Source: Phycisphaerales bacterium (lineage in GTDB: Bacteria > Planctomycetota > Phycisphaerae > Tepidisphaerales > Tepidisphaeraceae). Taken from it: a stretch of 64,000 nucleotides of DNA. Both the position numbers and the translations under genes were made by a program. The stretch is taken from positions 1-64,000 of the forward strand of contig JAQGHM010000391.1 in NCBI GenBank assembly GCA_028291615.1, in the 5' to 3' direction. The notes beneath the pieces are model-generated. The model worked only from the letters and a program-made list of their open reading frames with translations. It was not told where the DNA came from and made no database searches. Shown here one piece after another: positions 1 to 64,000 of the stretch; positions within the stretch are counted from its first letter, which is position 1, and each line of letters begins with the position of its first letter.

Positions 1-3000
1 GCCGCCACCGCCGCCACCACCGCCGCCGCCGCTGTCCTTCTGGTTGAAGGGGGACTTGTCTTTTTCTTCCTTGAGGGAGGCGATCATGGCGTCGAGCTGT
101 TCGACGACGCGGGATTCCTCGAGCTGGGTGGGCTTGCCGGTCTTTTGTTTGCCGAGGTCTTCCTTGACCTCGTCCATTCCGCTGGCGACCTCTAGGGCGG
201 CGGCGTCGTAGATGATGCCGCCGAGTCCGCGGAGGGTTTCGGCGACGTCGGTCATTCGCTTGGAGAGCTCGCCCTGCTTGCCGACGAGCTGGTTGACGCG
301 GATGGCCTGCTCGCGGGGGAGGGAGCCGTCGGGCTTGCGTGTGGCGTGGACCTCGTCGGTGGGCTTGTTGACGTCGGCGGATTGCTCGGCGCGGATTTTT
401 TCGAGCAGGGCTTTGACGGCCTCGGCTTGTTGTTCCTGCTTTTTCTTTTCGGCGTCCTTCTTTGCGTCCTCGGCCTTTTTGAGGGCTTGTTCGAGGGCGT
501 TGAGGGCTTCGACCTGGTGGGGGTTGTAGGCGGTGGCGAGCTTTTTATCGCGGAGGTCGACGATGGCGTAGCCCATCTTGCCGGCGGCGCGGACGAGGTC
601 CTGGCCGATGACGGCGCCGTCGCCCTTTATTTTTTCCTCGGCTTCCTTGGCGACGTTGCGGGTGTTTCGCTCGGTGGTTTCCTGCCCGGAGGTGATGACG
701 GCGAGCTCGACCTTGCCGGGCTTGTTGTCGCGCTTGGCCTTGGCGTAGAGGACGTCGAATTCCTCCTTGGTCATGGCCTTGGCCTTGACGTCGGCGCCCT
801 GGAGGTCGAGGTTGTCGATGTTGTGACCGGCCTGCCGGCGGACGAGGTCCTGGATGGCCTTGATGGTGTCGTCGAGCTGTTTGGTGAGTTGTTCGAGCTT
901 GCGGCGTTCGGCGTCCTTGAGCGTGTTGAGGACGACCTCGATGCCGAGCTGGGCCTGTTGCTGCTGGTTCTGGGCCTGGGCCTGCTGGTTCTGCTTGGCG
1001 GCGTCGGCGGCTTGGCGCTGTTGCGGGGAGATCTGCTGGGACTGGGCCTTCTGGGCGGCGTCTTTCATGGCCTGGGCGGACTGGGGGTCGGACTTAGACA
1101 TCTGCTCGCCCATCTTTTCCATCTGCTTGGCGGCATTGTCCATTTTGTCGGCGAGTTCTTTTTGCTTGGCGGCGTTGTCGTCGAGCTTTTTCTTCTGCTC
1201 GGGGGTGAGCTCGTCCGTCTTCTTGCCGAGCGTCTCCTTGCCGACCTCCTTCAGGCGGTTTTTCAGTTCGATCTGCTTGTCGAGGATGTCCTGAACGGTC
1301 TTGATGGCGCTGGAGAGGTTGCCGACCTTGTCCATCTTGGCCATCGCGTCTTCGAGCTTTTTGGCGGCGTCGCCCTGGTTCTTTTCCGATTGATCCAGAG
1401 ACTGGTTGCGATTCTCCTGGGCCTTCTGCTGTTGCTGCGGGTTGCCAGGGTTGGCTTTGGATTGGGCGGCCTTGTTGAGCTGGTTGGCCGCGTCGGTCAT
1501 CGGCTTTTCGGCGGCGGTGTCGAGGTCCTGCTTGGCTTCCTTGGCGATGGAATTCAGGTCTTCGCTCTTGACCTTGTTCTCTTTCAGCTCTTTCTGGATG
1601 TCGTCTAACTGGTTGGAGAGGCCCTTGGTTTGGGAGACCATGGCGCTCTGGCGGCTGGTCAAGCCTTCGAGGGCGGATTTGTCGCCCTTGGTCAACTCGG
1701 GCTTATCCTTGGTGTCTTGCGCGAGATTTTTGGTTTCGTTCTGGTTGGAAACCTGGCTGTCGTGGACGGTCTTGGTTTTCTGCGCGAGGTTGCGGATCTC
1801 GTCGGTGATGCGGATGGTCATCTCGTCCTGGGAGATGATGTTGATCCGGAGCTTGGAGGAGAATTGGGCGGGATGGGAGGCGGCGACGGTCTTTCCGTTC
1901 TCGGTCGCCTCGATCAGGTAGTTGTCCTTTGCTTCGATGCAGTATTCGAGGACGTCGCCGGGCTTTAGGTCGCCCAGGACGGATTTGAAGTCCCAGTCCC
2001 AGTTTAGGCGGAAGCGTTGGCGCTCGCCGGTGCCGTCGATGCGGGCCCAATCCTTCAGGGGAATTTCCCAGTGCTTCTTCGCGTTGGCAGGCTGAGCGCC
2101 GGTGGGGTCTTTGGGGTCGGGGGCGACGGAGATTCGGTCGACAATCAGGCGGAGTGAGGCGATGCCGAAATCATCCTCGGCCAGGACTTGCAGCGGGAGG
2201 TAGGCGTCGGGGGTGCGATCGACGTTCTTGCGCGGGCTTTCGATCATGACGGTCGGAAGCTGGTCGGGCTTGACGACGATCTCGTACTCTTCAAGGGCGG
2301 TGTTGGTGAAGCCGTCGGTATCGGTGGCCTGGATGCGGAAGCGGAAGGAGTCCTTTGCGGTCCAGTGGGCGACGGGGGCCGTGGGGTCGGGGCGATCGGT
2401 GGTGATGCCGGGGTCGGCGGACTTGACGTTATCGTTGTTGGAGAGGACGGGGAAGAGAATCTCTTTGGCCGGGTCGAGCTTCTTGTTGAACTGGACGCGG
2501 AGGGCGACCTTTGAGCCAGTGACCATGAAGGCTGGGGCCTTGGCGAGGTCAAGCGTGGTGGGGGTCATCTGGGCGTAGGCGGGCGGGGTGATGGTGGCCT
2601 GGACATTTTGAATGGCGAGGCGCGGGACGACCGTGATCGACTGTTTTTCGGTCTCATCGTCGCCGGCGGCCATCCAGACCTTCAGGTTGTCGCCGTTGGC
2701 CTTGATGCTTGCGGTGTAGCGGCCATTCTCGCCGCGGATCATGTATTCCTTGACGACGGGGCCGTCGTCGTACTGGTAATAGATCAGCGCCTTCTGCGAG
2801 GGCCTGTCACCTTTGGTGAGGTTCAGGCTGAGGTCGAGGTTCTGGCCGAAGGGGATGCGGGCGGGGATGGGCGCGGCATTGATGATGACGCTCTTGGGCC
2901 AGGGGGTGTTGCCGCCCAGCAGGCGGTTGCGCGCGATCTCGGCTAGCCTGGGGAGGGTGAGGCAGAGTGCGATCAGGAGCGCGATCGCGCCGATGGCGCT

Positions 3001-3453
3001 GCTGATCGAGTACCAGACGGGCTTGGTGACAATGGCTCGGCGGAGGTCGACGGTCTGGGCGAGTTGGGTGGCCTCGGTAACGACGCGCTCCTTCATCACT
3101 TCGGAGCCGGGGATCGAATCGGGTTGCTGGACGAAGTTAACGGTGGAGCGGAGGCGGTCGTCGAACTGGGGGAAGACGGCTTCGAGGTGGCCGGCGACGT
3201 CGCTGAGGGAAAAGCGGGCGAGGATGGGCTTGGCGATCCAGCGGAAGGCGAGGTAGCCGACGGCGAAAAGGGCGATGACCGCGACGAGCAGGCGCGGGAC
3301 GACGGGGAGCTTGAGGACGTAATCGACGAAGACGGTGGCGAGGAGGATGCCGACCGCTGAGGCGAGGAGGATGCCGACGCCGAAGAGGATGGAGAGGAAC
3401 TTGACGCGGCGGCGGAGGTCGTTGAGGGAGTTGATCAGGAGTGTGGGGGGCAT
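1..3453 (-). CDS. DUF4175-like membrane/coiled-coil protein (3' end outside window)
   Basis: I see an open frame of 1151 codons from an ATG at 3453 to the window edge without a stop, so the C-terminus is missing. The N-terminus has two hydrophobic segments near residues 18-68 and a third near 147-165. Beta-rich, Ig-like sequence follows to about residue 530, then a long Lys/Gln/Glu/Ala-rich region predicted to be coiled coil. The visible end is a run of glycines. This layout fits the large DUF4175-type proteins that close MoxR/DUF58/VWA operons in planctomycetes. It is the last gene of the operon that starts at 10745, 80 bases after the preceding gene. The family has no firm biochemical role; a membrane-anchored partner of the VWA proteins is inference. 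Confidence 0.75.
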   Translation of the reverse strand, partial: MPPTLLINSLNDLRRRVKFLSILFGVGILLASAVGILLATVFVDYVLKLPVVPRLLVAVIALFAVGYLAFRWIAKPILARFSLSDVAGHLEAVFPQFDDRLRSTVNFVQQPDSIPGSEVMKERVVTEATQLAQTVDLRRAIVTKPVWYSISSAIGAIALLIALCLTLPRLAEIARNRLLGGNTPWPKSVIINAAPIPARIPFGQNLDLSLNLTKGDRPSQKALIYYQYDDGPVVKEYMIRGENGRYTASIKANGDNLKVWMAAGDDETEKQSITVVPRLAIQNVQATITPPAYAQMTPTTLDLAKAPAFMVTGSKVALRVQFNKKLDPAKEILFPVLSNNDNVKSADPGITTDRPDPTAPVAHWTAKDSFRFRIQATDTDGFTNTALEEYEIVVKPDQLPTVMIESPRKNVDRTPDAYLPLQVLAEDDFGIASLRLIVDRISVAPDPKDPTGAQPANAKKHWEIPLKDWARIDGTGERQRFRLNWDWDFKSVLGDLKPGDVLEYCIEAKDNYLIEATENGKTVAASHPAQFSSKLRINIISQDEMTIRITDEIRNLAQKTKTVHDSQVSNQNETKNLAQDTKDKPELTKGDKSALEGLTSRQSAMVSQTKGLSNQLDDIQKELKENKVKSEDLNSIAKEAKQDLDTAAEKPMTDAANQLNKAAQSKANPGNPQQQQKAQENRNQSLDQSEKNQGDAAKKLEDAMAKMDKVGNLSSAIKTVQDILDKQIELKNRLKEVGKETLGKKTDELTPEQKKKLDDNAAKQKELADKMDNAAKQMEKMGEQMSKSDPQSAQAMKDAAQKAQSQQISPQQRQAADAAKQNQQAQAQNQQQQAQLGIEVVLNTLKDAERRKLEQLTKQLDDTIKAIQDLVRRQAGHNIDNLDLQGADVKAKAMTKEEFDVLYAKAKRDNKPGKVELAVITSGQETTERNTRNVAKEAEEKIKGDGAVIGQDLVRAAGKMGYAIVDLRDKKLATAYNPHQVEALNALEQALKKAEDAKKDAEKKKQEQQAEAVKALLEKIRAEQSADVNKPTDEVHATRKPDGSLPREQAIRVNQLVGKQGELSKRMTDVAETLRGLGGIIYDAAALEVASGMDEVKEDLGKQKTGKPTQLEESRVVEQLDAMIASLKEEKDKSPFNQKDSGGGGGGGGGG

Positions 3454-3514
3454 TTGCAGCTCCTATTCGGTGTCTTCTAAAGGCGTCGGTCGCGTCTCAT
3501 TCTAGGGCAGCCAG

Positions 3515-3533
3515 CACGGGCGGGACGCCCGTG
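3515..3533. repeat. Short perfect hairpin, REP-like intergenic element
   Basis: CACGGGCG and CGCCCGTG form an 8-bp stem around GGA. It starts at the stop of the upstream VWA gene and lies before the DUF4175-like gene, within the operon. No T-run follows, so it looks more like a dispersed repeat or an mRNA-stabilising hairpin than a terminator. Confidence 0.5.
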
Positions 3534-6044
3534 TTACAACATGCCGTAGGACTTTCTTAGGACCCATTCGATGGTGATTAGTAGCACGAAAATCGCCAAT
3601 GCGCGGTCTTTGTTCCAGAGGGGTTCGGAGATTTCCACGGGGATCTGCTTGGCGGCACTGGGGATGTCGGCGGCAAGGTGCGCTTTGGCCTGGTCGAGCT
3701 CGTAGGTTTTGCCCATGGTCTCCGAGGCGACGCGGCTTAGGAGTTGGCGGTCTACCTGGGGCTCGTTGAGCTCGAGGCGGGGGACGTTGACCTCGAAGGG
3801 GATTTCCATAGCGTCTACGCCGCCGGCGATGGGGGGGAGCTTTGCCTTAAACTTGCCGATGCGATCAGCGGTGTAGGAGGAGAGGTAGAGATCGACCTGC
3901 CCCTCCTGGCGCACCAGGTTTTCCCGGTAGACGGTTTTGCCGTCGTCGGCGGCAGAGCTGATCTCGACCGGGATCTGCTCGGGAAGCTGGGCAAGGAGCT
4001 GGGGGTCGAGGATTTTGAGGGAGAGGCGCACCTGTTCGCCGAGCTCGTAGGCGGTGCGAAAGGTCTGGAAGTTGAGCTTGCGCTGGCCGAGCTTTTTCGA
4101 GCGGGCTAGGTAGCGGAACTGCTGGATCCAGTAGGTGTCGAAGACGTTCTCGCCGGTATAGAAGCGCCAGCGCCAGGAATCGTCGATGGCGGAGAAGAGG
4201 GTTCGGCCGGCTCCGTAGCGGCCGAGGACCAGGAGCGGGGCCTTGCGGCCGTCGGGGGCGGTGACGGTGGGGTGCTGGGCGTAGACCTCGCCGCTGCCGG
4301 GCTTGACCTGCACGCCTTGGCAGAACCAGAAGATGGGCTGGATCTCGTTCTTGATGAAGTTCTCGTTCTTGGCCTTATCTTCGAAGAAGCGGAAGATGGA
4401 GGACTCGGCGCCGTCGCGGGTGAGCTCGGGGCGGAAGCCGTCCTTGATGGAGGCGGCGCGGCCTTCCTGGACGCGCGTGATCAGGACGGGGAGGAGCTCT
4501 TCGAGGGCAGTGTTGCGGTAGGCGGCGGGGGCGAAGCGGGGGCCAGCGACCATGCCGAAACCGCCGCCGCGCTTGGAGACGAAATCCTTGACGAGCTGGA
4601 GCTGGGCGTCAGTGAACTGCCGCGGGTCGACGTCGCCGAAAATGACGACGTCGTACTTGAGGATCTCCTCGATCGATTCGGGGAAGCGCTTGATGGGGCC
4701 GGGGAAGTTGGTCTTCTCGTCGGGGGCGTCGCCTTCCTGGGCGAAGGTGGGATCGGCGCTGGTGAGGAGGCAGGAGATGTTGACGGTGGCGTCGCGGATC
4801 ATCTCGTTCTTAACGTAGCGGTATTCCCAGCGGGGGTAGCCTTCCACGTAGAGGACGTTGAGCTTGGCGTCGAGGACGGCCACCTGGACGTTGCGGATGT
4901 TGTCTTCTTCATTCAGCTCGCCGGGCTCTTTGACAATAATCACGTCGATGTCAACGGTGTCGACTTTCTCGGGCTTCCACTGGAGCTCGACCTCGACGGG
5001 CTTGTCGTTCTCGACGACGACGTCTTTTTCCACGGGCTGACCGTTGGCGCGCTTGAGCGGGAGCTTGGTCTTGCTGTTGATGGCCTGCACCCTGGCGTGG
5101 TGGCCGGCCTCGAAGCCGACGGCGCGGACGGTGGCCTTGATGTTGACGATGTCGCCTTCAAAGGCGGCGTCCTGGACATTGATGGCTTCGAGTTGGAGGT
5201 TCTTGGGGGGTTTGTCGGAGCCGACGACGACGGGGTAGATCTTGACGCCGAAGTTTTTGAGGGCGGCGAGACCTTCGGGGATGATCTCCTTGGGGGTGTT
5301 GCGGCCGTCGGTGAGGATGACGACGCCGGCGAGGCGCTGGCCCTGGAGGTCTTCGATGGCGGAGCGGAGGGAGGCGAGGACCTGGGTAGTCTGGCCTTCG
5401 GGTTTGAGGTTTTCGAAGGCGGTGAGGATGGGGGCGTAGTCGAGCGCCTGTTTCTTTTCTTCAGCGGATTCGTTTTTGGTTTCCTCGTCGGGTTTTTTCT
5501 GCGACGCGAGGGCGACGACGGGGATCGCCTGGCGGTCAAAGCGGTAGAAATGGAGGATGTGGGTTTTGGAGAGATCTTTGACCAGCGCCTGGTCGTCGGC
5601 CTTGAGGAGTTGGAGGATGGCGTCCATGCGGGTGAGGGGCTCGGCGGGGTTGGGGCCGGCGTCGCGGACGCGCATGGAGATCGTGTCATCGACGAGGATG
5701 GCGAGGACGGAAGGCTCGGTGCGGCTTTGGCCGATCGTGAAGACCGGCATGTTCAGGAGCGCGAGGACGAAGCCGAGGATGAGGCAGCGGATGACGGCGA
5801 GTGAGATGCGCGCGCCTTTCGAGCGGCCTTCGCGGCGGTAGACGTAGATGACAAGCGCGATGGCGGCGAGGGCGAGGACGACGTTCCAGGCGGCAGCGCC
5901 GACGGGGCCGAAGCCGATCTTGGTGAAGAGGTAGTCGAGCGTGTCCTGACCGGGCCAGCGGGGGTGGAACTGGATCGAGAGATCGCCTTCCTGGTTGAGG
6001 AAGCCGCGGTCGAGTCCGAAGATCCATTCTAGTAGACGTTTCAT
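3534..6044 (-). CDS. Membrane VWA-domain protein (BatA/glutamine-amidotransferase-like, operon member)
   Basis: This 836-residue protein has two N-terminal membrane helices (about 48-68 and 80-104). A von Willebrand A-like domain follows, beginning at the strand with D119-D-T121-I-S123. That is a DxTxS variant of the DxSxS metal site. The downstream VVILTDGRNTP strand carries the usual TDG. After about residue 350 come Ig-like beta sequence and a domain resembling a class I glutamine amidotransferase fold without an obvious catalytic Cys. A C-terminal membrane helix sits near 812-830. It starts 18 bases after the BatA-like gene and is probably translated from the same mRNA. In this family two VWA membrane proteins commonly work with a MoxR ATPase. 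The biological substrate is unknown. Confidence 0.8.
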   Translation of the reverse strand: MKRLLEWIFGLDRGFLNQEGDLSIQFHPRWPGQDTLDYLFTKIGFGPVGAAAWNVVLALAAIALVIYVYRREGRSKGARISLAVIRCLILGFVLALLNMPVFTIGQSRTEPSVLAILVDDTISMRVRDAGPNPAEPLTRMDAILQLLKADDQALVKDLSKTHILHFYRFDRQAIPVVALASQKKPDEETKNESAEEKKQALDYAPILTAFENLKPEGQTTQVLASLRSAIEDLQGQRLAGVVILTDGRNTPKEIIPEGLAALKNFGVKIYPVVVGSDKPPKNLQLEAINVQDAAFEGDIVNIKATVRAVGFEAGHHARVQAINSKTKLPLKRANGQPVEKDVVVENDKPVEVELQWKPEKVDTVDIDVIIVKEPGELNEEDNIRNVQVAVLDAKLNVLYVEGYPRWEYRYVKNEMIRDATVNISCLLTSADPTFAQEGDAPDEKTNFPGPIKRFPESIEEILKYDVVIFGDVDPRQFTDAQLQLVKDFVSKRGGGFGMVAGPRFAPAAYRNTALEELLPVLITRVQEGRAASIKDGFRPELTRDGAESSIFRFFEDKAKNENFIKNEIQPIFWFCQGVQVKPGSGEVYAQHPTVTAPDGRKAPLLVLGRYGAGRTLFSAIDDSWRWRFYTGENVFDTYWIQQFRYLARSKKLGQRKLNFQTFRTAYELGEQVRLSLKILDPQLLAQLPEQIPVEISSAADDGKTVYRENLVRQEGQVDLYLSSYTADRIGKFKAKLPPIAGGVDAMEIPFEVNVPRLELNEPQVDRQLLSRVASETMGKTYELDQAKAHLAADIPSAAKQIPVEISEPLWNKDRALAIFVLLITIEWVLRKSYGML

Positions 6045-6052
6045 GAAGATAA

Positions 6053-6076
6053 TTGCTGGTTGTTAGTTGCTGGTTG
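6053..6076. repeat. Direct repeat at gene junction (TTGCTGGTTG x2)
   Basis: Two identical 10-base copies of TTGCTGGTTG are separated by TTAG and span the stop codon of the BatA-like gene. A related inverted copy lies at 56057-56075 upstream of the inositol-phosphate synthase gene, suggesting a short dispersed element. Confidence 0.5.
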
Positions 6077-8384
6077 CCAGTGCGGGTTCTGGGGTGGCTT
6101 GGAGGCGTTTGCCTCGTTTGTAGTGGCCGAAGTGCATGGCCAGGAAACATTCGAGGCCGGCGAAGATTAACACCAGCGCCATGAAGGCCCAGCTCCAGTC
6201 GTTGCCGGAATCGATCTTCAGGCCGGCGATGGCGAGGGTGTCGTCTTCCATGGCGAGGTCGATGTCGCCCAGCGCCTTCTTGATGGCGTCGTTTGCAATG
6301 ACGCGGACGTCGGCTTCGTTGGAGGGGACGTTGACGGCGATTGGGATCGTGCGGTTACCGACGTTGAGGAGGTAGACGCCGGGGTGGGTCATGGGCTTGG
6401 CAGAGTGGTAGGTGGTGATGCCAGCCTGATCGGTGGCGTTTTCCATGGCGACGGGGTTCTTGGAGGAGTCGAAGAGGGTGGGGGAGGCGGTGAGGCCCAG
6501 GGATTGGGGAACCGCGAGGGCATCGCCGACGGTGAGGTTCATCCAGCGGTCGGCCGCGCCGACAGAGCCGGCGAGGATCTCGTGGATGAGGGCGACGAAG
6601 ATCGGCTTGGGGTTGAGGCCGTTCCACTCGGGGTTGGCAGTGGTGGAGAAGTAGACGACGCGGCCGCGGCCGAGGGGATGGACGGTGACGGCGGGGTCGC
6701 CGGGCTTGCCGTTTTCGGCCTGGTAGCTGAGGACGCGCTCGGCGCTGGTGTTGGCGGGGAGCTCCATCTGCCAATAGCTCCAGACCTGGGCGGTGGTGAG
6801 GCCGCTGTTTTCCTCGCCTTTGAATTCCTTGAGGAAGGGATGGGGGTCGCCTTTGGGGTTGAAGTCGAAGTGGTAGCCCTTGTCGTTGGTGGAGACGGTC
6901 TTGATCAGGCGGCCAGGGAGGAGGCCGCGCGGGACGAGCTGCTGGTTGTAGTTGTCGCTGTTGACGGCGGGGCCGACGAAGATGATGACGGTGCCCCCCT
7001 GCTCAACGTACTTCTTGAGCTGATCGGCCTGGTTGGGGTTGACCTGGCCGACGTTGGTGAGAAAGACGGCGCGGTAGTTGGTGAGGATCTTGTTGGAAAG
7101 CTCAAGCTCACCGATGGGGGCTTCGGGGAGGACGTAGCTGTCGGTCTTGGCGCTGGATGTTGAGGAGGGGCGGGTTTCGGGGTCGAGATCCTTGGGGGGG
7201 GAGAGGGCGAGCTCGAGGAAGGAGCCGGAGCCCTGGAGCGCGCCGATGCCGCGCTCGCCTTCGACGATGAGGACTTTCATCTCGGAAGCGACATCGACGA
7301 CGCGCCAGCGGGTGTTGTCGATCTTGAGGCGGTCGTCGCCGGCGAGCGTGACCGAGAGGACGCGGGGGCCGCCTTCGGCGATGCTGATACCTGAGAGGGA
7401 TTGGGGTTGAGTTTCAAGATCGAGCTTGAGGGACTTGGCGACGCCGGCGGGAACGTCGTTCAGCTTCCACTGCAGGACCGGGTCGGGGCCGGCGCCGTAG
7501 CCTTTGACGTCGGTGACGAAGTCAGCGGAGAACTTGGTGGTGACGAGGTTGTTGGCGGGATCGAGCTTGAGGACGGCCTGATTCCATTGGCCGGGCTTGC
7601 CAAGGACGAAGAGGTTGGGCTTACCGAACGCCTGGGCGAGTTGGGGGCCGGTCTGCTTGAGGGCTTCGACGGCTTTGCCACCCTCGCCTTCGAAGGCGCT
7701 GCGGGTGCCGTCGGTGAAGATGTAGAGGCGCTTGGTGGGAAGTTTGCTCTCTTCCTTGGCGGTGCGGAGGGCGAGTTGGAACGCGCCTTCAAGATCCGTG
7801 GCGGCGGCGGTCTGCTCGATACGATCGATGGCGGCGCGGGCGGATTGGAGGTCGTAGGTGGGCTTGGGGGTGGCGGCGTGGGGATCGATCGTCTTGTCCT
7901 TGTCGATGGGGCTGGAGGCGGTGATGACCATGACCTCTTCGTTGCCGGCGGAGAGGCGGTCGATCAACTTTTTGGCCATGAGCTTGGCTTGGTCGAGGTG
8001 ACTCTTGGCGTCGGGGCGGCCACCGGGCTCATAGGCCATGGAGTAGGAGTTGTCGATGACGAAGACGTGGAGGGCGGTGCGCTGGCCGCCTAGGGCGGCG
8101 ATGGTATTGTTTTCGCAACCGAGCGGTCGGGCGAGGGCGAGGCCCATGAGGAAGATGAGGAGGCAGCGAATGGCGAGGAGGAGCCACTGCTCGAACTTGA
8201 GGCGGCGGCGATTTTTCCGCATGGCCTGGAGGAGGTATTCCATCGCGGCCCAGCGGACGGTCTTGAAGCGGCGGCGATTGAGGATGTGGATGATGATCGG
8301 GATGGAGGCGAGCGCCGCGCCGGCGACGGCGAAGCCGGGGCTGACGAACCAGGCGGCGAGGATGTTCAGCGGGGCGATGGTCAT
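6063..8384 (-). CDS. BatA-like VWA membrane protein
   Basis: The 773-residue product begins with the aerotolerance/BatA N-terminal domain. It has a helix at about 15-35, the basic NRRRF stretch and a second helix at about 66-86. A VWA domain follows with a canonical metal site D111-N-S113-Y-S115 and a later YIFTDGTRS strand. The C-terminal half resembles the amidotransferase-like region of the next gene. A last membrane helix lies near residues 738-757, followed by a short basic tail. Most of the protein should face the periplasm. It sits 12 bases after the DUF58 gene, in the order moxR, DUF58, BatA-like, VWA, a layout known from Bacteroidetes bat operons and planctomycetes. It is probably a MoxR client or assembly partner. 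Confidence 0.85.
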   Translation of the reverse strand: MTIAPLNILAAWFVSPGFAVAGAALASIPIIIHILNRRRFKTVRWAAMEYLLQAMRKNRRRLKFEQWLLLAIRCLLIFLMGLALARPLGCENNTIAALGGQRTALHVFVIDNSYSMAYEPGGRPDAKSHLDQAKLMAKKLIDRLSAGNEEVMVITASSPIDKDKTIDPHAATPKPTYDLQSARAAIDRIEQTAAATDLEGAFQLALRTAKEESKLPTKRLYIFTDGTRSAFEGEGGKAVEALKQTGPQLAQAFGKPNLFVLGKPGQWNQAVLKLDPANNLVTTKFSADFVTDVKGYGAGPDPVLQWKLNDVPAGVAKSLKLDLETQPQSLSGISIAEGGPRVLSVTLAGDDRLKIDNTRWRVVDVASEMKVLIVEGERGIGALQGSGSFLELALSPPKDLDPETRPSSTSSAKTDSYVLPEAPIGELELSNKILTNYRAVFLTNVGQVNPNQADQLKKYVEQGGTVIIFVGPAVNSDNYNQQLVPRGLLPGRLIKTVSTNDKGYHFDFNPKGDPHPFLKEFKGEENSGLTTAQVWSYWQMELPANTSAERVLSYQAENGKPGDPAVTVHPLGRGRVVYFSTTANPEWNGLNPKPIFVALIHEILAGSVGAADRWMNLTVGDALAVPQSLGLTASPTLFDSSKNPVAMENATDQAGITTYHSAKPMTHPGVYLLNVGNRTIPIAVNVPSNEADVRVIANDAIKKALGDIDLAMEDDTLAIAGLKIDSGNDWSWAFMALVLIFAGLECFLAMHFGHYKRGKRLQATPEPALATSN

Positions 8385-8396
8385 GTCCGTTATTCT

Positions 8397-9329
8397 TTAC
8401 TTAATGCTCGAGGCGCGGGTGGCGAGGAAACCGCTCAGGGTGACGTCGAGGGGGTCGCTGGTATTCATGCGGTGGTAGTCGATGTTCATGCCGCGGCAGA
8501 GTTTTTTGAGTTGCTCGGTGAAGAGGCTTAGCTGTTCGAGGTAACCCTGGCGGAGGGCGCGCGGTTCGGTGAGGAGGTCGCCCATTTCTTCCATGCCTTT
8601 GAAGAGGGTGACGTCCTGGAAGGGGAATTCGATTTCCATCGGGTCGAGAAGTTGGAAGACCATCATCTCGTGCCGCTTGTAGCGCAGGTGACGGAGGCCT
8701 TTCTTGATCGACTCGATGTCGTCGAAGAAGTCGGAGAGGATGACGATGAGCGAGCGGTGAGTGAGTTTCTCGGCGAGCTGGTCGAGGATCTTGCCGGTGT
8801 TGGTCTTCTTGAGGCGGGGGATCATCGTGAGCTCGTGGGTGATGATCTTCCACTGGCCGGGGAGGTTGGAGGGTTTGAAGTATTTTTTGAGATCGCTGTC
8901 GAAGACGGCGAGGCCGGCGGAATCCTGCTGCTGGATGGCCATGTAGGAGAGGCTGGCGGCGATCGCGGTGGCGTGGTCGTACTTGGACCATTGCGTGCCG
9001 TCGCCGCCGTCGATGGAGGAGTAGCCCATGGATTCGGAGGCATCGACGACGCAGATCAGGTGGAGGTTGGTCTCTTCGAGGTATTGCTTGAGGTAGATTT
9101 TGTCGGAGCGGCCGAAGACTTTCCAATCGACGTGTCGGATGTCGTCGCCGGCGACGTAGGGGCGGTGCTGGGCGAACTCGACGCTAATGCCCTGGTAAGG
9201 CGAACGGTGCATGCCGGTCATGAGGCCTTCGACGATCAGGCGGGCTCGGAGGTCGAGACCGCTGATGCGCGCGAGGGTTTTAGGCTCGAGGTATTTGCGG
9301 TATTCGGCGGCGTGGGGGAGTTCTGGCAT
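8397..9329 (-). CDS. DUF58 domain protein
   Basis: At 310 residues this is the usual size for the family. The DUF58 signature is at about residues 58-87 (AGDDIRHVDWKVFGRSD followed by an LKQYLEE stretch). It is followed by a VWA-like strand with D96-A-S98-E-S100, an intact DxSxS metal site. No signal peptide or membrane helix is visible, so the protein is probably cytoplasmic. DUF58 proteins are almost always encoded next to MoxR ATPases, as here. In such systems the pair is thought to act as a chaperone-like module, but no substrate is identified. Confidence 0.9.
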   Translation of the reverse strand: MPELPHAAEYRKYLEPKTLARISGLDLRARLIVEGLMTGMHRSPYQGISVEFAQHRPYVAGDDIRHVDWKVFGRSDKIYLKQYLEETNLHLICVVDASESMGYSSIDGGDGTQWSKYDHATAIAASLSYMAIQQQDSAGLAVFDSDLKKYFKPSNLPGQWKIITHELTMIPRLKKTNTGKILDQLAEKLTHRSLIVILSDFFDDIESIKKGLRHLRYKRHEMMVFQLLDPMEIEFPFQDVTLFKGMEEMGDLLTEPRALRQGYLEQLSLFTEQLKKLCRGMNIDYHRMNTSDPLDVTLSGFLATRASSIK

Positions 9330-9359
9330 GGTCGCGACATCCTGATTGCGGCGGCTGGT

Positions 9360-9617
9360 TTAGTGGGTTCCCTCATCTGAGCGACGACCTGCGACCTCGG
9401 GGATTTCGCCCTCGCTCGATACGCTTGTCACATTACGAATGTAGACAAATTCAAATCGCTCGTCGGGATAACAAACGATCGCGGTCGAAGTCCAACCGGG
9501 TGGAAGCAAGAGGAAGTCGCGATGCTTGATCTCAAACTTTCGTGCATCATTCATGTGAATGGTGAATGGGACGAACGGTTGGCGCTTGATGAATCCTCTA
9601 AGCATTTCTGCAGTCAT
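9360..9617 (-). CDS. Small protein of unknown function, paralogue of the 55134-55382 gene
   Basis: I do not recognise a function for this 85-residue protein. It resembles the 82-residue product encoded at 55134-55382. Both have an acidic/basic N-terminal helix with the pattern R-x-P-F-V-P, then IHM/LHL, a short turn and alternating beta strands. It sits between moxR and the DUF58 gene, 21 bases after the moxR stop, so it should be co-transcribed. There is no signal peptide, membrane helix or cysteine pair. It may be an insertion of a widespread small gene into the operon rather than a functional member. Confidence 0.7.
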   Translation of the reverse strand: MTAEMLRGFIKRQPFVPFTIHMNDARKFEIKHRDFLLLPPGWTSTAIVCYPDERFEFVYIRNVTSVSSEGEIPEVAGRRSDEGTH

Positions 9618-9638
9618 GAAATTGCTCGTTGAAATTGG

Positions 9639-10745
9639 TTACGCCGACTTCGTCACCGGTTCGTCGCGCATGACCTTCGCCGTCGAGCGGTCGAGTTCTT
9701 CGTACTGCTGCCTGGGGATGAAGTCGATCAGCTTTTTGATGATGTCGTCGCTGCGGATGCCTTCGGCTTCGGCGTTGAAGTTGGTGACGATGCGATGGCG
9801 CAAGACTGGCGGGGCGACCTGGCGGATGTCTTCGGTGCTGACGTGGTAGCGGCCCTTGAGTAGGGCGCGGGCCTTGCCGGCGAGGATGAGGTATTGGCTG
9901 GCGCGGGGGCCTGCGCCCCAACCGACGTAATCGTTGACGAAGGGCGGGCAGCCGCCTTCGGTACGGCGGGTCAGTCTTGTGAACTGAAGCGCGTACCGGA
10001 TCACGTGGTCGGCGACGGGGACTTTGCGGACGATCTCCTGGAGGGCGATGACTTCTTCGCCGCTTAGGACGTGGCCTAGATCAACCGTCTTGCCGGCGGT
10101 GGTGAGGCGGACGATTTGGAATTCTTCGTCTTCGCTGGGGTAGCCGACGTTGATCTTGAACTGGAAGCGGTCGAGCTGGGCTTCGGGGAGTGGGTAGGTG
10201 CCTTCCTGCTCGATCGGGTTTTGGGTGGCGAGCACGAAGAAGGGTTGGGGGAGGCGGTGCATCTTGCCGCCGGTGGTGACCTGGTGCTCCTGCATGGCTT
10301 CGAGGAGGGCGGCCTGGGTCTTGGGGGGCGTGCGGTTGATTTCGTCGGCGAGGATGACGTTGGCGAAGATGGGGCCGCGGACGAAGCGGAGCTGGCGGCC
10401 GCCGGTGGTCTTGTCTTCTTCGATGACCTCAGTGCCGGTGATGTCGGAGGGCATTAAGTCGGGCGTGAACTGGATGCGGTTGAAGCTCAGGCCGAGGGTG
10501 CGGCTTAGGGTGGAAATGAGGAGCGTCTTGGCGAGGCCGGGGACGCCTTCGAGCATGGCGTGACCGCGGCAGAAGAGGGCGATCAGGAGTTCTTCGATGA
10601 CGGCTTCCTGGCCGACGATCACTTTGCCGAGCTCGGCGCGCATGTTGTGGTAGCCGCGCTGGAGCTTTTCGACGGAGGCCAGCTCTTCGGCGGCGAGGGA
10701 GGTTTCTTCCGGTTTGACGAGGCCGATGGACGGATTCTGCGACAT
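9639..10745 (-). CDS. moxR: MoxR-family AAA+ ATPase
   Basis: This 368-residue ATPase has a Walker A of the MoxR type, G67-VPGLAK-T74, and a Walker B ILADE (D134, E135) followed by the typical [16 protein letters not shown] helix. The [19 protein letters not shown] stretch supplies sensor and arginine-finger residues. The C-terminal AAA lid continues to the end. The ATG at 10745 is preceded by AGGAGCG at good spacing. As the first gene of the minus-strand operon it should supply ATP-driven remodelling for the DUF58 and VWA proteins encoded after it. The family assignment is secure; the client is unknown. Confidence 0.95.
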
Positions 10746-10816
10746 GAAATGCGCTCCTGAAGTTTACACACGGTGGCGGTGCACCTTTGATGCTACCCGA
10801 TGCCTAACAGGGTGTT

Positions 10817-10864
10817 GATCGTTTTCATTGTGGCCGCACGGGTGCGGCCGTATGGTAGACGATC
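10817..10864. repeat. Nested inverted repeats between moxR and mutM
   Basis: GGCCGCAC and GTGCGGCC (10832-10849) form a perfect 8-bp hairpin with a two-base loop. It is enclosed by GATCGT and ACGATC at 10817-10822 and 10859-10864. The element lies between divergently transcribed genes, so it cannot terminate either. It could be a dispersed repeat or a regulator site. Confidence 0.45.
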
Positions 10865-10913
10865 GTAGGTCGCGATACACCCCATTGATGCGCTGTCGTC
10901 ACAAAAGTTGCAC

Positions 10914-11759
10914 ATGCCCGAACTTCCGGAAGTTCAGACTGTCGTTTCGAGCCTTGGCCCGCGCGTAACGGGGGCAAAGGTGGTGGCCGTGCAACTGAAT
11001 CGCACGGATATCGTCACGCCGATGGGAATCGATCTGGCGTCGTTGCTGGTCGGACGGACGATCACGGGCGTTGAGCGGCGGGCGAAACGGATTGTCTTTA
11101 CTGTGGATGGATGTGATCGGTTTTACATTCATCTTGGGATGTCGGGGCAGTTGACGTTGGAGACGGCGGGGGCGGAGGTGAAGAAGCATACGCATCTGAT
11201 TGCTACGTTGAAGGCTTTGGGCAAAACATTCGAGCTTCGGTTTCGGGATCCTCGGCGGTTTGGGGGGATCTTCTGGTTGGGGTGCGAGACGGCTGAAGAA
11301 GGGTTGGGGCCGGAACCGTTGACGCTGAAACCGGCAAAGCTGGCGAAGGCGCTGGCGCGTACGCGGCGGCCCATTAAGGCGGCGCTGCTGGATCAGCGGG
11401 TGATTGCGGGGCTGGGGAATATCTATGCGGACGAGTGTTTGTTTCTGGCGGGAGTGCATCCGCTTACGCTGGCGAATGCGCTTTCAATTGAAGACATTGG
11501 GCGATTGAATCGGGCGATCAAGCGCGTGTTGCGGCGTGCAATTGCGGCCCGTGGGTCGACGCTGCGGGATTACGTGGACGCGGATAGTGCGCCGGGGGAG
11601 TATCGCTCGAAGCATCAGGTGTATGGGCGGGAGGTGGAGCCATGTCGCATGTGCAAGACTGCGATCGAGCGGATCGTTTTGGGCGGGCGATCGACGTGTT
11701 TCTGTCCGCATTGCCAGAAGCCCGCAAGCACGCGGTGGGCGGGCTCGAAAAAGGGATGA
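10914..11759 (+). CDS. mutM: Formamidopyrimidine-DNA glycosylase
   Basis: This enzyme removes oxidised purines such as 8-oxoguanine and nicks the abasic site. The product starts MPELPEVQT; Pro2 becomes the N-terminal catalytic nucleophile after Met removal and Glu3 assists it. For that reason I chose the ATG at 10914 rather than an upstream TTG two codons away. The helix-two-turn-helix region contains the QRVIAGLGNIYADE stretch. A C-terminal zinc finger has the pairs CRMC and CPHC. The length of 281 residues is normal. It is probably monocistronic or co-transcribed with the GH88 gene that starts 43 bases after its stop. Confidence 0.97.
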   Translation: MPELPEVQTVVSSLGPRVTGAKVVAVQLNRTDIVTPMGIDLASLLVGRTITGVERRAKRIVFTVDGCDRFYIHLGMSGQLTLETAGAEVKKHTHLIATLKALGKTFELRFRDPRRFGGIFWLGCETAEEGLGPEPLTLKPAKLAKALARTRRPIKAALLDQRVIAGLGNIYADECLFLAGVHPLTLANALSIEDIGRLNRAIKRVLRRAIAARGSTLRDYVDADSAPGEYRSKHQVYGREVEPCRMCKTAIERIVLGGRSTCFCPHCQKPASTRWAGSKKG

Positions 11760-11802
11760 GGCGTCACTACACTGTCGCGCTTCGCAGGAAGGAACCCCGC
11801 CG

Positions 11803-12972
<1,170 letters not shown>

Positions 12973-12988
12973 GCCGGGTGCTGCTGCG

Positions 12989-15865
12989 TCACTTTTCAGT
13001 GAGGATCAGGTTGCCCTGGAACTCGGGGCCGGGCGGGGTTTCGATGTATTTGAGGGCGGCCTTGCGGTAGAGGCCGGGCAGCTTGGTGGGGCCGAGCTGG
13101 GCGTCCATCTTGTCCGCGAACTCGATGCACTTTTCGAAATCCTTGGCGAAATACGCCGCGATCATCTCGGTGCCCATCGTGGCCAGGATCATGTCCTGGG
13201 GCGTCGCGTCGTCGAAGGGAGCAAGCGGTTCGTAGGTCATGACGCCTTCGCTCTTGCCGACGACCAAGAGCTTGCCGACGGGGCGGAGGAGGAAGCGACT
13301 ATCGCCGAGCAGCTCGGTGGTGCGGTGGGAGATGAGGATGTTGGTGCCGACGGCCTTGTTGGCGCCTTCGAGGCGTGAGGCGAAGTTGACGGTGTCGCCC
13401 AGGACGGTGTAGTCGCACGATTCGGCTGGACCGGAATCACCGACAACCATTGTTCCGGTGCTGACGCCGCAGCGCATCGAGACGCGTGGCAATCCCTCGG
13501 CGACCAGTTCGTCGGCGAATTGCTTCATAGCCCCCTGCATTTCGAGGGCGGTTTGGACAGCGTGAGCGGCGTGATCGGGGTCGTCGTCGGGCGCGTTGTA
13601 AAAGCACATGATCCCGTCGCCTAGGAACTTGTTCACCAAGCCGTTGTTCCTGCGAATCACGGGAACCATGACGCTGAAATACCTTGAAAGGATCGGGACG
13701 GTGCGCTCGCCGAGCCGCTCGGAAAGCGTGGTGAATCCGGCTAAATCCGTGAAGATGACGGACATCTCGCGCACTTGTCCGTCGAGCTTGGTATCCGGAT
13801 TTTCGATGAAGTGGTTGACGAGTTTCGGATCGTTGTAGCTGGAGAAACGCTGGGTAATCCGAGCGCGTTCGCGCGATTCGATGAGAAAGCTGGCGAGCGT
13901 GCCGGTGGACCAAACGGAGGCGAGGGCAACGATCGGACCGGCGACACCGACACAGGTGTGACCGTAGTCAAAGAGGACCAAGCCGTTGATGAACAGGTAT
14001 ATCGCGCCTAGCAGCACCGCCGCGAGCAGGGCAAGCGACGGTTTTAAAAACCCGTTTGCGGCCGTGATGAGCAGGCCGATGAAAATCGTGATCAGAGCGG
14101 TGACCCACGCAGGCGCGTGGTACCAGAAGGCATAGGTCATGATCGCGTTGAAGATCATGCCGTGGATCACGACGCCCGGCGTGGCGGGATGAATCGCGGT
14201 GGGGAAGAAATCGGTCTTGCCAGTCGCAACCCATCCGATCATGACGGCGCGGCCATTGATCTGATCGCGAAGTTTCGCCCTGCGATCAACGATTTGTTCT
14301 TCGAATCGTTTATTTTGGTCGAGCAGGCTTGAGAGGGCGTTGTTGGCGATGATTAATTCATCGCGCTGAAGGCGCTGATCGGGTTTATCCTTGAGCTCGG
14401 CATCAGTGAGCTTTGTCAGCTCGAGGAAGCCGCTTTCCTTCAGTTGCCCGCGTGTCCATTCGACGAATTCCCTTCGGGCGGCGGTATCTTCAGGCGGGGG
14501 GCGTTTGGCCGCATACTGTTTGGCCTTGGCGGGGTCCAAGGCGAGCTTGTGCGGTTGATCGTCATCCAGGATCGTGGAGATCGCCCTGTCGATACTGATG
14601 TTATTGCGGACGATTCGCTCCCGGAACATATGCGGTTCCCACAGCGCGGCAATGGGGAGATGCAATTTAGGCAGCTTGAAATGCCCGTGGTCATAGATGA
14701 ATTCCCAAGCCGCCGTGCCGCGATCCGGAACGTCCATGAACATGCCGAATTCTTGATTGAGTTGCGGCGCTATGATGTTTCGCACCGGAATGACCACGTC
14801 GCGCGCACCACCCGGTGGCATGGGAATGACGACCTTATCTGGATAGAGTTGCACCAGATTGATGTCCACACCGAGAAATGCGCAGGCGAGCGCCAAGTCG
14901 GTCTGCGGAAACAGTTTTCCGTGATAGTCGGCCCACAGGGGGATCGCTCGCACGACCCCGCTAACGCTTGTCTGAAGGTAATCGACATATCCACTGATGG
15001 CCGCCGCCTCGCTAAATGGGCGAATCGGCGCCAGCTCACTGCCGCTCTTAGCAAGTGGAGGAAGGCCCGGAGGGATGGCTCGCAGGAATCGTTTTAACGG
15101 AGCCTGGGCAAGCACTTTGTTATGCTCTTCAGCAAGCAGCCGAAGGAGCGGTGAGCCTGTGAACTCCGGATCGGATTTGGGCAGGAGGCGCCGGCGAAGC
15201 TCTTCGCGCGATATTTCGCCTTTATCCATCTCGGCGCTGATTCGCTGGTTCATTGCCTGCCGACGCGCCGTGAGGAATATGTCGATGGGAAATGTCGATC
15301 CCATGGGCAAGACTTTGCCGGGATCCGCGAGAAGCCACTGGTAACAATCCGCCTCATTAAGCTCAAGGTTTTGATTCAGGTAGTCGCTCAACTTGCGGTA
15401 GACATCGGATGGATTCTGGTAATTGCCCAGCGAGAGGGGAACGAGACACTTTCCCGAACGGCGCAGTGCGGAGGCAAAGATGGCGTCGTCATCGATTTTG
15501 ACGTATTCGCCGGGGGCGGTTTCCTCGATGCGCGGCGACGGATTGGAGGGCTCGCTGAAGATGATGTCCATCGAAATGGCCTTAGCACCGGCCCGATCGA
15601 TTTCGTCGATGATTTCGGCGAACTGGGCGCGTGGCCACGGCCATTGTCCGAGCGTCGCCAACGCCTGATCGTCGATGTCGACGTGAACGAGCTTGTCGGT
15701 CGGTCTGGGTGTGAAATATTGGCAGAGCTGAGCGCGATGATCGTAGAACCAATCATCAAGCGGTTTGAGCGCCTGAGTCGAGTAGTCAAGGATCGCGACG
15801 AAAAGCGTCAGCGCAATCCCGATTACGCTCGTGTCAATCAACAATCGTCGCTGTATGCGCGTCAT
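12989..15865 (-). CDS. CHASE2-domain adenylate cyclase
   Basis: This 958-residue membrane receptor has an N-terminal membrane helix (about 10-30), a long extracytoplasmic CHASE2 domain, and three hydrophobic helices at about 583-661. A class III nucleotide cyclase domain follows from about 695. Metal-binding D707 and D750, purine-selecting K746 and D818, and transition-state N827 and R831 are all present. The K/D pair predicts ATP rather than GTP as substrate. A helical tail follows after about residue 880. It is the last gene of the porin-lipoprotein-FecR-cyclase run and starts 15 bases after the FecR gene. No Shine-Dalgarno is visible, consistent with coupled translation. It probably makes cAMP in response to an envelope signal. 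Confidence 0.93.
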   Translation of the reverse strand: MTRIQRRLLIDTSVIGIALTLFVAILDYSTQALKPLDDWFYDHRAQLCQYFTPRPTDKLVHVDIDDQALATLGQWPWPRAQFAEIIDEIDRAGAKAISMDIIFSEPSNPSPRIEETAPGEYVKIDDDAIFASALRRSGKCLVPLSLGNYQNPSDVYRKLSDYLNQNLELNEADCYQWLLADPGKVLPMGSTFPIDIFLTARRQAMNQRISAEMDKGEISREELRRRLLPKSDPEFTGSPLLRLLAEEHNKVLAQAPLKRFLRAIPPGLPPLAKSGSELAPIRPFSEAAAISGYVDYLQTSVSGVVRAIPLWADYHGKLFPQTDLALACAFLGVDINLVQLYPDKVVIPMPPGGARDVVIPVRNIIAPQLNQEFGMFMDVPDRGTAAWEFIYDHGHFKLPKLHLPIAALWEPHMFRERIVRNNISIDRAISTILDDDQPHKLALDPAKAKQYAAKRPPPEDTAARREFVEWTRGQLKESGFLELTKLTDAELKDKPDQRLQRDELIIANNALSSLLDQNKRFEEQIVDRRAKLRDQINGRAVMIGWVATGKTDFFPTAIHPATPGVVIHGMIFNAIMTYAFWYHAPAWVTALITIFIGLLITAANGFLKPSLALLAAVLLGAIYLFINGLVLFDYGHTCVGVAGPIVALASVWSTGTLASFLIESRERARITQRFSSYNDPKLVNHFIENPDTKLDGQVREMSVIFTDLAGFTTLSERLGERTVPILSRYFSVMVPVIRRNNGLVNKFLGDGIMCFYNAPDDDPDHAAHAVQTALEMQGAMKQFADELVAEGLPRVSMRCGVSTGTMVVGDSGPAESCDYTVLGDTVNFASRLEGANKAVGTNILISHRTTELLGDSRFLLRPVGKLLVVGKSEGVMTYEPLAPFDDATPQDMILATMGTEMIAAYFAKDFEKCIEFADKMDAQLGPTKLPGLYRKAALKYIETPPGPEFQGNLILTEK

Positions 15866-15880
15866 GTGAGGAGGAAACTT

Positions 15881-17206
15881 TTAATGACCGCGGCGCGCGG
15901 GGGGTGTGGTGACGGGCGTTACCGCCGCGCGATTCTTCGCCGACCGCTTGCTCGCATTCGGATCTGGAACGATTGCCAGCGTCGATACCACATCACGCCC
16001 GGTGTTCAGGTTCGTCTGGGTCTGATATGTCGTACCGAACGTGATCTCGGCATTTTGATCGCGGGCGGCATCGGGATTGGTTATCACCGTATTGAGCTTC
16101 TTGCCGTCGAGGTAGACCTCGACCTTCACGTTCGAGATCGCGTCGTATTTCGGGTCGAGCTTGCGGAAATCCTGGTGGATCACGCCTACGCCGTACGTGC
16201 CGCCCTTGTACGTTGCGCTGGGCCAATAGGCGACCTCGAACTCGCCGCGGCCGGTGCTGATTTTGTCGAAATCGATTCGGCCGCCATCCGGAAGCCGCGA
16301 TTGCACCAAGCCGGGGACGACGCCGGCGACTGAGGGATTGCCGAGGATTTGCTGCGGTGACGTCGAACTTGGATTAGGAATGACGAAGAGATCCAGATCC
16401 GCGAAGCCGGTCCAAGTGGCGACGAAGTTGAGCTTCCCCGGCAGCACGCCGGCGGCGGCCAGGTCCGACCGCGGTGGCAGGAAACCGCCGATGATCAGGC
16501 GGTCGAAGCGGATGCCGCCGCGCGTTACTTCGAAGGCGAGTTGTCGAGATTCGGCCTGGGTGAGCTCGATCGCTGATCGCGTGTCGATGATCGTTTGTAT
16601 CTGCGCGATGGCGGCGGCGGTCTCCGCGGCGGAGGCGTGATCGGAGCTGACGGTGGTCTTTCCCTGGCCCTTACCGCCGAACGCGATTTGCCGCTTGGCG
16701 TTGGCGTATACGGCGCGGCCGGTCAGGCTGACGGCGCGCGGGGTGAAGGGAGGTTGATCGTAGAGGCTCACACGCGTGCCGCGGATGGCGAGCGTGCCGC
16801 TGGGGCTGCGGATGGTGGATTCGTGTTCGATGCCGGCCTGTTCGATGTCGTAGCGCGTGCGGCCGTAGGTCATCGCGACGTCGGTCTTGACCTTGCCCCC
16901 CTGCTGGATGGCGGTGAGGACTTTCATCACGCCCAGGCGATCGATCGTGAAGGTCTGGTCGGGCGGGATCTGGCAGCGGACGGCGCTGCGCGGGCCGGTG
17001 CGGAATTCTGCGCCGGCGCCGACGGTGATGCCGACCTCGCACTTTCGCCAGGGTTGGTCGGGGGCGTCGCGCAGTTGCACGATGCCTTCGACGCCGGTGA
17101 CGGAGATTTTTAAGTTGGTGTAGTCGGTGGCGGGTTGGGTTTGGGCGCGCGCTGGTTCTGACGCTAGAAGCAGGAGGCAGATGAGTAGGCAGGCCAGGCG
17201 AGACAT
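15881..17206 (-). CDS. Secreted FecR-domain protein
   Basis: The 441-residue product has a signal peptide (hydrophobic 6-17, likely cleavage after ARA near 21). A FecR-type beta domain follows, in which the sequence runs through VTGVEGIVQLRD, an RTGPRSAVRC stretch and IRSPSGTLAIRGT. The last of these is the FecR hallmark of stand-alone bacterial FecR proteins. The region after about residue 200 is unassigned but beta-rich. FecR domains often sit beside CHASE2-cyclases, and here the genes are adjacent in one direction. There is no sigma factor gene nearby, so the classical FecR anti-sigma role does not apply. A periplasmic sensing or structural role is inferred. Confidence 0.85.
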   Translation of the reverse strand: MSRLACLLICLLLLASEPARAQTQPATDYTNLKISVTGVEGIVQLRDAPDQPWRKCEVGITVGAGAEFRTGPRSAVRCQIPPDQTFTIDRLGVMKVLTAIQQGGKVKTDVAMTYGRTRYDIEQAGIEHESTIRSPSGTLAIRGTRVSLYDQPPFTPRAVSLTGRAVYANAKRQIAFGGKGQGKTTVSSDHASAAETAAAIAQIQTIIDTRSAIELTQAESRQLAFEVTRGGIRFDRLIIGGFLPPRSDLAAAGVLPGKLNFVATWTGFADLDLFVIPNPSSTSPQQILGNPSVAGVVPGLVQSRLPDGGRIDFDKISTGRGEFEVAYWPSATYKGGTYGVGVIHQDFRKLDPKYDAISNVKVEVYLDGKKLNTVITNPDAARDQNAEITFGTTYQTQTNLNTGRDVVSTLAIVPDPNASKRSAKNRAAVTPVTTPPARRGH

Positions 17207-17220
17207 GATCTTTCTGCCGC

Positions 17221-17236
17221 GCTCCGCAAGCGGAGC
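17221..17236. repeat. Short hairpin between lipoprotein and FecR genes
   Basis: GCTCCGC and GCGGAGC form a 7-bp stem around AA, followed on the plus strand by CGCTAAAAG. It lies in the 39-base gap inside the minus-strand gene run. It resembles short REP-like sequences in planctomycete genomes rather than a terminator. Confidence 0.45.
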
Positions 17237-17245
17237 CGCTAAAAG

Positions 17246-17884
17246 TTACTTGGTCGGTTGGACGGTGGGTTGCGACGCCGGGCGAGTGACGGGTTGTCTC
17301 TCCATTGGGGCTGTCGCGCCCTTGGCGTGTTCACCGGGAAGGACCGCGGCCGGGTAGTCCGCGGGGTTGCCACGCTGATGGTCCTCAATCCGTCCCATGA
17401 TTCCTAAAAACTCGGTGCCGGAAAACGTCTGGTTAGGGCTGCTGGCGGGGTAGAGGTCCATGAACATCAGCTCGCGCACGGCATAGCGCGGGTTGTCATG
17501 GGTGAGGCGCTGAAAGACGCCGCCTTTGATCTTCAAGGCGCGGACGATGGCCTGGGCGAGGATGCCGCGCTCGACTGCCTGATCGGCGGGTTGATGAAAG
17601 TCAGCGTTGAGGAGGCCGCGCGATTTCAGTTCCTTTACCCGGCCTGTGTAATCGGTCGCCGGGTCCTGGTCGCCCAGGTACAGCAACAGGCCGTGAAACG
17701 CCTCGTCGTTGCTGGTCAGGTTGCGCTCGGCCAGGGTGTGCCAGAATTCCATTTGCGAATCCGGATCACTGCCGCCCAGTTTTGCGGTCAGCGGCTCGGC
17801 GACCTTCGCGCTCTGACAGCCGGCCAGCAATAGCATGGCCCCGAGCGCGACGCCGGCAAATGAAGTTGATTTGTCTTTGTTCAT
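17246..17884 (-). CDS. Putative lipoprotein of unknown function
   Basis: I do not recognise the family. The 212-residue product has a lipoprotein signal peptide with the lipobox LLAGC (Cys near residue 22), so it should be lipid-anchored in the envelope. The mature region is mostly helical and includes EFWHTLAERNLTSNDEAFHGLLLYLG. The tail is rich in Pro, Thr and Gln and probably disordered. GAGAGG precedes the ATG at 17884 at good spacing. It lies 23 bases after the outer-membrane barrel gene and 39 bases before FecR, so it probably belongs to the same envelope complex or operon. Confidence 0.8.
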   Translation of the reverse strand: MNKDKSTSFAGVALGAMLLLAGCQSAKVAEPLTAKLGGSDPDSQMEFWHTLAERNLTSNDEAFHGLLLYLGDQDPATDYTGRVKELKSRGLLNADFHQPADQAVERGILAQAIVRALKIKGGVFQRLTHDNPRYAVRELMFMDLYPASSPNQTFSGTEFLGIMGRIEDHQRGNPADYPAAVLPGEHAKGATAPMERQPVTRPASQPTVQPTK

Positions 17885-17907
17885 GCAAACCTCTCGCTAG
17901 CCGGCCG

Positions 17908-19344
17908 TTAAAATGCAAACGTCAGGCCGCCGTAGAAGAACTGGCGGGTGTCGTCGTTTTGTATGACGTCTCCGTTGGGAAAGAATAAGCCATACCGCAG
18001 CACGAGCGTCACATCCGACGTCACCTGCCAATTCAGGTAGATGTCGGGCTCGACGCCCAGGTAGCGGCCGGTGTTGGTCGCCTCATCGATCCCGCCGTCC
18101 TCGCGCATCTTATTGAAGACGAAGAAATCGCCGCCGACCTGGAGCCGGCCGAAGCGCGCGCTGTCCGGAAACGGGAACGTGCTGGCGCCGATGCGAAACG
18201 CCATCAAGTTCGACACGCTCGGCGAAAACGCCAACCCGGTGTTTAACAACCCGAAGGCGTTAAATGCGTGATCCTTCGTTCCCGGGCGATTGCCGCCGAA
18301 CGTCGTCGAGCTGTTGAATCGGTCCGGGTCGCCGCTTGCGAGGATCGTCTCGAAGCTAAATCGAGTGTGGCGGTCATCTCCAAAGAGGTAATCCAGCCGC
18401 GCGTCGGCCGCCCATGCCGAGATCTGATCCTTCTCCTGCGTGAGCGGGAAAAACGTCGACTGGTCGAAGCTGTTCGACAGCGTGCTGCCCCCCTCGTAGA
18501 CCGCCTCAACGCCGTAGACCAGGCGGTCGGTCAGACTGCCGCTTGAGCCGATGCCGAGGTAATAGCTGTAGTAATCGAACTTGGTCGAGAGGACGCCGAG
18601 CGTTGACGTGTAATCGTGGTTGTAATCCTGCTGGAAGAGGGCGTAGGCGTAAGGACGGTGCTGGCCAACGCGCGTGGTCAGCATGGCGCCGTAGAAACCG
18701 CGAAACGTGTTGTCATCGAAATGGGGGCGGGACGAGTCGAAGTCCACCGTTCGGCGCGGCGTCAGGCCGGCCAGCAGTTCTAACGTGAACGGCCCATACT
18801 CCAGGTCGAGCAGCGCCGCGTCCAGCACCTGGCTTAGCGTCAGGCCGTTCGCCCATGAAATGAGTTGGCGGCCGCCCTCGAACGTGACGTTGTAATTGAT
18901 CGTCTCGCCCTTGTAGGCCGCGTAATACCGTTGCAGGTCAAATCGGTAATACGCGCGATCCAGATCGCCGCGCCAGCCCGAGCCTTCGGATTCGGCGAAC
19001 GGATCGCCCGGGTTGAAATCGCGATACGAGCCGCGCACCGATCCGTAGAATTCGTGAACGCCGTCTAGGTTCAGGTGGCCGTAACCCACGAGGTCGTATT
19101 GGCGCAGGCCGTGGTTGTTCCCGTTCTGATCGTCAACGGACAGGTAGTTGAGCGAGAGATAGCCGCCGTAGTCGAAGAGCGTCCGCTGGCCGGCGGGAAT
19201 GCGCTGATCGACCCGCAGCCGCGTGTCGCGCTGGATCTGTTCTAGCTGTCGTTCGAAGCGTTCGAGATCAGTCTGGGCGGCGGCGGCGGGGGCGAGCAGC
19301 CCGAGGGCAACGCCAGCCAAACAGACAATTGCGACATGCTTCAT
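17908..19344 (-). CDS. Outer-membrane beta-barrel protein, alginate-export-like
   Basis: The ATG at 19344 (behind GGAAGG) gives 478 residues. They begin with a signal peptide (MKHVAIVCLAGVALG, cleavage near AAA-QTD) and a short coiled coil (LERFERQLEQIQRD). The rest is amphipathic beta sequence rich in Tyr, Phe, Gly and Asp, and it ends in a C-terminal Phe (LTFAF), the usual outer-membrane insertion signal. An upstream ATG eight codons earlier is possible but lacks a ribosome site. The overall look resembles alginate-export/porin-like barrels. It begins the four-gene run with the lipoprotein, FecR and cyclase genes. The substrate is unknown. Confidence 0.85.
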   Translation of the reverse strand: MKHVAIVCLAGVALGLLAPAAAAQTDLERFERQLEQIQRDTRLRVDQRIPAGQRTLFDYGGYLSLNYLSVDDQNGNNHGLRQYDLVGYGHLNLDGVHEFYGSVRGSYRDFNPGDPFAESEGSGWRGDLDRAYYRFDLQRYYAAYKGETINYNVTFEGGRQLISWANGLTLSQVLDAALLDLEYGPFTLELLAGLTPRRTVDFDSSRPHFDDNTFRGFYGAMLTTRVGQHRPYAYALFQQDYNHDYTSTLGVLSTKFDYYSYYLGIGSSGSLTDRLVYGVEAVYEGGSTLSNSFDQSTFFPLTQEKDQISAWAADARLDYLFGDDRHTRFSFETILASGDPDRFNSSTTFGGNRPGTKDHAFNAFGLLNTGLAFSPSVSNLMAFRIGASTFPFPDSARFGRLQVGGDFFVFNKMREDGGIDEATNTGRYLGVEPDIYLNWQVTSDVTLVLRYGLFFPNGDVIQNDDTRQFFYGGLTFAF

Positions 19345-19455
19345 GAGCCTTCCCTGTCCCGTAAGCAATATTTTTCGGCGTTCGCGGACGCAGCCCGGCG
19401 CGCAACATCCTTGTGCCGCAGCCCACCGTCCTCAACCGAGGGCGAATATAACCCC

Positions 19456-20217
19456 CTATCGACTAAATTCCAGCCGCAGCCGTAACAGAAGATCGTTCAG
19501 CGCGGATCGCGCCGATGGTGCTTCGGGCAGATTGCTCGCCTCCTGCGCCAGTTCGAGCGCCCCGCGCAAGCGGAGATATTCCCCCCGATGGAACTCCAGA
19601 TCAGCATCATCCAGGGCCGAATGCTCCCCGCCTGCCAGCTTTCGCGCGATCAGATCGGGCACGTACGGGAGGTTAAAAATCTCGTTTAATCGGACCAGGT
19701 TCGCCTGTACCTCGCCCGTCCGCATCAGGTGGATGCCGGTCAGCAAGACCCGGTAGACGTACAGCAGGGGCTTGGCCCGCCGGGGGGTCTCCTTTTCAAA
19801 CAGTCGCCACTGCGTCTCGGCGAATCCGAGGTAGTGATAGGCGTGATAGCGCGTGATGCATCCGGCCGACAGTGACTTCAGCTCCTCATGTGCGGGCGAA
19901 CTCTGGACTACGAGCGGCGACAACAACTGCTCCAGCACGTAACCGTTCTTCTTCAGCAAGAGCATGAAGAACTTCCGAGCGTCGTGCGTCACCAGATCCA
20001 GTTCCAGCCCTTCGACAATCGACGACCGCTCGATCGTCTCATCCTTCACATCCAGCCCCATCACCGCCGCCGGCGGCAAGATGTGCACGCCGCGCAAATC
20101 GTAATCCGAATCCGCCGATGGAAATCCATACAGATGCGCACCGCTCACGGTCGCGAAGACCAGTGGATACGGCTGCGCCGCCACGATCGAATGAAGTCGA
20201 GGGTCCAGTTGCATCAT
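19456..20217 (-). CDS. COG3541/RlaP-like nucleotidyltransferase, short form
   Basis: The 253-residue protein has a Pol-beta-type nucleotidyltransferase core. The SGAHLYG stretch stands for the usual GSxxYG, followed by S37-D38-Y-D40-LRGV, which supplies the two metal-binding aspartates. Helical sequence fills the rest. The family (COG3541, also called RlaP in RNA-repair work) is predicted to add nucleotides to RNA ends or act in tRNA/RNA repair. Its start overlaps the stop of the upstream paralogue by four bases (ATGA), implying translational coupling and perhaps a heterodimer. Confidence 0.85.
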   Translation of the reverse strand: MMQLDPRLHSIVAAQPYPLVFATVSGAHLYGFPSADSDYDLRGVHILPPAAVMGLDVKDETIERSSIVEGLELDLVTHDARKFFMLLLKKNGYVLEQLLSPLVVQSSPAHEELKSLSAGCITRYHAYHYLGFAETQWRLFEKETPRRAKPLLYVYRVLLTGIHLMRTGEVQANLVRLNEIFNLPYVPDLIARKLAGGEHSALDDADLEFHRGEYLRLRGALELAQEASNLPEAPSARSALNDLLLRLRLEFSR

Positions 20218-21149
20218 CTCTCCACCATCGCCCGCCGCGCCTTGACCAAAAATGCATTCACCGCCGCATAATCCGGCCGCTCCGGCAGCGTCGTCGCCGC
20301 GAACGCCGCATCAAACGCCTCGTGAAGCCGAACCCGCCATCCGTCCACTTCGTCCCACTGCAGCTCCCCGCGCCGAATGGCCAGCAACCGCTCGCGATGT
20401 TCCTCCACGCGCACCGGCACCACCGCTTCGCGCAGCGCCGTCACCCCGCTGAGCAGCAGCCGGATCAGGTGCATCACGTGCTTCCACTTCACTTCGCCTT
20501 TGTTCCGCAGGTCACTTGACAGCTTCTTGAACTGCGACATGACGTAGCCGTTGTACGTCTGATACACGAGCTTCGAGAGGAACGCCGCCCGCATCGCCAG
20601 CAGTTCCTCGGCCAGCGGCGTCGCGTGCTCCACCAGCGGTGTATACAAACACTCAAGCACGTTCGGATTCGCCTTCAGCGCCAGCACGAGAAACTTCTGC
20701 AGCTCCCAGTATGTCTCCTGCGTCGCGTCATCCTCGAGCTGCTCCGGCACGCCGAACAACGACCACTGCAAATCGGGGGGCGGAAGGTAAACGCCGCGAT
20801 AATCCGTATCCGACCCCGCATGATCTAGCCCATAAGCCCGCGATCCGATCACGCAGCGCAGGATCACGTGCCGCTTGAAGTCATACTCCGCCACGGGCGC
20901 ATCCACCGCCGTCCCGCCCTCGCGCTGATAGTGCTTGAGCACCACCAGTTCCTCGCGCTTCAGCGACGCCTCCACCCCATCCATAAATCGCACCCGATAA
21001 GCGTGCTGCGGATCCACCGGCGATTGCACGATCACGCCCACCGCGCCCGCCGCATGCTCTCGCAGCGCCACTCGCACCACGACCTTCGTCCCGACCGGCA
21101 AAACCGGTGGCAGCGGGAGTTGCTCAGGATGGAAATTGGGTGCGGTCAT
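20214..21149 (-). CDS. COG3541/RlaP-like nucleotidyltransferase with N-terminal beta domain
   Basis: This 311-residue paralogue of the next gene has an extra N-terminal domain of about 75 residues. That domain reads like a small SH3-type barrel (VGTKVVVRV, GVIVQSP, YRVRFMDG, LVVLKHY), similar in style to DUF4926-type domains. The nucleotidyltransferase core follows, with IGSRAYG and S113-D114-T-D116-YRGV keeping both metal-binding aspartates. The C-terminal part is helical. No RNA ligase or kinase gene lies next to it in this window. An RNA end-modifying role is an inference from the family. Confidence 0.85.
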   Translation of the reverse strand: MTAPNFHPEQLPLPPVLPVGTKVVVRVALREHAAGAVGVIVQSPVDPQHAYRVRFMDGVEASLKREELVVLKHYQREGGTAVDAPVAEYDFKRHVILRCVIGSRAYGLDHAGSDTDYRGVYLPPPDLQWSLFGVPEQLEDDATQETYWELQKFLVLALKANPNVLECLYTPLVEHATPLAEELLAMRAAFLSKLVYQTYNGYVMSQFKKLSSDLRNKGEVKWKHVMHLIRLLLSGVTALREAVVPVRVEEHRERLLAIRRGELQWDEVDGWRVRLHEAFDAAFAATTLPERPDYAAVNAFLVKARRAMVER

Positions 21150-21184
21150 AACATCGCGACGCCAGAACGACCGTTAATCTGACG

Positions 21185-23713
21185 TCACTCGTAATCGAAC
21201 GTCCCGCGCGTCACCCCAAGCTGACTGAGCACCCGCAGCCCCCGCACCGTCTGTCGGCCATCCGCTCGACTCGCGATCACGTCGGCGTATTTCGTCAGCA
21301 GCGCGTGCGTTTCCGTCGCGTCCTGCCGTAACAGTTCGACGCGGAAATGGCGCACACCGATTTCCTTGAGTTGCGGCACCAGTTCCAGCGCCGATTGGGC
21401 ACTGGCGTTGAAGACAGTATTGCGGCACCCCACGTCCGCCACCAGCGGGTGCGGCTGACCGTCGCGCGCCTTGAGTTCGACCTTGTGCGTGTCGCAAGGC
21501 CGACCGCAATCGCGGTAGTCCTTTCCGTTCGACAACGTGTGGCAAAATACGCAATGTTCCATATGGAACATCGGCATGTGCTGGTGAATCACCGCCTCGA
21601 AAAAGGCCGGATCGATCCGCGTGAGCATCGCACGAAGCTGCTTCCAGTTCAGGTCATAGCTGGGCACCAGGCGCTGTAATCCGGCGCGGAGGAACAGGCC
21701 GGCCGTAAGCTCGTTTGCGATGTTGAGCGAATAGTCACCCAGCAGCGTCAGATCGGGCCGCTCCTCGCGAAAGAAGGAAAGCCCCGCCAGGTTCCGCACT
21801 AGGATCGCGTCTGGGTTTGCCGCCGCCACCTGGCGCAGCAAACCCTCCTCGTTCGGCTTGATGATGCGCGTCGTCGCGAGGGCCACGGTAAGCCCCGCGT
21901 CCCGCGCGATCGGCACCGCATCGGCGTACTTTCGCACATCCTCGAAATCGCAATAAACCGTCGCGACTGGCAGCGTCCGCCGCCACGTCGTCAACGCCAA
22001 AAGCTGATCCAACGTCCGCGCCAGGACGGTTAATGACGGTTGCGCGGTTGGACTTTCAGGATGCTGCGCTGCCGCGGCATCGCGCAGGTAATCCAGCGCG
22101 TCCGGATCTTTGATGCTGATCGCGCCCGCGTTCCCCCGCACGGCCAACAATTGCTCCACCGCCCGCCGGCGCACATCGTTCAGCACGGACTTGGGCGCCA
22201 TCACCGCATCCAGCCGCTCCGCCGTCACATCCGCCAGTTCGAACGGCGTATCTCCGAGCCGGCACAATTGCTCGCGCAGACTCTCCAGCGTCAGCGGTTG
22301 ATTCCGCGCCAGCTCCAGCGCCTGCTGCGATGTGACCGTGACGCTTCGCCCCTCCGCATCGCTTAGCGTCAGTTCCAGCGGCGCGTTCGCCGCCGCCCGC
22401 ACGACCGCCGTCACCGGCACGCGCCGGCTGACCTCATCGCGCGCGTATGATTGTTCCAGCCGCTTGCGAATTTCAGGATCGTCGGTCTTCCAAACCAGTG
22501 CCCCCATCGCGATCGACTTCAAATTCACCGCCCCGGTGCCAAACGCGATTTCGATTGCGGCCGGTCTCGGAAAAATCTCGTAGATCCGCCCCCCCTGCTC
22601 GTCTTGATCCGGATGTCCCTCGTCAAACACCACCCCGTCCCCCGGCTTCAGCGGCAACCCGCCCGGATCGATTGCCATCCGCCCGTTGCTGCTGACCCGA
22701 TCCAATTTCACCAGCACGCCGCGCTTGGTCGTGCCGCTGACCGTCCCGATCCGAATCCCGCGCGACTTGGGAAACAGCGCCGACACCAGTTCCGAATGGT
22801 CTACACCATCGAGAAACCCGTGCGTAAACCCGCGCGAAAAGACTTGCGCCAGATTCTGCTTTTGCGAATTCGAAATTTCGAATCGCGACTTGCCCACCGC
22901 CGCGTCGATCGCCACCCGATACGTCTGCGTCGTCGCAGCTACGTATTGCGCGCTCTTGAGCCGCCCCTCGATCTTGAAACAGCTTACGCCGGCCTTCACC
23001 AGATCATCCACGATGTCATACGCCGCCAGATCCTGCGGACTGAGCAAATATGACTTATCGCCCAGATCCCGCTTCGTCCCATCGACGATCAACTCATAAG
23101 GAAGCCGGCAGGCCTGCGCACACTGCCCCCGATTGGCCGACCGGCCCCCCAGCGCCTCGCTCGTCAGGCACTGTCCCGAATATGCCACGCAGAGCGCACC
23201 ATGAATGAAGACTTCGAGCGGCACATCCGTCGCCCGTGCGATCGTCCCGATATCCTCCCCGGATAATTCCCGCGCCAGCACCACCCGCCGCACGCCCAAA
23301 TCATTTTTGACGAACGTCACGCCGCGCGGCTCCGTCAGCGTCATCTGCGTCGAGCCATGCACGTGCAGATCCGGCGCAAGCTCCCGCAGCAGGAGCGCCA
23401 AGCCCAAGTCCTGCACGATCACCGCATCCACCTTTGCCGCGGCCATCGCCTTCGCGTACTCCACCGCCGACGGCAATTCGTCCGAAAAAATCAGCACGTT
23501 GAACGTCAGGTACCCTTTCACATTATGCCGGTGCAGGTACGCCATCACCTCCGGCAGTTTTTCCAGGGTGAAGTTCGTCGCGCGATGCCGGGCGTTAAAC
23601 TGGTCCAGGCCGAAGTAGACGGCATCCGCGCCATTGGCGACGGCCGCGCGCATCGCGTCAAAATCCCCCGCGGGGGACATCAATTCGGGTCGAGATTGAA
23701 GAGGGGTGGTCAT
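21185..23713 (-). CDS. U32-family protein (RlhA/TrhP-like, long form)
   Basis: The U32 signature is clear: EVFIHGALC followed by AYSGQC, with further cysteines in CAQACRLPYE that fit an iron-sulfur-binding set. The N-terminus (ELMSPAGDFDAMRAAVANGAD) is typical. A DUF3656-like collagenase-associated region occupies about residues 350-560. A second U32-like half follows, ending in the Cys-rich CVFCHTLSNG and CGRPCDTHKVEL. I start at the ATG at 23713 (842 residues) because the longer frame begins before any sensible domain. Members of the family hydroxylate 23S rRNA or tRNA rather than act as peptidases. Which RNA is modified here cannot be told. Confidence 0.9.
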   Translation of the reverse strand: MTTPLQSRPELMSPAGDFDAMRAAVANGADAVYFGLDQFNARHRATNFTLEKLPEVMAYLHRHNVKGYLTFNVLIFSDELPSAVEYAKAMAAAKVDAVIVQDLGLALLLRELAPDLHVHGSTQMTLTEPRGVTFVKNDLGVRRVVLARELSGEDIGTIARATDVPLEVFIHGALCVAYSGQCLTSEALGGRSANRGQCAQACRLPYELIVDGTKRDLGDKSYLLSPQDLAAYDIVDDLVKAGVSCFKIEGRLKSAQYVAATTQTYRVAIDAAVGKSRFEISNSQKQNLAQVFSRGFTHGFLDGVDHSELVSALFPKSRGIRIGTVSGTTKRGVLVKLDRVSSNGRMAIDPGGLPLKPGDGVVFDEGHPDQDEQGGRIYEIFPRPAAIEIAFGTGAVNLKSIAMGALVWKTDDPEIRKRLEQSYARDEVSRRVPVTAVVRAAANAPLELTLSDAEGRSVTVTSQQALELARNQPLTLESLREQLCRLGDTPFELADVTAERLDAVMAPKSVLNDVRRRAVEQLLAVRGNAGAISIKDPDALDYLRDAAAAQHPESPTAQPSLTVLARTLDQLLALTTWRRTLPVATVYCDFEDVRKYADAVPIARDAGLTVALATTRIIKPNEEGLLRQVAAANPDAILVRNLAGLSFFREERPDLTLLGDYSLNIANELTAGLFLRAGLQRLVPSYDLNWKQLRAMLTRIDPAFFEAVIHQHMPMFHMEHCVFCHTLSNGKDYRDCGRPCDTHKVELKARDGQPHPLVADVGCRNTVFNASAQSALELVPQLKEIGVRHFRVELLRQDATETHALLTKYADVIASRADGRQTVRGLRVLSQLGVTRGTFDYE

Positions 23714-23728
23714 AAGTCGAAATCGCCG

Positions 23729-23845
23729 AGTATACCTGAATCCCGTCCCCCACGCGCCGGCAGGCGCCGGTTTCGTCCTTAAGTAACCCTCCTCGCAAAA
23801 CCACCGCACATGGGTGTCGCGGGCGGGCGGGCTGTACGATATACT
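23729..23845. promoter_or_regulatory. Divergent promoter region with two TATACT -10 candidates
   Basis: The 165-base gap separates the U32 gene (minus) from the type VII-like cluster (plus). A TATACT hexamer lies at 23840-23845 on the plus strand, 33 bases before the WXG100 start. Another lies at 23729-23734 on the minus strand, 15 bases before the U32 start. Neither has a convincing -35 box. Confidence 0.35.
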
Positions 23846-23878
23846 GACGCCCCTAGGCGCGAAGTGGAGATCTCAACT

Positions 23879-24151
23879 ATGTCGAAGGCACATGTCGATC
23901 CAGTCGAATTACGGCGGTTTGCGGCGGACCTGAATCGGTTCAACACCGAGCTGACCGCCCTGGTCGGTGGCATCAACGGAAAGCTCCGCGGCTTGGAGCA
24001 GAGTTGGCGCGACGCCGAGCAGCGGAAGTTCACCGAGGCCTTTGACCAGACGGTCAAGGCGGTGAGCATCTTCCTCGAGTCGTCCGTCTATCACGTTCAG
24101 TTCCTGAACAAGAAGGCGACGTTGATCGAGGAATATCTCAAGCAGCGGTAA
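23879..24151 (+). CDS. WXG100-like protein
   Basis: The product is 90 residues, a normal size for the WXG100/ESAT-6 superfamily. It is predicted to be two helices joined by a turn at residues 42-51, SWRDAEQRKF. There W43 is followed by Asp instead of the classical Gly, and F51 fills the usual hydrophobic position. There is no signal peptide. I chose the ATG at 23879, behind GTGGAGA, because the longer frame lacks similarity and a ribosome site. The same SW[KR]DAxxx[KR]F motif recurs in the 70-residue protein at 25205, which supports the assignment. It is the first gene of the cluster ending in the FtsK/SpoIIIE ATPase and is probably a substrate or secretion partner of that ATPase. Confidence 0.82.
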   Translation: MSKAHVDPVELRRFAADLNRFNTELTALVGGINGKLRGLEQSWRDAEQRKFTEAFDQTVKAVSIFLESSVYHVQFLNKKATLIEEYLKQR

Positions 24152-24175
24152 CGATCCAGCAGAGGGATGATCGCG

Positions 24176-25186
24176 ATGAGCGGAACCGCACGAATCGATT
24201 CAGTGGACGCCCTGCGAATCTTTCGCACGGTGCTGGTGAAGTTCGCCGAGCAGGCGCAGGTCTCGCTTGGCGACGCCGAAGGGGAGATGGCGCGCGTGCT
24301 GGTCTGGCTGGAGACCGAGCAGACGACGTTTTGGTCCGGTCAGATCCGCAAGCGGCACGACCACGTCGAGAAATGCAAAGAGGCCGTGCGACAGAAGAAG
24401 CTCTTCAAATCGCCCACCGGTTCGACGCAATCGGCGGTCGAAGAGGAAAAAGCCCTCCGCATGGCGATCAAAAAGGAGGAAGAAGCGGTCGAAAAGCTCA
24501 AGGCCGTCCGCCGCTACATCCCCCGGTTGCAGAAGGAAATCTCGATGTACAAAGGGGGCGTGCAGCGGCTGTCGACGACGGTCTCGTCGGACATCCCGCT
24601 GGCGGTCAGCCGGCTGGACAAGATGGTGCAGGCGCTGGAGGCGTACGCTTCTCTTACTGTTTCCGGCGGTGGGGCGGACGATTCGGGCGAACTCTTTCAG
24701 CGCATGGCCCGCGCGATGGGCGAGATGGAAACGCCGCCGACGGATTACAAGCCGTTGCGACAGAAGACCGCCGCCGTCGAGCGCAAGACCGCCGTGCCCG
24801 GCGACGTGCGGCTTGAAGTCTGGAGCGATGGCCTGATCACCGAGAAGGAACGCGAGCTTTTCTCGAAGATCGATTCGGAGAAAAAGTCTCCCGCACCCGA
24901 CGCCGCAATCTTCGTGGAAAACGAAGCGTGGACCAGCCAGAAGATATACCTCGAGCGCGTCGCCGGTGAAGATGGTGACAGCGGTTGGTTCATCGGTCGC
25001 GCCGACGGCGCGGCGCCAGGCGAAGGCGTGCTCTCGATGCCGGTCGCAGATCTGCTCCAATCGCGGCAGGACCTGCGCGAGGCGTTGACGCTGCCGGTCG
25101 GCTTCCTGATCGTGATCGAGGGCACCGGCGTCACCACCGTTCTGGATGACAAGGGCAAAGACGTTTGGTCGGGCATTCCCAAGTAA
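24176..25186 (+). CDS. Helical protein with WSG motif, type VII-like cluster component
   Basis: I do not recognise a named family. The 336-residue product has an N-terminal helical half of about 160 residues with coiled-coil character. It contains W53-S-G55 in a stretch (TTFWSGQIRKRH) resembling the turn of WXG or LXG proteins. The C-terminal half from about residue 200 is mixed alpha/beta, with a DSGWFIGRADG stretch faintly reminiscent of DUF2185-type folds. No signal peptide or membrane helix is seen. I prefer the ATG at 24176 to the one three codons earlier because AGAGGG lies nine bases before it. Flanked by two WXG100-like genes and followed by the ATPase gene, it could be a secreted LXG-like substrate or a structural component. 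Confidence 0.7.
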   Translation: MSGTARIDSVDALRIFRTVLVKFAEQAQVSLGDAEGEMARVLVWLETEQTTFWSGQIRKRHDHVEKCKEAVRQKKLFKSPTGSTQSAVEEEKALRMAIKKEEEAVEKLKAVRRYIPRLQKEISMYKGGVQRLSTTVSSDIPLAVSRLDKMVQALEAYASLTVSGGGADDSGELFQRMARAMGEMETPPTDYKPLRQKTAAVERKTAVPGDVRLEVWSDGLITEKERELFSKIDSEKKSPAPDAAIFVENEAWTSQKIYLERVAGEDGDSGWFIGRADGAAPGEGVLSMPVADLLQSRQDLREALTLPVGFLIVIEGTGVTTVLDDKGKDVWSGIPK

Positions 25187-25204
25187 CGAGAGAGCGAGGT
25201 TGTT

Positions 25205-25417
25205 ATGGGCGTTTACGAAGGCCGCGGACAACTCGGCAAGTCCATGAAGGAACTGATGAACGCGTGGCTCGACACCCGCTCGTCATGGAAAGACGCCAAC
25301 GCCGACCGCTTCGAGAAGAAGCACCTGGTTCCGCTGGAGATGGACCTGCGGCAGGCGGTGAGCGCGATGGACGTGATGTCGCAGCTCATCTCCGCGATCA
25401 AGCGCGACTGCGAATGA
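25205..25417 (+). CDS. Second WXG100-like protein
   Basis: This 70-residue protein is short for the superfamily but carries SWKDANADRF at residues 27-36. That matches SWRDAEQRKF of the first cluster gene at the Ser, Trp, basic, Asp-Ala, basic and Phe positions. Both flanks are helical. GAGCGAGG precedes the ATG. It starts 18 bases after the 336-residue gene and ends 46 bases before the ATPase gene. The two WXG100-like proteins may pair, as ESAT-6 and CFP-10 do, though the unequal lengths make that inference only. Confidence 0.78.
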   Translation: MGVYEGRGQLGKSMKELMNAWLDTRSSWKDANADRFEKKHLVPLEMDLRQAVSAMDVMSQLISAIKRDCE

Positions 25418-25463
25418 CCTGCAAACCGATCCGACCGATTGACAGTCCCCTTTAGGCAACCTG

Positions 25464-28400
25464 ATGACGACACAAACCGAAGTCCTGACCAACGGCGAAA
25501 AGCACGAAGAGAAGGCCACCGATCGCGACCTGCAACGCCAGGCGCTGCGCGGGCTGGTCATCCTGTCCGAGCAATGCGCCGCCGACGAGGCCGACATTGA
25601 GAAGCGCCACGACACCGGCTTGGCGAACGAGGCCCAGGGCTTCGAACGCGCCACATGGGCAGCCGATCAAAACGCCAAAGGCGTCGAGGAGAGCATCAAG
25701 CAAAAGTACGAGGAGCGCCTTGGCAAGATCCAGGCGCAATTCGACGCCGACACCGTCTCGATCCGCGAGGCGCACGAGAAGGGGAAGCGCAAGGTCCAAG
25801 TCGAGTTCACGCCGCTCGAGCAGGACATCAAGAAGAAATATGACGAGGCCTTGTGGCTTGCCGATGCCGAGCTCGAAGCACGCCAGAACCAGATCCGCCT
25901 TGAACAGAAAAAGGCCAACGAGGATCTGAAAACCCACGGCGAAGAGATCGACGACCTCGAAGGCCGGGCGATCAGCCTCCTAAAGACTTACCGCCACAAG
26001 CCGGCCGATCAGGACATGGCGCAGATGGCGACCGCCGAAGGGGAGAAAAAGGAACCCGGCAACTACGCCGCCAAGCGCGACGCAGCCACCGCCGAACTCA
26101 CCCGCCTGCAGTCCCTCTTCGCCCCGCAGATCATGGTTGGCGCGCGTCCGTTCATGATCGTGCTGGTCCTGCTCGCGATCGCCGCGGGCGTGACTTACTT
26201 CCGGACCATGGATGCCGTAAACTTCGATGCCCAGCCATACATCATCGCCTGCGGCGCGACGCTGGCGGGGGCAGTCGTGCTCGGCGTCCTGATCATGATG
26301 TTGAGCAAGTCCAGCGTGCGCAAAACCTGGACGCGCACCAAGAAGCACCTCGACGAAGCCCGCAAGGCCTCCAAGGTCGATCATGAGAACTCGCTCAAGG
26401 AGCTCGAAGCCCGCACCGAAGCCGCCAAGCAAAAACGCGCCACCGAAGCCGCCGCACTGAAGGACAAATACAGCCCCCGCCTGTCCGCCGTTCAGGAAAA
26501 GAAAAAGACCGCCCTCGCCGCCAACGAGGCGCAGACCTCCGGCAGGATGAAGACCTACGAAGAAAAACGCCTGGGCCTGGTCAAGGAGACCGAAGTCTGG
26601 CAGATCCGCCACCAGGAAGAGCTCAAGGTCAAGCTCGCCAAACAGCTCGAAAGTCTCCGCATCAAGCACGAAGCCAAGATGAAGGAGATCGAAGACCGCT
26701 ACCAACAGGAAAAGGCCGATCTCGAAAAGCGGTGGAAGGATGGCTTGATCGAGATGTCCAAGCCGATGCAGGAATCCGACCACGAGGGGATCCGCCGCAC
26801 CGTCTACGACTGGGAAGGCACCAACTGGGAAAAGTGGGCGCCGCCCAAGACCTTCACGACGCTCGTTCGCTTCGGCGAGCTCCAGGTCGATCTGAAAACC
26901 ATCACCGACCAATACCCGCGCCAGCTCGCCTTGCCCGAAGCCTTCTCCGTCCCCGCCAACCTCGCGTTCCCACGTCAATCATCGCTGCTGATCCATGCCG
27001 ACCGCGAAGGCCGCCCCGAAGCAGTCGCCGCCCTGCAGATGGTCATGTCGCGCCTGCTCACCAGCCTTCCGCCCGGGCGTGTCAAGTTCACCATAATCGA
27101 TCCCGTCGGCCTCGGTCAATCCTTCGCCGGCTTCATGCACTTGGCCGACCACGACGAATCCCTTGTCGGCGGCCGCATCTGGACCGAGCGCGAGCAGATC
27201 GACCAGCGCCTGCTCAACCTGACCGAGCACATGGAGACGGTCATTCAGAAGTATCTCCGCAACGAGTACGAGACGATCGACGAATACAACGCCCAGGCCG
27301 GCGAGCTGGCCGAGCCGTATCGCTATCTCGTCATCGCCGATTTCCCCGTCGGCTTCGAAGGCGATTCGTTCCGCCGCCTCGCCAGCATCGCCACCAGCGG
27401 CGCGCGCTGCGGCGTCTACACGCTGATGATCCGCGACACGCGCATCCCGATGCCGCAGGGTTCACACTTTGACGATCTCGAAGCACACAGCGTCAACCTC
27501 GTCCGCATCGACGGCAAGTACGTCTGGAAGGATGAGGTCTTTAAGCAATTCCCGCTGAAGCTCGACATTCCGCCCAGCGAGGGGACGCTGACGGACATGA
27601 TGGACGTGGTGGGCCGCGAAGCGCGCCACGCCGCTCGCGTTGAAGTCCCCTTCTGGCAGATTGCCCCCAAGAGCGAAGCCGAATTTTGGACCAAGAGCGC
27701 CAAGTCGCTCCTATCCGTCCCCGTCGGCCGCCTGGGCGCGACCAAGGTGCAGAGCCTCGCCATGGGCAAAGGCGTCGCGCAGCACGCGCTGGTCGCGGGT
27801 AAAACCGGTTCGGGTAAATCCACGCTCCTTCACGCGATTGTCACGAACATCGCCATGTGGTACCGCCCTGACGAGATCGAGCTCTACCTGATCGACTTTA
27901 AGAAAGGCGTCGAATTCAAAACCTACGCCTCCAACGAGCTCCCCCACGCCCGCGCCATCGCCGTCGAATCCGATCGCGAGTTCGGCCTCTCCGTCCTCCA
28001 GCGCCTCGACATGGAACTCACGCGCCGCGGTGAAATCTTCCGTAAACTAGGCGTCCAGGACCTAGCCTCCTATCGCGACACCCCCGGCACCGGCCCCATG
28101 CCCCGAACCCTCCTGATTATCGACGAATTCCAGGAATTTTTTAGCGAGGATGACAAACTTGCACAAGACTCCGCACTTCTCATAGATCGTCTCGTCCGCC
28201 AAGGTCGTGCATTCGGCGTCCACGTCTTCCTCGGCTCGCAGACCATCGGCGGCAGCGGTGGCCTCTCCCGCGCGACGCTCGGCCAGATGGCGATCCGCAT
28301 CGCGCTGCAGACCAGCGAAGCCGATTCGCAACTGATCCTCGGCGATGGCAACTCCGCCGCGCGCCTCCTCACCCGCCCCGGCGAAGCGATCTACAACGAC

Positions 28401-29414
28401 GCCGGCGGCCTTGTCGAAGCCAACAGCCCCTTCCAGGTCGCCTGGCTCCCCGACGCCCAGCGCGACGAGTTCCTCACCAAGGTGCTCGAGAAGACCAAGC
28501 GCGAAAACGCGTTTTACGGCGAACCCGCCGTCGTCTTCGAAGGCAATGCCCCCGCCGATATCAGCAAGAACCGCGCCTTGCTCAAATTGCTCGACCAAGG
28601 CGGCGCCAAGCAGACGCCGACCGCCCCTCTCGCCTGGATGGGCGAGCCCGTCGCCATCAAAGACCCGACCGGCATCCCCATGCGCCGCCAGAGCGGCTCG
28701 AACATTCTCATCGTCGGGCAGGCGGATGAGCTTTCCCAAGCCATCATGGTCTCAGCGATGGTCGCCCTCGCCGCCCAGCACCCCAAGGGCAGCGCGATCT
28801 TCTACATCCTGGACGGCACCCCCGCTGATGCCCCCTTCGTCGGCACGTTCGACAAGATCCGCGAGATCATCCCCCACGAGGTGAAGATGATCGACTTCCG
28901 CGCGGTTCCCGAAGCCTTCACCGAACTCGCGGAAGAACAGACCCGCCGCCAGGGCTCGGACACCCTTCCCGATGCCCCGGAGATCTACGTCATTATCTAC
29001 GGCCTGCAGCGCTATCGTCCGCTGCGCAAAACCGAAGAAACCTTCGGCGGGTTCGGTGGCGGCGGCGACGAAGAGAAGAAGACGCCGACCGACAAGCAGT
29101 TCGCCGACCTGCTCCGCGAAGGCCCGCCGCTGGGAATTCACACGATCACCTGGTGCGATACGCCCGCCAGCCTGGAGCGCACGCTCGACCGCGGCGCGAT
29201 GCGCGAGTTCGACAACCGCGTGCTCTTCCAGATGAGCGCCAACGATTCCAGTAATCTCATCGACTCCCCCGCCGGCAACAAGCTCGGCATGTTCCGGGCG
29301 CTGGCGTACAGTGAGGAACAGGGCGTCTTCGAGAAGTTCCGGCCCTACGGCATGGTTGATAAGGCCTGGCTGGAATTCCTCCGGAGCAAGTTCGTTGACG
29401 CCGCCGGAGCCTGA
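25464..29414 (+). CDS. FtsK/SpoIIIE-type ATPase, EccC/EssC-like
   Basis: The 1316-residue protein starts with about 200 residues of coiled coil. Two membrane helices follow (about 229-246 and 259-280), then a second long coiled coil to about 430. Three FtsK/SpoIIIE-like modules come next. Module 1 (about 480-690) has no Walker A. Module 2 has Walker A G779-KTGSGK-S786 and Walker B LLIID887-E888, followed by the EFQEFF stretch. Module 3 (about 1060-1290) starts at SNILIVGQADE, which lacks the GKS. Three ATPase modules after a membrane hairpin is the plan of type VII secretion motors. The extra N-terminal coiled coil and the loss of Walker A in two modules are unusual. DNA translocation is less likely because there is no FtsK gamma domain. 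Confidence 0.9.
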   Translation: MTTQTEVLTNGEKHEEKATDRDLQRQALRGLVILSEQCAADEADIEKRHDTGLANEAQGFERATWAADQNAKGVEESIKQKYEERLGKIQAQFDADTVSIREAHEKGKRKVQVEFTPLEQDIKKKYDEALWLADAELEARQNQIRLEQKKANEDLKTHGEEIDDLEGRAISLLKTYRHKPADQDMAQMATAEGEKKEPGNYAAKRDAATAELTRLQSLFAPQIMVGARPFMIVLVLLAIAAGVTYFRTMDAVNFDAQPYIIACGATLAGAVVLGVLIMMLSKSSVRKTWTRTKKHLDEARKASKVDHENSLKELEARTEAAKQKRATEAAALKDKYSPRLSAVQEKKKTALAANEAQTSGRMKTYEEKRLGLVKETEVWQIRHQEELKVKLAKQLESLRIKHEAKMKEIEDRYQQEKADLEKRWKDGLIEMSKPMQESDHEGIRRTVYDWEGTNWEKWAPPKTFTTLVRFGELQVDLKTITDQYPRQLALPEAFSVPANLAFPRQSSLLIHADREGRPEAVAALQMVMSRLLTSLPPGRVKFTIIDPVGLGQSFAGFMHLADHDESLVGGRIWTEREQIDQRLLNLTEHMETVIQKYLRNEYETIDEYNAQAGELAEPYRYLVIADFPVGFEGDSFRRLASIATSGARCGVYTLMIRDTRIPMPQGSHFDDLEAHSVNLVRIDGKYVWKDEVFKQFPLKLDIPPSEGTLTDMMDVVGREARHAARVEVPFWQIAPKSEAEFWTKSAKSLLSVPVGRLGATKVQSLAMGKGVAQHALVAGKTGSGKSTLLHAIVTNIAMWYRPDEIELYLIDFKKGVEFKTYASNELPHARAIAVESDREFGLSVLQRLDMELTRRGEIFRKLGVQDLASYRDTPGTGPMPRTLLIIDEFQEFFSEDDKLAQDSALLIDRLVRQGRAFGVHVFLGSQTIGGSGGLSRATLGQMAIRIALQTSEADSQLILGDGNSAARLLTRPGEAIYNDAGGLVEANSPFQVAWLPDAQRDEFLTKVLEKTKRENAFYGEPAVVFEGNAPADISKNRALLKLLDQGGAKQTPTAPLAWMGEPVAIKDPTGIPMRRQSGSNILIVGQADELSQAIMVSAMVALAAQHPKGSAIFYILDGTPADAPFVGTFDKIREIIPHEVKMIDFRAVPEAFTELAEEQTRRQGSDTLPDAPEIYVIIYGLQRYRPLRKTEETFGGFGGGGDEEKKTPTDKQFADLLREGPPLGIHTITWCDTPASLERTLDRGAMREFDNRVLFQMSANDSSNLIDSPAGNKLGMFRALAYSEEQGVFEKFRPYGMVDKAWLEFLRSKFVDAAGA

Positions 29415-29442
29415 TCGCCCATCAGTATTTACATTTTTTTCA

Positions 29443-29471
29443 TTGACGCGCCTCATACCATCGCTTATGAA
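29443..29471 (+). promoter_or_regulatory. Putative promoter of the giant surface-protein pair
   Basis: TTGACG (29443-29448), a 17-base spacer and TATGAA (29466-29471) form a reasonable sigma-70-type promoter. It lies in the AT-richer part of the 191-base gap after the ATPase gene. An inverted repeat TGAAAT/ATTTCA (29468-29473 and 29492-29497) overlaps the -10 box. Transcription from here would give a leader of about 130 bases. Confidence 0.45.
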
Positions 29472-29605
29472 ATCGTTTGTGCTGTGTGAGCATTTCACGT
29501 ACACGGCATCTGGGTCGAGAACATTCGACCTCACTTCTTTGACCGGCGTTGGCGAGGAAAAATGGCACGTGCACATGCGCGTGTAGATTCGCGGAGGCAA
29601 CCATC

Positions 29606-32600
29606 GTGCAAAATAGTAAATATCGGGCATCGGCGGCGCGCAGCCGCACAACTTCAGCTACACATACGCAATCGTTTTCGCAAAGAGGGAGGCGTCGCGC
29701 GCGAACCGTCGTCTTAAATGCTGCAATCTGCGCCGCACTCGGCGGCGCATTTGCCGGCGCGGCGGGGGCGGCGGACCGCATCTGGGACGGTGGCGGCGCC
29801 AACGACCTCTGGAGCAATCCGCTTAACTGGGATGGCGATCTTACGGCACCTGTCTCCGGGGATACCCTCACGTTCGACGGCGCCCTCCGGCCCACGCCGG
29901 CCAACAATCTCGCGCCCGATTCGGTCTTTGGGCCGATCACCTTCACCTCCGCCGCCGGCCCGTTCGTCATCGGCGGCAGCAACCGCATTACGCTCGGGGG
30001 CGACGTTATCAATAACTCGTCCAGCATCGAGACGATCAACCTCGCCATGCTCTTGAACGGCAACCGCAGCGTGAACGTCGCCAACGGCGCGGTCACGCTC
30101 GGCGGCGTCATCTCGGGCGCGGCCGTCGGCATTACCAAATCCGGTACGGGCATACTGACCCTCGGCGCTACCAATACTTACACGGGTTCCACGACGATCG
30201 ACGGCGGCACGCTCGCCTACACCGCCGACAACACCGCCACCGCCGCCATAAATTTCGGCGCCGCTCCCACCGCCGCGGCCACCAGTGCCAACATCGGCAC
30301 GCTCGATCTCACCGCCGCCAAACTCACCACGAGCAATTTCACGGTACAGACTAATTCGGCGACCCCCAACCAGATCACGATCGGCGCGGGCAAAACGCTG
30401 ACGATCAACGGCCCCTTCACCATGGGCGTCGGACTTGTGTACAGCGACGTCAACGGGGGCGCCAACACCGCCCTAAACGTATCTGGGAACAGCCTGGTTG
30501 TGAACAGCGGGACCAACAATCTCCTGATCGGCGTCGGGCGAAACAATGCGTCACCTGGCGCCGACCCCGTCGCCACGATGGACCTATCCGCCGGCGCGGG
30601 CCTCAATAACTTCACGTACACGGCCACCACCGGGCAACTACAGGTCGGCGGCGGCAACCTCCGAAGCACGCTGACGCTCGCCAACGTCAGCAACACGATT
30701 ACCGTCGCCACGATTAACGTCGGCAATTCCAACGTCAACGGGCCCGGGAACAACAACGGCGGACGCAGCATCATGCACCTTGGCGCCGGCTCGAACGTGC
30801 TGAATGCCAACACGATCCTGCTGGGCGAAGGCAAGTCGGGCGGCATCCTCGACTTTGCAGCCAGCGCCGCATCCGGCACGCTCACCATCACCGGCGAGGC
30901 GGGCGGCACCAGCGTTGCAAACATCCAAATCGGCAGCTCGTCCAGCGTCACCGGCTCAAACGATGACAGCGAGTTGCTCCTGGCCGGGCACAGCGTCAAC
31001 ATCCAAGCGGGCAACGTGGTCGTCGGACGGCTCGCCGGCGGCACCGGCGGGAACTCCGCCCGCGGCATCACCACCTTCGATACCGGCACGTTCGCCATCA
31101 GCAGCCTGCAACTCGGCGTCAACTCCAGCGGCACCACCGCCGCCAATGGCGCGACCGGCACCTTCACCCTTGGCGGCCCCAACGCCGGCAACACCGCCGC
31201 CACCGGTGTGCTCACCGTCAGCAACCAGTTCTACCTGGCCAATCGCACCAACACGAACGTCACCACTGCCGGCCGTTCCACCGGCACGTTCATCATCAAC
31301 GGCGGCACCGCCAACATCACAACCGACATTCTCGACGCCAGCACCACCGTCACCACCCTCGCCGGCGCCACCGGCGGCCCGAACCAGACCACCCTCACCC
31401 TCGACGGCGGCACGCTCAATATGAACGGCCGGAGCATCGGCACGTTCGCCGCGCCGATCACTACGATCAACCTGAACAGCGGCACGTTTAACGGCGCGGC
31501 GACCATCGCCGGACGGACGATCAACATGCAGTCCGCCGTTGTGGTCAACGGCGCGCCGAACTACGTCATCGCCGACGGCGGCGTCCTCACGTCCGGCGCC
31601 CCGGTTCTGACGCTCGCCAGCGGCGCAGCAATCGGCGGTGGTGGTGCAACCGGAGCCAACGTCTCCAGCAGCGTCCTCGCCGCCACGGGCTCGCGCATCT
31701 CTCCCGGGTTTGGCTCCGCTGCCGGCACGCTCACATTCAACAACGATTTGATGCTGGGAGCCAACAGCACACTCGTCTTCAAGCTGGGCGCCGCGACCAC
31801 CGTCGGGGGCGGCATCAATGACCTCCTCAACGTCAACGGCGCGCTCAGCTTCAACGGAACCGCCGTTGTCTCGATCTCCGGCACCGGTGGCGGGCCGGTC
31901 CCCGGCACCTACCGCTTGATCAACTACGTCAATCCGACCACCGCGATCAGCGGCACGAACCTCGTCGTCTTCGGCCAGACGCGGCAGACGTTCACGCTCG
32001 ATACTGCAACCGCCGGACAGGTAAACGTCACCGTTGGCGCCGGCACCGCCCCGCTTGCCCTGACGTGGACGGCTGGTTCGGGCACGAAGTGGAACCTCGC
32101 CACGGACTTCAACTGGCGGAACCCCACGCCCGCGCCCGACCGCTTCTTCGCGCAGGATTCAGTGACGTTCGACGATACGGCGACGAATCCTTCGACGGTC
32201 GAGCTCGTCGGCGCGCTGGCGCCGGCATCGCTGACCGTCAATGCGGCGCGCGACTACACGTTCGGCGGCGCTGGGTCGATCACCGGTTCCACCGCGCTTA
32301 CCAAGTCCGGCACGGGCACGCTCGTGCTCGCCAATACCGGCGTGAACGACTACGGCGGCGGAACGATCATCAATACCGGCAGCACGCTTCAAGTCGGCGC
32401 GGGCGGCAGCGGCGCGGGAAATCTGCCCTCGGGCGGCGCGGTGGCCAACAACGGATCCCTCGTCCTGAAACGCTCCGACGCCTTTACCGTGAACAACGTG
32501 ATCAGCGGCGCCGGCGACGTGAAAATTCTGGGCGGCACGGTCACCCTCACGGGCGCAAGCACGTACACCGGGCCAACGACGATCACCAATGGCGCGACCG

Positions 32601-35065
32601 TCAAGGTCGGCGTCGCCACGGGCCCGGCCGGCGGGGCATCGTCCCTCGGCGCGGTTCCCGGCGGCGCAGTGACGATCTATTCCGGCAGCACGCTGGACCT
32701 GACGCCCAACGCGACGGCCAACACCACCAACTTCGGTCAAAAGCAGTTCTTCATCGAAGGCACGGGTGTTGGCGGGCTGGGCGCGATCGTCAACAACAGC
32801 GCCGTCGCACAACAACTCGCGTTCGAGCGCATCACCCTCACCAATGACGCCACGATCGGCGGCACCCAACGATACGACATGCGCGAGACCAACGGGGTCA
32901 ACATCTCCTCGCTGGACCTCCAGGGCCACACGCTGACCAAGATCGGCGCCAACCAGTTCAGCCTGGTCGCCGTGAACGTCAGCGAGAGCGGGAACATCGT
33001 CGTCAACGCCGGCACGTTCTCCGTCGAGAGCACGACGGTCATGGGAGGCACCAATTCCGTAACGTTCAACGACGGCACCACCGCTCAGTTCTTCAGCAAC
33101 ACGGCAACGGCGTCGCTGGTGACGCGGCCGATGGTATTCAACGGCGCAGTACGAACCGGCACCGGAAGCAACAACAACAACACCATCGTCGGCAGCAACA
33201 TCCTCCTCAACGGCAACGTGACCGTCGCGGCGATTTCGAACAACGTCACCAGCCTCTTCACCCTCACCGGCGTTATCAGCGAGACCGGCGGCGCGCGCAC
33301 GCTGACCAAGACCGGCAACAGCCTGCTCTTCCTCAACGGCGCCAACACCTACAGCGGCGTGACGACGATCTCCGGCGGGGTCGCCAGCGCGGCGATCCTC
33401 GGCAATGGCGGCATTGCCGGCGGCATCGGGATCTCCTCCTCCAGCGCCACCAACGTCCTCCTCGCCGGCGGCGCGCTCGGGTACAGCGGCACCGTGCCGA
33501 CGAGCACCGATCGGCAGTTTACCGTCGGCCCGGTGACAGGCGGCCTCGATGCCTCCGGCGCCGCCGGGGCGCCGGTCAACTTCACGAGCACCGCGCCGAT
33601 CACGGTCGGCGGCGCCGGCGCGGTCACGTTCACCCTGGCGGGCAGCAACGCGGACAACAACGTCCTGGCGGCGAAGGTCGTCGATGGCACGGCCGCCACC
33701 GGCGTTACCAAGTCTGGCGCGGGCGCCTGGACGCTGGCGAATTCCGCTAACTCCTACACCGGCCCGACCACGCTCAACGCCGGCATCCTCCGCGTCAACG
33801 TGCTGGCGAATGGCGGAACTGCCAGCGGCATCGGACAGGCTTCTTCCGCGCCGGCCAACCTCGTGCTCGGCGGCGGCACGCTCAGCTTCACCGGCGCCGT
33901 CGCTGCGAGCACCGACCGGCAACTCACGCTCGTCGGCGCCGGTGGCGGCCTGGACGCCTCTGGCGCGGCTGGTGCGCCGGTCAACTTCAGCAACACCGGC
34001 GCGATCGTCAACAACGGCACCGCGCTGGCGGCCGTCCTGACCCTAGGCGGCAGCAACTCTGACGCCAACGTATTTGCCGGCCAGATCGTTCAACCCGCGA
34101 CTGGCCAACCGAGCGCCCTGACCAAGACCGGCGCGGGCACGTGGGTCGTCTCGTCCGCCGCCCACACCTACACCGGCGCGACCACAGTTAGCGGTGGCAC
34201 GCTCCGCGTCACGGGCTCGATCGCGACGAGCAGCGGCGTAACCGTCAATGACCCGACCGCCACGTTCGAGGCCGCCGCCACGCAGCGGATCAAGGGCCTG
34301 ACGGTGACCGCCGGACAGGCGCGCGTCGTCAGCGCGTCCGGAAAGATCGCCCTGACCGTCGGCGATGCATCGTTCGGGGCCAGCGGACTGTCGCTGACCG
34401 GCGGCAAGCTCAACCTGACCACCAACGGCGTGGTGGTCGACTACGCGGACAGTGACGCCACGGGCGACGCCGCCGTCGCCGCCAGCGTCCGCGCGCAGGT
34501 GCTCGCCGGGTTCAACGGCGGCGACTGGAAGGGCACGACCGGAATCACCTCCTCGTCGATCGGCAGCCTGACCGCCGTCGGTTATGCCCTTGCGGGCGAC
34601 GTCCTGCCGTTTGCCAACGGCGCGACGACTGACACATTCCTGGGCACGACGGTCGACAAGAGCGCGGTGGTCGCCCGCTACACGCTCTCCGGCGATATAA
34701 ATCTGGACGGCACGGTCGACTTCCTGGACCTCGCCCGATTGGCCCAGAGCTACAACGTGACGGATGGCACGCGCCAATGGTCCACCGGCGACGTCAACTA
34801 CGACGGCAACACCGATTTCCTCGACCTCGCGAAGATGGCGCAGAACTACAACACGGCCCTGCCCAGCGCGACGATCCCCGGTGCTTCCGCCGGATTTGAA
34901 GCGGATCTAGCCCGCGCATTTGCCGCGGTGCCCGAACCCGGCGCTATCGGGCTATTCAGTCTCTGCGGCCCTCTCCTGATGACACGTCGATGCCGGCGTA
35001 CATCGGTAAGTTCGGCCGCCGTGTCGACAAAGTCGCGACTGTTCCATCAAGGACGAATCAAATGA
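29606..35065 (+). CDS. Giant autotransporter-repeat surface protein with dockerin-like and PEP-CTERM regions (copy A)
   Basis: I start at the GTG at 29606 behind GCGGAGG. The 1819-residue product then begins with a twin-arginine-like basic region and a hydrophobic stretch, likely cleaved near AGA-ADR. Most of the protein is beta-strand repeats of the autotransporter-associated type, for example TKSGTGILTLGATNTYTGST. Near residues 1694-1750 are two dockerin-like loops (DINLDGTVDFLDLA and DVNYDGNTDFLDLA). VPEPGAIGLFSLCG near 1776 and a following MTRRCRR form a PEP-CTERM sorting signal. A further 21 residues follow the basic cluster, which is atypical. It is probably exported and sorted by an exosortase. 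No exosortase gene is present in this window. Confidence 0.85.
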   Translation: MQNSKYRASAARSRTTSATHTQSFSQRGRRRARTVVLNAAICAALGGAFAGAAGAADRIWDGGGANDLWSNPLNWDGDLTAPVSGDTLTFDGALRPTPANNLAPDSVFGPITFTSAAGPFVIGGSNRITLGGDVINNSSSIETINLAMLLNGNRSVNVANGAVTLGGVISGAAVGITKSGTGILTLGATNTYTGSTTIDGGTLAYTADNTATAAINFGAAPTAAATSANIGTLDLTAAKLTTSNFTVQTNSATPNQITIGAGKTLTINGPFTMGVGLVYSDVNGGANTALNVSGNSLVVNSGTNNLLIGVGRNNASPGADPVATMDLSAGAGLNNFTYTATTGQLQVGGGNLRSTLTLANVSNTITVATINVGNSNVNGPGNNNGGRSIMHLGAGSNVLNANTILLGEGKSGGILDFAASAASGTLTITGEAGGTSVANIQIGSSSSVTGSNDDSELLLAGHSVNIQAGNVVVGRLAGGTGGNSARGITTFDTGTFAISSLQLGVNSSGTTAANGATGTFTLGGPNAGNTAATGVLTVSNQFYLANRTNTNVTTAGRSTGTFIINGGTANITTDILDASTTVTTLAGATGGPNQTTLTLDGGTLNMNGRSIGTFAAPITTINLNSGTFNGAATIAGRTINMQSAVVVNGAPNYVIADGGVLTSGAPVLTLASGAAIGGGGATGANVSSSVLAATGSRISPGFGSAAGTLTFNNDLMLGANSTLVFKLGAATTVGGGINDLLNVNGALSFNGTAVVSISGTGGGPVPGTYRLINYVNPTTAISGTNLVVFGQTRQTFTLDTATAGQVNVTVGAGTAPLALTWTAGSGTKWNLATDFNWRNPTPAPDRFFAQDSVTFDDTATNPSTVELVGALAPASLTVNAARDYTFGGAGSITGSTALTKSGTGTLVLANTGVNDYGGGTIINTGSTLQVGAGGSGAGNLPSGGAVANNGSLVLKRSDAFTVNNVISGAGDVKILGGTVTLTGASTYTGPTTITNGATVKVGVATGPAGGASSLGAVPGGAVTIYSGSTLDLTPNATANTTNFGQKQFFIEGTGVGGLGAIVNNSAVAQQLAFERITLTNDATIGGTQRYDMRETNGVNISSLDLQGHTLTKIGANQFSLVAVNVSESGNIVVNAGTFSVESTTVMGGTNSVTFNDGTTAQFFSNTATASLVTRPMVFNGAVRTGTGSNNNNTIVGSNILLNGNVTVAAISNNVTSLFTLTGVISETGGARTLTKTGNSLLFLNGANTYSGVTTISGGVASAAILGNGGIAGGIGISSSSATNVLLAGGALGYSGTVPTSTDRQFTVGPVTGGLDASGAAGAPVNFTSTAPITVGGAGAVTFTLAGSNADNNVLAAKVVDGTAATGVTKSGAGAWTLANSANSYTGPTTLNAGILRVNVLANGGTASGIGQASSAPANLVLGGGTLSFTGAVAASTDRQLTLVGAGGGLDASGAAGAPVNFSNTGAIVNNGTALAAVLTLGGSNSDANVFAGQIVQPATGQPSALTKTGAGTWVVSSAAHTYTGATTVSGGTLRVTGSIATSSGVTVNDPTATFEAAATQRIKGLTVTAGQARVVSASGKIALTVGDASFGASGLSLTGGKLNLTTNGVVVDYADSDATGDAAVAASVRAQVLAGFNGGDWKGTTGITSSSIGSLTAVGYALAGDVLPFANGATTDTFLGTTVDKSAVVARYTLSGDINLDGTVDFLDLARLAQSYNVTDGTRQWSTGDVNYDGNTDFLDLAKMAQNYNTALPSATIPGASAGFEADLARAFAAVPEPGAIGLFSLCGPLLMTRRCRRTSVSSAAVSTKSRLFHQGRIK
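33341..34158 (+). repeat. Two tandem ~400-base coding repeats in copy A
   Basis: Two units of about 404 and 414 bases each begin at an N-[TS]-Y-[ST]-G-x-T-T motif. Each contains a STDRQ stretch followed by GGLDASGAAGAPVNF. Equivalent units occur in copy B, so the repeats arose before or together with the gene duplication. Confidence 0.7.
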
Positions 35066-38000
35066 AAATGACCAAATCAAATTCGACCAGGATCCTGCTC
35101 GCTGCTTGCGCTGCAGCTTTGACCACTGCCTCGCAAAGCGCAATTGCGGCGACGATTACCTGGAACGGTGGCGGCGCGGACAACAACTGGTCCACCGGCG
35201 CGAACTGGATCGGCGGCGCGGCCCCCCTTCCGGCCGATGCGCTTATCTTTGCCGGCGTGGCTCGTCTGGCCCCGATCGATGACTTCCCCGCGGGCACGCG
35301 ATTCAGCGGCATCACCTTCAGTTCCGGCTCGGGCGCGTTCACGCTCGGCCCGTCGGCGAACACGATCGCCCTGGGCGGCGGTGACGTCGGCGGCAGCACG
35401 GTTGGAAATTTCACCAGCTTCGGCATCGTCAACGGTGTCACCAACAGCTCCACCAACCTGCAAACCGTCAACCTCGGGCTCACGCTCAACGTCGGTCTTC
35501 ACACCTTCGGCGGCGGCGCCGGCGGTCTCGTCCTGGGCGGTCCGCTCACCCACAACCCCGGCGGGGTCGCGACCTTCACGCCTGGCGCGGGCGGCATCAC
35601 CGCAACGGGCGTTTCCAATTCCAACGGCATCCTCGGCGGGTGGGCAACCCTGGCGGGAACCGATTGGGCAACCCGCGACGCCAATAACAAGATCGTTGCC
35701 TATACCGCGTACACCGACGTCGCCGGCGGGGCGGCGATCGCCAGCGCGGCCGCCACCAACGTTCGCATCAGCGTCACCAACGGCTCCAACGTGACGCTCG
35801 CTGCTGCCGGCGTCACCGACATCAACTCGCTGCATTACAGCGCCATCAACTTCACGCAGATCCTGGACGTGGGCGCGAACAACACCCTTCGCCTAGGCGC
35901 CAGCGGTGGGATCCTCCGCTCGGCGAATTCGAATAATTCGCTGACTATCGGCGCCAGCACCGCCGCCGGTGGCACGCTCACCGCGGGCGGCCCGGATGCC
36001 GCTGGCGGTGGCATCGACAACAACCCCGGCGAGCTTGTTTTCAATACCGGCCCCACCGGCAACACCAACACCGCCATCAAGGTCAACTCGAAGATCACCG
36101 ACAACGGCACAGGCGCGGTCCGCCTGATCAAGACCGGACTGGGCACGCTGGACCTGTCGAATGCCAACTCGTACACGGGCGGCACCTACGTCGCCGATGG
36201 CCGCATCGCGACCAACAACCCGGGCGCGCTCGGCACGGGGCCGGTCACGGTCATCGGCCTCGGACAGGTTTTCTTCGGTGTCGGCGGCACGTACGTCAAC
36301 GACTTCTCCATCGCCGGCATCGGCACCAACGAGGCCGGCGGGCACGGCGCGCTGCGCCTGAACAGCAACAGCACGCTCACCGGCGCGATCACGCTCCTGG
36401 GCAATGCCCGCATCGCCACCCGCAGCGGCACGGGGTTCCTCAACGGAAAGATCACCGGCGGGTTCGCCCTCGAGCTAGGCGGCTACAACAATGACGCGAC
36501 AAACACGGTCGTCCTGAACAACACCGCCAACGACTGGACCGGCAACACCACGTTCAGCGAGGCCCAGACGATCCGGCTGGGGGCCAGCGAGGTGATCCCC
36601 AACGGCGCAGGCAAGGGAAACGTCGCACTCAACACCAGCGCATCCGTCTTGCGCAACACCGTCTTCGACTTGAACGGCTTTAACGAGACGGTCAACGGAT
36701 TCTCCAGGACCGGCGCTACCCGCGCCCGCGCGTTTGTGCGCAACAACCTGACCGGCACCGCCGCCACCCTCACCGTCGGCGATAACGACCAAAGCTCCGC
36801 CTTCGACGGCAACATCCAGGACAACCAGGGCGGCACGCTGACCGGCACGATCGCCCTGACCAAGATCGGCGCCGGCACGCTCACGCTCGCCGGGGCCAAT
36901 ACCTATTCCGGCGGCACGATCGTCAACAAGGGCATCCTCCTCGCCAACGGCGCTGCCGTTCCCGCCGCCACCCTGAACGCCACCACCACCGCCGCCAGCG
37001 CCGTCGTCAACGGCCTTGCCAGCACCGCCGGACTCCTCGTCGGCCAACCCGTCAGCGGGACCGGCATCCCCATCGGCGCGGTCATCACGGTGATCAACAC
37101 CGCCAATCAGGTCACGCTCTCCGCCAATGCCACCGTTGCGGGAACGCCCGACCTGACCTTCGCCGCGGTCTCGGCGCTGGGCAAAGGCAACGTCTCGGTG
37201 GCCAGCGGGGCAGGCTTCGGCGGCGTCGGCACGTTGACCAGCGACGTCACGCTCGCCGCCGGTTCCACCCTGCGACCCGGCGCTACGACCGTTTCCGGGG
37301 CGGTCGGCACACTCACACTTAACAATCTCACGATCAACGGCGGCGACCTCCAGTTCGATCTCGTCGCATCCGCCAACGCCGACTTCGTCCATGCGCTGGG
37401 AACGATTAACTTCGCCGGCCCTTCGACGATCACTCCCATTGCGCTGAGTTCCGGCACGTATACCCTCTTTTCGTCCGATGCCAATCCCATTATCTACGCC
37501 GCCGGCGCCGTGCCCACACTGAATAGCGCCCCCATCGGCGACACCCGTCCCGCCAATTACGTGCTCGATACCACCACCAACCCCAGTGCCATCCTCCTCA
37601 ACGTCACCGGCGGCGGCACGGCGTCGCTGATCTGGGCCGGCAATGCCAGTGCCAACTGGAACGTGGCTACCGACGTCAACTGGAAGAACGGTGTCGCGCC
37701 CGACAAATTCTATCGGCAGGACACCGTGACCTTCGACGATACCGCGACCAATCCCGGCGTGGTTCAGCTCGTCGGTCAACTCATCCCCACCGCAATCTCG
37801 GTCAACGCAGCGCGGGATTACACCTTCGCCGGAAGCGGCGGGATCAGCGGCGCTACCGGCATCAGCAAGGCCGGCACGGGCACGCTCACGCTCGCCAACA
37901 GCGGCGTCAACGACTTCACCGGCCCGATCACCATTGATGGCGGCGCTATCATCCTCGCGAACAGCGGGAACAACTCGTTTAACGGTGGCATCCGCATTAA

Positions 38001-40506
38001 CGCCGGCGCCCTTCAAGTCGGTAACGGCGGCACGGTCGGCAACCTGCCGACAGTCGCAGTCACCAATACCGGCAACCTGATCTTCAACCGAAGCGACACG
38101 ATTACCTATGCAGGCGTTCTCTCCGGCACGGGCAACCTCGAACAGCGCGGGCCTGGGGTGCTGATTCTCGGAGGCGCCAACACCCACACCGGCAGTAACA
38201 TCGTCACCGCCGGCACGCTCCGCCCGAACATCGCCGCGGCGATGGGTGCGACCACGACATCGATCATCGTCAACCCCGGCGGCACGTTTGACGTCAACGG
38301 TATCAACCTCTCCACGCATCCCTTCTTCATCTCCGGCTCGGGCGCGGCGGGCATCGGGGCACTGGTGAATCTCGGCGCGGATCAGATCAGCGCGACTCAG
38401 AATGTGACCATGACCGGCAACGCCACCGTCGGCGGCACAGGGCGCTTCGACATCCGCGGTGGAGCCACGCTTAGCACCAACGGCCAGCCGTACACGCTCA
38501 CCAAGGTCGGCGCGAACCAGGTCAGCCTTGTCGGAGCCAACGTGGACGCTGCCCTGGGCGACATCGACATTCAAGAAGGCATTTTCGGCGTTGAGACCAG
38601 CACCAACCGCATGGGCGACCCGGCGAAGAAGGTCACCATCGCCGCCGGCGCTACCCTGAAGTTCTATGGGTTGAACAACGCCCAGGAGAAGGTCGCCATC
38701 TCCAATGGCGGACGGTTCTGGACCGAGAACGGCGGAGGCAACACCTTCATCGGCCCGGTGACCCTCAACGCCACCTCGACCTTCGAAAACACCGGCGGCA
38801 CCACGACGTTCTTCAACGGCCCGATCGGTGGCGCGGGCGGGGTGATCAAGACCAACACCGGCACCACCGTCTTCGGTAACGCCAACACCTACACCGGAAG
38901 CAACACGGTCAACGCCGGCATTCTCACCGTGACCTCGCTGGCCGACGGCGGCGTGCCCAGCGGCCTGGGGCAATCGTCCCCTGCGCCCGCCAACCTGGTG
39001 CTCGCTGGCGGCGCCGTCGGGTATAGCGGCACAGCCGTCGCCAGCACCGATCGACGCTTCACGCTTGCCGGAACCGGCGGCGGGCTCGACGCCTCGGGCG
39101 CGGGCGGCGCGCCGGTCACGTTCGCCAGCACCGCGCCGATCGTCGTCAGCGGCGCGGGGCCCGTCACCCTGACCTTGTCGGGCACCAACACGGATGAGAA
39201 CGTCCTGGCGGCACAGGTCGTCAACGGCGCAGGGTCTACCGCCGTCACTAAGACGGGGGCGGGCAACTGGACGCTGTCCAATGCGAACTCCTATACCGGT
39301 CCGACCACCCTGAACAATGGCATTCTGCGGGTCAAGTCGCTGGCGAACGGCGGCGTGGCGAGTGGCATCGGTCAGTCGACGTCGGCGCCCGCCAATCTCG
39401 TGCTCGCGGGTGGGACGCTCAGCTACGTCGGCGCACTTCCCGCCAGTTCCGACCGGCAATTCTCGCTCCTGGGAACCGGGGGCGCACTTGACGCCTCGGG
39501 CGCAGCTGGCGCGCCTGTTGTCTTCAGCAGCACCGCGCCGGTCATCACGCCGGGCGCGACGCTCACGCTGAGGGGAACCAACACCGACGCCAACGTCTTC
39601 GCCGGTCAGCTTGTCGATGGTGGACAGCAGACGATGCTGATCAAGGATGGTACCGGCACGTGGACCCTGACCGGCGCCAGCACCCACACCGGCACGACGA
39701 ATGTATTCGGCGGCACGCTTCGCGTGACCGGCTCGATCTCCACCACCGACGTGAACGTCAACGGCGGCGCAACGTTCGACGCCGCGGCGGCGCAGACCCT
39801 CAAGACGCTGGCGGTGCAGGGCGGTGGATTCGCCACTGTTTCGGGCGCGGCGAAGAAGGCCTTGGCGGTCGGCGACCACACCCAGAGCGCCCCGCTACAG
39901 ATCTTCGGCGGCAAGCTCGACCTGACGACCAACGGCTTGATCGTTCATCATGATGTCAATAGCGTGGATCAGCCGCTGATCGATATGCGCACTCAGATCA
40001 TCTCCGGTTACAACGCCTCCGCGCCCGGCATGGGAGATGGCAAGTGGGATGGGAACGGCATCACCTCCAGCTCGATCGGTTCGACCACGGCGATCGGATA
40101 TGCCAAGGCGAGCGAGCTGCCGTCGGGCACGTTCTTCGGTCAGACCGTGGACGCGTCGGTTGTTGCGCGCTACACGTTGAGTGGCGACACCAACCTCGAC
40201 GGGGCGGTGGACTTCCTGGATCTGGCAAAACTCGCGCAGAGTTACAACTCGACCGTCTCCACCACCACCGAGAGCTGGTGGACGCACGGCGACTTTAACT
40301 ACGATGGGGCGGTCGATTTCCTTGATCTCGCCAAGATGGCGCAGAACTACAACACCGCCCTGCCCGGCGCGCCGATCCCGGGGGCGCCGGCGGGGTTTGA
40401 GGCGGACCTGGCGCGCGCATTTGCCAACGTGCCCGAACCGGGGGCGGTTGGGCTGCTGGGGCTGTGCGGCGCGGCCCTGATGACTCGCCGGCGACGGCGG
40501 CCGTAG
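35062..40506 (+). CDS. Giant autotransporter-repeat surface protein with dockerin-like and PEP-CTERM regions (copy B)
   Basis: The ATG at 35062 overlaps the TGA of copy A by four bases and has AAGGA eight bases upstream, so the two are translationally coupled. The 1814-residue product has a signal peptide (LLAACAAALTTASQS, cleavage near AIA-ATI). Long beta-strand repeat regions follow, then dockerin-like loops near 1706-1770 (DTNLDGAVDFLDLA and DFNYDGAVDFLDLA). A normal C-terminal PEP-CTERM tail ends it: VPEP near 1790, a hydrophobic helix and a final RRRRRP. It is similar to copy A along most of its length but differs in the first 600 residues. The pair probably forms surface filaments, adhesins or a matrix; the carbohydrate or protein partner is unknown. 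Confidence 0.87.
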   Translation: MKMTKSNSTRILLAACAAALTTASQSAIAATITWNGGGADNNWSTGANWIGGAAPLPADALIFAGVARLAPIDDFPAGTRFSGITFSSGSGAFTLGPSANTIALGGGDVGGSTVGNFTSFGIVNGVTNSSTNLQTVNLGLTLNVGLHTFGGGAGGLVLGGPLTHNPGGVATFTPGAGGITATGVSNSNGILGGWATLAGTDWATRDANNKIVAYTAYTDVAGGAAIASAAATNVRISVTNGSNVTLAAAGVTDINSLHYSAINFTQILDVGANNTLRLGASGGILRSANSNNSLTIGASTAAGGTLTAGGPDAAGGGIDNNPGELVFNTGPTGNTNTAIKVNSKITDNGTGAVRLIKTGLGTLDLSNANSYTGGTYVADGRIATNNPGALGTGPVTVIGLGQVFFGVGGTYVNDFSIAGIGTNEAGGHGALRLNSNSTLTGAITLLGNARIATRSGTGFLNGKITGGFALELGGYNNDATNTVVLNNTANDWTGNTTFSEAQTIRLGASEVIPNGAGKGNVALNTSASVLRNTVFDLNGFNETVNGFSRTGATRARAFVRNNLTGTAATLTVGDNDQSSAFDGNIQDNQGGTLTGTIALTKIGAGTLTLAGANTYSGGTIVNKGILLANGAAVPAATLNATTTAASAVVNGLASTAGLLVGQPVSGTGIPIGAVITVINTANQVTLSANATVAGTPDLTFAAVSALGKGNVSVASGAGFGGVGTLTSDVTLAAGSTLRPGATTVSGAVGTLTLNNLTINGGDLQFDLVASANADFVHALGTINFAGPSTITPIALSSGTYTLFSSDANPIIYAAGAVPTLNSAPIGDTRPANYVLDTTTNPSAILLNVTGGGTASLIWAGNASANWNVATDVNWKNGVAPDKFYRQDTVTFDDTATNPGVVQLVGQLIPTAISVNAARDYTFAGSGGISGATGISKAGTGTLTLANSGVNDFTGPITIDGGAIILANSGNNSFNGGIRINAGALQVGNGGTVGNLPTVAVTNTGNLIFNRSDTITYAGVLSGTGNLEQRGPGVLILGGANTHTGSNIVTAGTLRPNIAAAMGATTTSIIVNPGGTFDVNGINLSTHPFFISGSGAAGIGALVNLGADQISATQNVTMTGNATVGGTGRFDIRGGATLSTNGQPYTLTKVGANQVSLVGANVDAALGDIDIQEGIFGVETSTNRMGDPAKKVTIAAGATLKFYGLNNAQEKVAISNGGRFWTENGGGNTFIGPVTLNATSTFENTGGTTTFFNGPIGGAGGVIKTNTGTTVFGNANTYTGSNTVNAGILTVTSLADGGVPSGLGQSSPAPANLVLAGGAVGYSGTAVASTDRRFTLAGTGGGLDASGAGGAPVTFASTAPIVVSGAGPVTLTLSGTNTDENVLAAQVVNGAGSTAVTKTGAGNWTLSNANSYTGPTTLNNGILRVKSLANGGVASGIGQSTSAPANLVLAGGTLSYVGALPASSDRQFSLLGTGGALDASGAAGAPVVFSSTAPVITPGATLTLRGTNTDANVFAGQLVDGGQQTMLIKDGTGTWTLTGASTHTGTTNVFGGTLRVTGSISTTDVNVNGGATFDAAAAQTLKTLAVQGGGFATVSGAAKKALAVGDHTQSAPLQIFGGKLDLTTNGLIVHHDVNSVDQPLIDMRTQIISGYNASAPGMGDGKWDGNGITSSSIGSTTAIGYAKASELPSGTFFGQTVDASVVARYTLSGDTNLDGAVDFLDLAKLAQSYNSTVSTTTESWWTHGDFNYDGAVDFLDLAKMAQNYNTALPGAPIPGAPAGFEADLARAFANVPEPGAVGLLGLCGAALMTRRRRRP
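38881..39675 (+). repeat. Two tandem ~400-base coding repeats in copy B
   Basis: Units of about 402 and 393 bases each start at an N-[TS]-Y-T-G motif. Each contains STDRRF or SSDRQF followed by a DASGA[AG]GAPV stretch. They correspond to the units at 33341-34158 in copy A. Confidence 0.7.
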
Positions 40507-40515
40507 TTGGCGGCT

Positions 40516-40545
40516 TTGCCCGGAGGCGGTCGCGACCGGTAGGAT
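40516..40545 (+). promoter_or_regulatory. Putative promoter for the HupE-like gene
   Basis: TTGCCC (40516-40521), an 18-base spacer and TAGGAT (40540-40545) precede the ATG at 40552. The -10 lies at -12 to -7 from the start codon, so transcription would begin at or next to the ATG. AGGA inside the hexamer could instead be a Shine-Dalgarno. Confidence 0.4.
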
Positions 40546-40551
40546 GGGCTC

Positions 40552-41733
40552 ATGTCCTTCGGGCGCGGCTCGCGATTTCCCGGTGTCTTCGTTGCGATCG
40601 CCGTCATTGCAGTGGCGCGGATCGCCTGGGCGCATCCGACCGTTGAGAACGTGCTGGACGTGGATATCGGGGCGGACCACGTCACGGTGGTGGCGCGGGT
40701 CTCGATGGAGGAAGTGCTGCTGGCTGAAGCGGCGGGCGGGGCTGGTGCATCGGATGAGATGCGGACGCAAGCGGCGCGGGCGCACGGCGCGTACGTGCTG
40801 CGGCACCTTCACGTGCGGGCGGATGGCCGGGTGATCGAGGGGAAGCTGGTGGAGTCGATTCCGCCGGGCGGGAATGGATCGAAGCTGGCGGTGTATCGGA
40901 TGGAGTATGCGCTGGCGTCGCCGCCGCCTCGGGTGGTGCGGTTGGATCAGGATCTGCTGCGCGAATTCGAGACGTGGAGCGCATCGTGCGTGGTGCGGAT
41001 CAGGCAGGCGGATCAGCCGGAGTATCAGATCGCGCTGCTGACGCGCGAGAAGTCGGTGGAGTTCGACTGCGAGTGGCCGGGCGGCGCGGCGACGCGACCC
41101 GCGACGACGGCAACAGCGCCCGTGATCTCCGCCGCTGCGACGCGGGTGCGAATCTGGCCGACACTTTGCGACTACTTTGTGCTCGGCGTTGAGCACATCC
41201 TGACCGGGTACGACCACCTGCTGTTCGTCACGGCGCTGGTGCTGGCGGCGGCGGGGTTGTGGGACCTGGTGAAGGTCGTCAGCGCGTTCACGCTGGCGCA
41301 CACGCTGACGCTGACGTTGTCGGTGCTGAACCTGGTCAGCCTGCCGCCGCGCGTGGTCGAGCCGATGATCGCGGCGAGCATCGTGTTCGTGGCGCTGCAG
41401 AACGTGCTCTGGCCCGGGCGGCGGACGGGATGGAGCCGGCTGGCTGTGGCGTTCGCGTTCGGGCTGTTTCACGGGCTGGGGTTCGCCGGGGGGCTCAAGG
41501 AGGCGATGAGCGGGATGCCGGGGACGGCGCTGGGGGCGGCGCTCGGGGGCTTTAGCGTGGGGGTGGAGGCGGGGCACCAGATCGTCGTGTTGCCATTGTT
41601 CGTGCTGATGTATGCGGTGCGGAACTACCGCGCGGCGCGGCCGCGGACGGCGCTGGCGGAGACGATCCTGCGGTACGGCTCGTGCGCGATCTCGGTCGCA
41701 GGGGCGTGGTTCCTGGTGAAGGCGGTCTGGTGA
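40552..41733 (+). CDS. HupE/UreJ-like membrane protein
   Basis: The 393-residue protein has an N-terminal signal or anchor helix (about 10-27) ending in AWA-HP. A periplasmic domain follows to about residue 200, then six or seven membrane helices from about 205. The membrane part opens with the family signature YFVLGVEHILTGYDHLLF and includes AHTLTLTLS and FHGLGFAGGL. The conserved His and Asp residues fit proposed nickel/cobalt-type metal handling for HupE/UreJ proteins. No hydrogenase or urease genes are nearby, so the metal is uncertain. It starts 45 bases after copy B. Confidence 0.88.
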   Translation: MSFGRGSRFPGVFVAIAVIAVARIAWAHPTVENVLDVDIGADHVTVVARVSMEEVLLAEAAGGAGASDEMRTQAARAHGAYVLRHLHVRADGRVIEGKLVESIPPGGNGSKLAVYRMEYALASPPPRVVRLDQDLLREFETWSASCVVRIRQADQPEYQIALLTREKSVEFDCEWPGGAATRPATTATAPVISAAATRVRIWPTLCDYFVLGVEHILTGYDHLLFVTALVLAAAGLWDLVKVVSAFTLAHTLTLTLSVLNLVSLPPRVVEPMIAASIVFVALQNVLWPGRRTGWSRLAVAFAFGLFHGLGFAGGLKEAMSGMPGTALGAALGGFSVGVEAGHQIVVLPLFVLMYAVRNYRAARPRTALAETILRYGSCAISVAGAWFLVKAVW

Positions 41734-41786
41734 TCGGCCTGTCATGTTCCCCTCAATTTTCTGATCTGCGCGGGTGGCTGACCCGC

Positions 41787-41801
41787 GGCTCGGACGGAGC
41801 C
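41787..41801. repeat. Short dispersed-repeat hairpin
   Basis: GGCTC and GAGCC flank GGACG. They sit within a sequence reading CGGCTCGGACGGAGCC, followed by TCGCCCTCCC. It lies between the convergent HupE-like and DUF1080 genes and resembles repeats dispersed in planctomycete genomes. The short stem lacks a T-run. Confidence 0.4.
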
Positions 41802-41812
41802 TCGCCCTCCCG

Positions 41813-42508
41813 TTACGGTAACTCGCGGATGCGGAGGTTGCGGAACTTGACCCAGCCGGCGTGGCCTTCGGCGCCGTATGTTTGCAGGGCGATCACGCCT
41901 TTCTGCAGGTAGCGGGGTTGCGGGTTGGGGTCGGTGTAGTCGACGATCTGGCGGCCGTTGAGGCGGACGACGATGTGGGGGCCGTCGGCGAGGATGCTGA
42001 GCGCGTTCCAGTCGAGGGGTTTGCGGATCGTGTCGGTCTCGTCGCCTTTTGCGAGCCAGGTGGGGGTTCCGGGGGCAGCGCCGGGCGCGTCGGTAATGAC
42101 GACGCCGCCGCTGTATTCGCCGGCAGCGCCGCGGCCGATGTTGATCTGGTAGCCGTTCTTGCCGCCTTCGGGTGGGTTGCGGAGGTAGACGCCGGAGTTG
42201 TACTTGCCGTGCTCGTCGATCATGAATTCGAGCTCGAGCTCGAAGTTCTGGAACTGGTCGACGGTGACGAGGTTGCCGGAGCGCTTGGGATCGCCGTCCT
42301 GCCCGCCGACGATCATGTCGGGCCAGCCGTCCTTGTGATCGACGCGCCAGACGGCGGAGCCGACGGGCCGCCAGCCGGTGAGGTCGTAGCCGTTGAAGAG
42401 CGAGCGCCAGGTGGATTGGGTGGCGGGCGGGGCGGCGGCGGGCGGCTGCTTGGGGGCGCAGGCGGAGAGGAAGAGGGCGAGAAGCACGATGGGGAGATGT
42501 GGTTTCAT
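41813..42508 (-). CDS. DUF1080 (3-keto-disaccharide hydrolase-like) lipoprotein
   Basis: The 231-residue product has a lipoprotein signal peptide with lipobox LSAC (Cys near 17). A DUF1080 domain with the typical opening WRSLFNGYDLTGW follows and fills the rest. The beta-sandwich motifs FELELEFMIDEHGKYNSGVYLR and GWVKFRNLRIREL are present; such folds resemble concanavalin-like glycosidases. Family members cleave 3-keto-glycosides or bind carbohydrate, and planctomycetes carry many copies. It starts nine bases after the Doc stop, so it may be read from the toxin-antitoxin promoter, an unusual linkage. A lipid-anchored periplasmic or outer-membrane location is expected. Confidence 0.88.
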   Translation of the reverse strand: MKPHLPIVLLALFLSACAPKQPPAAAPPATQSTWRSLFNGYDLTGWRPVGSAVWRVDHKDGWPDMIVGGQDGDPKRSGNLVTVDQFQNFELELEFMIDEHGKYNSGVYLRNPPEGGKNGYQINIGRGAAGEYSGGVVITDAPGAAPGTPTWLAKGDETDTIRKPLDWNALSILADGPHIVVRLNGRQIVDYTDPNPQPRYLQKGVIALQTYGAEGHAGWVKFRNLRIRELP

Positions 42509-42517
42509 AGGCGAAGT

Positions 42518-42916
42518 TTAGCTGGAATAGTCGCTGATCATTCGGCGGAAGAAGTCGGCGATTTCGGGTTTTTGGGCCTGTCCCTGAGCGACGCGTAAGA
42601 CGAGTTGTTCGGTTTCGTCGATGGGCAGGTTCAGATCGAAACCATTGAGGGCGAGAAAGTTGATGGCGGCGTTCAGGCCGGTTCGTTTGTTGCCATCGGC
42701 GAAGGGATGGTTCTGGACGATGTGGAACAGGTAAGCGGCCGCCATCGCGGCGATATCTTCGTGCAGATAATTCCCATCCCACGTGGCCCGAGGCTGACCT
42801 AAAGCGGATTCGAGCTTTGCGAGGTCAAGAAGTGAGGGGTCCCCTCCGAACAGTTCGATTTGATCGGCGTGGAATTGAAGGACGTCATCAAGCGTCAGAA
42901 AGAATGGATCATTCAT
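42518..42916 (-). CDS. doc: Doc/Fic-family toxin
   Basis: The 132-residue protein matches the Doc branch of the Fic superfamily. The catalytic loop reads HPFADGNKRTG, where His is the active-site base and the GNKR anchors nucleotide phosphates. N-terminal helices (LTLDDVLQFH, then the LFGGDP turn) are typical of Doc. The classical Doc of phage P1 phosphorylates elongation factor Tu. This one carries Gly where P1 Doc has Ala (DGNKR versus DANKR), so its activity could be either phosphorylation or AMPylation. It follows the AbrB-type antitoxin gene by 15 bases. Confidence 0.9.
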   Translation of the reverse strand: MNDPFFLTLDDVLQFHADQIELFGGDPSLLDLAKLESALGQPRATWDGNYLHEDIAAMAAAYLFHIVQNHPFADGNKRTGLNAAINFLALNGFDLNLPIDETEQLVLRVAQGQAQKPEIADFFRRMISDYSS

Positions 42917-42931
42917 GCGCGAACCCCCCGC

Positions 42932-43159
42932 TTATTTGGAAAGCCGCCTGAAGAGTTCGGCGTTCTTTTTCATCGTCTCCCGCTGACTTTCCTTCATCTT
43001 TTTGGCGCGCTCTTCATCGGTGAACGGCTCGATAATTAATTTCCGACCCTGGACACTGACCTTTACGGTCGCATCCTTATTGATTTCCAACAATTCCAAG
43101 AGCTGGCGATCGATGATCAACGCCGCGGAATTGCCCTGACTGGTGAGTTTTTTAATCAC
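42932..43159 (-). CDS. AbrB/MazE-type antitoxin
   Basis: The 75-residue protein has an N-terminal swapped-hairpin DNA-binding domain (LTSQGNSAALIIDRQLLELL, then KVSVQGRKLIIEP). A charged helical tail rich in Lys, Glu and Met probably wraps the toxin. The start is GTG at 43159 with GGAG five bases upstream. Doc is more often paired with Phd; an AbrB-type partner is a known but less common combination. A perfect palindrome lies 16 bases upstream and is the likely autoregulatory site. Confidence 0.88.
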   Translation of the reverse strand: MIKKLTSQGNSAALIIDRQLLELLEINKDATVKVSVQGRKLIIEPFTDEERAKKMKESQRETMKKNAELFRRLSK

Positions 43160-43175
43160 AATCGCTCCGGGTTAG

Positions 43176-43192
43176 TACGTACAGTGTACGTA
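43176..43192. promoter_or_regulatory. Palindromic operator of the antitoxin-toxin genes
   Basis: TACGTAC, three bases, then GTACGTA is a perfect inverted repeat. On the minus strand it contains TACACT (43188-43183), a possible -10 box. The leader would be about 17 bases and would carry the GGAG. Binding of the AbrB-type antitoxin here would block that promoter. Confidence 0.65.
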
Positions 43193-43207
43193 TTGATCAT
43201 CGGCTGG

Positions 43208-44383
43208 TCAAGATGGTTTCTGAAGCTCGAAGCGGATCGGCAGGCTTGCTGGCCCGTGGACGTGGAGGGCCTGGCGGGGCGGCCAAGGCTGGTTTGTGGC
43301 GCGTTCGAAGTGGGGGAGGCGGTGGAGGAGGTCGGTTAAGGCGATCGAGGCTTCGAGGCGGGAGAGGGGAGCGCCGAGGCAGAAGTGGATGCCGTGGCCG
43401 AAGGCGACGTGGTGGTTGGGGGCGCGGGTGATGTCGAAGCGGTCGGGGTCGGGGAACTGCGCGGGGTCGCGGTTGGCGGAGCCGATCATAGCGAGGACGA
43501 GCTTGCCGGCGGGGATGGTTTGGCCGTGGAGTTGGATGTCGCGCGTGGGGGTGCGCATCATCCATTGGATCGGGGAGCGGTAGCGGAGTACCTCTTCGAT
43601 TGCGGAGGCGAGGAGGTCGGGGCGGGCGCGGAGGAGCTTGAGTTGGTCGGGGTTTTCGAGGAGGCAGAGGACGGCATTGTTGATCAGGTTGGCGGTGGTC
43701 TCCTGGCCGGCGACGACGAGGAGCTGGAAGAAGCCGAGGATCTCGTCCTGGGTGAGGCGCTGGCCGTCGACTTCGGCTTCGACGAGGCGGGTGAGGAGAT
43801 CGTCGGCGGGGGCGGCGCGGCGCTGGGCGATCATGTCGGCGAGGTAGGCGTTCATCTCGGCGGTGACGGTGATGAAGTCGTCGAGGGCGCGCTCAGCGCC
43901 GGGGCCGCCGGAGCGGGTGTAGCTGAGGATGAGGATGACGTCGCTCCAGCGTTTGAAACGCGGGCAATCGGGGAGGGGGATGCCGATCATCTCGGCGATG
44001 ACCATCATGGGGAGGGGGACGGCGTATTCGATGGCGAGATCGAACTCATTGCGGCTGGGTCGAAGGGACTGGTCGAGGAGCTGTCGTGAGAGTTGGCGAA
44101 TGCGCGGCTCGAGGTTGGCGATGACGCGCGGGGTGAAGGCGCGGGAGATTAGGCCGCGGAGCTTGGTGTGGAGGGGCGGGTCGAAGAAGACGAACCATCG
44201 CGGCGCGGGAACGCGGGAGCTGAAGGTGGCGTGATCGGTCAGGGCTTGTTTGACGCTGGCGTAGTCGAAGATCAGCCAGCCGTCGAAGGGCGGGGGGACA
44301 TGGACGACGGGGGAAGTGCGCCGCGCCCGGTCGTAGAGGGGGAAGGGGTTGCGGCGGGCGTCGTCGGAGAAGAAGTCGAGCAT
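43208..44383 (-). CDS. Cytochrome P450
   Basis: The 391-residue soluble bacterial P450 has an I-helix oxygen-binding motif VAGQETTA and an EEVLR (ExxR) pair. The heme-binding loop is FGHGIHFCLG with Cys335 as axial ligand. There is no membrane anchor, so it should be cytoplasmic and use a separate ferredoxin and reductase. No such partner is encoded nearby. The start at 44383 is preceded by GGAG. Substrate cannot be inferred; soluble bacterial P450s of this kind hydroxylate fatty acids, terpenes or polyketides. Transcription probably ends before the toxin-antitoxin promoter, though no clear terminator is visible in the 48-base gap. Confidence 0.95.
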   Translation of the reverse strand: MLDFFSDDARRNPFPLYDRARRTSPVVHVPPPFDGWLIFDYASVKQALTDHATFSSRVPAPRWFVFFDPPLHTKLRGLISRAFTPRVIANLEPRIRQLSRQLLDQSLRPSRNEFDLAIEYAVPLPMMVIAEMIGIPLPDCPRFKRWSDVILILSYTRSGGPGAERALDDFITVTAEMNAYLADMIAQRRAAPADDLLTRLVEAEVDGQRLTQDEILGFFQLLVVAGQETTANLINNAVLCLLENPDQLKLLRARPDLLASAIEEVLRYRSPIQWMMRTPTRDIQLHGQTIPAGKLVLAMIGSANRDPAQFPDPDRFDITRAPNHHVAFGHGIHFCLGAPLSRLEASIALTDLLHRLPHFERATNQPWPPRQALHVHGPASLPIRFELQKPS

Positions 44384-44629
44384 GGTCGCGGCTCCGGTTG
44401 GACGTGATCGATTCAGGTGCGCGGACGACGATGGCCATCGTAAGAGCTTGGGCCTGATCGTGCGAGACTTATGTCGGCTTGGCGTTGGTCGCCAAGGTCA
44501 AACGCAACATCGAGCAACGCGAATTCCAAGCCCGCCTGGAGCGCCAATGCGCCAACGCCGCGGCCGCGCCGCCCTCGAAACGAAGTCACCCTGGTTGACA
44601 CACCGTCCCGCCCACCCGAAAACCCTCCC

Positions 44630-45937
44630 ATGAACACCGCCGTCCTCCATCTTCCATCCATCATCCTCCTCTTCCTCTTCCTCCTCACCCCTCCCGCGCG
44701 CGCCGCTGACCTCGCACTCACCCCCGCAATCGAATGCACCCCGCGGAGCGGTCTTCCGAACTTGCTTGCCAAACTCAATACGAAAAATGCCGAAGTCCGC
44801 ATCGCCTACCTGGGCGGCTCGATCACCGCCCAGGAAGGCTGGCGCCCCAAAAGCCTCGCCTACTTCCAGAAGTCCTACCCCAACGCCAAGATCACCCAGA
44901 TCAACGCCGCCATCGGTGGCACCGGCTCGGACCTTGGCGTCTACCGCGTTAAACAGGACGTGCTCGATCACAAACCCGACCTCCTCTTCGTCGAGTTCGC
45001 CGTGAACGACGGCGGCCAATCGCCGGAGATGATCTATAAGTGCATGGAAGGAATCGTCCGCCAGACCTGGCGAACCCTGCCCGATTGTGACATCTGCTTT
45101 GTTTACACGATAACCGACACGCTGATCCAACCCCTTTATGAAGGCAAGATGCAACGCTCAGCCAGCGCGATGGAGAAGATCGCGGATCATTACGGCATCC
45201 CCAGCATCCACATGGCGGTCGAAGTCGCCCGCCTCGCCAAGGAGGGCAAGCTGCTCCTCAAGGCGAAGAAGCCTACCACCGACGAGGAAAAGGCAAAGCT
45301 CGGCGAGAAGATCCTCTTCGCGCCCGACGGCGTCCACCCCTATCCCGAGACTGGTCACGAGCTCTACCTCCAAGCCATCCTCCGTTCGCTGCCGAAGATC
45401 CGATCCGCCTCAGGCGCGCCCGCTCCGCACGCGCTTAAGCCCCCGTTCACGCCCGCTAATTACGAAGACGCCAAACTGATCCCCATCGTGCAAGCGAAAC
45501 TCTCCGCCGGTTTCCACAAGCTCGACCCTGCCACTGACACGCTCGCCAAGCGATTCAACACGCGCCCGCCAACCCTCTACCGCGCGAACAATCCCGGCGA
45601 GACGATCACCTTCCGTTTCAAAGGTCGATCAGCAGCTATCTACGACCTCCTCGCTCCCGACGCCGGCCAGGTCATCGTCACCGTGGACGACCGCCCGCCC
45701 GTCACCCGCCCGCGCTTCGACGGCTTCTCCACGTATGCCCGCCTAGGCACGCTCGCTTTGGCTTCAAATCTCCCCGACGCCATTCACACCGTGAAAATCG
45801 AAATCCACAAAGATCCGCCCGACAAGGCGAATATCCTCGCGCAGCGCAACGAAAAAATGGACGACCCCAAACGCTTCGATGACACCGCCTTCTACCCCGG
45901 CGCGATCCTTCTAATCGGCGACCTGCTCCCCGATTGA
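44630..45937 (+). CDS. Secreted SGNH/GDSL hydrolase
   Basis: The 435-residue protein begins with a signal peptide (hydrophobic 8-20, cleavage near ARA-ADL). It carries the SGNH blocks: LGGS64IT with the nucleophile, a GGTGSD loop, FVEFAVND with the Asn, and D233-GVH236 with the catalytic Asp and His. The region after about residue 280 is a beta domain perhaps used for carbohydrate binding. I chose the ATG at 44630 because upstream codons lack signal-peptide character. Family members deacetylate polysaccharides or act as esterases. No gene was seen in the 246 bases before it. Confidence 0.87.
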   Translation: MNTAVLHLPSIILLFLFLLTPPARAADLALTPAIECTPRSGLPNLLAKLNTKNAEVRIAYLGGSITAQEGWRPKSLAYFQKSYPNAKITQINAAIGGTGSDLGVYRVKQDVLDHKPDLLFVEFAVNDGGQSPEMIYKCMEGIVRQTWRTLPDCDICFVYTITDTLIQPLYEGKMQRSASAMEKIADHYGIPSIHMAVEVARLAKEGKLLLKAKKPTTDEEKAKLGEKILFAPDGVHPYPETGHELYLQAILRSLPKIRSASGAPAPHALKPPFTPANYEDAKLIPIVQAKLSAGFHKLDPATDTLAKRFNTRPPTLYRANNPGETITFRFKGRSAAIYDLLAPDAGQVIVTVDDRPPVTRPRFDGFSTYARLGTLALASNLPDAIHTVKIEIHKDPPDKANILAQRNEKMDDPKRFDDTAFYPGAILLIGDLLPD

Positions 45938-45956
45938 CGTCTGCACAGTTCGCCCC

Positions 45957-45985
45957 TTGCCCCGCCTGCCCGCAGGCTCTACCTT
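45957..45985 (+). promoter_or_regulatory. Putative leaderless promoter for the DUF1015 gene
   Basis: TTGCCC (45957-45962), a 17-base spacer and TACCTT (45980-45985) precede the ATG at 45993. The hexamer lies at -13 to -8. No Shine-Dalgarno is visible between it and the start. Confidence 0.45.
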
Positions 45986-45992
45986 TCCCGTT

Positions 45993-47303
45993 ATGGCCCA
46001 CATCCGATCCTTTTCGGCGATCCACTTCAACAAGGCCAGATTCTCGGATCTCTCCGCCCTGATCGCCCCGCCCTTCGACGTGCTCGATCAGTCTCAGAAG
46101 GAAAAGCTACAGGCCAAGCACCCGAACAACATCGTCAACGTCGACCTCCCGCACATCCCCCCCAAGGCCGCCGGGCCAGCCGACGTTTACGAAAAATCCG
46201 CCATGACCCTCCGCGCCTGGCTCGACGCCGGCATCCTGGTGCGCGAGAAGCGCACCGCGTTCTACCCGTACATGCAGAGTTACGACCACGGCGGCCGCTC
46301 CGTCCACCGCCGCGGGTTCTTCGCGCTGGTCGAACTCTCCCCTTTCGGCGAAGGTCACGTCGTCCCGCACGAGAAGACCTACAAGGGCGCGATCGAAGAC
46401 CGCTTCGCGCTCATGCGCGCCACCAATTGTCAACTCTCGCCGATCTTCGGCCTCTTCAACGACAAGGGAAACGAAGTCACCCGCCGCCTCTACGCGAACC
46501 TTTCGCGCCCCGATTTCTCTGGCACGCTCGACGGCGTCAAGCATGACCTCTGGAAAATGTCCGACCCGGAACTCGAAAACAGCGTCAGCGACATGATGGT
46601 CACTCATCCCGTCTACATCGCCGACGGCCACCACCGCTACACCACCGCCCTGGCGTACCAGCAGGAGATGATCAAGGCCAATGGCGGCCGTCCGCTGCCG
46701 CATGGTCATCCCGCCAACTACTGCATGTTTGTCCTGATCAGCATGAACGACGACGGCCTCTTGATCTGGCCCACGCATCGGCTGGTGGGCGGGCTCGAGT
46801 CGTTCACCATCGAAGCATTCACCGCCGCCGTCGCGCCCCATTTCACCGTCACGCCCGCCTCTGTCGGCCCGGAGAAGATGCAGGAATACGTAGACCAGGT
46901 CCTACCACGCCAGGGCCTACATACCTTTGGCCTTTACGACGGTCAGACGAAGAAGCTCTATCAACTCAAGCTCAACACGCCTGATCTCTTAAGGTCCCTG
47001 GAGCCAAACCAGTCTGAGTCCTGGCGCCGCCTCGACGTTGCAATCCTCCAGCGCTACCTGCTGGATGAGATCCTCCAGCCCAAATTTGCCGGCGGCAAGG
47101 AGGTCAGCAAAGCTTACGTGAGCTACGCCGATCAGGTAGTCCCTAACACCGACGGCGTAAAAAACCAGCTCGCCTTGATCCTTCAGCCAACGCCGATCCA
47201 TGCCCTGGAAGAACTTGGCCGCCACAACGAGGTCATGCCGCAGAAGAGCACTTATTTTTATCCAAAGCTGGCGACCGGCATGCTGATCAACCCGCTGGTC
47301 TAA
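45993..47303 (+). CDS. DUF1015 family protein
   Basis: The 436-residue protein matches DUF1015 along its length. It opens with the N-terminal IRSFSAIHFN and LIAPPFDVL stretches, has GHVVPHEKTYKG in the middle and YIADGHHRYTTAL near residue 215. The DGHHR motif recalls the phosphate-binding motif of ParB-like and SerK-like nucleotidases, so an ATP- or phosphate-dependent activity is possible. In other bacteria the family often lies near serine-pathway genes; none is seen here. No signal peptide or membrane helix is present. The start at 45993 fits the leaderless promoter. Confidence 0.88.
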   Translation: MAHIRSFSAIHFNKARFSDLSALIAPPFDVLDQSQKEKLQAKHPNNIVNVDLPHIPPKAAGPADVYEKSAMTLRAWLDAGILVREKRTAFYPYMQSYDHGGRSVHRRGFFALVELSPFGEGHVVPHEKTYKGAIEDRFALMRATNCQLSPIFGLFNDKGNEVTRRLYANLSRPDFSGTLDGVKHDLWKMSDPELENSVSDMMVTHPVYIADGHHRYTTALAYQQEMIKANGGRPLPHGHPANYCMFVLISMNDDGLLIWPTHRLVGGLESFTIEAFTAAVAPHFTVTPASVGPEKMQEYVDQVLPRQGLHTFGLYDGQTKKLYQLKLNTPDLLRSLEPNQSESWRRLDVAILQRYLLDEILQPKFAGGKEVSKAYVSYADQVVPNTDGVKNQLALILQPTPIHALEELGRHNEVMPQKSTYFYPKLATGMLINPLV

Positions 47304-47340
47304 CGCTTCATGCCCCTCTGGCGTCCCCCCGCCCCCGGCC

Positions 47341-47346
47341 TATAAT
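47341..47346 (+). promoter_or_regulatory. TATAAT -10 candidate upstream of the M16-like gene
   Basis: A perfect TATAAT lies 92 bases before the TTG start at 47438, in the 134-base gap after the DUF1015 gene. No good -35 is seen at 16-18 bases. The leader would be about 85 bases. Confidence 0.35.
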
Positions 47347-47437
47347 TGCTTCACCCCGCGTCCAAACCTCAATTCAAGAGGCGGGAATCTCGTCGAACCT
47401 CATCCGGCGGCCCGCCCGCCATTGCGAAAGGCCAGCC

Positions 47438-48673
47438 TTGCCCGAACGTTACTTCCAACACACCTATCCCAACGGCCTGACTTTGCTGGTCGAGCGAATG
47501 CCGGGCGTCCAGTCCGCGGCGATGAGCTTTCTGCTGGACGCCGGCGCATCTACCGATCCGGTCGATCGCACCGGCTCGGCTACCGTCGTCTCCGACCTGG
47601 TGCTTCGCGGCGCGGGATCGCGCGACAGTCGCGCGCTGACCGCCCATCTTGATGCGCTCGGCCTGCAACGCTCCAGTTCGGTCGGTATCCACCACAGCCG
47701 TTTCAGCTCCGCCGCGCTCGCCGAGCGCGTCCTTGAGGCCCTCCCGCTCTACGCGGACATCGTCCGACGTCCCCATATGCCCCCCGAAGGGTTCGAAGCC
47801 GCCCGCGACCTCTCCCTGCAATCCCTCGAAGGGATCGAAGACGACCCGCGGCAGAAGTTGATGATCAAGCTCCGCGAATGGCACTTTCCCTCCCCCTACG
47901 GGCGCAACAGCATGGGGGAGAAGGATCAGCTCGAGAAGATGACGCTGGAATCCGCCAAGGCGGACTGGCACCATCGCTACCGGGCGAAGGACGCGATCCT
48001 GGCGCTGGCAGGCAATATTGATTTCCAGCAGGCGAAGGACCTGGTCGAACGGTCGTTCGGCGACTGGCCGACCGGCGACAACTTGCCGATCACGGAAACC
48101 CCGCCGCCCGGCAACTACCGCCACGAGCCGCAGCAGTCCGAGCAGACGCACATCGGCATCGCCTATCCGTCGCTGCTTGAGACTTCGCCCGAGTATTACA
48201 CGTTGCGGCTTGCGATCGAGATCCTCTCGGGGGGCATGTCCGGCAGGCTTTTCACCGAGATTCGCGAGAAGCGCGCCCTCGTCTACAACGTCTGGGCGGG
48301 TTACTCGACACTCAAAGGGAGCGGCTCGATTCTCGGTTACGCCGGCACGAGCAACGACCGCGCCCAGGCCACTCTGGACACCTTTATCGCCGAGCTTTAC
48401 CGGCTTCAGGAAGGGGTGACGGCCGACGAGCTCAAGCGCGCCAAGACCGGCCTTAAGGCCTCAACCATCATGCAGGGTGAATCGACCAGCGCCCGCGCCG
48501 GCGCGATCGCCCACGACTTCTTCATGCGCGGCCGCATTCGCACGCTGGAGGAAGTTAAGGCGGCCATCGATTCGGTTTCGCTGGACCAGGTCAATTCGTT
48601 CTTGAAGAAGACCCCACCGGGGCCGTTTACGATCGTGATCGTCGGGCCTAAGGAATTGACCATTCCGACGTGA
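47438..48673 (+). CDS. M16-family peptidase-like protein lacking the zinc motif
   Basis: The 411-residue product starts at TTG behind GAAAGG. It has two M16 halves: an N-terminal HTYPNGLTLLVE block and a C-terminal half with EIREKRALVYNV and Y in VWAGY. The expected zinc site HxxEH, normally in the helix after the first strands, is absent; the aligned place reads TVVSDLVLRG. The RALVYN arginine and tyrosine that help catalysis are kept. It therefore resembles the non-catalytic subunit of M16 pairs such as PqqF-like or mitochondrial-processing-type dimers. No partner with the motif is encoded nearby. No signal peptide is seen. Confidence 0.85.
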   Translation: MPERYFQHTYPNGLTLLVERMPGVQSAAMSFLLDAGASTDPVDRTGSATVVSDLVLRGAGSRDSRALTAHLDALGLQRSSSVGIHHSRFSSAALAERVLEALPLYADIVRRPHMPPEGFEAARDLSLQSLEGIEDDPRQKLMIKLREWHFPSPYGRNSMGEKDQLEKMTLESAKADWHHRYRAKDAILALAGNIDFQQAKDLVERSFGDWPTGDNLPITETPPPGNYRHEPQQSEQTHIGIAYPSLLETSPEYYTLRLAIEILSGGMSGRLFTEIREKRALVYNVWAGYSTLKGSGSILGYAGTSNDRAQATLDTFIAELYRLQEGVTADELKRAKTGLKASTIMQGESTSARAGAIAHDFFMRGRIRTLEEVKAAIDSVSLDQVNSFLKKTPPGPFTIVIVGPKELTIPT

Positions 48674-48691
48674 GATCGGGCTCAAAAAAGC

Positions 48692-48720
48692 TTTACGTTT
48701 ACCGCCGCCACGCGTAGGCT
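48692..48720 (+). promoter_or_regulatory. Putative leaderless promoter for the STAS gene
   Basis: TTTACG (48692-48697), 17 bases and TAGGCT (48715-48720) precede the ATG at 48728. The hexamer lies at -13 to -8, and no Shine-Dalgarno is present. Confidence 0.45.
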
Positions 48721-48727
48721 GGGCATC

Positions 48728-49051
48728 ATGCCCATCGAAATCCGCTTCGATCGAACGCTCGTGGTGCGACTCGACAACGACCCGCAGTTCAGCCCGGAAC
48801 TTGAGGATGTCGCAAGCCAACCGCTGTCGGCGCCGCCTGCGGTCGTGCTCGACTTCGGTACTGTGCGGCACATCAATTCGTCAGGCATCGCCCGGCTTCT
48901 CCGCCTGCGCAAACGCTTGATCGAGGAGAATGGGCGGCTCGTCCTCTGCGGCCTGAGCCCCCAGGTCACCAGCGTTTTCCAGGTCACCGGGCTCGACAAA
49001 ATCTTCAACTTCGTCGATGGTCCGGATACCGCGTTCCCATCGCGTTCCTAA
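48728..49051 (+). CDS. STAS-domain protein (anti-sigma-factor antagonist-like)
   Basis: The 107-residue protein is a single STAS domain. The strand VVLDFGTVRHINSSGI is characteristic; S51 or S52 is at the position phosphorylated in SpoIIAA-type antagonists. The helix ARLLRLRKRL and the strand RLVLCGL follow as expected. It may regulate an anti-sigma or other partner; no kinase or sigma factor gene is adjacent. It ends just before the bidirectional terminator. Confidence 0.9.
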   Translation: MPIEIRFDRTLVVRLDNDPQFSPELEDVASQPLSAPPAVVLDFGTVRHINSSGIARLLRLRKRLIEENGRLVLCGLSPQVTSVFQVTGLDKIFNFVDGPDTAFPSRS

Positions 49052-49055
49052 CAAA

Positions 49056-49085
49056 AGGCCCGCGAGATCGGAATCTCGCGGGCCT
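49056..49085. terminator. Bidirectional intrinsic terminator
   Basis: AGGCCCGCGAGAT and ATCTCGCGGGCCT form a perfect 13-bp stem around a four-base loop. It is flanked by A-rich sequence on the left (ACAAA) and CTCTTTC on the right. It lies between the convergent STAS and S41 peptidase genes. Confidence 0.85.
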
Positions 49086-49112
49086 CTTTCAATTTCAAAT
49101 TCAAGGCGATCG

Positions 49113-51344
49113 TTACAGACGCGCTCCCGCCAACTGCAACCGCAGCAGCAGCAAGCCAGCGGACAACTGCGCGTCCTGCGCGAGCGGGTCCTTCTTCGCG
49201 ACCTTCTCGAGCGCCTCAGCCTTCTTCTCGGGGGTTGCGGCCGCATCGCGGAGCACATCCATGTCCTGCCGGGAGTCGATCGCCGCCCGCATCTGCTCGG
49301 GGGTCATCTCCACCGTGACGTCGGGGTTGACGCCCCAATCCGTCGAGTTTTCCTCGCGGTGGATGCACTTGCCAAGGGGCAGGTAGTAATGGTGCGTTGT
49401 CAGCTTGAGGTAGGCGCTGCGGGCCGAAAGCGGGAAGAGCATTTGCACGCTTCCCTTGCCGAACGTCCGCTCGCCGACGATCAGGGCGCGATGGTGATCC
49501 TTCATCGCGCCCGAGACGATCTCGCTGGCGCTGGCGGAGTATTGGTTCACCAGGACGACCATCGGCGTATCCTTCACGTCGTCCGCATCGGCCTTGGCGA
49601 ACTCTTCCTTGGGGAGGTTGGGCGTTTCGCGGTCGGCCTTGGTGCTGACGATTTTACCTTCGCTGAGGAACTTGTCGCAAATTTCGGTCGCGGTGCCGAG
49701 CAGGCCGCCGGGGTTGTAACGCAGGTCGAGGATCAGGCCCTTGAGGCCCGTCGCCTGCATCTCGGTTACGGCACGTTCCAGTTCGTCGGTGCTCAGTTTG
49801 GTGAACTGGGTCAGGCGGATGTAGCCGATCTTGTTTGCGGGATCGATGTAGTAATCCCAGCCGCCGCCCGGACGGTGCAGCCAGCCTTTGACGCTGGCGA
49901 CCTTGATGGTCTGGCGGATGATCGTGTAGTCCTTAATCGACAGGTCCTGGCTTCGCACGGTGAGCGTGACCGGCGTGTTGGGCTTGCCGGTGATGTGCTT
50001 GACGGCCTGGTTCAGCGAGATGCCCTTGGCATTCTTGCCGTCGATGCGGGTGATGATGTCGCCGGCCTTGATGCCGGCCTTGTAACCGGGGGAGTCTTCG
50101 AGGGGGCTGACGACCTTGAGGCTGCCGTCGTCGTCGCTCTGGATCTGGATGCCGACGCCGCTGAACTCGCCCTGGGTGTTCTTGTTGAACTCTTCGACGT
50201 CGCTGGGCCAGATCATGCTCGTGAAGGGGTCCAACTCGCTGAACGCCGCGTCAGCGAACTCGCTGGTGAAGACCTCTTCGGGAAGCTGGATGGTGTCGTC
50301 ATTGGTGTGGGCGATTTCGGTGATGGCGTCGCGAACGAGGCGCTGCTCGTTCGATGCCGTCGTGTTCTTTACCTTCTCGAGCCAGTTGTCCACGCGGGCG
50401 AGGAACTCGGCCTTCTTCCCTTGATCAGCCAAGCCGGGGAACGCGGTCTCCAGACCCTTGGTCGTGGCGATCACGCGCAGGCCGTTCAACCCGCCTAAAC
50501 CAAGGTCGCGATAGCTGACCTCGCGGTAGTAGTTCATGCGCGCATCGACCAGCGCGTCCCAGAGCATGTTCATCTTGATGTCTTTGAGGCTCTGGTGCCA
50601 GTCGGTCTTGAAGGTGTCGTCGCGATCTTCGGGAATCGGCTTGGTCGTCGCTTTGCTGGTCGGCTGCGTGGTCGATTTGACGAAGACGTCGATCGATTCG
50701 CGGTCGTTTGACTCCTGCTCCTGGATCTTGCGGAACTCTTCTGGGTTGTACATCGCCAGCAAGCGGATGCGGCGGGTGGAAACCTTGAGCTTGTCCTTCC
50801 ATTCCGGCGTCGCGGGATCGACCGAACTCAGGTCCGAATAGAGCCGCAGGGCCTTGAGCCATTGCTCCTTGGCTTCGTGCTGCCGGGCGAGTTCGATCGT
50901 CTCTTTGACGAGATCGTCGATCCACTTTTCGTTGCGGAAGGCTTTCTTGTCGTCGGCGAGCAGGTAGGCGCGCGCGGCATAGTCGAGGGCGTAGTCATCC
51001 TTTTTGTTCTTCAGGAGAACTTTGACGTCCCCCACCGCCTTATCGAACTGCTTGTGGCGCTCGGTGACGAACGTCTGCCGCTGGTCTTCGAACGCTTTGG
51101 TCCACTGGGCCATCTGCGTCAGTTGCGGGTCGTTCGCGCCGGCTGACGCGCGGGTGAGCAACTCGCTGGTTCGATCGAACTGCCCCAGCTTTAGCGCCTT
51201 AAAGGCCTCAGCTTTGAGCTGATCGACCGTCGCCAACTGCTGCGGCGCCGGCTGATCCGCGTGCACGAGCATCGGCACGGCGACTGCGGCAGTTCCGGCA
51301 GCCAAGGCCAGACCGAGCGCCCAACGACCAAACGTCTTTGTCAT
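49113..51344 (-). CDS. S41 carboxy-terminal processing peptidase (Prc-like)
   Basis: The 743-residue protein has a signal peptide (ALGLALAAGTAAVAVP, cleavage near VHA-DQ), then a helical TPR-like region to about 190. A Prc-type N-terminal domain, a PDZ domain (EFSGVGIQIQ to DGKNAKGISL) and the S41 catalytic core follow. The catalytic Ser lies in QYSASASEIV and the Lys in FGKGSVQ 25 residues later. It is probably a periplasmic protease for misfolded or tagged envelope proteins. AAAGGA precedes the ATG at 51344. Length and layout fit planctomycete tail-specific proteases. Confidence 0.93.
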   Translation of the reverse strand: MTKTFGRWALGLALAAGTAAVAVPMLVHADQPAPQQLATVDQLKAEAFKALKLGQFDRTSELLTRASAGANDPQLTQMAQWTKAFEDQRQTFVTERHKQFDKAVGDVKVLLKNKKDDYALDYAARAYLLADDKKAFRNEKWIDDLVKETIELARQHEAKEQWLKALRLYSDLSSVDPATPEWKDKLKVSTRRIRLLAMYNPEEFRKIQEQESNDRESIDVFVKSTTQPTSKATTKPIPEDRDDTFKTDWHQSLKDIKMNMLWDALVDARMNYYREVSYRDLGLGGLNGLRVIATTKGLETAFPGLADQGKKAEFLARVDNWLEKVKNTTASNEQRLVRDAITEIAHTNDDTIQLPEEVFTSEFADAAFSELDPFTSMIWPSDVEEFNKNTQGEFSGVGIQIQSDDDGSLKVVSPLEDSPGYKAGIKAGDIITRIDGKNAKGISLNQAVKHITGKPNTPVTLTVRSQDLSIKDYTIIRQTIKVASVKGWLHRPGGGWDYYIDPANKIGYIRLTQFTKLSTDELERAVTEMQATGLKGLILDLRYNPGGLLGTATEICDKFLSEGKIVSTKADRETPNLPKEEFAKADADDVKDTPMVVLVNQYSASASEIVSGAMKDHHRALIVGERTFGKGSVQMLFPLSARSAYLKLTTHHYYLPLGKCIHREENSTDWGVNPDVTVEMTPEQMRAAIDSRQDMDVLRDAAATPEKKAEALEKVAKKDPLAQDAQLSAGLLLLRLQLAGARL

Positions 51345-51687
51345 GGCAATCCTTTATGCAATTCGAGGGGAAAGCATGGGTTACAAGCACCGCGGCGCAT
51401 CCATTTTGGCGCCGCCGCGCGATCGGACCGGACGGGTAGGTTACCTTACCTTCGTCAAATATACCCGTCAAACACATTCCCGGCGGCCGGGACACACCAA
51501 TTAGACGTATTGGCACGCCCATTGTTCACGCACAGTCACTAACCACCGTCATACCCGCGCTACGCGGCATCGTTTACCAGCAGTGGAGGTTGCGACGGGT
51601 CTCATGTACCATCCGCCCCCTACTATAGTAGGCCCGGTTGGGCGATTTCTTCCTTGCTCTTTGCAACAGCCAACTGGCGACGTTTTT
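51345..51687. other. Divergent intergenic region with a 14-bp palindrome
   Basis: These 343 bases separate the S41 peptidase and argS genes. I see no gene in it. A perfect palindrome CCTACTATAGTAGG lies at 51619-51632, 55 bases before the argS start, and could be an operator or promoter element. A long frame beginning at 51583 reads into argS but has no family similarity. No tRNA or T-box-like structure was recognised. Confidence 0.5.
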
Positions 51688-53724
51688 ATGCCCACGATCA
51701 CCTCCATTCTCGACCATAAGTTCCGCCAGGCGATAAAAGCCGCCTTTGACCTCGATACGGACCCCCTCGTTACCACCGCCCAGAATGAGAAGTTTGGGGA
51801 TTATCAAGCAAACGCCGCCATGTCCCTGGCGAAGACGCTTGAGGCGAAGACGGGGCAGAAGACTAACCCCCGGCAGATTGCGGAGCAGATCAAGGGCAAA
51901 CTGGATCTGGCGGAGATTGCGACGGAGATTTCGATTGCTGGGCCTGGGTTCATTAACGTGCGGTTGAGCCCGCAATGGGTGGCTGGGCTGCTTCAGCAGG
52001 CGGCTGCTTCGGGAACGTTGGGGGTGGATCAAACACCGACGCCGCAGACGGTCGTCGTGGACTATTCGGGGCCCAATATCGCCAAGCAGATGCATGTAGG
52101 TCATCTTCGCAGCACGATCATCGGCGATGCGATCGCGCGGACACTCCAGTTCCTTGGACATAACGTCATCCGCCAGAACCACCTGGGGGACTGGGGGACG
52201 CAATTTGGTCGGGTGGTCCTCGCGATGTGGTATGAGGCTGTATTCGATCGTACCGGCAATCATGCGGCGCTGGATCAGTTCATCGAACGCCATCGCGGCG
52301 CGGGCCAGGCGCTGGCGGAGGCGACAGCCGACGAACAGGACCCGGCGAAGCTGAAGGCGGCCAAAACGCAGCGCGATGCGACGGTGGGCGCGATTGTGCG
52401 GGAAATCGCGAAGTACCATCAGCGCTTCATCGATGAAGATCCCGACGGCACGAAATACTTCCTTCCGTACTTGAACGAGGATCGGCTTAACCTGGATGAG
52501 TTGGAGCGCGCTTACGTTTTCGTGTCGGCGATCACGGACAATCCCGAGGCGGAGCAGGTTGCGATCAGCCACCCGACCCATGGCCGGCAGACACTGGCCG
52601 GACTGCCGCGGTTGACGACCACGTTCATTCAAAATCCCGACGAGCCGGAAAACGAGCAGGAGCGGCTTGCGTGGGAGAAGGCGCGGAGGATTACGCTTGA
52701 TGCGTGCAGCGATCTTTACCGCCGTCTGGGCGTGCAGCTCGCCGATCCGAGCGTGCAGGAACAACCGCTGGAGCGGGGTGAGTCTTTTTATAATCCGTAT
52801 CTGCCGGAGGTCGTTAAAGATCTGCTCGATAAGGGTGTTGCCCAGCGGAGCGAGGGCGCTACTGTAATTCCGGTTCCCGGGTTTGAGGCGCCGCTGATCA
52901 TTGAGAAGGGAAGCGGCGGGTATCTCTACGGCACCACAGACCTGGCGGCCATTCGATATCGCGTGGGTACGCTGCACGCTGACCGAATCGTCTATTTCGT
53001 CGATGCTCGGCAGGGGCAGCATTTTACGCAGGTCTTCTGGACCGCGCGGCAGGCGGGCTGGGCGAAGGATGTCACGCTGGAGCACGCGGCGTTCGGGACG
53101 ATTCTTGGGCCGGACAACAAGCCGCTGAAAACGCGGGCGGGGGACAATCCGAAGCTTAAGGATTTGATTGATGAGGCGGAGCAGCGCGCGGCGGCCACGG
53201 TCCTAGAGAAGAACCCGGAGCTCGATCCGGCCAAGCGCGGGGATATCGCTCATGCTGTCGGTGTTGGCGCGGTCAAGTATGCCGATCTCTCGAAGGACCG
53301 CACCAGCAACTACGTCTTCGCATGGGAGCGAATGCTCTCGTTCGACGGCAATACCGCTCCCTATCTCCAGAACGCATATGTCCGGGTCCATGGTATTTTC
53401 CGCAAGGCTCGCGCCAATGGCATTGACGTGAACACTGATCCGGCTGCGATCCGACTCGAATCCCCTTTCGAGTTGGCAATCGCGAAGCATGTGTTGCGCC
53501 TCGGCGAGGTGATTGATCTCGTCGCGCGCGAACTCAAGCCGCACCATCTCACCAACTATCTCTACGAGTTGGCGACGCGTTACCACGCCTTCTTCGAGAA
53601 CTGCCCTGTCCTTCAGAGCGAGCCCATCACCCGCGCCAGCCGCCTAGCCTTGTGTCGCATTGTCGCCGACACGCTGGGCAAGGGCCTCGACCTCCTTGGC
53701 ATCGAACATCCCGAGCAGATGTAA
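51688..53724 (+). CDS. argS: Arginyl-tRNA synthetase
   Basis: This class I enzyme charges tRNA-Arg. The 678-residue product has the N-terminal additional domain, the HIGH-type motif H136-V-G-H139 in PNIAKQMHVGHLRST and the GDWGTQFG stretch. GPDNKPLKTRAGD stands at the degenerate KMSKS site, as expected for bacterial ArgRS. A DALR anticodon-binding domain ends it (RVHGIFRKA onward, LLGIEHPEQM). I chose the ATG at 51688 because the family begins near here. No Shine-Dalgarno is clear. Confidence 0.97.
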   Translation: MPTITSILDHKFRQAIKAAFDLDTDPLVTTAQNEKFGDYQANAAMSLAKTLEAKTGQKTNPRQIAEQIKGKLDLAEIATEISIAGPGFINVRLSPQWVAGLLQQAAASGTLGVDQTPTPQTVVVDYSGPNIAKQMHVGHLRSTIIGDAIARTLQFLGHNVIRQNHLGDWGTQFGRVVLAMWYEAVFDRTGNHAALDQFIERHRGAGQALAEATADEQDPAKLKAAKTQRDATVGAIVREIAKYHQRFIDEDPDGTKYFLPYLNEDRLNLDELERAYVFVSAITDNPEAEQVAISHPTHGRQTLAGLPRLTTTFIQNPDEPENEQERLAWEKARRITLDACSDLYRRLGVQLADPSVQEQPLERGESFYNPYLPEVVKDLLDKGVAQRSEGATVIPVPGFEAPLIIEKGSGGYLYGTTDLAAIRYRVGTLHADRIVYFVDARQGQHFTQVFWTARQAGWAKDVTLEHAAFGTILGPDNKPLKTRAGDNPKLKDLIDEAEQRAAATVLEKNPELDPAKRGDIAHAVGVGAVKYADLSKDRTSNYVFAWERMLSFDGNTAPYLQNAYVRVHGIFRKARANGIDVNTDPAAIRLESPFELAIAKHVLRLGEVIDLVARELKPHHLTNYLYELATRYHAFFENCPVLQSEPITRASRLALCRIVADTLGKGLDLLGIEHPEQM

Positions 53725-53739
53725 CGCGCGCTCGCGCGG

Positions 53740-53745
53740 TACAAT
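53740..53745 (+). promoter_or_regulatory. Leaderless -10 candidate for the zinc-ribbon gene
   Basis: TACAAT lies at -12 to -7 relative to the ATG at 53752, so initiation would fall on the start codon. There is no Shine-Dalgarno and no good -35. Confidence 0.45.
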
Positions 53746-53751
53746 TCCCTG

Positions 53752-54030
53752 ATGCCCCGCTTTATCTGCGATCGCTGCGGCATGACGATTCCGCCGCACG
53801 CGCATTACGTCGTCAAGATCGAGATCTATGCCGACCCGGCGCTGCCGGCTGTCTCATCAGATGATCTCGAAGAAACCGATTACGCGCAGCGGACGGCGGA
53901 TCTACTGCGCGAGATGGAAATGCTGTCGCCGCAGGAGTTGGAAGATTCCGTCCACTGGCAGCGCGACTTCAAAATCTGCCGGCCGTGTCAGCGTGCGCTG
54001 CTCAGGAATCCGCTCGGAGAAGCGTCATAG
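53752..54030 (+). CDS. Small zinc-ribbon-like protein of unknown function
   Basis: The 92-residue product has CDRC at residues 6-9 and CRPC near residues 76-79. They flank a helical acidic middle region, so the pairs probably bind one zinc. I do not recognise a named family. It is cytoplasmic by sequence. It follows argS by 27 bases but appears to have its own promoter, and it converges on the aldo/keto reductase gene with a seven-base gap. Confidence 0.75.
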   Translation: MPRFICDRCGMTIPPHAHYVVKIEIYADPALPAVSSDDLEETDYAQRTADLLREMEMLSPQELEDSVHWQRDFKICRPCQRALLRNPLGEAS

Positions 54031-54037
54031 CGCGGGC

Positions 54038-55051
54038 TCACTTCGTCCCCGTCAGCGCCGACGACGTTTCATCGAACGCCGCGCGGATCTCCGCTCGCTC
54101 TGCCTCGCTTAGCGTGAAATTCATTGCACCGGCGTTGTGCCGGGCCTGCTCGGCGTTGCGCGCGCCGACCAGCGCCGCGGTGATTCCCGGTTCGTTGATC
54201 GTCCAATTGATCATCAACTGCGCGAGGCTTACTTTGTGCCTGTCCGCGATCGGTCGCACTTTTTGCAGCGAATTGAGCACGCGCTTGCGGCTTTCCGGGC
54301 GGAAGAATTTGTGGGCGGCGCGGTGGTCGCCGGGCGGGAATTCGCGCTCCATCGTCACGCTGCCGGTCAGCAGGCCGCGCTCCAGCGGGCTGTAACAGAT
54401 CACGCCGATGTGGTGCTCGCGGCAGAAGGGCAATACGTCCGTTTCGATCTTTCGCTGGATGATCGAATAAGGCGGCTGATCGCTGGCCACCGGCGCCACC
54501 GCTGCCGCGCGCCGCAGCCACTCCACGTCGTAATTTGAAACGCCGATGGCGCGGATCTTCCCCTGCTCCTTCAGCTTCACCATCGCCGCCATCGAGTCTT
54601 CCACCGGCGTGCTCGCGTCGGGCCAGTGGATCTGATAGAGGTCGATCACGTCCGTCTGCAGGCGTTTGAGCGACTGTTCGCATTCGTACATGATCGATGA
54701 TGGCCGGGCGTTCTTGCGGATGATGATATCGTTCCCCTGATTGTCCTTCTGCGGCCAGGGCTCGGAGCCTTCATCTTCCGGGCCGTCCCAGCGCATGCCG
54801 CACTTGGTCGCGATGACGACTTTATCGCGGCGGCCCTTGATGGCCTTGGCGACGAGTTCTTCGGAATAACCCATGCCGTAGATGGCGGCGGTGTCGATCG
54901 TGTTGACGCCGGCATCGAGCGACGCATGAATGGCGGCGATCGATTCGGATTCTTCCGAGCCGCCCCACATCCAGCCGCCGATCGCCCAGGCGCCGAAGAT
55001 CACGGGGGACACCTTCACGTCTGACCGACCGAGTGTGCGTGGTTGCATCAT
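54038..55051 (-). CDS. Aldo/keto reductase
   Basis: The 337-residue NADPH-dependent oxidoreductase has the family tetrad: Asp and Tyr in IDTAAIYGMGYSEELV, Lys in VIATKCG and His in YQIHWPD. The NADPH-binding C-terminal stretch GITAALVGARNAEQ is also present. It resembles the general stress/AKR group near YajO/YccK-like enzymes; the substrate cannot be decided. Two adjacent ATGs (55051, 55048) are possible starts. The -10 candidate fits the first. Confidence 0.93.
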   Translation of the reverse strand: MMQPRTLGRSDVKVSPVIFGAWAIGGWMWGGSEESESIAAIHASLDAGVNTIDTAAIYGMGYSEELVAKAIKGRRDKVVIATKCGMRWDGPEDEGSEPWPQKDNQGNDIIIRKNARPSSIMYECEQSLKRLQTDVIDLYQIHWPDASTPVEDSMAAMVKLKEQGKIRAIGVSNYDVEWLRRAAAVAPVASDQPPYSIIQRKIETDVLPFCREHHIGVICYSPLERGLLTGSVTMEREFPPGDHRAAHKFFRPESRKRVLNSLQKVRPIADRHKVSLAQLMINWTINEPGITAALVGARNAEQARHNAGAMNFTLSEAERAEIRAAFDETSSALTGTK

Positions 55052-55057
55052 GTCCGC

Positions 55058-55063
55058 ACTCTA
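55058..55063 (-). promoter_or_regulatory. Leaderless -10 candidate for the aldo/keto reductase gene
   Basis: On the minus strand TAGAGT lies at -12 to -7 from the ATG at 55051. No Shine-Dalgarno is seen upstream. Confidence 0.35.
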
Positions 55064-55133
55064 GGCGCAGGTTCTTCGGCGCGTCTATTCAGGAAATTAG
55101 ATTTGGCTGTCCCCGCTCCAATGATGCTGCCGA

Positions 55134-55382
55134 TCAACCCGCCCGTGCCCCAGCCCCCTCATTCAACAACTCAATCCGCTCGATCAAGCGTAACGCGACC
55201 ACATCGTAGTTCCCGATCGCCGCAGTGTTCGGCGCTAATCGATGAACGATGAGCAGCGTATTTTGCCTGACGAAAGCGGAGTTGGGATATTCCACGTCCA
55301 TCGTCTTTCCGCTGGATAAATGCAATCGAAGCGGAACAAACGGCTCGCGCTCGATCTCCTGCTTCAGGTCTTCGCTGGTCAT
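55134..55382 (-). CDS. Small protein of unknown function, paralogue of the 9360-9617 gene
   Basis: The 82-residue product has the same plan as the 85-residue protein in the moxR operon: an N-terminal helix, R-E-P-F-V-P-L, then LHLSSGKTMDVEYP and further beta strands ending in a helix with RLIERIELL. No function is known to me. It stands alone here, which argues that the pair belongs to a dispersed small family rather than being tied to MoxR. Confidence 0.7.
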   Translation of the reverse strand: MTSEDLKQEIEREPFVPLRLHLSSGKTMDVEYPNSAFVRQNTLLIVHRLAPNTAAIGNYDVVALRLIERIELLNEGAGARAG

Positions 55383-55388
55383 GGCAGT

Positions 55389-55394
55389 ATTCTA
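55389..55394 (-). promoter_or_regulatory. Leaderless -10 candidate for the small paralogue gene
   Basis: On the minus strand TAGAAT (five of six bases of TATAAT) lies at -12 to -7 from the ATG at 55382. There is no Shine-Dalgarno. Confidence 0.45.
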
Positions 55395-55443
55395 CGGTCT
55401 TGCCTTTCTACTGCCTACGGGCTACTGACTATTGTCAACTTCT

Positions 55444-56037
55444 ATGCCCCCCTTCGCCTCCCGTGCCGGACTCAAACTCGACCATGCCCTGACCGTCTTC
55501 CAGATCGACGTGACGGGCTTAACCTGCGCTGACCTCGGTTCGAATGTCGGCGGTTTTGTCGATTGTCTCCTTCAGCGCCGCGCCGCTAAAGTTTACGCGG
55601 TCGAAAAGGGATATGGCGTACTCGAGTACCGGCTTCGCAAGGACCCGCGCGTGGTCGTGATGGAGCGGACGAACGCGATGCACGTCAACCTGCCTGAGCC
55701 GGTTTCCCTCGTCACCATCGACGTCGCCTGGACGCGACAGAAGAACATCCTTCCGGCTGCCAAACGGCTGCTCAAAGAGGACGGCCGAGTTATCACGCTC
55801 ATCAAACCACACTACGAAGCCAGCCCAACGCAGCTTAAGAAAGGCATCCTCCCCGAGGGCGACATTGGCGGCGTGGTAAAACAGGTGGAACAAGACTTTT
55901 ATAACGCCGGTTTCACCCTTGAATCCCTGACCCGCAGCCCGATCGAAGGGGCGGGGGGCAATGTCGAAGTCCTCGCCATCCTTCGGCCAACAATCGACCA
56001 CTCAAATCCTCAACGCCCCAGCCCGCCGCTCGTATAA
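55444..56037 (+). CDS. TlyA-like rRNA methyltransferase without S4 domain
   Basis: The 197-residue product is an FtsJ/TlyA-type SAM-dependent methyltransferase. It has SRAGLKL at the N-terminus, the SAM-binding motif CADLGSNVGGFVDCLLQR, a VYAVEKGYG acidic strand end and catalytic-type residues in TIDVAWTRQKN and LIKPHYEA. It aligns with TlyA (2'-O-methylation of 16S and 23S rRNA) but lacks the N-terminal S4 RNA-binding domain. It could act on another RNA or have a partner. A TATTGT hexamer at 55430-55435 may be its -10, giving a near-leaderless mRNA. Confidence 0.85.
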   Translation: MPPFASRAGLKLDHALTVFQIDVTGLTCADLGSNVGGFVDCLLQRRAAKVYAVEKGYGVLEYRLRKDPRVVVMERTNAMHVNLPEPVSLVTIDVAWTRQKNILPAAKRLLKEDGRVITLIKPHYEASPTQLKKGILPEGDIGGVVKQVEQDFYNAGFTLESLTRSPIEGAGGNVEVLAILRPTIDHSNPQRPSPPLV

Positions 56038-56075
56038 TCAACCACTGACAGCCAGACAACTAATAACCAGCAACT
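56033..56075 (+). promoter_or_regulatory. TATAAT and repeat upstream of inositol-phosphate synthase
   Basis: A perfect TATAAT lies at 56033-56038, at the end of the methyltransferase gene and 49 bases before the ATG at 56087. A CAACTAATAACCAGCAACT element at 56057-56075 is, inverted, a near copy of the repeat at 6053-6070. Confidence 0.4.
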
Positions 56076-56086
56076 CCTCCCCTGAA

Positions 56087-57202
56087 ATGCCCATCAAACT
56101 CGCCATCGCCGGAATCGGAAACTGCGCCAGCTCGCTCGTCCAGGGCATCCACTATTATTCCAACTCGGACAATGGCACGCGCGGCCTCCAACATCCGCAG
56201 ATCGGGCCATACCGCGTCGACGATCTTCAAGTTGTCGCGGCGTTCGACATCGACACGCGCAAGGTCAATCGACCGCTTGAAGAAGCGCTCTTCGCCGCCC
56301 CCAACAACACCAAGCGGTTCGTCGCGTCCATTCCCAAGACCGGCGTGACGGTGCAAATGGGCCCGATTCTCGACGGCGTGCCCGATCACATGAAGGAGTA
56401 TCCGCTCCACCAGCGCTTCGACGCTGCCAGCCTGCCGCCCGTCGATCTCGCCAGCGTCTTGCGCGACAGCGGCGCGCAGATCCTCGTCAACTACATGCCC
56501 GTCGGCTCGCAGCGGGCGACCGAGGCGTACGCACAGGCGTGCCTCGATACCGGCGTTTCGCTCGTCAACTGCGTGCCCTGCTTCATCGTTTCGGACGAGC
56601 AATGGGCTGGCCAGTTTCGCGCGAAGAACATCCCCTGCATCGGCGACGACATCAAGGCGCAGGTCGGCGCGACCATTACGCATCGCACGCTCGCGCGCCT
56701 CTTCAATGACCGCGGCGTGACCATCGACGCCACCTACCAGCTCAACACCGGCGGCAACACCGACTTCCTCAACATGCTCAACCGCCAGCGGCTTTCGAGC
56801 AAGAAGATCAGCAAGACCGAGGCGGTGCAATCGCAACTCGATGTCCCGCTCGACCCCGACCAGATCCACATCGGCCCCAGCGACTACGTGCCGTTCCAGA
56901 AAGATCAGAAGGTCTGCTTCCTGCGGATCGAAGGGAGCGGCTTTGGCGGCGTGCCGATGAACCTGGAACTGCGGCTTGCGGTGGAAGACTCGCCCAACAG
57001 CGCGGGCGTGGTGGTCGATGCGATCCGCTGCTGCCAGCTCGCAAGGGACGCAGGGATGGGCGGGCCGCTGGAAGAAGCCAGCGCCTGGTGCATGAAGCAC
57101 CCGCCCAGGCAGATGATCGACAGCCAGGCGAAGTTGGCGCTGGAAGAATTCATCGTCGGCGCGGTCGCCAAGACAAAGTCCTCCAGCAAGCTTCGCGCGT
57201 AA
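56087..57202 (+). CDS. ino1: myo-Inositol-1-phosphate synthase
   Basis: The enzyme converts glucose 6-phosphate to inositol 1-phosphate using NAD. The 371-residue product has the N-terminal NAD site IAGIGNCASSLVQG. It also has the core stretches VNYMPVGSQ, GDDIKAQVGATITH, NTGGNTDFLNM and VPFQKDQK with the active-site lysines. The length fits the short actinobacterial/archaeal type. I start at 56087 because the longer frame overlaps the previous gene and lacks similarity. The product could feed inositol lipid or compatible-solute synthesis. No partner phosphatase is nearby. Confidence 0.95.
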   Translation: MPIKLAIAGIGNCASSLVQGIHYYSNSDNGTRGLQHPQIGPYRVDDLQVVAAFDIDTRKVNRPLEEALFAAPNNTKRFVASIPKTGVTVQMGPILDGVPDHMKEYPLHQRFDAASLPPVDLASVLRDSGAQILVNYMPVGSQRATEAYAQACLDTGVSLVNCVPCFIVSDEQWAGQFRAKNIPCIGDDIKAQVGATITHRTLARLFNDRGVTIDATYQLNTGGNTDFLNMLNRQRLSSKKISKTEAVQSQLDVPLDPDQIHIGPSDYVPFQKDQKVCFLRIEGSGFGGVPMNLELRLAVEDSPNSAGVVVDAIRCCQLARDAGMGGPLEEASAWCMKHPPRQMIDSQAKLALEEFIVGAVAKTKSSSKLRA

Positions 57203-57541
57203 GTCCCAGCGCGCTCCAGGTCATCAGGTTGCGGGGGCGGCCGCAAACCTTCCATCCGTCTTGATCCCCGCCTCCGCCATCAGCGACAAGGCAAGGACAA
57301 CGACGGATACCCACAACTTCATGGGATAAACGTACCGCCAAGCGGCGACTTGCTTACAACTTATCGCGAATCTGTGCGGCCCGCGCACTTAACCAGCGAA
57401 CCCCCGACCCTCGCCTACCCAATCGGCACGAAACCTTAGCGCCGCAACAGTTAGGAGCACATAGAGGCGGATTACGGTTAATTGGCACGGGGATTGAAGT
57501 AGTGGTTGTGAATCAGCAAATTTCGCCAGGGAGTTGTAAAA
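57203..57541. other. Intergenic region with possible weak terminator
   Basis: These 339 bases contain no gene I can support. GGTTGCGG (57227-57234) and CCGCAAACC (57241-57249) form an 8-bp stem with a one-base bulge just after the inositol-phosphate synthase gene, possibly a weak terminator. A 32-codon minus-strand frame (57322-57224) would encode a signal-peptide-like segment but has no ribosome site. Confidence 0.4.
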
Positions 57542-57853
57542 ATGATCACGGATGACAAGGAAAGACACGTTAAGTTGATGATGTTTGGAGGATTGGTCGC
57601 CCTTTCGCTGGGGTTGGGGTATTCGATGGGGCTCAACCATAAACTGGACTCGCCGGCGAACCAGATCAAGCTGGGGCCGACCGATCCGGAATCGATCGTC
57701 CTTTTGCAAAAGGCCGGGCAGCGGGCGCGGGCGGCGGGGGATGCGAAGACGGCGGAGTGGCTCGACCAGGCCTGCAGTGAGAGCTCAGAGCGGTTATTTG
57801 CGTGGGCCACCGCAAAAGCGCACGGACAGCAGGTGCATGCCGGGGCGAAGTGA
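57542..57853 (+). CDS. Small membrane-anchored protein of unknown function
   Basis: The 103-residue product has a single membrane helix at about residues 11-29 (KLMMFGGLVALSLGLGYSMG). A soluble helical tail follows (VLLQKAGQRARAAGDAKTAEWLDQA). AGGGAG precedes the ATG at 57542. No family is recognised. The N-in anchor would place the tail in the periplasm. Confidence 0.75.
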   Translation: MITDDKERHVKLMMFGGLVALSLGLGYSMGLNHKLDSPANQIKLGPTDPESIVLLQKAGQRARAAGDAKTAEWLDQACSESSERLFAWATAKAHGQQVHAGAK

Positions 57854-57885
57854 CTGGAATTGGAGCGGCTGCGCTGGCATCCGCT

Positions 57886-60588
57886 TCACTTTTCGGACGC
57901 ATTCGATAGATCGAGATTATCGAGATACCAGATCACGTTCGCGTTGGCGGTGCTGCAGAAGCCGAGCCAATCGAGCCGCTTGAATTCTGCGGATTTCAGC
58001 CGCAGCTTTGGCTTGTGGATTGGCTGCGCGCCTTCGGTGGTGACGGTCATCGACCATGTATTTGTGGAGTCCTTGCCCAGCGCGCAGCGGATCTCAAAGT
58101 GCGTCCATTTGCCTTCGGGGACATCGATCGGATCGGTGCCAGGGGCGGTCAGTTTTCCGTCCTTTACGGTGAAGCTGGGGCCGGGGTGATAGGGCTGGGC
58201 GTTGTCGCGCCATTCGTGAAAGATCACCGCACCGGCTTCGGGGCGGAGGTCGAAGGTGAAGGTGGTAATGCCTTCGGCGTGCGCGGGTTTGTAGAAGAGA
58301 TGCGGATTGAACGCAGCGGCCAAGCCGGGAGCGTCGGTGATCTTGAGGCACTTTTTGCCTGAGGCGGCGAGTTGGTCGGTGACTGCGATCGCGTCGCCTT
58401 TTTTCTCCAGGACCAGCGTCGGGCCGGTGGGCTTGGCGTTGAGGGGGTAGCGCTCGAAATCGTCCTTGAAGGTCATGGGGCCGGGCGGTGGGGCGGGCGG
58501 TTCGACCTGCAGCGGTGCGAAGGTGGCGGAGGTGGCTAGCTTGCGCCACGCCTCGTCACCGTAGACGCCGGCCTGGGTGTAATCGAAGGGTTTGAAGCCG
58601 AGTTTCAGCGCGGGTGAGTCGGGTTGGAGATGAAAGTCCAACTTGGCGGGATCTAGAAATTTTGGATCGGCGACGATCGACCCGGCGTCCTTCCCACTCT
58701 TTTGCCACTCGTCGAAGCTCATGCCGGCGAACGTGATCGGCGCGCCCGAGGCGTTCCAATAGACGTTGTTCTTCAGCGCGACGTTGGCGTCCTTCCACAG
58801 GCCGTCGAGCAGCTTGCCGGCGTGATAATAGACGATGTTGTTTTCGAACGTGAAGGAGAGATGGCCTTCGGCGCGGCTGCGCTGGATTTGCTGGAGCAGG
58901 CTGTCGGCGAGGATGTTATTGCGAATGATGTTTTCCCTGCCGTAGTGCTGGTGGAAGCTGCCGGTCTTGGTGTTGTAGACGAGGTTGTTTTCGAGCGTGA
59001 TGCCGCTGGAGCCTTCGTCGGTGTAGAGGCCCCAGCCGCCGTAAGAGTAAGCGTAGACGTCGTGGACGACATTGTTGCTGACGGTGGTGCCTTCGCTGGG
59101 GCCGAGCGTGTAGACGCCGCCCATGTCGGAGAGGACGCCGTGACCGATGTGGTGGATGTGGTTGAAGTCGATCGTGTTGCGCTTGGCGGCGGAAGGGCCG
59201 TAGCCCCAGACCCAGCCGGCGGAAACGCCGGTGTAGTAGAAATCGGCGATCTCGTTGTGAGTGACGGCGTTGTCGGGGGAGTGACCGATGAGGACGCCGA
59301 CCGCGTCGGGCCAGATGCGGCCGCCAGCGCGGAGGATGTTGTTGTCGATCGTGATGTGGCTGGTGGCGGTGACGTCGCTGGGGACTTTCATCTCGCCGAT
59401 GCGGACTGCGCCGCAGCCGAGATCGTGGATGTAGGAGTGGACGAGTTTGCAGTCGCGGCAACCGGAGCGGAACCAGACGCCGTAGGTGGGGACGTGGGCG
59501 AGCTCGCAGTTTTCGAAGGTGATATTTCGCGCGCCGTCGAGGTTGATTGCGCCGGGCATGGATGTGGCGGCCTGCGCGTCGCCCTGGCCCTTGTCGGGCA
59601 GCACCCACTGGGCATGTTGGAAGGAAAGGCCGCGCAGGGTGATGTGCTCGACGTAGCGTTTTTCCTGCGGCTTGCCTTCGAAGCGGATTAATTCGGTCAG
59701 GCGGGGAGCGATGACCTCGGCGGTGGCGGGATCTTCGCCGGGGAGTGGTTTGTAATAGAGCGTGCCGTCGCGATCGAGGAACCACTCGCCGGGTGCGTCG
59801 AGCGCTTCCTTGAAGTTTTCGAGATGGTAGCGCTGGGTGGGGTCGGGCTGGCCGTAGGAGTGGTGGGTGGGCGCGGGAAGCGTGAGGAGATTGGTGGCGG
59901 GATCGAAAGCGGCGCAGCGGCCGCGGCCGGTCTCCCATGAATTGTAGAAAACGACGGCGACGTCGGCGAGCTTGTCCTTGGGAACGGTGGCGAGGGGGCC
60001 GATTTCTTCGGGGCGCATCTTGAAGGCGCGGCCGGTGAGATCGGCCTGCGCGCCGGTGGCTGGATCGATGCCATTTTGAACGCGGGAGAGGATGTGGAAG
60101 GTGAACGTGTTGGGATGTCGGGCGCGCTGGGCGCGGTTGCCGTTGACCCAGAGTTGTTCGAAGTACCACTTGCCTTCTTTGACGCCGGGAACGGTTGTGG
60201 ACCAGAGGCCGTCGGCGGTGGGTTTGAAGCCGGTGATCTTCGTGCCGCCTGAGAAGATGGGGGTAGGGCCTTCAGCGGCTTGGTAAACGATGGGCGCGTC
60301 GGCGCTGCCGCCATCGTCGGGCGTGAATACCAGCGGTTCGGTCAGTGTGTAGTTGCCACCTGCGACAATTACAGTCAGCGGTTCTTTGAGCGCTCCGACG
60401 GCTTTGAGTTTTCGAATGGCGTCGCGAGCGCCGTGAAGGGAGGCGAGGGGTCCGTCGGGGGTGTTGGGCTTTGTCGATTGTCCCGAATGGGTGTCGTTGC
60501 CATTGGGAGAGACGTAGAGGGTGGCGGCGCGGATGGGGAACGTGGTTAGGAAAACGATGAGCGTGCAGCTTGCGATCCGAAATTTCAT
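57886..60588 (-). CDS. Secreted right-handed parallel beta-helix protein, carbohydrate-active (GH141-like?)
   Basis: The 900-residue product has a signal peptide ([20 protein letters not shown]). It opens with the typical [12 protein letters not shown] block of secreted beta-helix enzymes. [15 protein letters not shown] near residue 150 resembles GH141-type proteins. A beta-helix with many short N-N-[IL] turns (for example [25 protein letters not shown]) fills about 330-650. The last 200 residues are a beta-sandwich with DDFERYPL and IWYLDNLDL, like a LamG/carbohydrate-binding domain. GAGGAGA precedes the ATG. The substrate is unknown; polysaccharide lyase or glycosidase activity is inferred. 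Confidence 0.82.
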
Positions 60589-60701
60589 GTCGCGTGTCTC
60601 CTCGTGGGGAGTACCGCGCGGAGAAGGTGGATGTTTGACAAAAGGTTTTTGGTTCAGCGGCGGGGCGAAGCCGCGAGCGGCGGGAGAAGACCCTCACCCA
60701 G

Positions 60702-60763
60702 CCTCTCCCACAAGCGGCGGCGCGATATGCGCAAAGCACGTGTGCGGGCACTTGCGGGAGAGG
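60702..60763. repeat. Long inverted repeat, MITE- or REP-like
   Basis: CCTCTCCCACAAG (60702-60714) pairs with CTTGCGGGAGAGG (60751-60763) with one mismatch, giving a 13-base arm around a 36-base loop. It lies in the 197-base gap between the beta-helix and TPR genes. The CCCTCACCCAGCCTCTCCC phrase to its left is of a kind dispersed in many GC-rich genomes. Confidence 0.5.
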
Positions 60764-60785
60764 AGCAGGAGAGGAACATCGCGTG

Positions 60786-61403
60786 CTATCGCACCATTGA
60801 TGGCAGCGTGGTCGGTCCGGCGTCGCCGGGGCGGGGGGCGATCTCGAAGAGTTTCATCCGCGCCCAGTTTCGCCAATCGGGCCGCGCATCTTTGAAGGCC
60901 AGTTCCTGCAGGAGTTTTTTCATCTCCTCGTCGCGATCGCCGCGGCGGTCTTTGGCGCGGGCGAGGTTGGCGAGATACTCCGGGTTGTCGGGGGCGAGCT
61001 TGCGGGCTTGCTCGTACGAATCGATGGCCTCGTTGTACTTCGTCACGTCCATCTCCAGCACCATGCCGAGGTTGTTCCGCACATCCGGGTGATAGGGCAT
61101 GAGCTTGGTCGTGTTGTAGAACTCCCAAGCGGCGTCGTAGTAGCGGCCCTGGCGGTAGTAGATGAGGCCGAGGTTGTTGTGGGCGGGGCCGAAGGTGACG
61201 TCGGCATCGATGGCCTTGTGCAGGATCGCCTCGGCTTCTTTGTCCTTGCCCTGTTTGATCAATTCGTATGCGCGATCGTTTTCCGCGCGGGCCAGCGCCG
61301 GGTCGGGACCGGGCGGGGCATTGGCGATGGTCGGGCGATTGCCGCTCTGGCAACCGATCACCAGTGCCGCCGCGAACAGACAGATGACGAGCGGACTCTT
61401 CAT
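60786..61403 (-). CDS. TPR lipoprotein
   Basis: The ATG at 61403 gives 205 residues beginning with a lipoprotein signal peptide (LFAAALVIGC, Cys near 18). Tetratricopeptide repeats follow. The clearest are at about 46-79 (AYELIKQGKDKEAEAILHKA), 80-113 (GPAHNNLGLIYYRQGRYYDA) and 114-149. A scaffold role in the envelope is likely. It lies 58 bases after the GspM-like gene in the same direction and may serve type II secretion as a pilotin- or assembly-type lipoprotein; this is inference. Confidence 0.85.
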   Translation of the reverse strand: MKSPLVICLFAAALVIGCQSGNRPTIANAPPGPDPALARAENDRAYELIKQGKDKEAEAILHKAIDADVTFGPAHNNLGLIYYRQGRYYDAAWEFYNTTKLMPYHPDVRNNLGMVLEMDVTKYNEAIDSYEQARKLAPDNPEYLANLARAKDRRGDRDEEMKKLLQELAFKDARPDWRNWARMKLFEIAPRPGDAGPTTLPSMVR

Positions 61404-61461
61404 ATCGCGCGTCATCATACCGGCAACGTCGGCATCCATGAAACGCAGGCGGTTTTCGCGC

Positions 61462-62001
61462 TTACTTGGATGACTTTTGCGGGGAATAGGTAAGGTAATC
61501 GACTTCTACGCCCGCCGACCAGACTTCCTCGCCTGGCGCGGCGGACGCAGCGCCGCGCGTGGTGGGATCAGGCGGCGTGAGCTCGATCACCGTGGCCCGC
61601 GCGCTGGCGTCGATGCGCGAGAGGCTGACGAGAAACGAGGTCAGTTGCTTCATCGTCAACGGCTCGAAGCGGAGGAAGACGGGGAGTTCGCTGTAATCGG
61701 TGCCGGCGAGGCGCGTTGCGCTGCCTGGCTCGCTGCCGGGAGCGTCGGGGAGGCCGGCGGCGAGCGCGGCTTGGCGCAGCGTGGCGCTGAGTTGCGGCGC
61801 CTCCATCGCGACCGCGGCGGCGCGGCCCGGCGAGGCTTTCCAGCGGCGGATCTCCGCCAACGCGGCTTGTGCACCGATCAGATTATCGCGGGCGATTTGC
61901 GCTTCCTCTTTCAGGCGCAGCATGCGGAGATGGCAGAACCCGCCGAACAGAAACGCGGTGACGACGAGCAGCGCAAGCAGGAATGTTCGGCGTCGGGCCA
62001 T
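61462..62001 (-). CDS. GspM-like type II secretion protein
   Basis: The ATG at 62001 is two bases after the GspL-like stop. The 179-residue product has one membrane helix near residues 5-22 (TFLLALLVVTAFLFGGF). A coiled-coil segment (LRLKEEAQIARDNLIGAQAALAEI) and a C-terminal ferredoxin-like domain (PVFLRFEPLTMKQLTSFLVSLS) follow. This is the plan of GspM/PilO-type inner-membrane proteins. It is assigned partly by its place after GspC- and GspL-like genes. Confidence 0.78.
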   Translation of the reverse strand: MARRRTFLLALLVVTAFLFGGFCHLRMLRLKEEAQIARDNLIGAQAALAEIRRWKASPGRAAAVAMEAPQLSATLRQAALAAGLPDAPGSEPGSATRLAGTDYSELPVFLRFEPLTMKQLTSFLVSLSRIDASARATVIELTPPDPTTRGAASAAPGEEVWSAGVEVDYLTYSPQKSSK

Positions 62002-62003
62002 GG

Positions 62004-63332
62004 CTATTCCTGCCCCCCTGCTGCGACCGGCGATTTGCCTGGTTTGCTCGCGCGAATGGTGAAGCGCCACGATCCGTCGGCCAGCTTTTCCATCTGCGGC
62101 GGCGGCACTTCCAGTCCTGCGCCGCGCGCGGCGGCGACGAGCACGTCAGCGCCATCGTACGCCTTGGATCGGCCGCCCAGTTCCGCCGTCGTCTCGTTGA
62201 AGGCCATGCGATCCATCTGCAAACTCGAATCCGGCGGAACGCGCGACAGCACATCGTGCAGGACGCGCAGCGCCGACCCTTGCGCGGCTGCGGGGAGCGC
62301 GGAGGAGCTGGTCTGGGTGAGTTTTTTCCGCTCGCTTTCGACCGTGGCGCGGACGTTGGGGGGCACTGGCCAGTTGGGGAATTCGAGCTTGAACTCATTG
62401 GCGAGTTGCGTCTCGTAGGATTGCGCGAGGTGGTCGTAGCCAACGGAGCGGTAGAAGAAAACGGCGGCGAGGACGAGACAAACTGCGGCGGCGGCTGTGA
62501 GCGCGGCATTCATCGGGCGGCGGATGACTCGGAGTGGGTCGCTGATTGACAAGGCGTCGCGGCGGAGCTCGACCCATGGTTTCACGCGGCCCGAGAGCAC
62601 GTCGGGCGCGATCGCGATGACGGTCTGCTCGATGGTCAGGTTTTGGACGGCTGTGATGGCGAGGCCAGTTACCGCGGCCAACTCTTCGATGATCGGCGAC
62701 TGGTCTAAGTCAATCGCCACTGCCTGTTGCGAACCTTCGAGTTCCGCCAGTAGAACGTCGAGTTCGAAGCGGACAGCTTCAAGTTGATCGGACGCCAGCG
62801 ACCACCGGTCTGGCACGTCGCCTGCGCGCGTGATCAGGTTGATCGACGCGCCTTCCCGCCAGAGGAGCACGGTCGTGGCGGCCCCGCCCCATCCGTAGTG
62901 CTGCGCCGCCAGCAACGCCGCCGGCGACATGCTCTGTACAACCACGCCCGCGGCCTCGAGCGCTTTGACAATCGGCACAACGCGATCGTTGGCAACGCAT
63001 ACGCCCAGGGCGCTTTCGTCATGCTCAATGAAATCCGCAGTGAACGCCTCGGCTGCAAGCGGCAGCTTTTCCTCCAGCCGAAAGCGCATCGCGGCGCGAT
63101 CGTGCCGAGGCAGGCCCTGCGTGGAGATCGACGCCGCCATGCACCATGACGACGGCAAGGCGAGGAGGACGCCTTCGCCCTGATATTGCCGCTCGCGCAG
63201 CTTGGCCGCCACCGCTGCGGCGATCTCATTCGCAGACGTTTCTCGGTCGATGCGCAATTCATCCACAGCGCCGGCGGAGGCGATGCGCCAGGAGTCGTCG
63301 CCTGCGAAGAGGATGGTGGTGAGCGGGGACAT
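62004..63332 (-). CDS. GspL-like type II secretion protein
   Basis: The 442-residue product has an N-terminal actin-like (PilM-type) region of about 270 residues. A membrane helix follows at about 288-308 (AALTAAAAVCLVLAAVFFY), then a periplasmic ferredoxin-like domain. This matches GspL, which links the GspE ATPase to the inner-membrane platform. It starts four bases after the GspC-like gene. GspE itself is not in the window. Confidence 0.82.
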   Translation of the reverse strand: MSPLTTILFAGDDSWRIASAGAVDELRIDRETSANEIAAAVAAKLRERQYQGEGVLLALPSSWCMAASISTQGLPRHDRAAMRFRLEEKLPLAAEAFTADFIEHDESALGVCVANDRVVPIVKALEAAGVVVQSMSPAALLAAQHYGWGGAATTVLLWREGASINLITRAGDVPDRWSLASDQLEAVRFELDVLLAELEGSQQAVAIDLDQSPIIEELAAVTGLAITAVQNLTIEQTVIAIAPDVLSGRVKPWVELRRDALSISDPLRVIRRPMNAALTAAAAVCLVLAAVFFYRSVGYDHLAQSYETQLANEFKLEFPNWPVPPNVRATVESERKKLTQTSSSALPAAAQGSALRVLHDVLSRVPPDSSLQMDRMAFNETTAELGGRSKAYDGADVLVAAARGAGLEVPPPQMEKLADGSWRFTIRASKPGKSPVAAGGQE

Positions 63333-63336
63333 CGGG

Positions 63337-63819
63337 CTATCCGCCGCTCCCTTCGCGCAGCTTGGCGATGGTCAGTCGCTGGCCGGCGACTTCGACGTCG
63401 ACCTGCGCCGTGCGGATCGCCACGATCTTCGCGCCATTCGCCAATTCGCCCAGGCCTTTGATTTCGACGATGCCGGAAGAAGTTCGAATCATCGCCAGCG
63501 AGTCGCCGATCGTGCCGATCAACACAAATGGCCCGCCCGGCCCGGCGGGCGTTGCGGTCATTTCGGAAATCGGCGCAGTTACCGGCGCATCCGACAGCGA
63601 CTTCCGCAGGCTAAGCCGCCAGATCGGCTCGAATTCCGCCAGCGACAATTGCGAATCCACCGAACCCTGTGAAGTCGCCGCAGCCCGCCGGCCGATCCCG
63701 CGCGAATCAGAATCCACCTCCACTGGCGTCAACACGCCTAAGCCCGCGCAGACGATCGCCCCCGCCGCCAGCCCCGCCGCCAGGGTCCACAAGCCAAGAT
63801 TCACCTTCCGAACGTTCAT
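63337..63819 (-). CDS. GspC-like type II secretion protein without PDZ
   Basis: The 160-residue product has an N-terminal membrane helix (about 9-31) and a periplasmic homology-region-like domain of beta strands (FVLIGTIGDSLAMIRT, EIKGLGELANGAKIVAI, VEVAGQRLTIAKL). That domain is the part of GspC that contacts the secretin GspD. There is no PDZ or coiled-coil tail, as in short GspC/PulC forms. It leads the GspC-L-M-like run. The remaining core genes presumably lie elsewhere or to the right. Confidence 0.75.
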   Translation of the reverse strand: MNVRKVNLGLWTLAAGLAAGAIVCAGLGVLTPVEVDSDSRGIGRRAAATSQGSVDSQLSLAEFEPIWRLSLRKSLSDAPVTAPISEMTATPAGPGGPFVLIGTIGDSLAMIRTSSGIVEIKGLGELANGAKIVAIRTAQVDVEVAGQRLTIAKLREGSGG

Positions 63820-63830
63820 CCCAATCTCAT

Positions 63831-63854
63831 CTCCGTGTCCTCCGTGACTCCGTG
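63831..63854. repeat. Three direct repeats CTCCGTG
   Basis: CTCCGTG occurs at 63831-63837, 63840-63846 and 63848-63854, directly upstream of the GspC-like gene. The complement reads CACGGAG three times, a short dispersed element of a kind seen in planctomycete and verrucomicrobial genomes. The rest of 63820-64000 holds no gene I can support. Confidence 0.5.
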
Positions 63855-64000
63855 GTAAGAATTCTCTTCACCACGAAAATGACCATATCGCGGGCCGCTT
63901 CGCATCTGCCTCATCGGACACGAACAGATCATACCCGTCCCGCCGCCCGTTGCGTGAAATGACCCAGAGCGAGTGACAACTCGAGGTTTCGGACAGGGCG

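Follow-up and report, generated by a model that had tools for sequence, protein, structure and literature searches.

We observed four co-directional genes (A, B, C, and D) at positions 23879 to 29414 on the plus strand of a Phycisphaerales contig, within the 64-kb stretch of DNA analyzed here (the window). On balance, we lean toward reading their products as the four obligate parts of a complete type VII-like machine for protein translocation in PVC bacteria, with export among the features that we infer.

Architecture of the four-gene locus

The source genome is 6.9 Mb in an assembly that is 87% complete. The features of the locus are as follows.

23879-24151, plus strand: gene A, a 90-amino-acid (aa) WXG100 protein with a helix-WRD-helix layout (PF06013)
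24167-25186, plus strand: gene B, a 339-aa coiled-coil hairpin protein with a variable C-terminal part
24203-24664, plus strand: helical hairpin core of B, residues 13 to 166 (AlphaFold2 model)
24848-25150, plus strand: C-terminal Imm33-like domain of B (PF24719; 42.6 bits, cutoff 27)
25205-25417, plus strand: gene C, a 70-aa second WXG100-type protein with a WKD motif (matched by the A profile; hhalign)
25464-29414, plus strand: gene D, a 1316-aa membrane-anchored EccC/EssC-like ATPase (PF01580)
25521-26123, plus strand: N-terminal charged, coiled-coil-like region of D, about residues 20 to 220 (judged by eye; low column conservation)
26130-26306, plus strand: two predicted membrane helices of D, starting near residues 223 and 260, with a short loop between them (Kyte-Doolittle scan)
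26331-26753, plus strand: second charged, coiled-coil-like region of D, about residues 290 to 430 (judged by eye)
26961-27533, plus strand: D module 1, degenerate and ATPase-like, without Walker A; the subfamily marker
27696-28463, plus strand: D module 2, the active ATPase module, with TGSGKS invariant within GKTGSGKS, and IDEFQEFF
27798-27821, plus strand: Walker A of D, GKTGSGKS, residues 779 to 786 (alignment)
28110-28130, plus strand: Walker B of D, LLIIDEF, residues 883 to 889 (alignment)
28656-29363, plus strand: D module 3, degenerate, C-terminal, and ATPase-like, with NILIVGQ in place of Walker A (fold model)

The first-pass annotation had described co-directional genes separated by 18 to 46 bases; the shared direction stands, and the range needs correction because the A-B gap is 15 bases (the B-C and C-D gaps are 18 and 46 bases). 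Genes flanking the cassette in the window are unrelated, and a comparison of neighbors found no gene family beyond A-D that recurs beside PVC cassettes. Rfam gave no match within the window, and a promoter and terminator scan of it stayed at chance level. Directly downstream (29714-40506) are two consecutive proteins of ~1800 aa with passenger-associated repeats and dockerin domains; these PATR/dockerin surface proteins were considered as accessory parts and rejected, as they are not conserved cassette neighbors. The window also holds a toxin-antitoxin pair at 42518-43159, made up of a Fic/Doc family gene preceded by a small gene that resembles an AbrB-type antitoxin, and two neighboring RlaP-type (RNA repair pathway) nucleotidyltransferase genes that adjoin a U32 peptidase gene (19456-21149).

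Two of the small proteins had been called WXG100-like from the DNA sequence, and profile searches upheld this for A by the Pfam cutoff and for C by profile comparison; the outcome in which the small proteins proved unrelated to WXG100 did not occur. A scored 28.0 to 28.1 bits against PF06013 (cutoff 27.3) and is the sole match to that family in the 6.9-Mb genome; all 59 of its relatives match PF06013 at E values of ≤0.01, and mean column identity is 62%. No signal peptide was seen in A. Among solved structures in the PDB, the A profile matched HP0062 (1.5e-13), EsxB (1.3e-8), and EsxA (2.7e-5), and Helicobacter pylori HP0062 is thus its best solved relative. C itself has no Pfam WXG100 match, and PF06013 is matched, weakly, by 6 of 67 C relatives. 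The family profiles of A and C match each other reciprocally, and a profile-profile alignment of the two (hhalign) gave a probability of 82% and E = 1.1e-5; by these comparisons C is a second, divergent WXG100-type protein homologous to A. A W-x-D motif at the bend is invariant in both families (59/59 relatives of A and 67/67 of C). Searches of the source genome with PF06013 and the A, B, and C profiles found no orphan substrates elsewhere in it. No second copy of A, B, or C occurs there, and essentially none occurs in other genomes; therefore, no effector repertoire is visible.

B had been described as a helical protein with a WSG motif, of which only the first part held. A single-chain AlphaFold2 model predicts helices at residues 13 to 79 and 91 to 166 (pLDDT, about 98), and the W is kept across B relatives. 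The G two residues on is present in only 12 of 66 relatives, and the WSG of B is therefore a local coincidence. B as a third WXG100 protein was rejected on the same WxG count and on an A-B hhalign probability of 1%. B evolves fast (mean column identity, 21%), and among the orthologs found in 66 loci the hairpin core is the sole common part. Among these 66 PVC proteins, a subset from Phycisphaerae has an Imm33-like tail, and the other tails are short and disordered; the Imm33-like match was found in 10 of the 66, is modeled in B as an alpha/beta domain, and is the sole copy in the source genome. B as a toxin was likewise rejected, with no recognized toxin domain among the 66 proteins. A fold search with B returned nothing significant: its hairpin resembles the LXG hairpin 8gmh in outline (TMt = 0.65, E = 0.61, not significant), and Vipp1/PspA-type coils were weak structural neighbors that were also not significant.

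D is, as first annotated, a membrane-anchored three-module FtsK/SpoIIIE ATPase, with two hydrophobic helices and three RecA-like modules, of which only the middle one retains Walker motifs according to alignment and model. At least two membrane helices were predicted by a Kyte-Doolittle scan in 65 of 73 PVC D proteins. D scored 104.7 bits against FtsK_SpoIIIE (PF01580), NCBIfam aligns its module 2 to EccCa/EssC, its module 3 lies in the position of EccC's substrate-binding module, and its cytoplasmic part has a mean column identity of 51%. EccC/EssC are the nearest solved relatives of D by both sequence and fold, and D scores under the NCBIfam equivalog cutoffs for EccC and EssC. Its matches in a defense library are generic ATPase matches. 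D could in principle be a DNA pump of the FtsK type and the small helical genes incidental, as D has the FtsK/SpoIIIE fold and FtsK motors were its next-best structural matches (E = 1e-13). However, EccC (4nh0) matched far better (E = 1.1e-31), Pfam detected no FtsK gamma DNA-binding domain in D, and genomes with D always keep the WXG100 pair, and we consider a DNA pump very unlikely.

Distribution, descent, and co-retention

Bacterial and archaeal genomes were scanned for D, and the best 80 of at least 386 loci were examined. These 80 belong to Planctomycetota, Verrucomicrobiota, and Lentisphaerota, and many are alignable over nearly the entire protein. Among them, 59 loci include 2.3 kb or more of sequence upstream of D, and 53 of these have the order A-B-C-D on one strand. 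The neighborhood comparison thus did not separate the four genes, and the suggestion of a reduced type VII-like gene set kept together in a diderm lineage is supported. Within planctomycetes, the presence of D is patchy (60 of 392 genomes).

In a tree of the active module, PVC D proteins stand apart from EccC/EssC. The D tree, which was built by a quick method and places plasmid sequences on long branches, largely follows taxonomy, with the Verrucomicrobiota proteins forming one clade (support, 99), which suggests mostly vertical descent in PVC bacteria. One locus labeled Alphaproteobacteria clusters with planctomycetes in this tree and may reflect contamination of a metagenome-assembled genome. 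No relatives were found on viral contigs at the sensitivity used, and matches in phage records were mostly module-2-only and FtsK-like. As a separate observation, an unannotated 10-kb human gut scaffold recorded as phage (L087, positions 584-7371) carries a ThiF-like gene and a distant EssC-like ATPase (1423 aa); the next protein has a WXG-like N terminus and HELGH, a typical metallopeptidase motif. To judge from recombinase and integrase-like genes close by, this is probably an integrative element.

Co-retention was assessed in 50 of the 392 planctomycete genomes, 36 with D and 14 without it, the latter all from the window's own class. The B and C profiles each matched 36/36 genomes with D and 0/14 without it, and the A profile matched 35/36 and 0/14, the one missing case being a fragmented assembly. 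PF06013 was matched in 36/36 genomes with D, and among the 14 others there was one weak, sub-cutoff match. A, B, and C are each essentially single copy, and the rare second matches are A/C cross-matches or weak. A Fisher test of co-occurrence gave P of ~1e-12, a value that serves as a guide rather than a probability because the genomes are related and the noncarriers belong to one class.

The strongest evidence that the A-D proteins act together comes from genomes in which the genes are scattered and still retained, as linkage cannot explain this pattern. In G105, the four genes are far apart on a single 6.8-Mb contig, and in G087 they lie on four contigs, each as a single copy in both genomes. 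Intermediate arrangements are A / BC / D (G024, G356, G137, and G194), ABC / D (G152 and G307), AB / CD (G216), and AB / C / D (G365). These gene complements point to an obligate four-component machine rather than a traveling cassette.

Mobile relatives and known type VII systems

D-like ATPases were also found on plasmids of Caballeronia, Helicobacter, Rhodococcus, and Deinococcus. They share with PVC D the diagnostic first module, which is absent from EccC and EssC (module 1 profile, 26 to 104 bits for plasmid relatives versus no more than about 2 bits for EccC/EssC), and they are without membrane helices. The plasmid ATPases adjoin a long coiled-coil protein and, in four of five loci, an A-like WXG100 protein, for which the Rhodococcus pseudokoreensis plasmid has no clear candidate. 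The Helicobacter plasmid encodes a WXG100 protein, a fusion of a coiled coil to a WHH/colicin-type nuclease with a SUKH immunity protein next after it, a small helical protein, and the FtsK ATPase. A similar gene set is present on the Caballeronia plasmid, in a locus that includes TerY-P-type genes; the C terminus of its coiled-coil protein resembles an ExK nuclease by eye and has no Pfam match. The B profile gave at most about 16 bits against the plasmid coiled-coil proteins, in low-complexity coils. Judged by position and architecture, with weak sequence similarity, PVC B may occupy the slot of the toxin-bearing coiled coil.

The plasmid gene sets match a published extension of CoCoNuT systems (PMC11090510), and the view of the locus as undescribed has to be given up, with prior accounts in PMC3482391, PMC11090510, and PMC10765036. 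Footnote 6 to Table 1 of Zhang 2012 (PMC3482391) lists WXG domains that occur solo, together with a distinct ATPase that has three HerA/FtsK domains and activity in the middle one only; planctomycetes and verrucomicrobia are among the hosts, and Zhang 2012 suggests that such loci are "mobile versions of T7SS." The 2024 CoCoNuT study (PMC11090510) reports the same component set in Type III-A CoCoNuT loci, where the coiled coil carries a nuclease fusion, and refers to earlier work on a WXG100/EssC-like set that stands alone. WXG100 proteins with FtsK/SpoIIIE ATPases have been noted in some Gram-negative bacteria, unconfirmed as type VII secretion (PMC10765036). A literature search that fell short of most subscription journals found no dedicated study of the T7SS in planctomycetes or verrucomicrobia.

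The suggestion of Zhang 2012, a mobile cassette for a toxin or for competition, would fit the plasmid-borne relatives with nuclease and immunity genes and the patchy presence among planctomycetes. Nevertheless, the PVC D tree follows taxonomy, including the well-supported Verrucomicrobiota clade, the components are single copy even when scattered, and no toxin or immunity gene lies within the PVC cassette; for the PVC version we disfavor this explanation as unlikely.

The closest described counterpart, the CoCoNuT/TerY-P operon (PMC11090510, PMC4978471, and PMC3482391), likewise combines an EssC-like three-module ATPase, its middle module active and its N terminus coiled coil, with two WXG100-type proteins and a coiled-coil protein, and mention is made of a form that stands alone. 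PVC D has two membrane helices, whereas the CoCoNuT ATPases reportedly have none; the coiled coil is nuclease fused there, whereas the 66 PVC B proteins are without a nuclease domain. The PVC cassette also differs in having no TerY, kinase, phosphatase, or CoCoNuT neighbors, in its W-x-D motif in both small proteins, and in its single-copy, mostly vertical inheritance. New relative to the earlier accounts are the membrane helices of D, the invariant W-x-D pair, the toxin-free B, the mostly vertical inheritance, and the strict single-copy co-retention. The H. pylori HP0062/HP0066 pair is alike through HP0062, which has WRD at the bend and clusters with a gene for an FtsK/SpoIIIE-domain protein (PMC3397514).

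Both general hallmarks of T7SS, a WXG100-family protein and a membrane EccC/EssC-type FtsK/SpoIIIE ATPase, are present. Like T7SSa (ESX), the cassette has a WXG100 pair and an EccC-like membrane ATPase, but D differs from EccC in its three modules with only the middle one active and in its separate clade. T7SSb (Ess/Yuk) and T7SSc-j similarly combine WXG100 proteins with an EssC-like ATPase, but T7SSc-j ATPases carry four C-terminal NTPase domains (PMC11217815), whereas alignment and model give D three. In agreement with the first-pass annotation, EccD, EccE, and MycP are missing among the genes flanking the cassette, and the T7SSb components EssB and YukD are absent from the A-D locus. EccB had no match in 14 genomes, a search in which the control genomes gave none either. 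EssB/YukC had no match above the cutoff in 14 genomes, with the Bacillus subtilis control detected. YukD/EsaB-like genes occur in 2 of the 11 system-bearing genomes searched, the source genome and G353. In the source genome, one lies in an operon of YukD-like ubiquitin-fold, ThiF/E1-like, and JAB-peptidase genes (contig C67; L113, positions 3-2634), a ubiquitin-like operon rather than part of a T7SS, and the second is alone on a short contig (L112, positions 4977-5273). A canonical T7SS elsewhere in the genome was rejected, as one YukD-like gene sits in the ThiF-JAB operon and the other stands alone.

The small number of components might suggest a decayed remnant of a canonical T7SS. Against this are the strong conservation of A and of the cytoplasmic part of D, an ATPase subfamily of its own with a diagnostic first module, and the EssB/YukC result, and we find such decay scarcely credible. 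The comparisons instead point to a system that works like type VII secretion and is a variant of it, with a putative T7SS status.

Proposed mechanism and significance

In the machine that we propose, D would form an inner-membrane ring through its own two helices, powered by the middle ATPase module only. A and C, as W-x-D WXG100-type hairpins, would dimerize and may present cargo to the degenerate end modules of D. B would be the main cargo or its adaptor, because its hairpin sits where the mobile relatives carry a coiled coil-nuclease toxin with an immunity gene after it. PVC B is without that toxin and ends in a tail that is short and disordered or, in part of the Phycisphaerae, in the Imm33-like domain. 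Ring assembly, A-C pairing, the role of B as cargo, and export are thus plausible steps read from the genes and models.

Several points speak against an export machine: no outer-membrane component is known, there is no effector repertoire, no toxin domain is found in the 66 B proteins, PVC B is tied to the plasmid coiled-coil toxins mainly by position and architecture, and the nearest described relatives sit in intracellular defense loci (PMC11090510). The chief alternative is that D, as a membrane-tethered remodeling ATPase, acts with B and the WXG100 pair in an intracellular complex for stress or defense, with no export. The embedding of relatives in TerY-P and CoCoNuT loci is in its favor, as are the lack of outer-membrane component and effectors and, among nonsignificant matches, the Vipp1/PspA-type neighbors of B. 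On the other hand, genes for TerY, kinases, phosphatases, or McrBC-type proteins do not recur beside PVC cassettes, D gained or kept membrane helices that its plasmid relatives lack, and the pairing of toxin with immunity genes in the relatives suggests that those toxins are released from the cell. We regard this complex as possible but doubtful.

We therefore retain the translocation machine as the preferred reading. Going further, we speculate, and only tentatively, that the four proteins make up a domesticated, housekeeping type VII machine of PVC bacteria, at work in a two-membrane cell. One ATPase would then serve as inner-membrane channel and as motor, B and the WXG100 pair would be the sole cargo, and this type VII subtype would either descend from mobile cassettes that export toxins or be their ancestor.

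Type VII secretion in Gram-negative-type cells is an open question (PMC10765036). The present analysis turns scattered remarks into a defined, testable four-part unit, with one copy of each part, that is reproducible across PVC bacteria. If its substrates are exported, few known type VII machines would be as small, and the question would arise of how WXG100 cargo meets the outer membrane; if they are not, WXG100-EccC modules would have a second, intracellular job.
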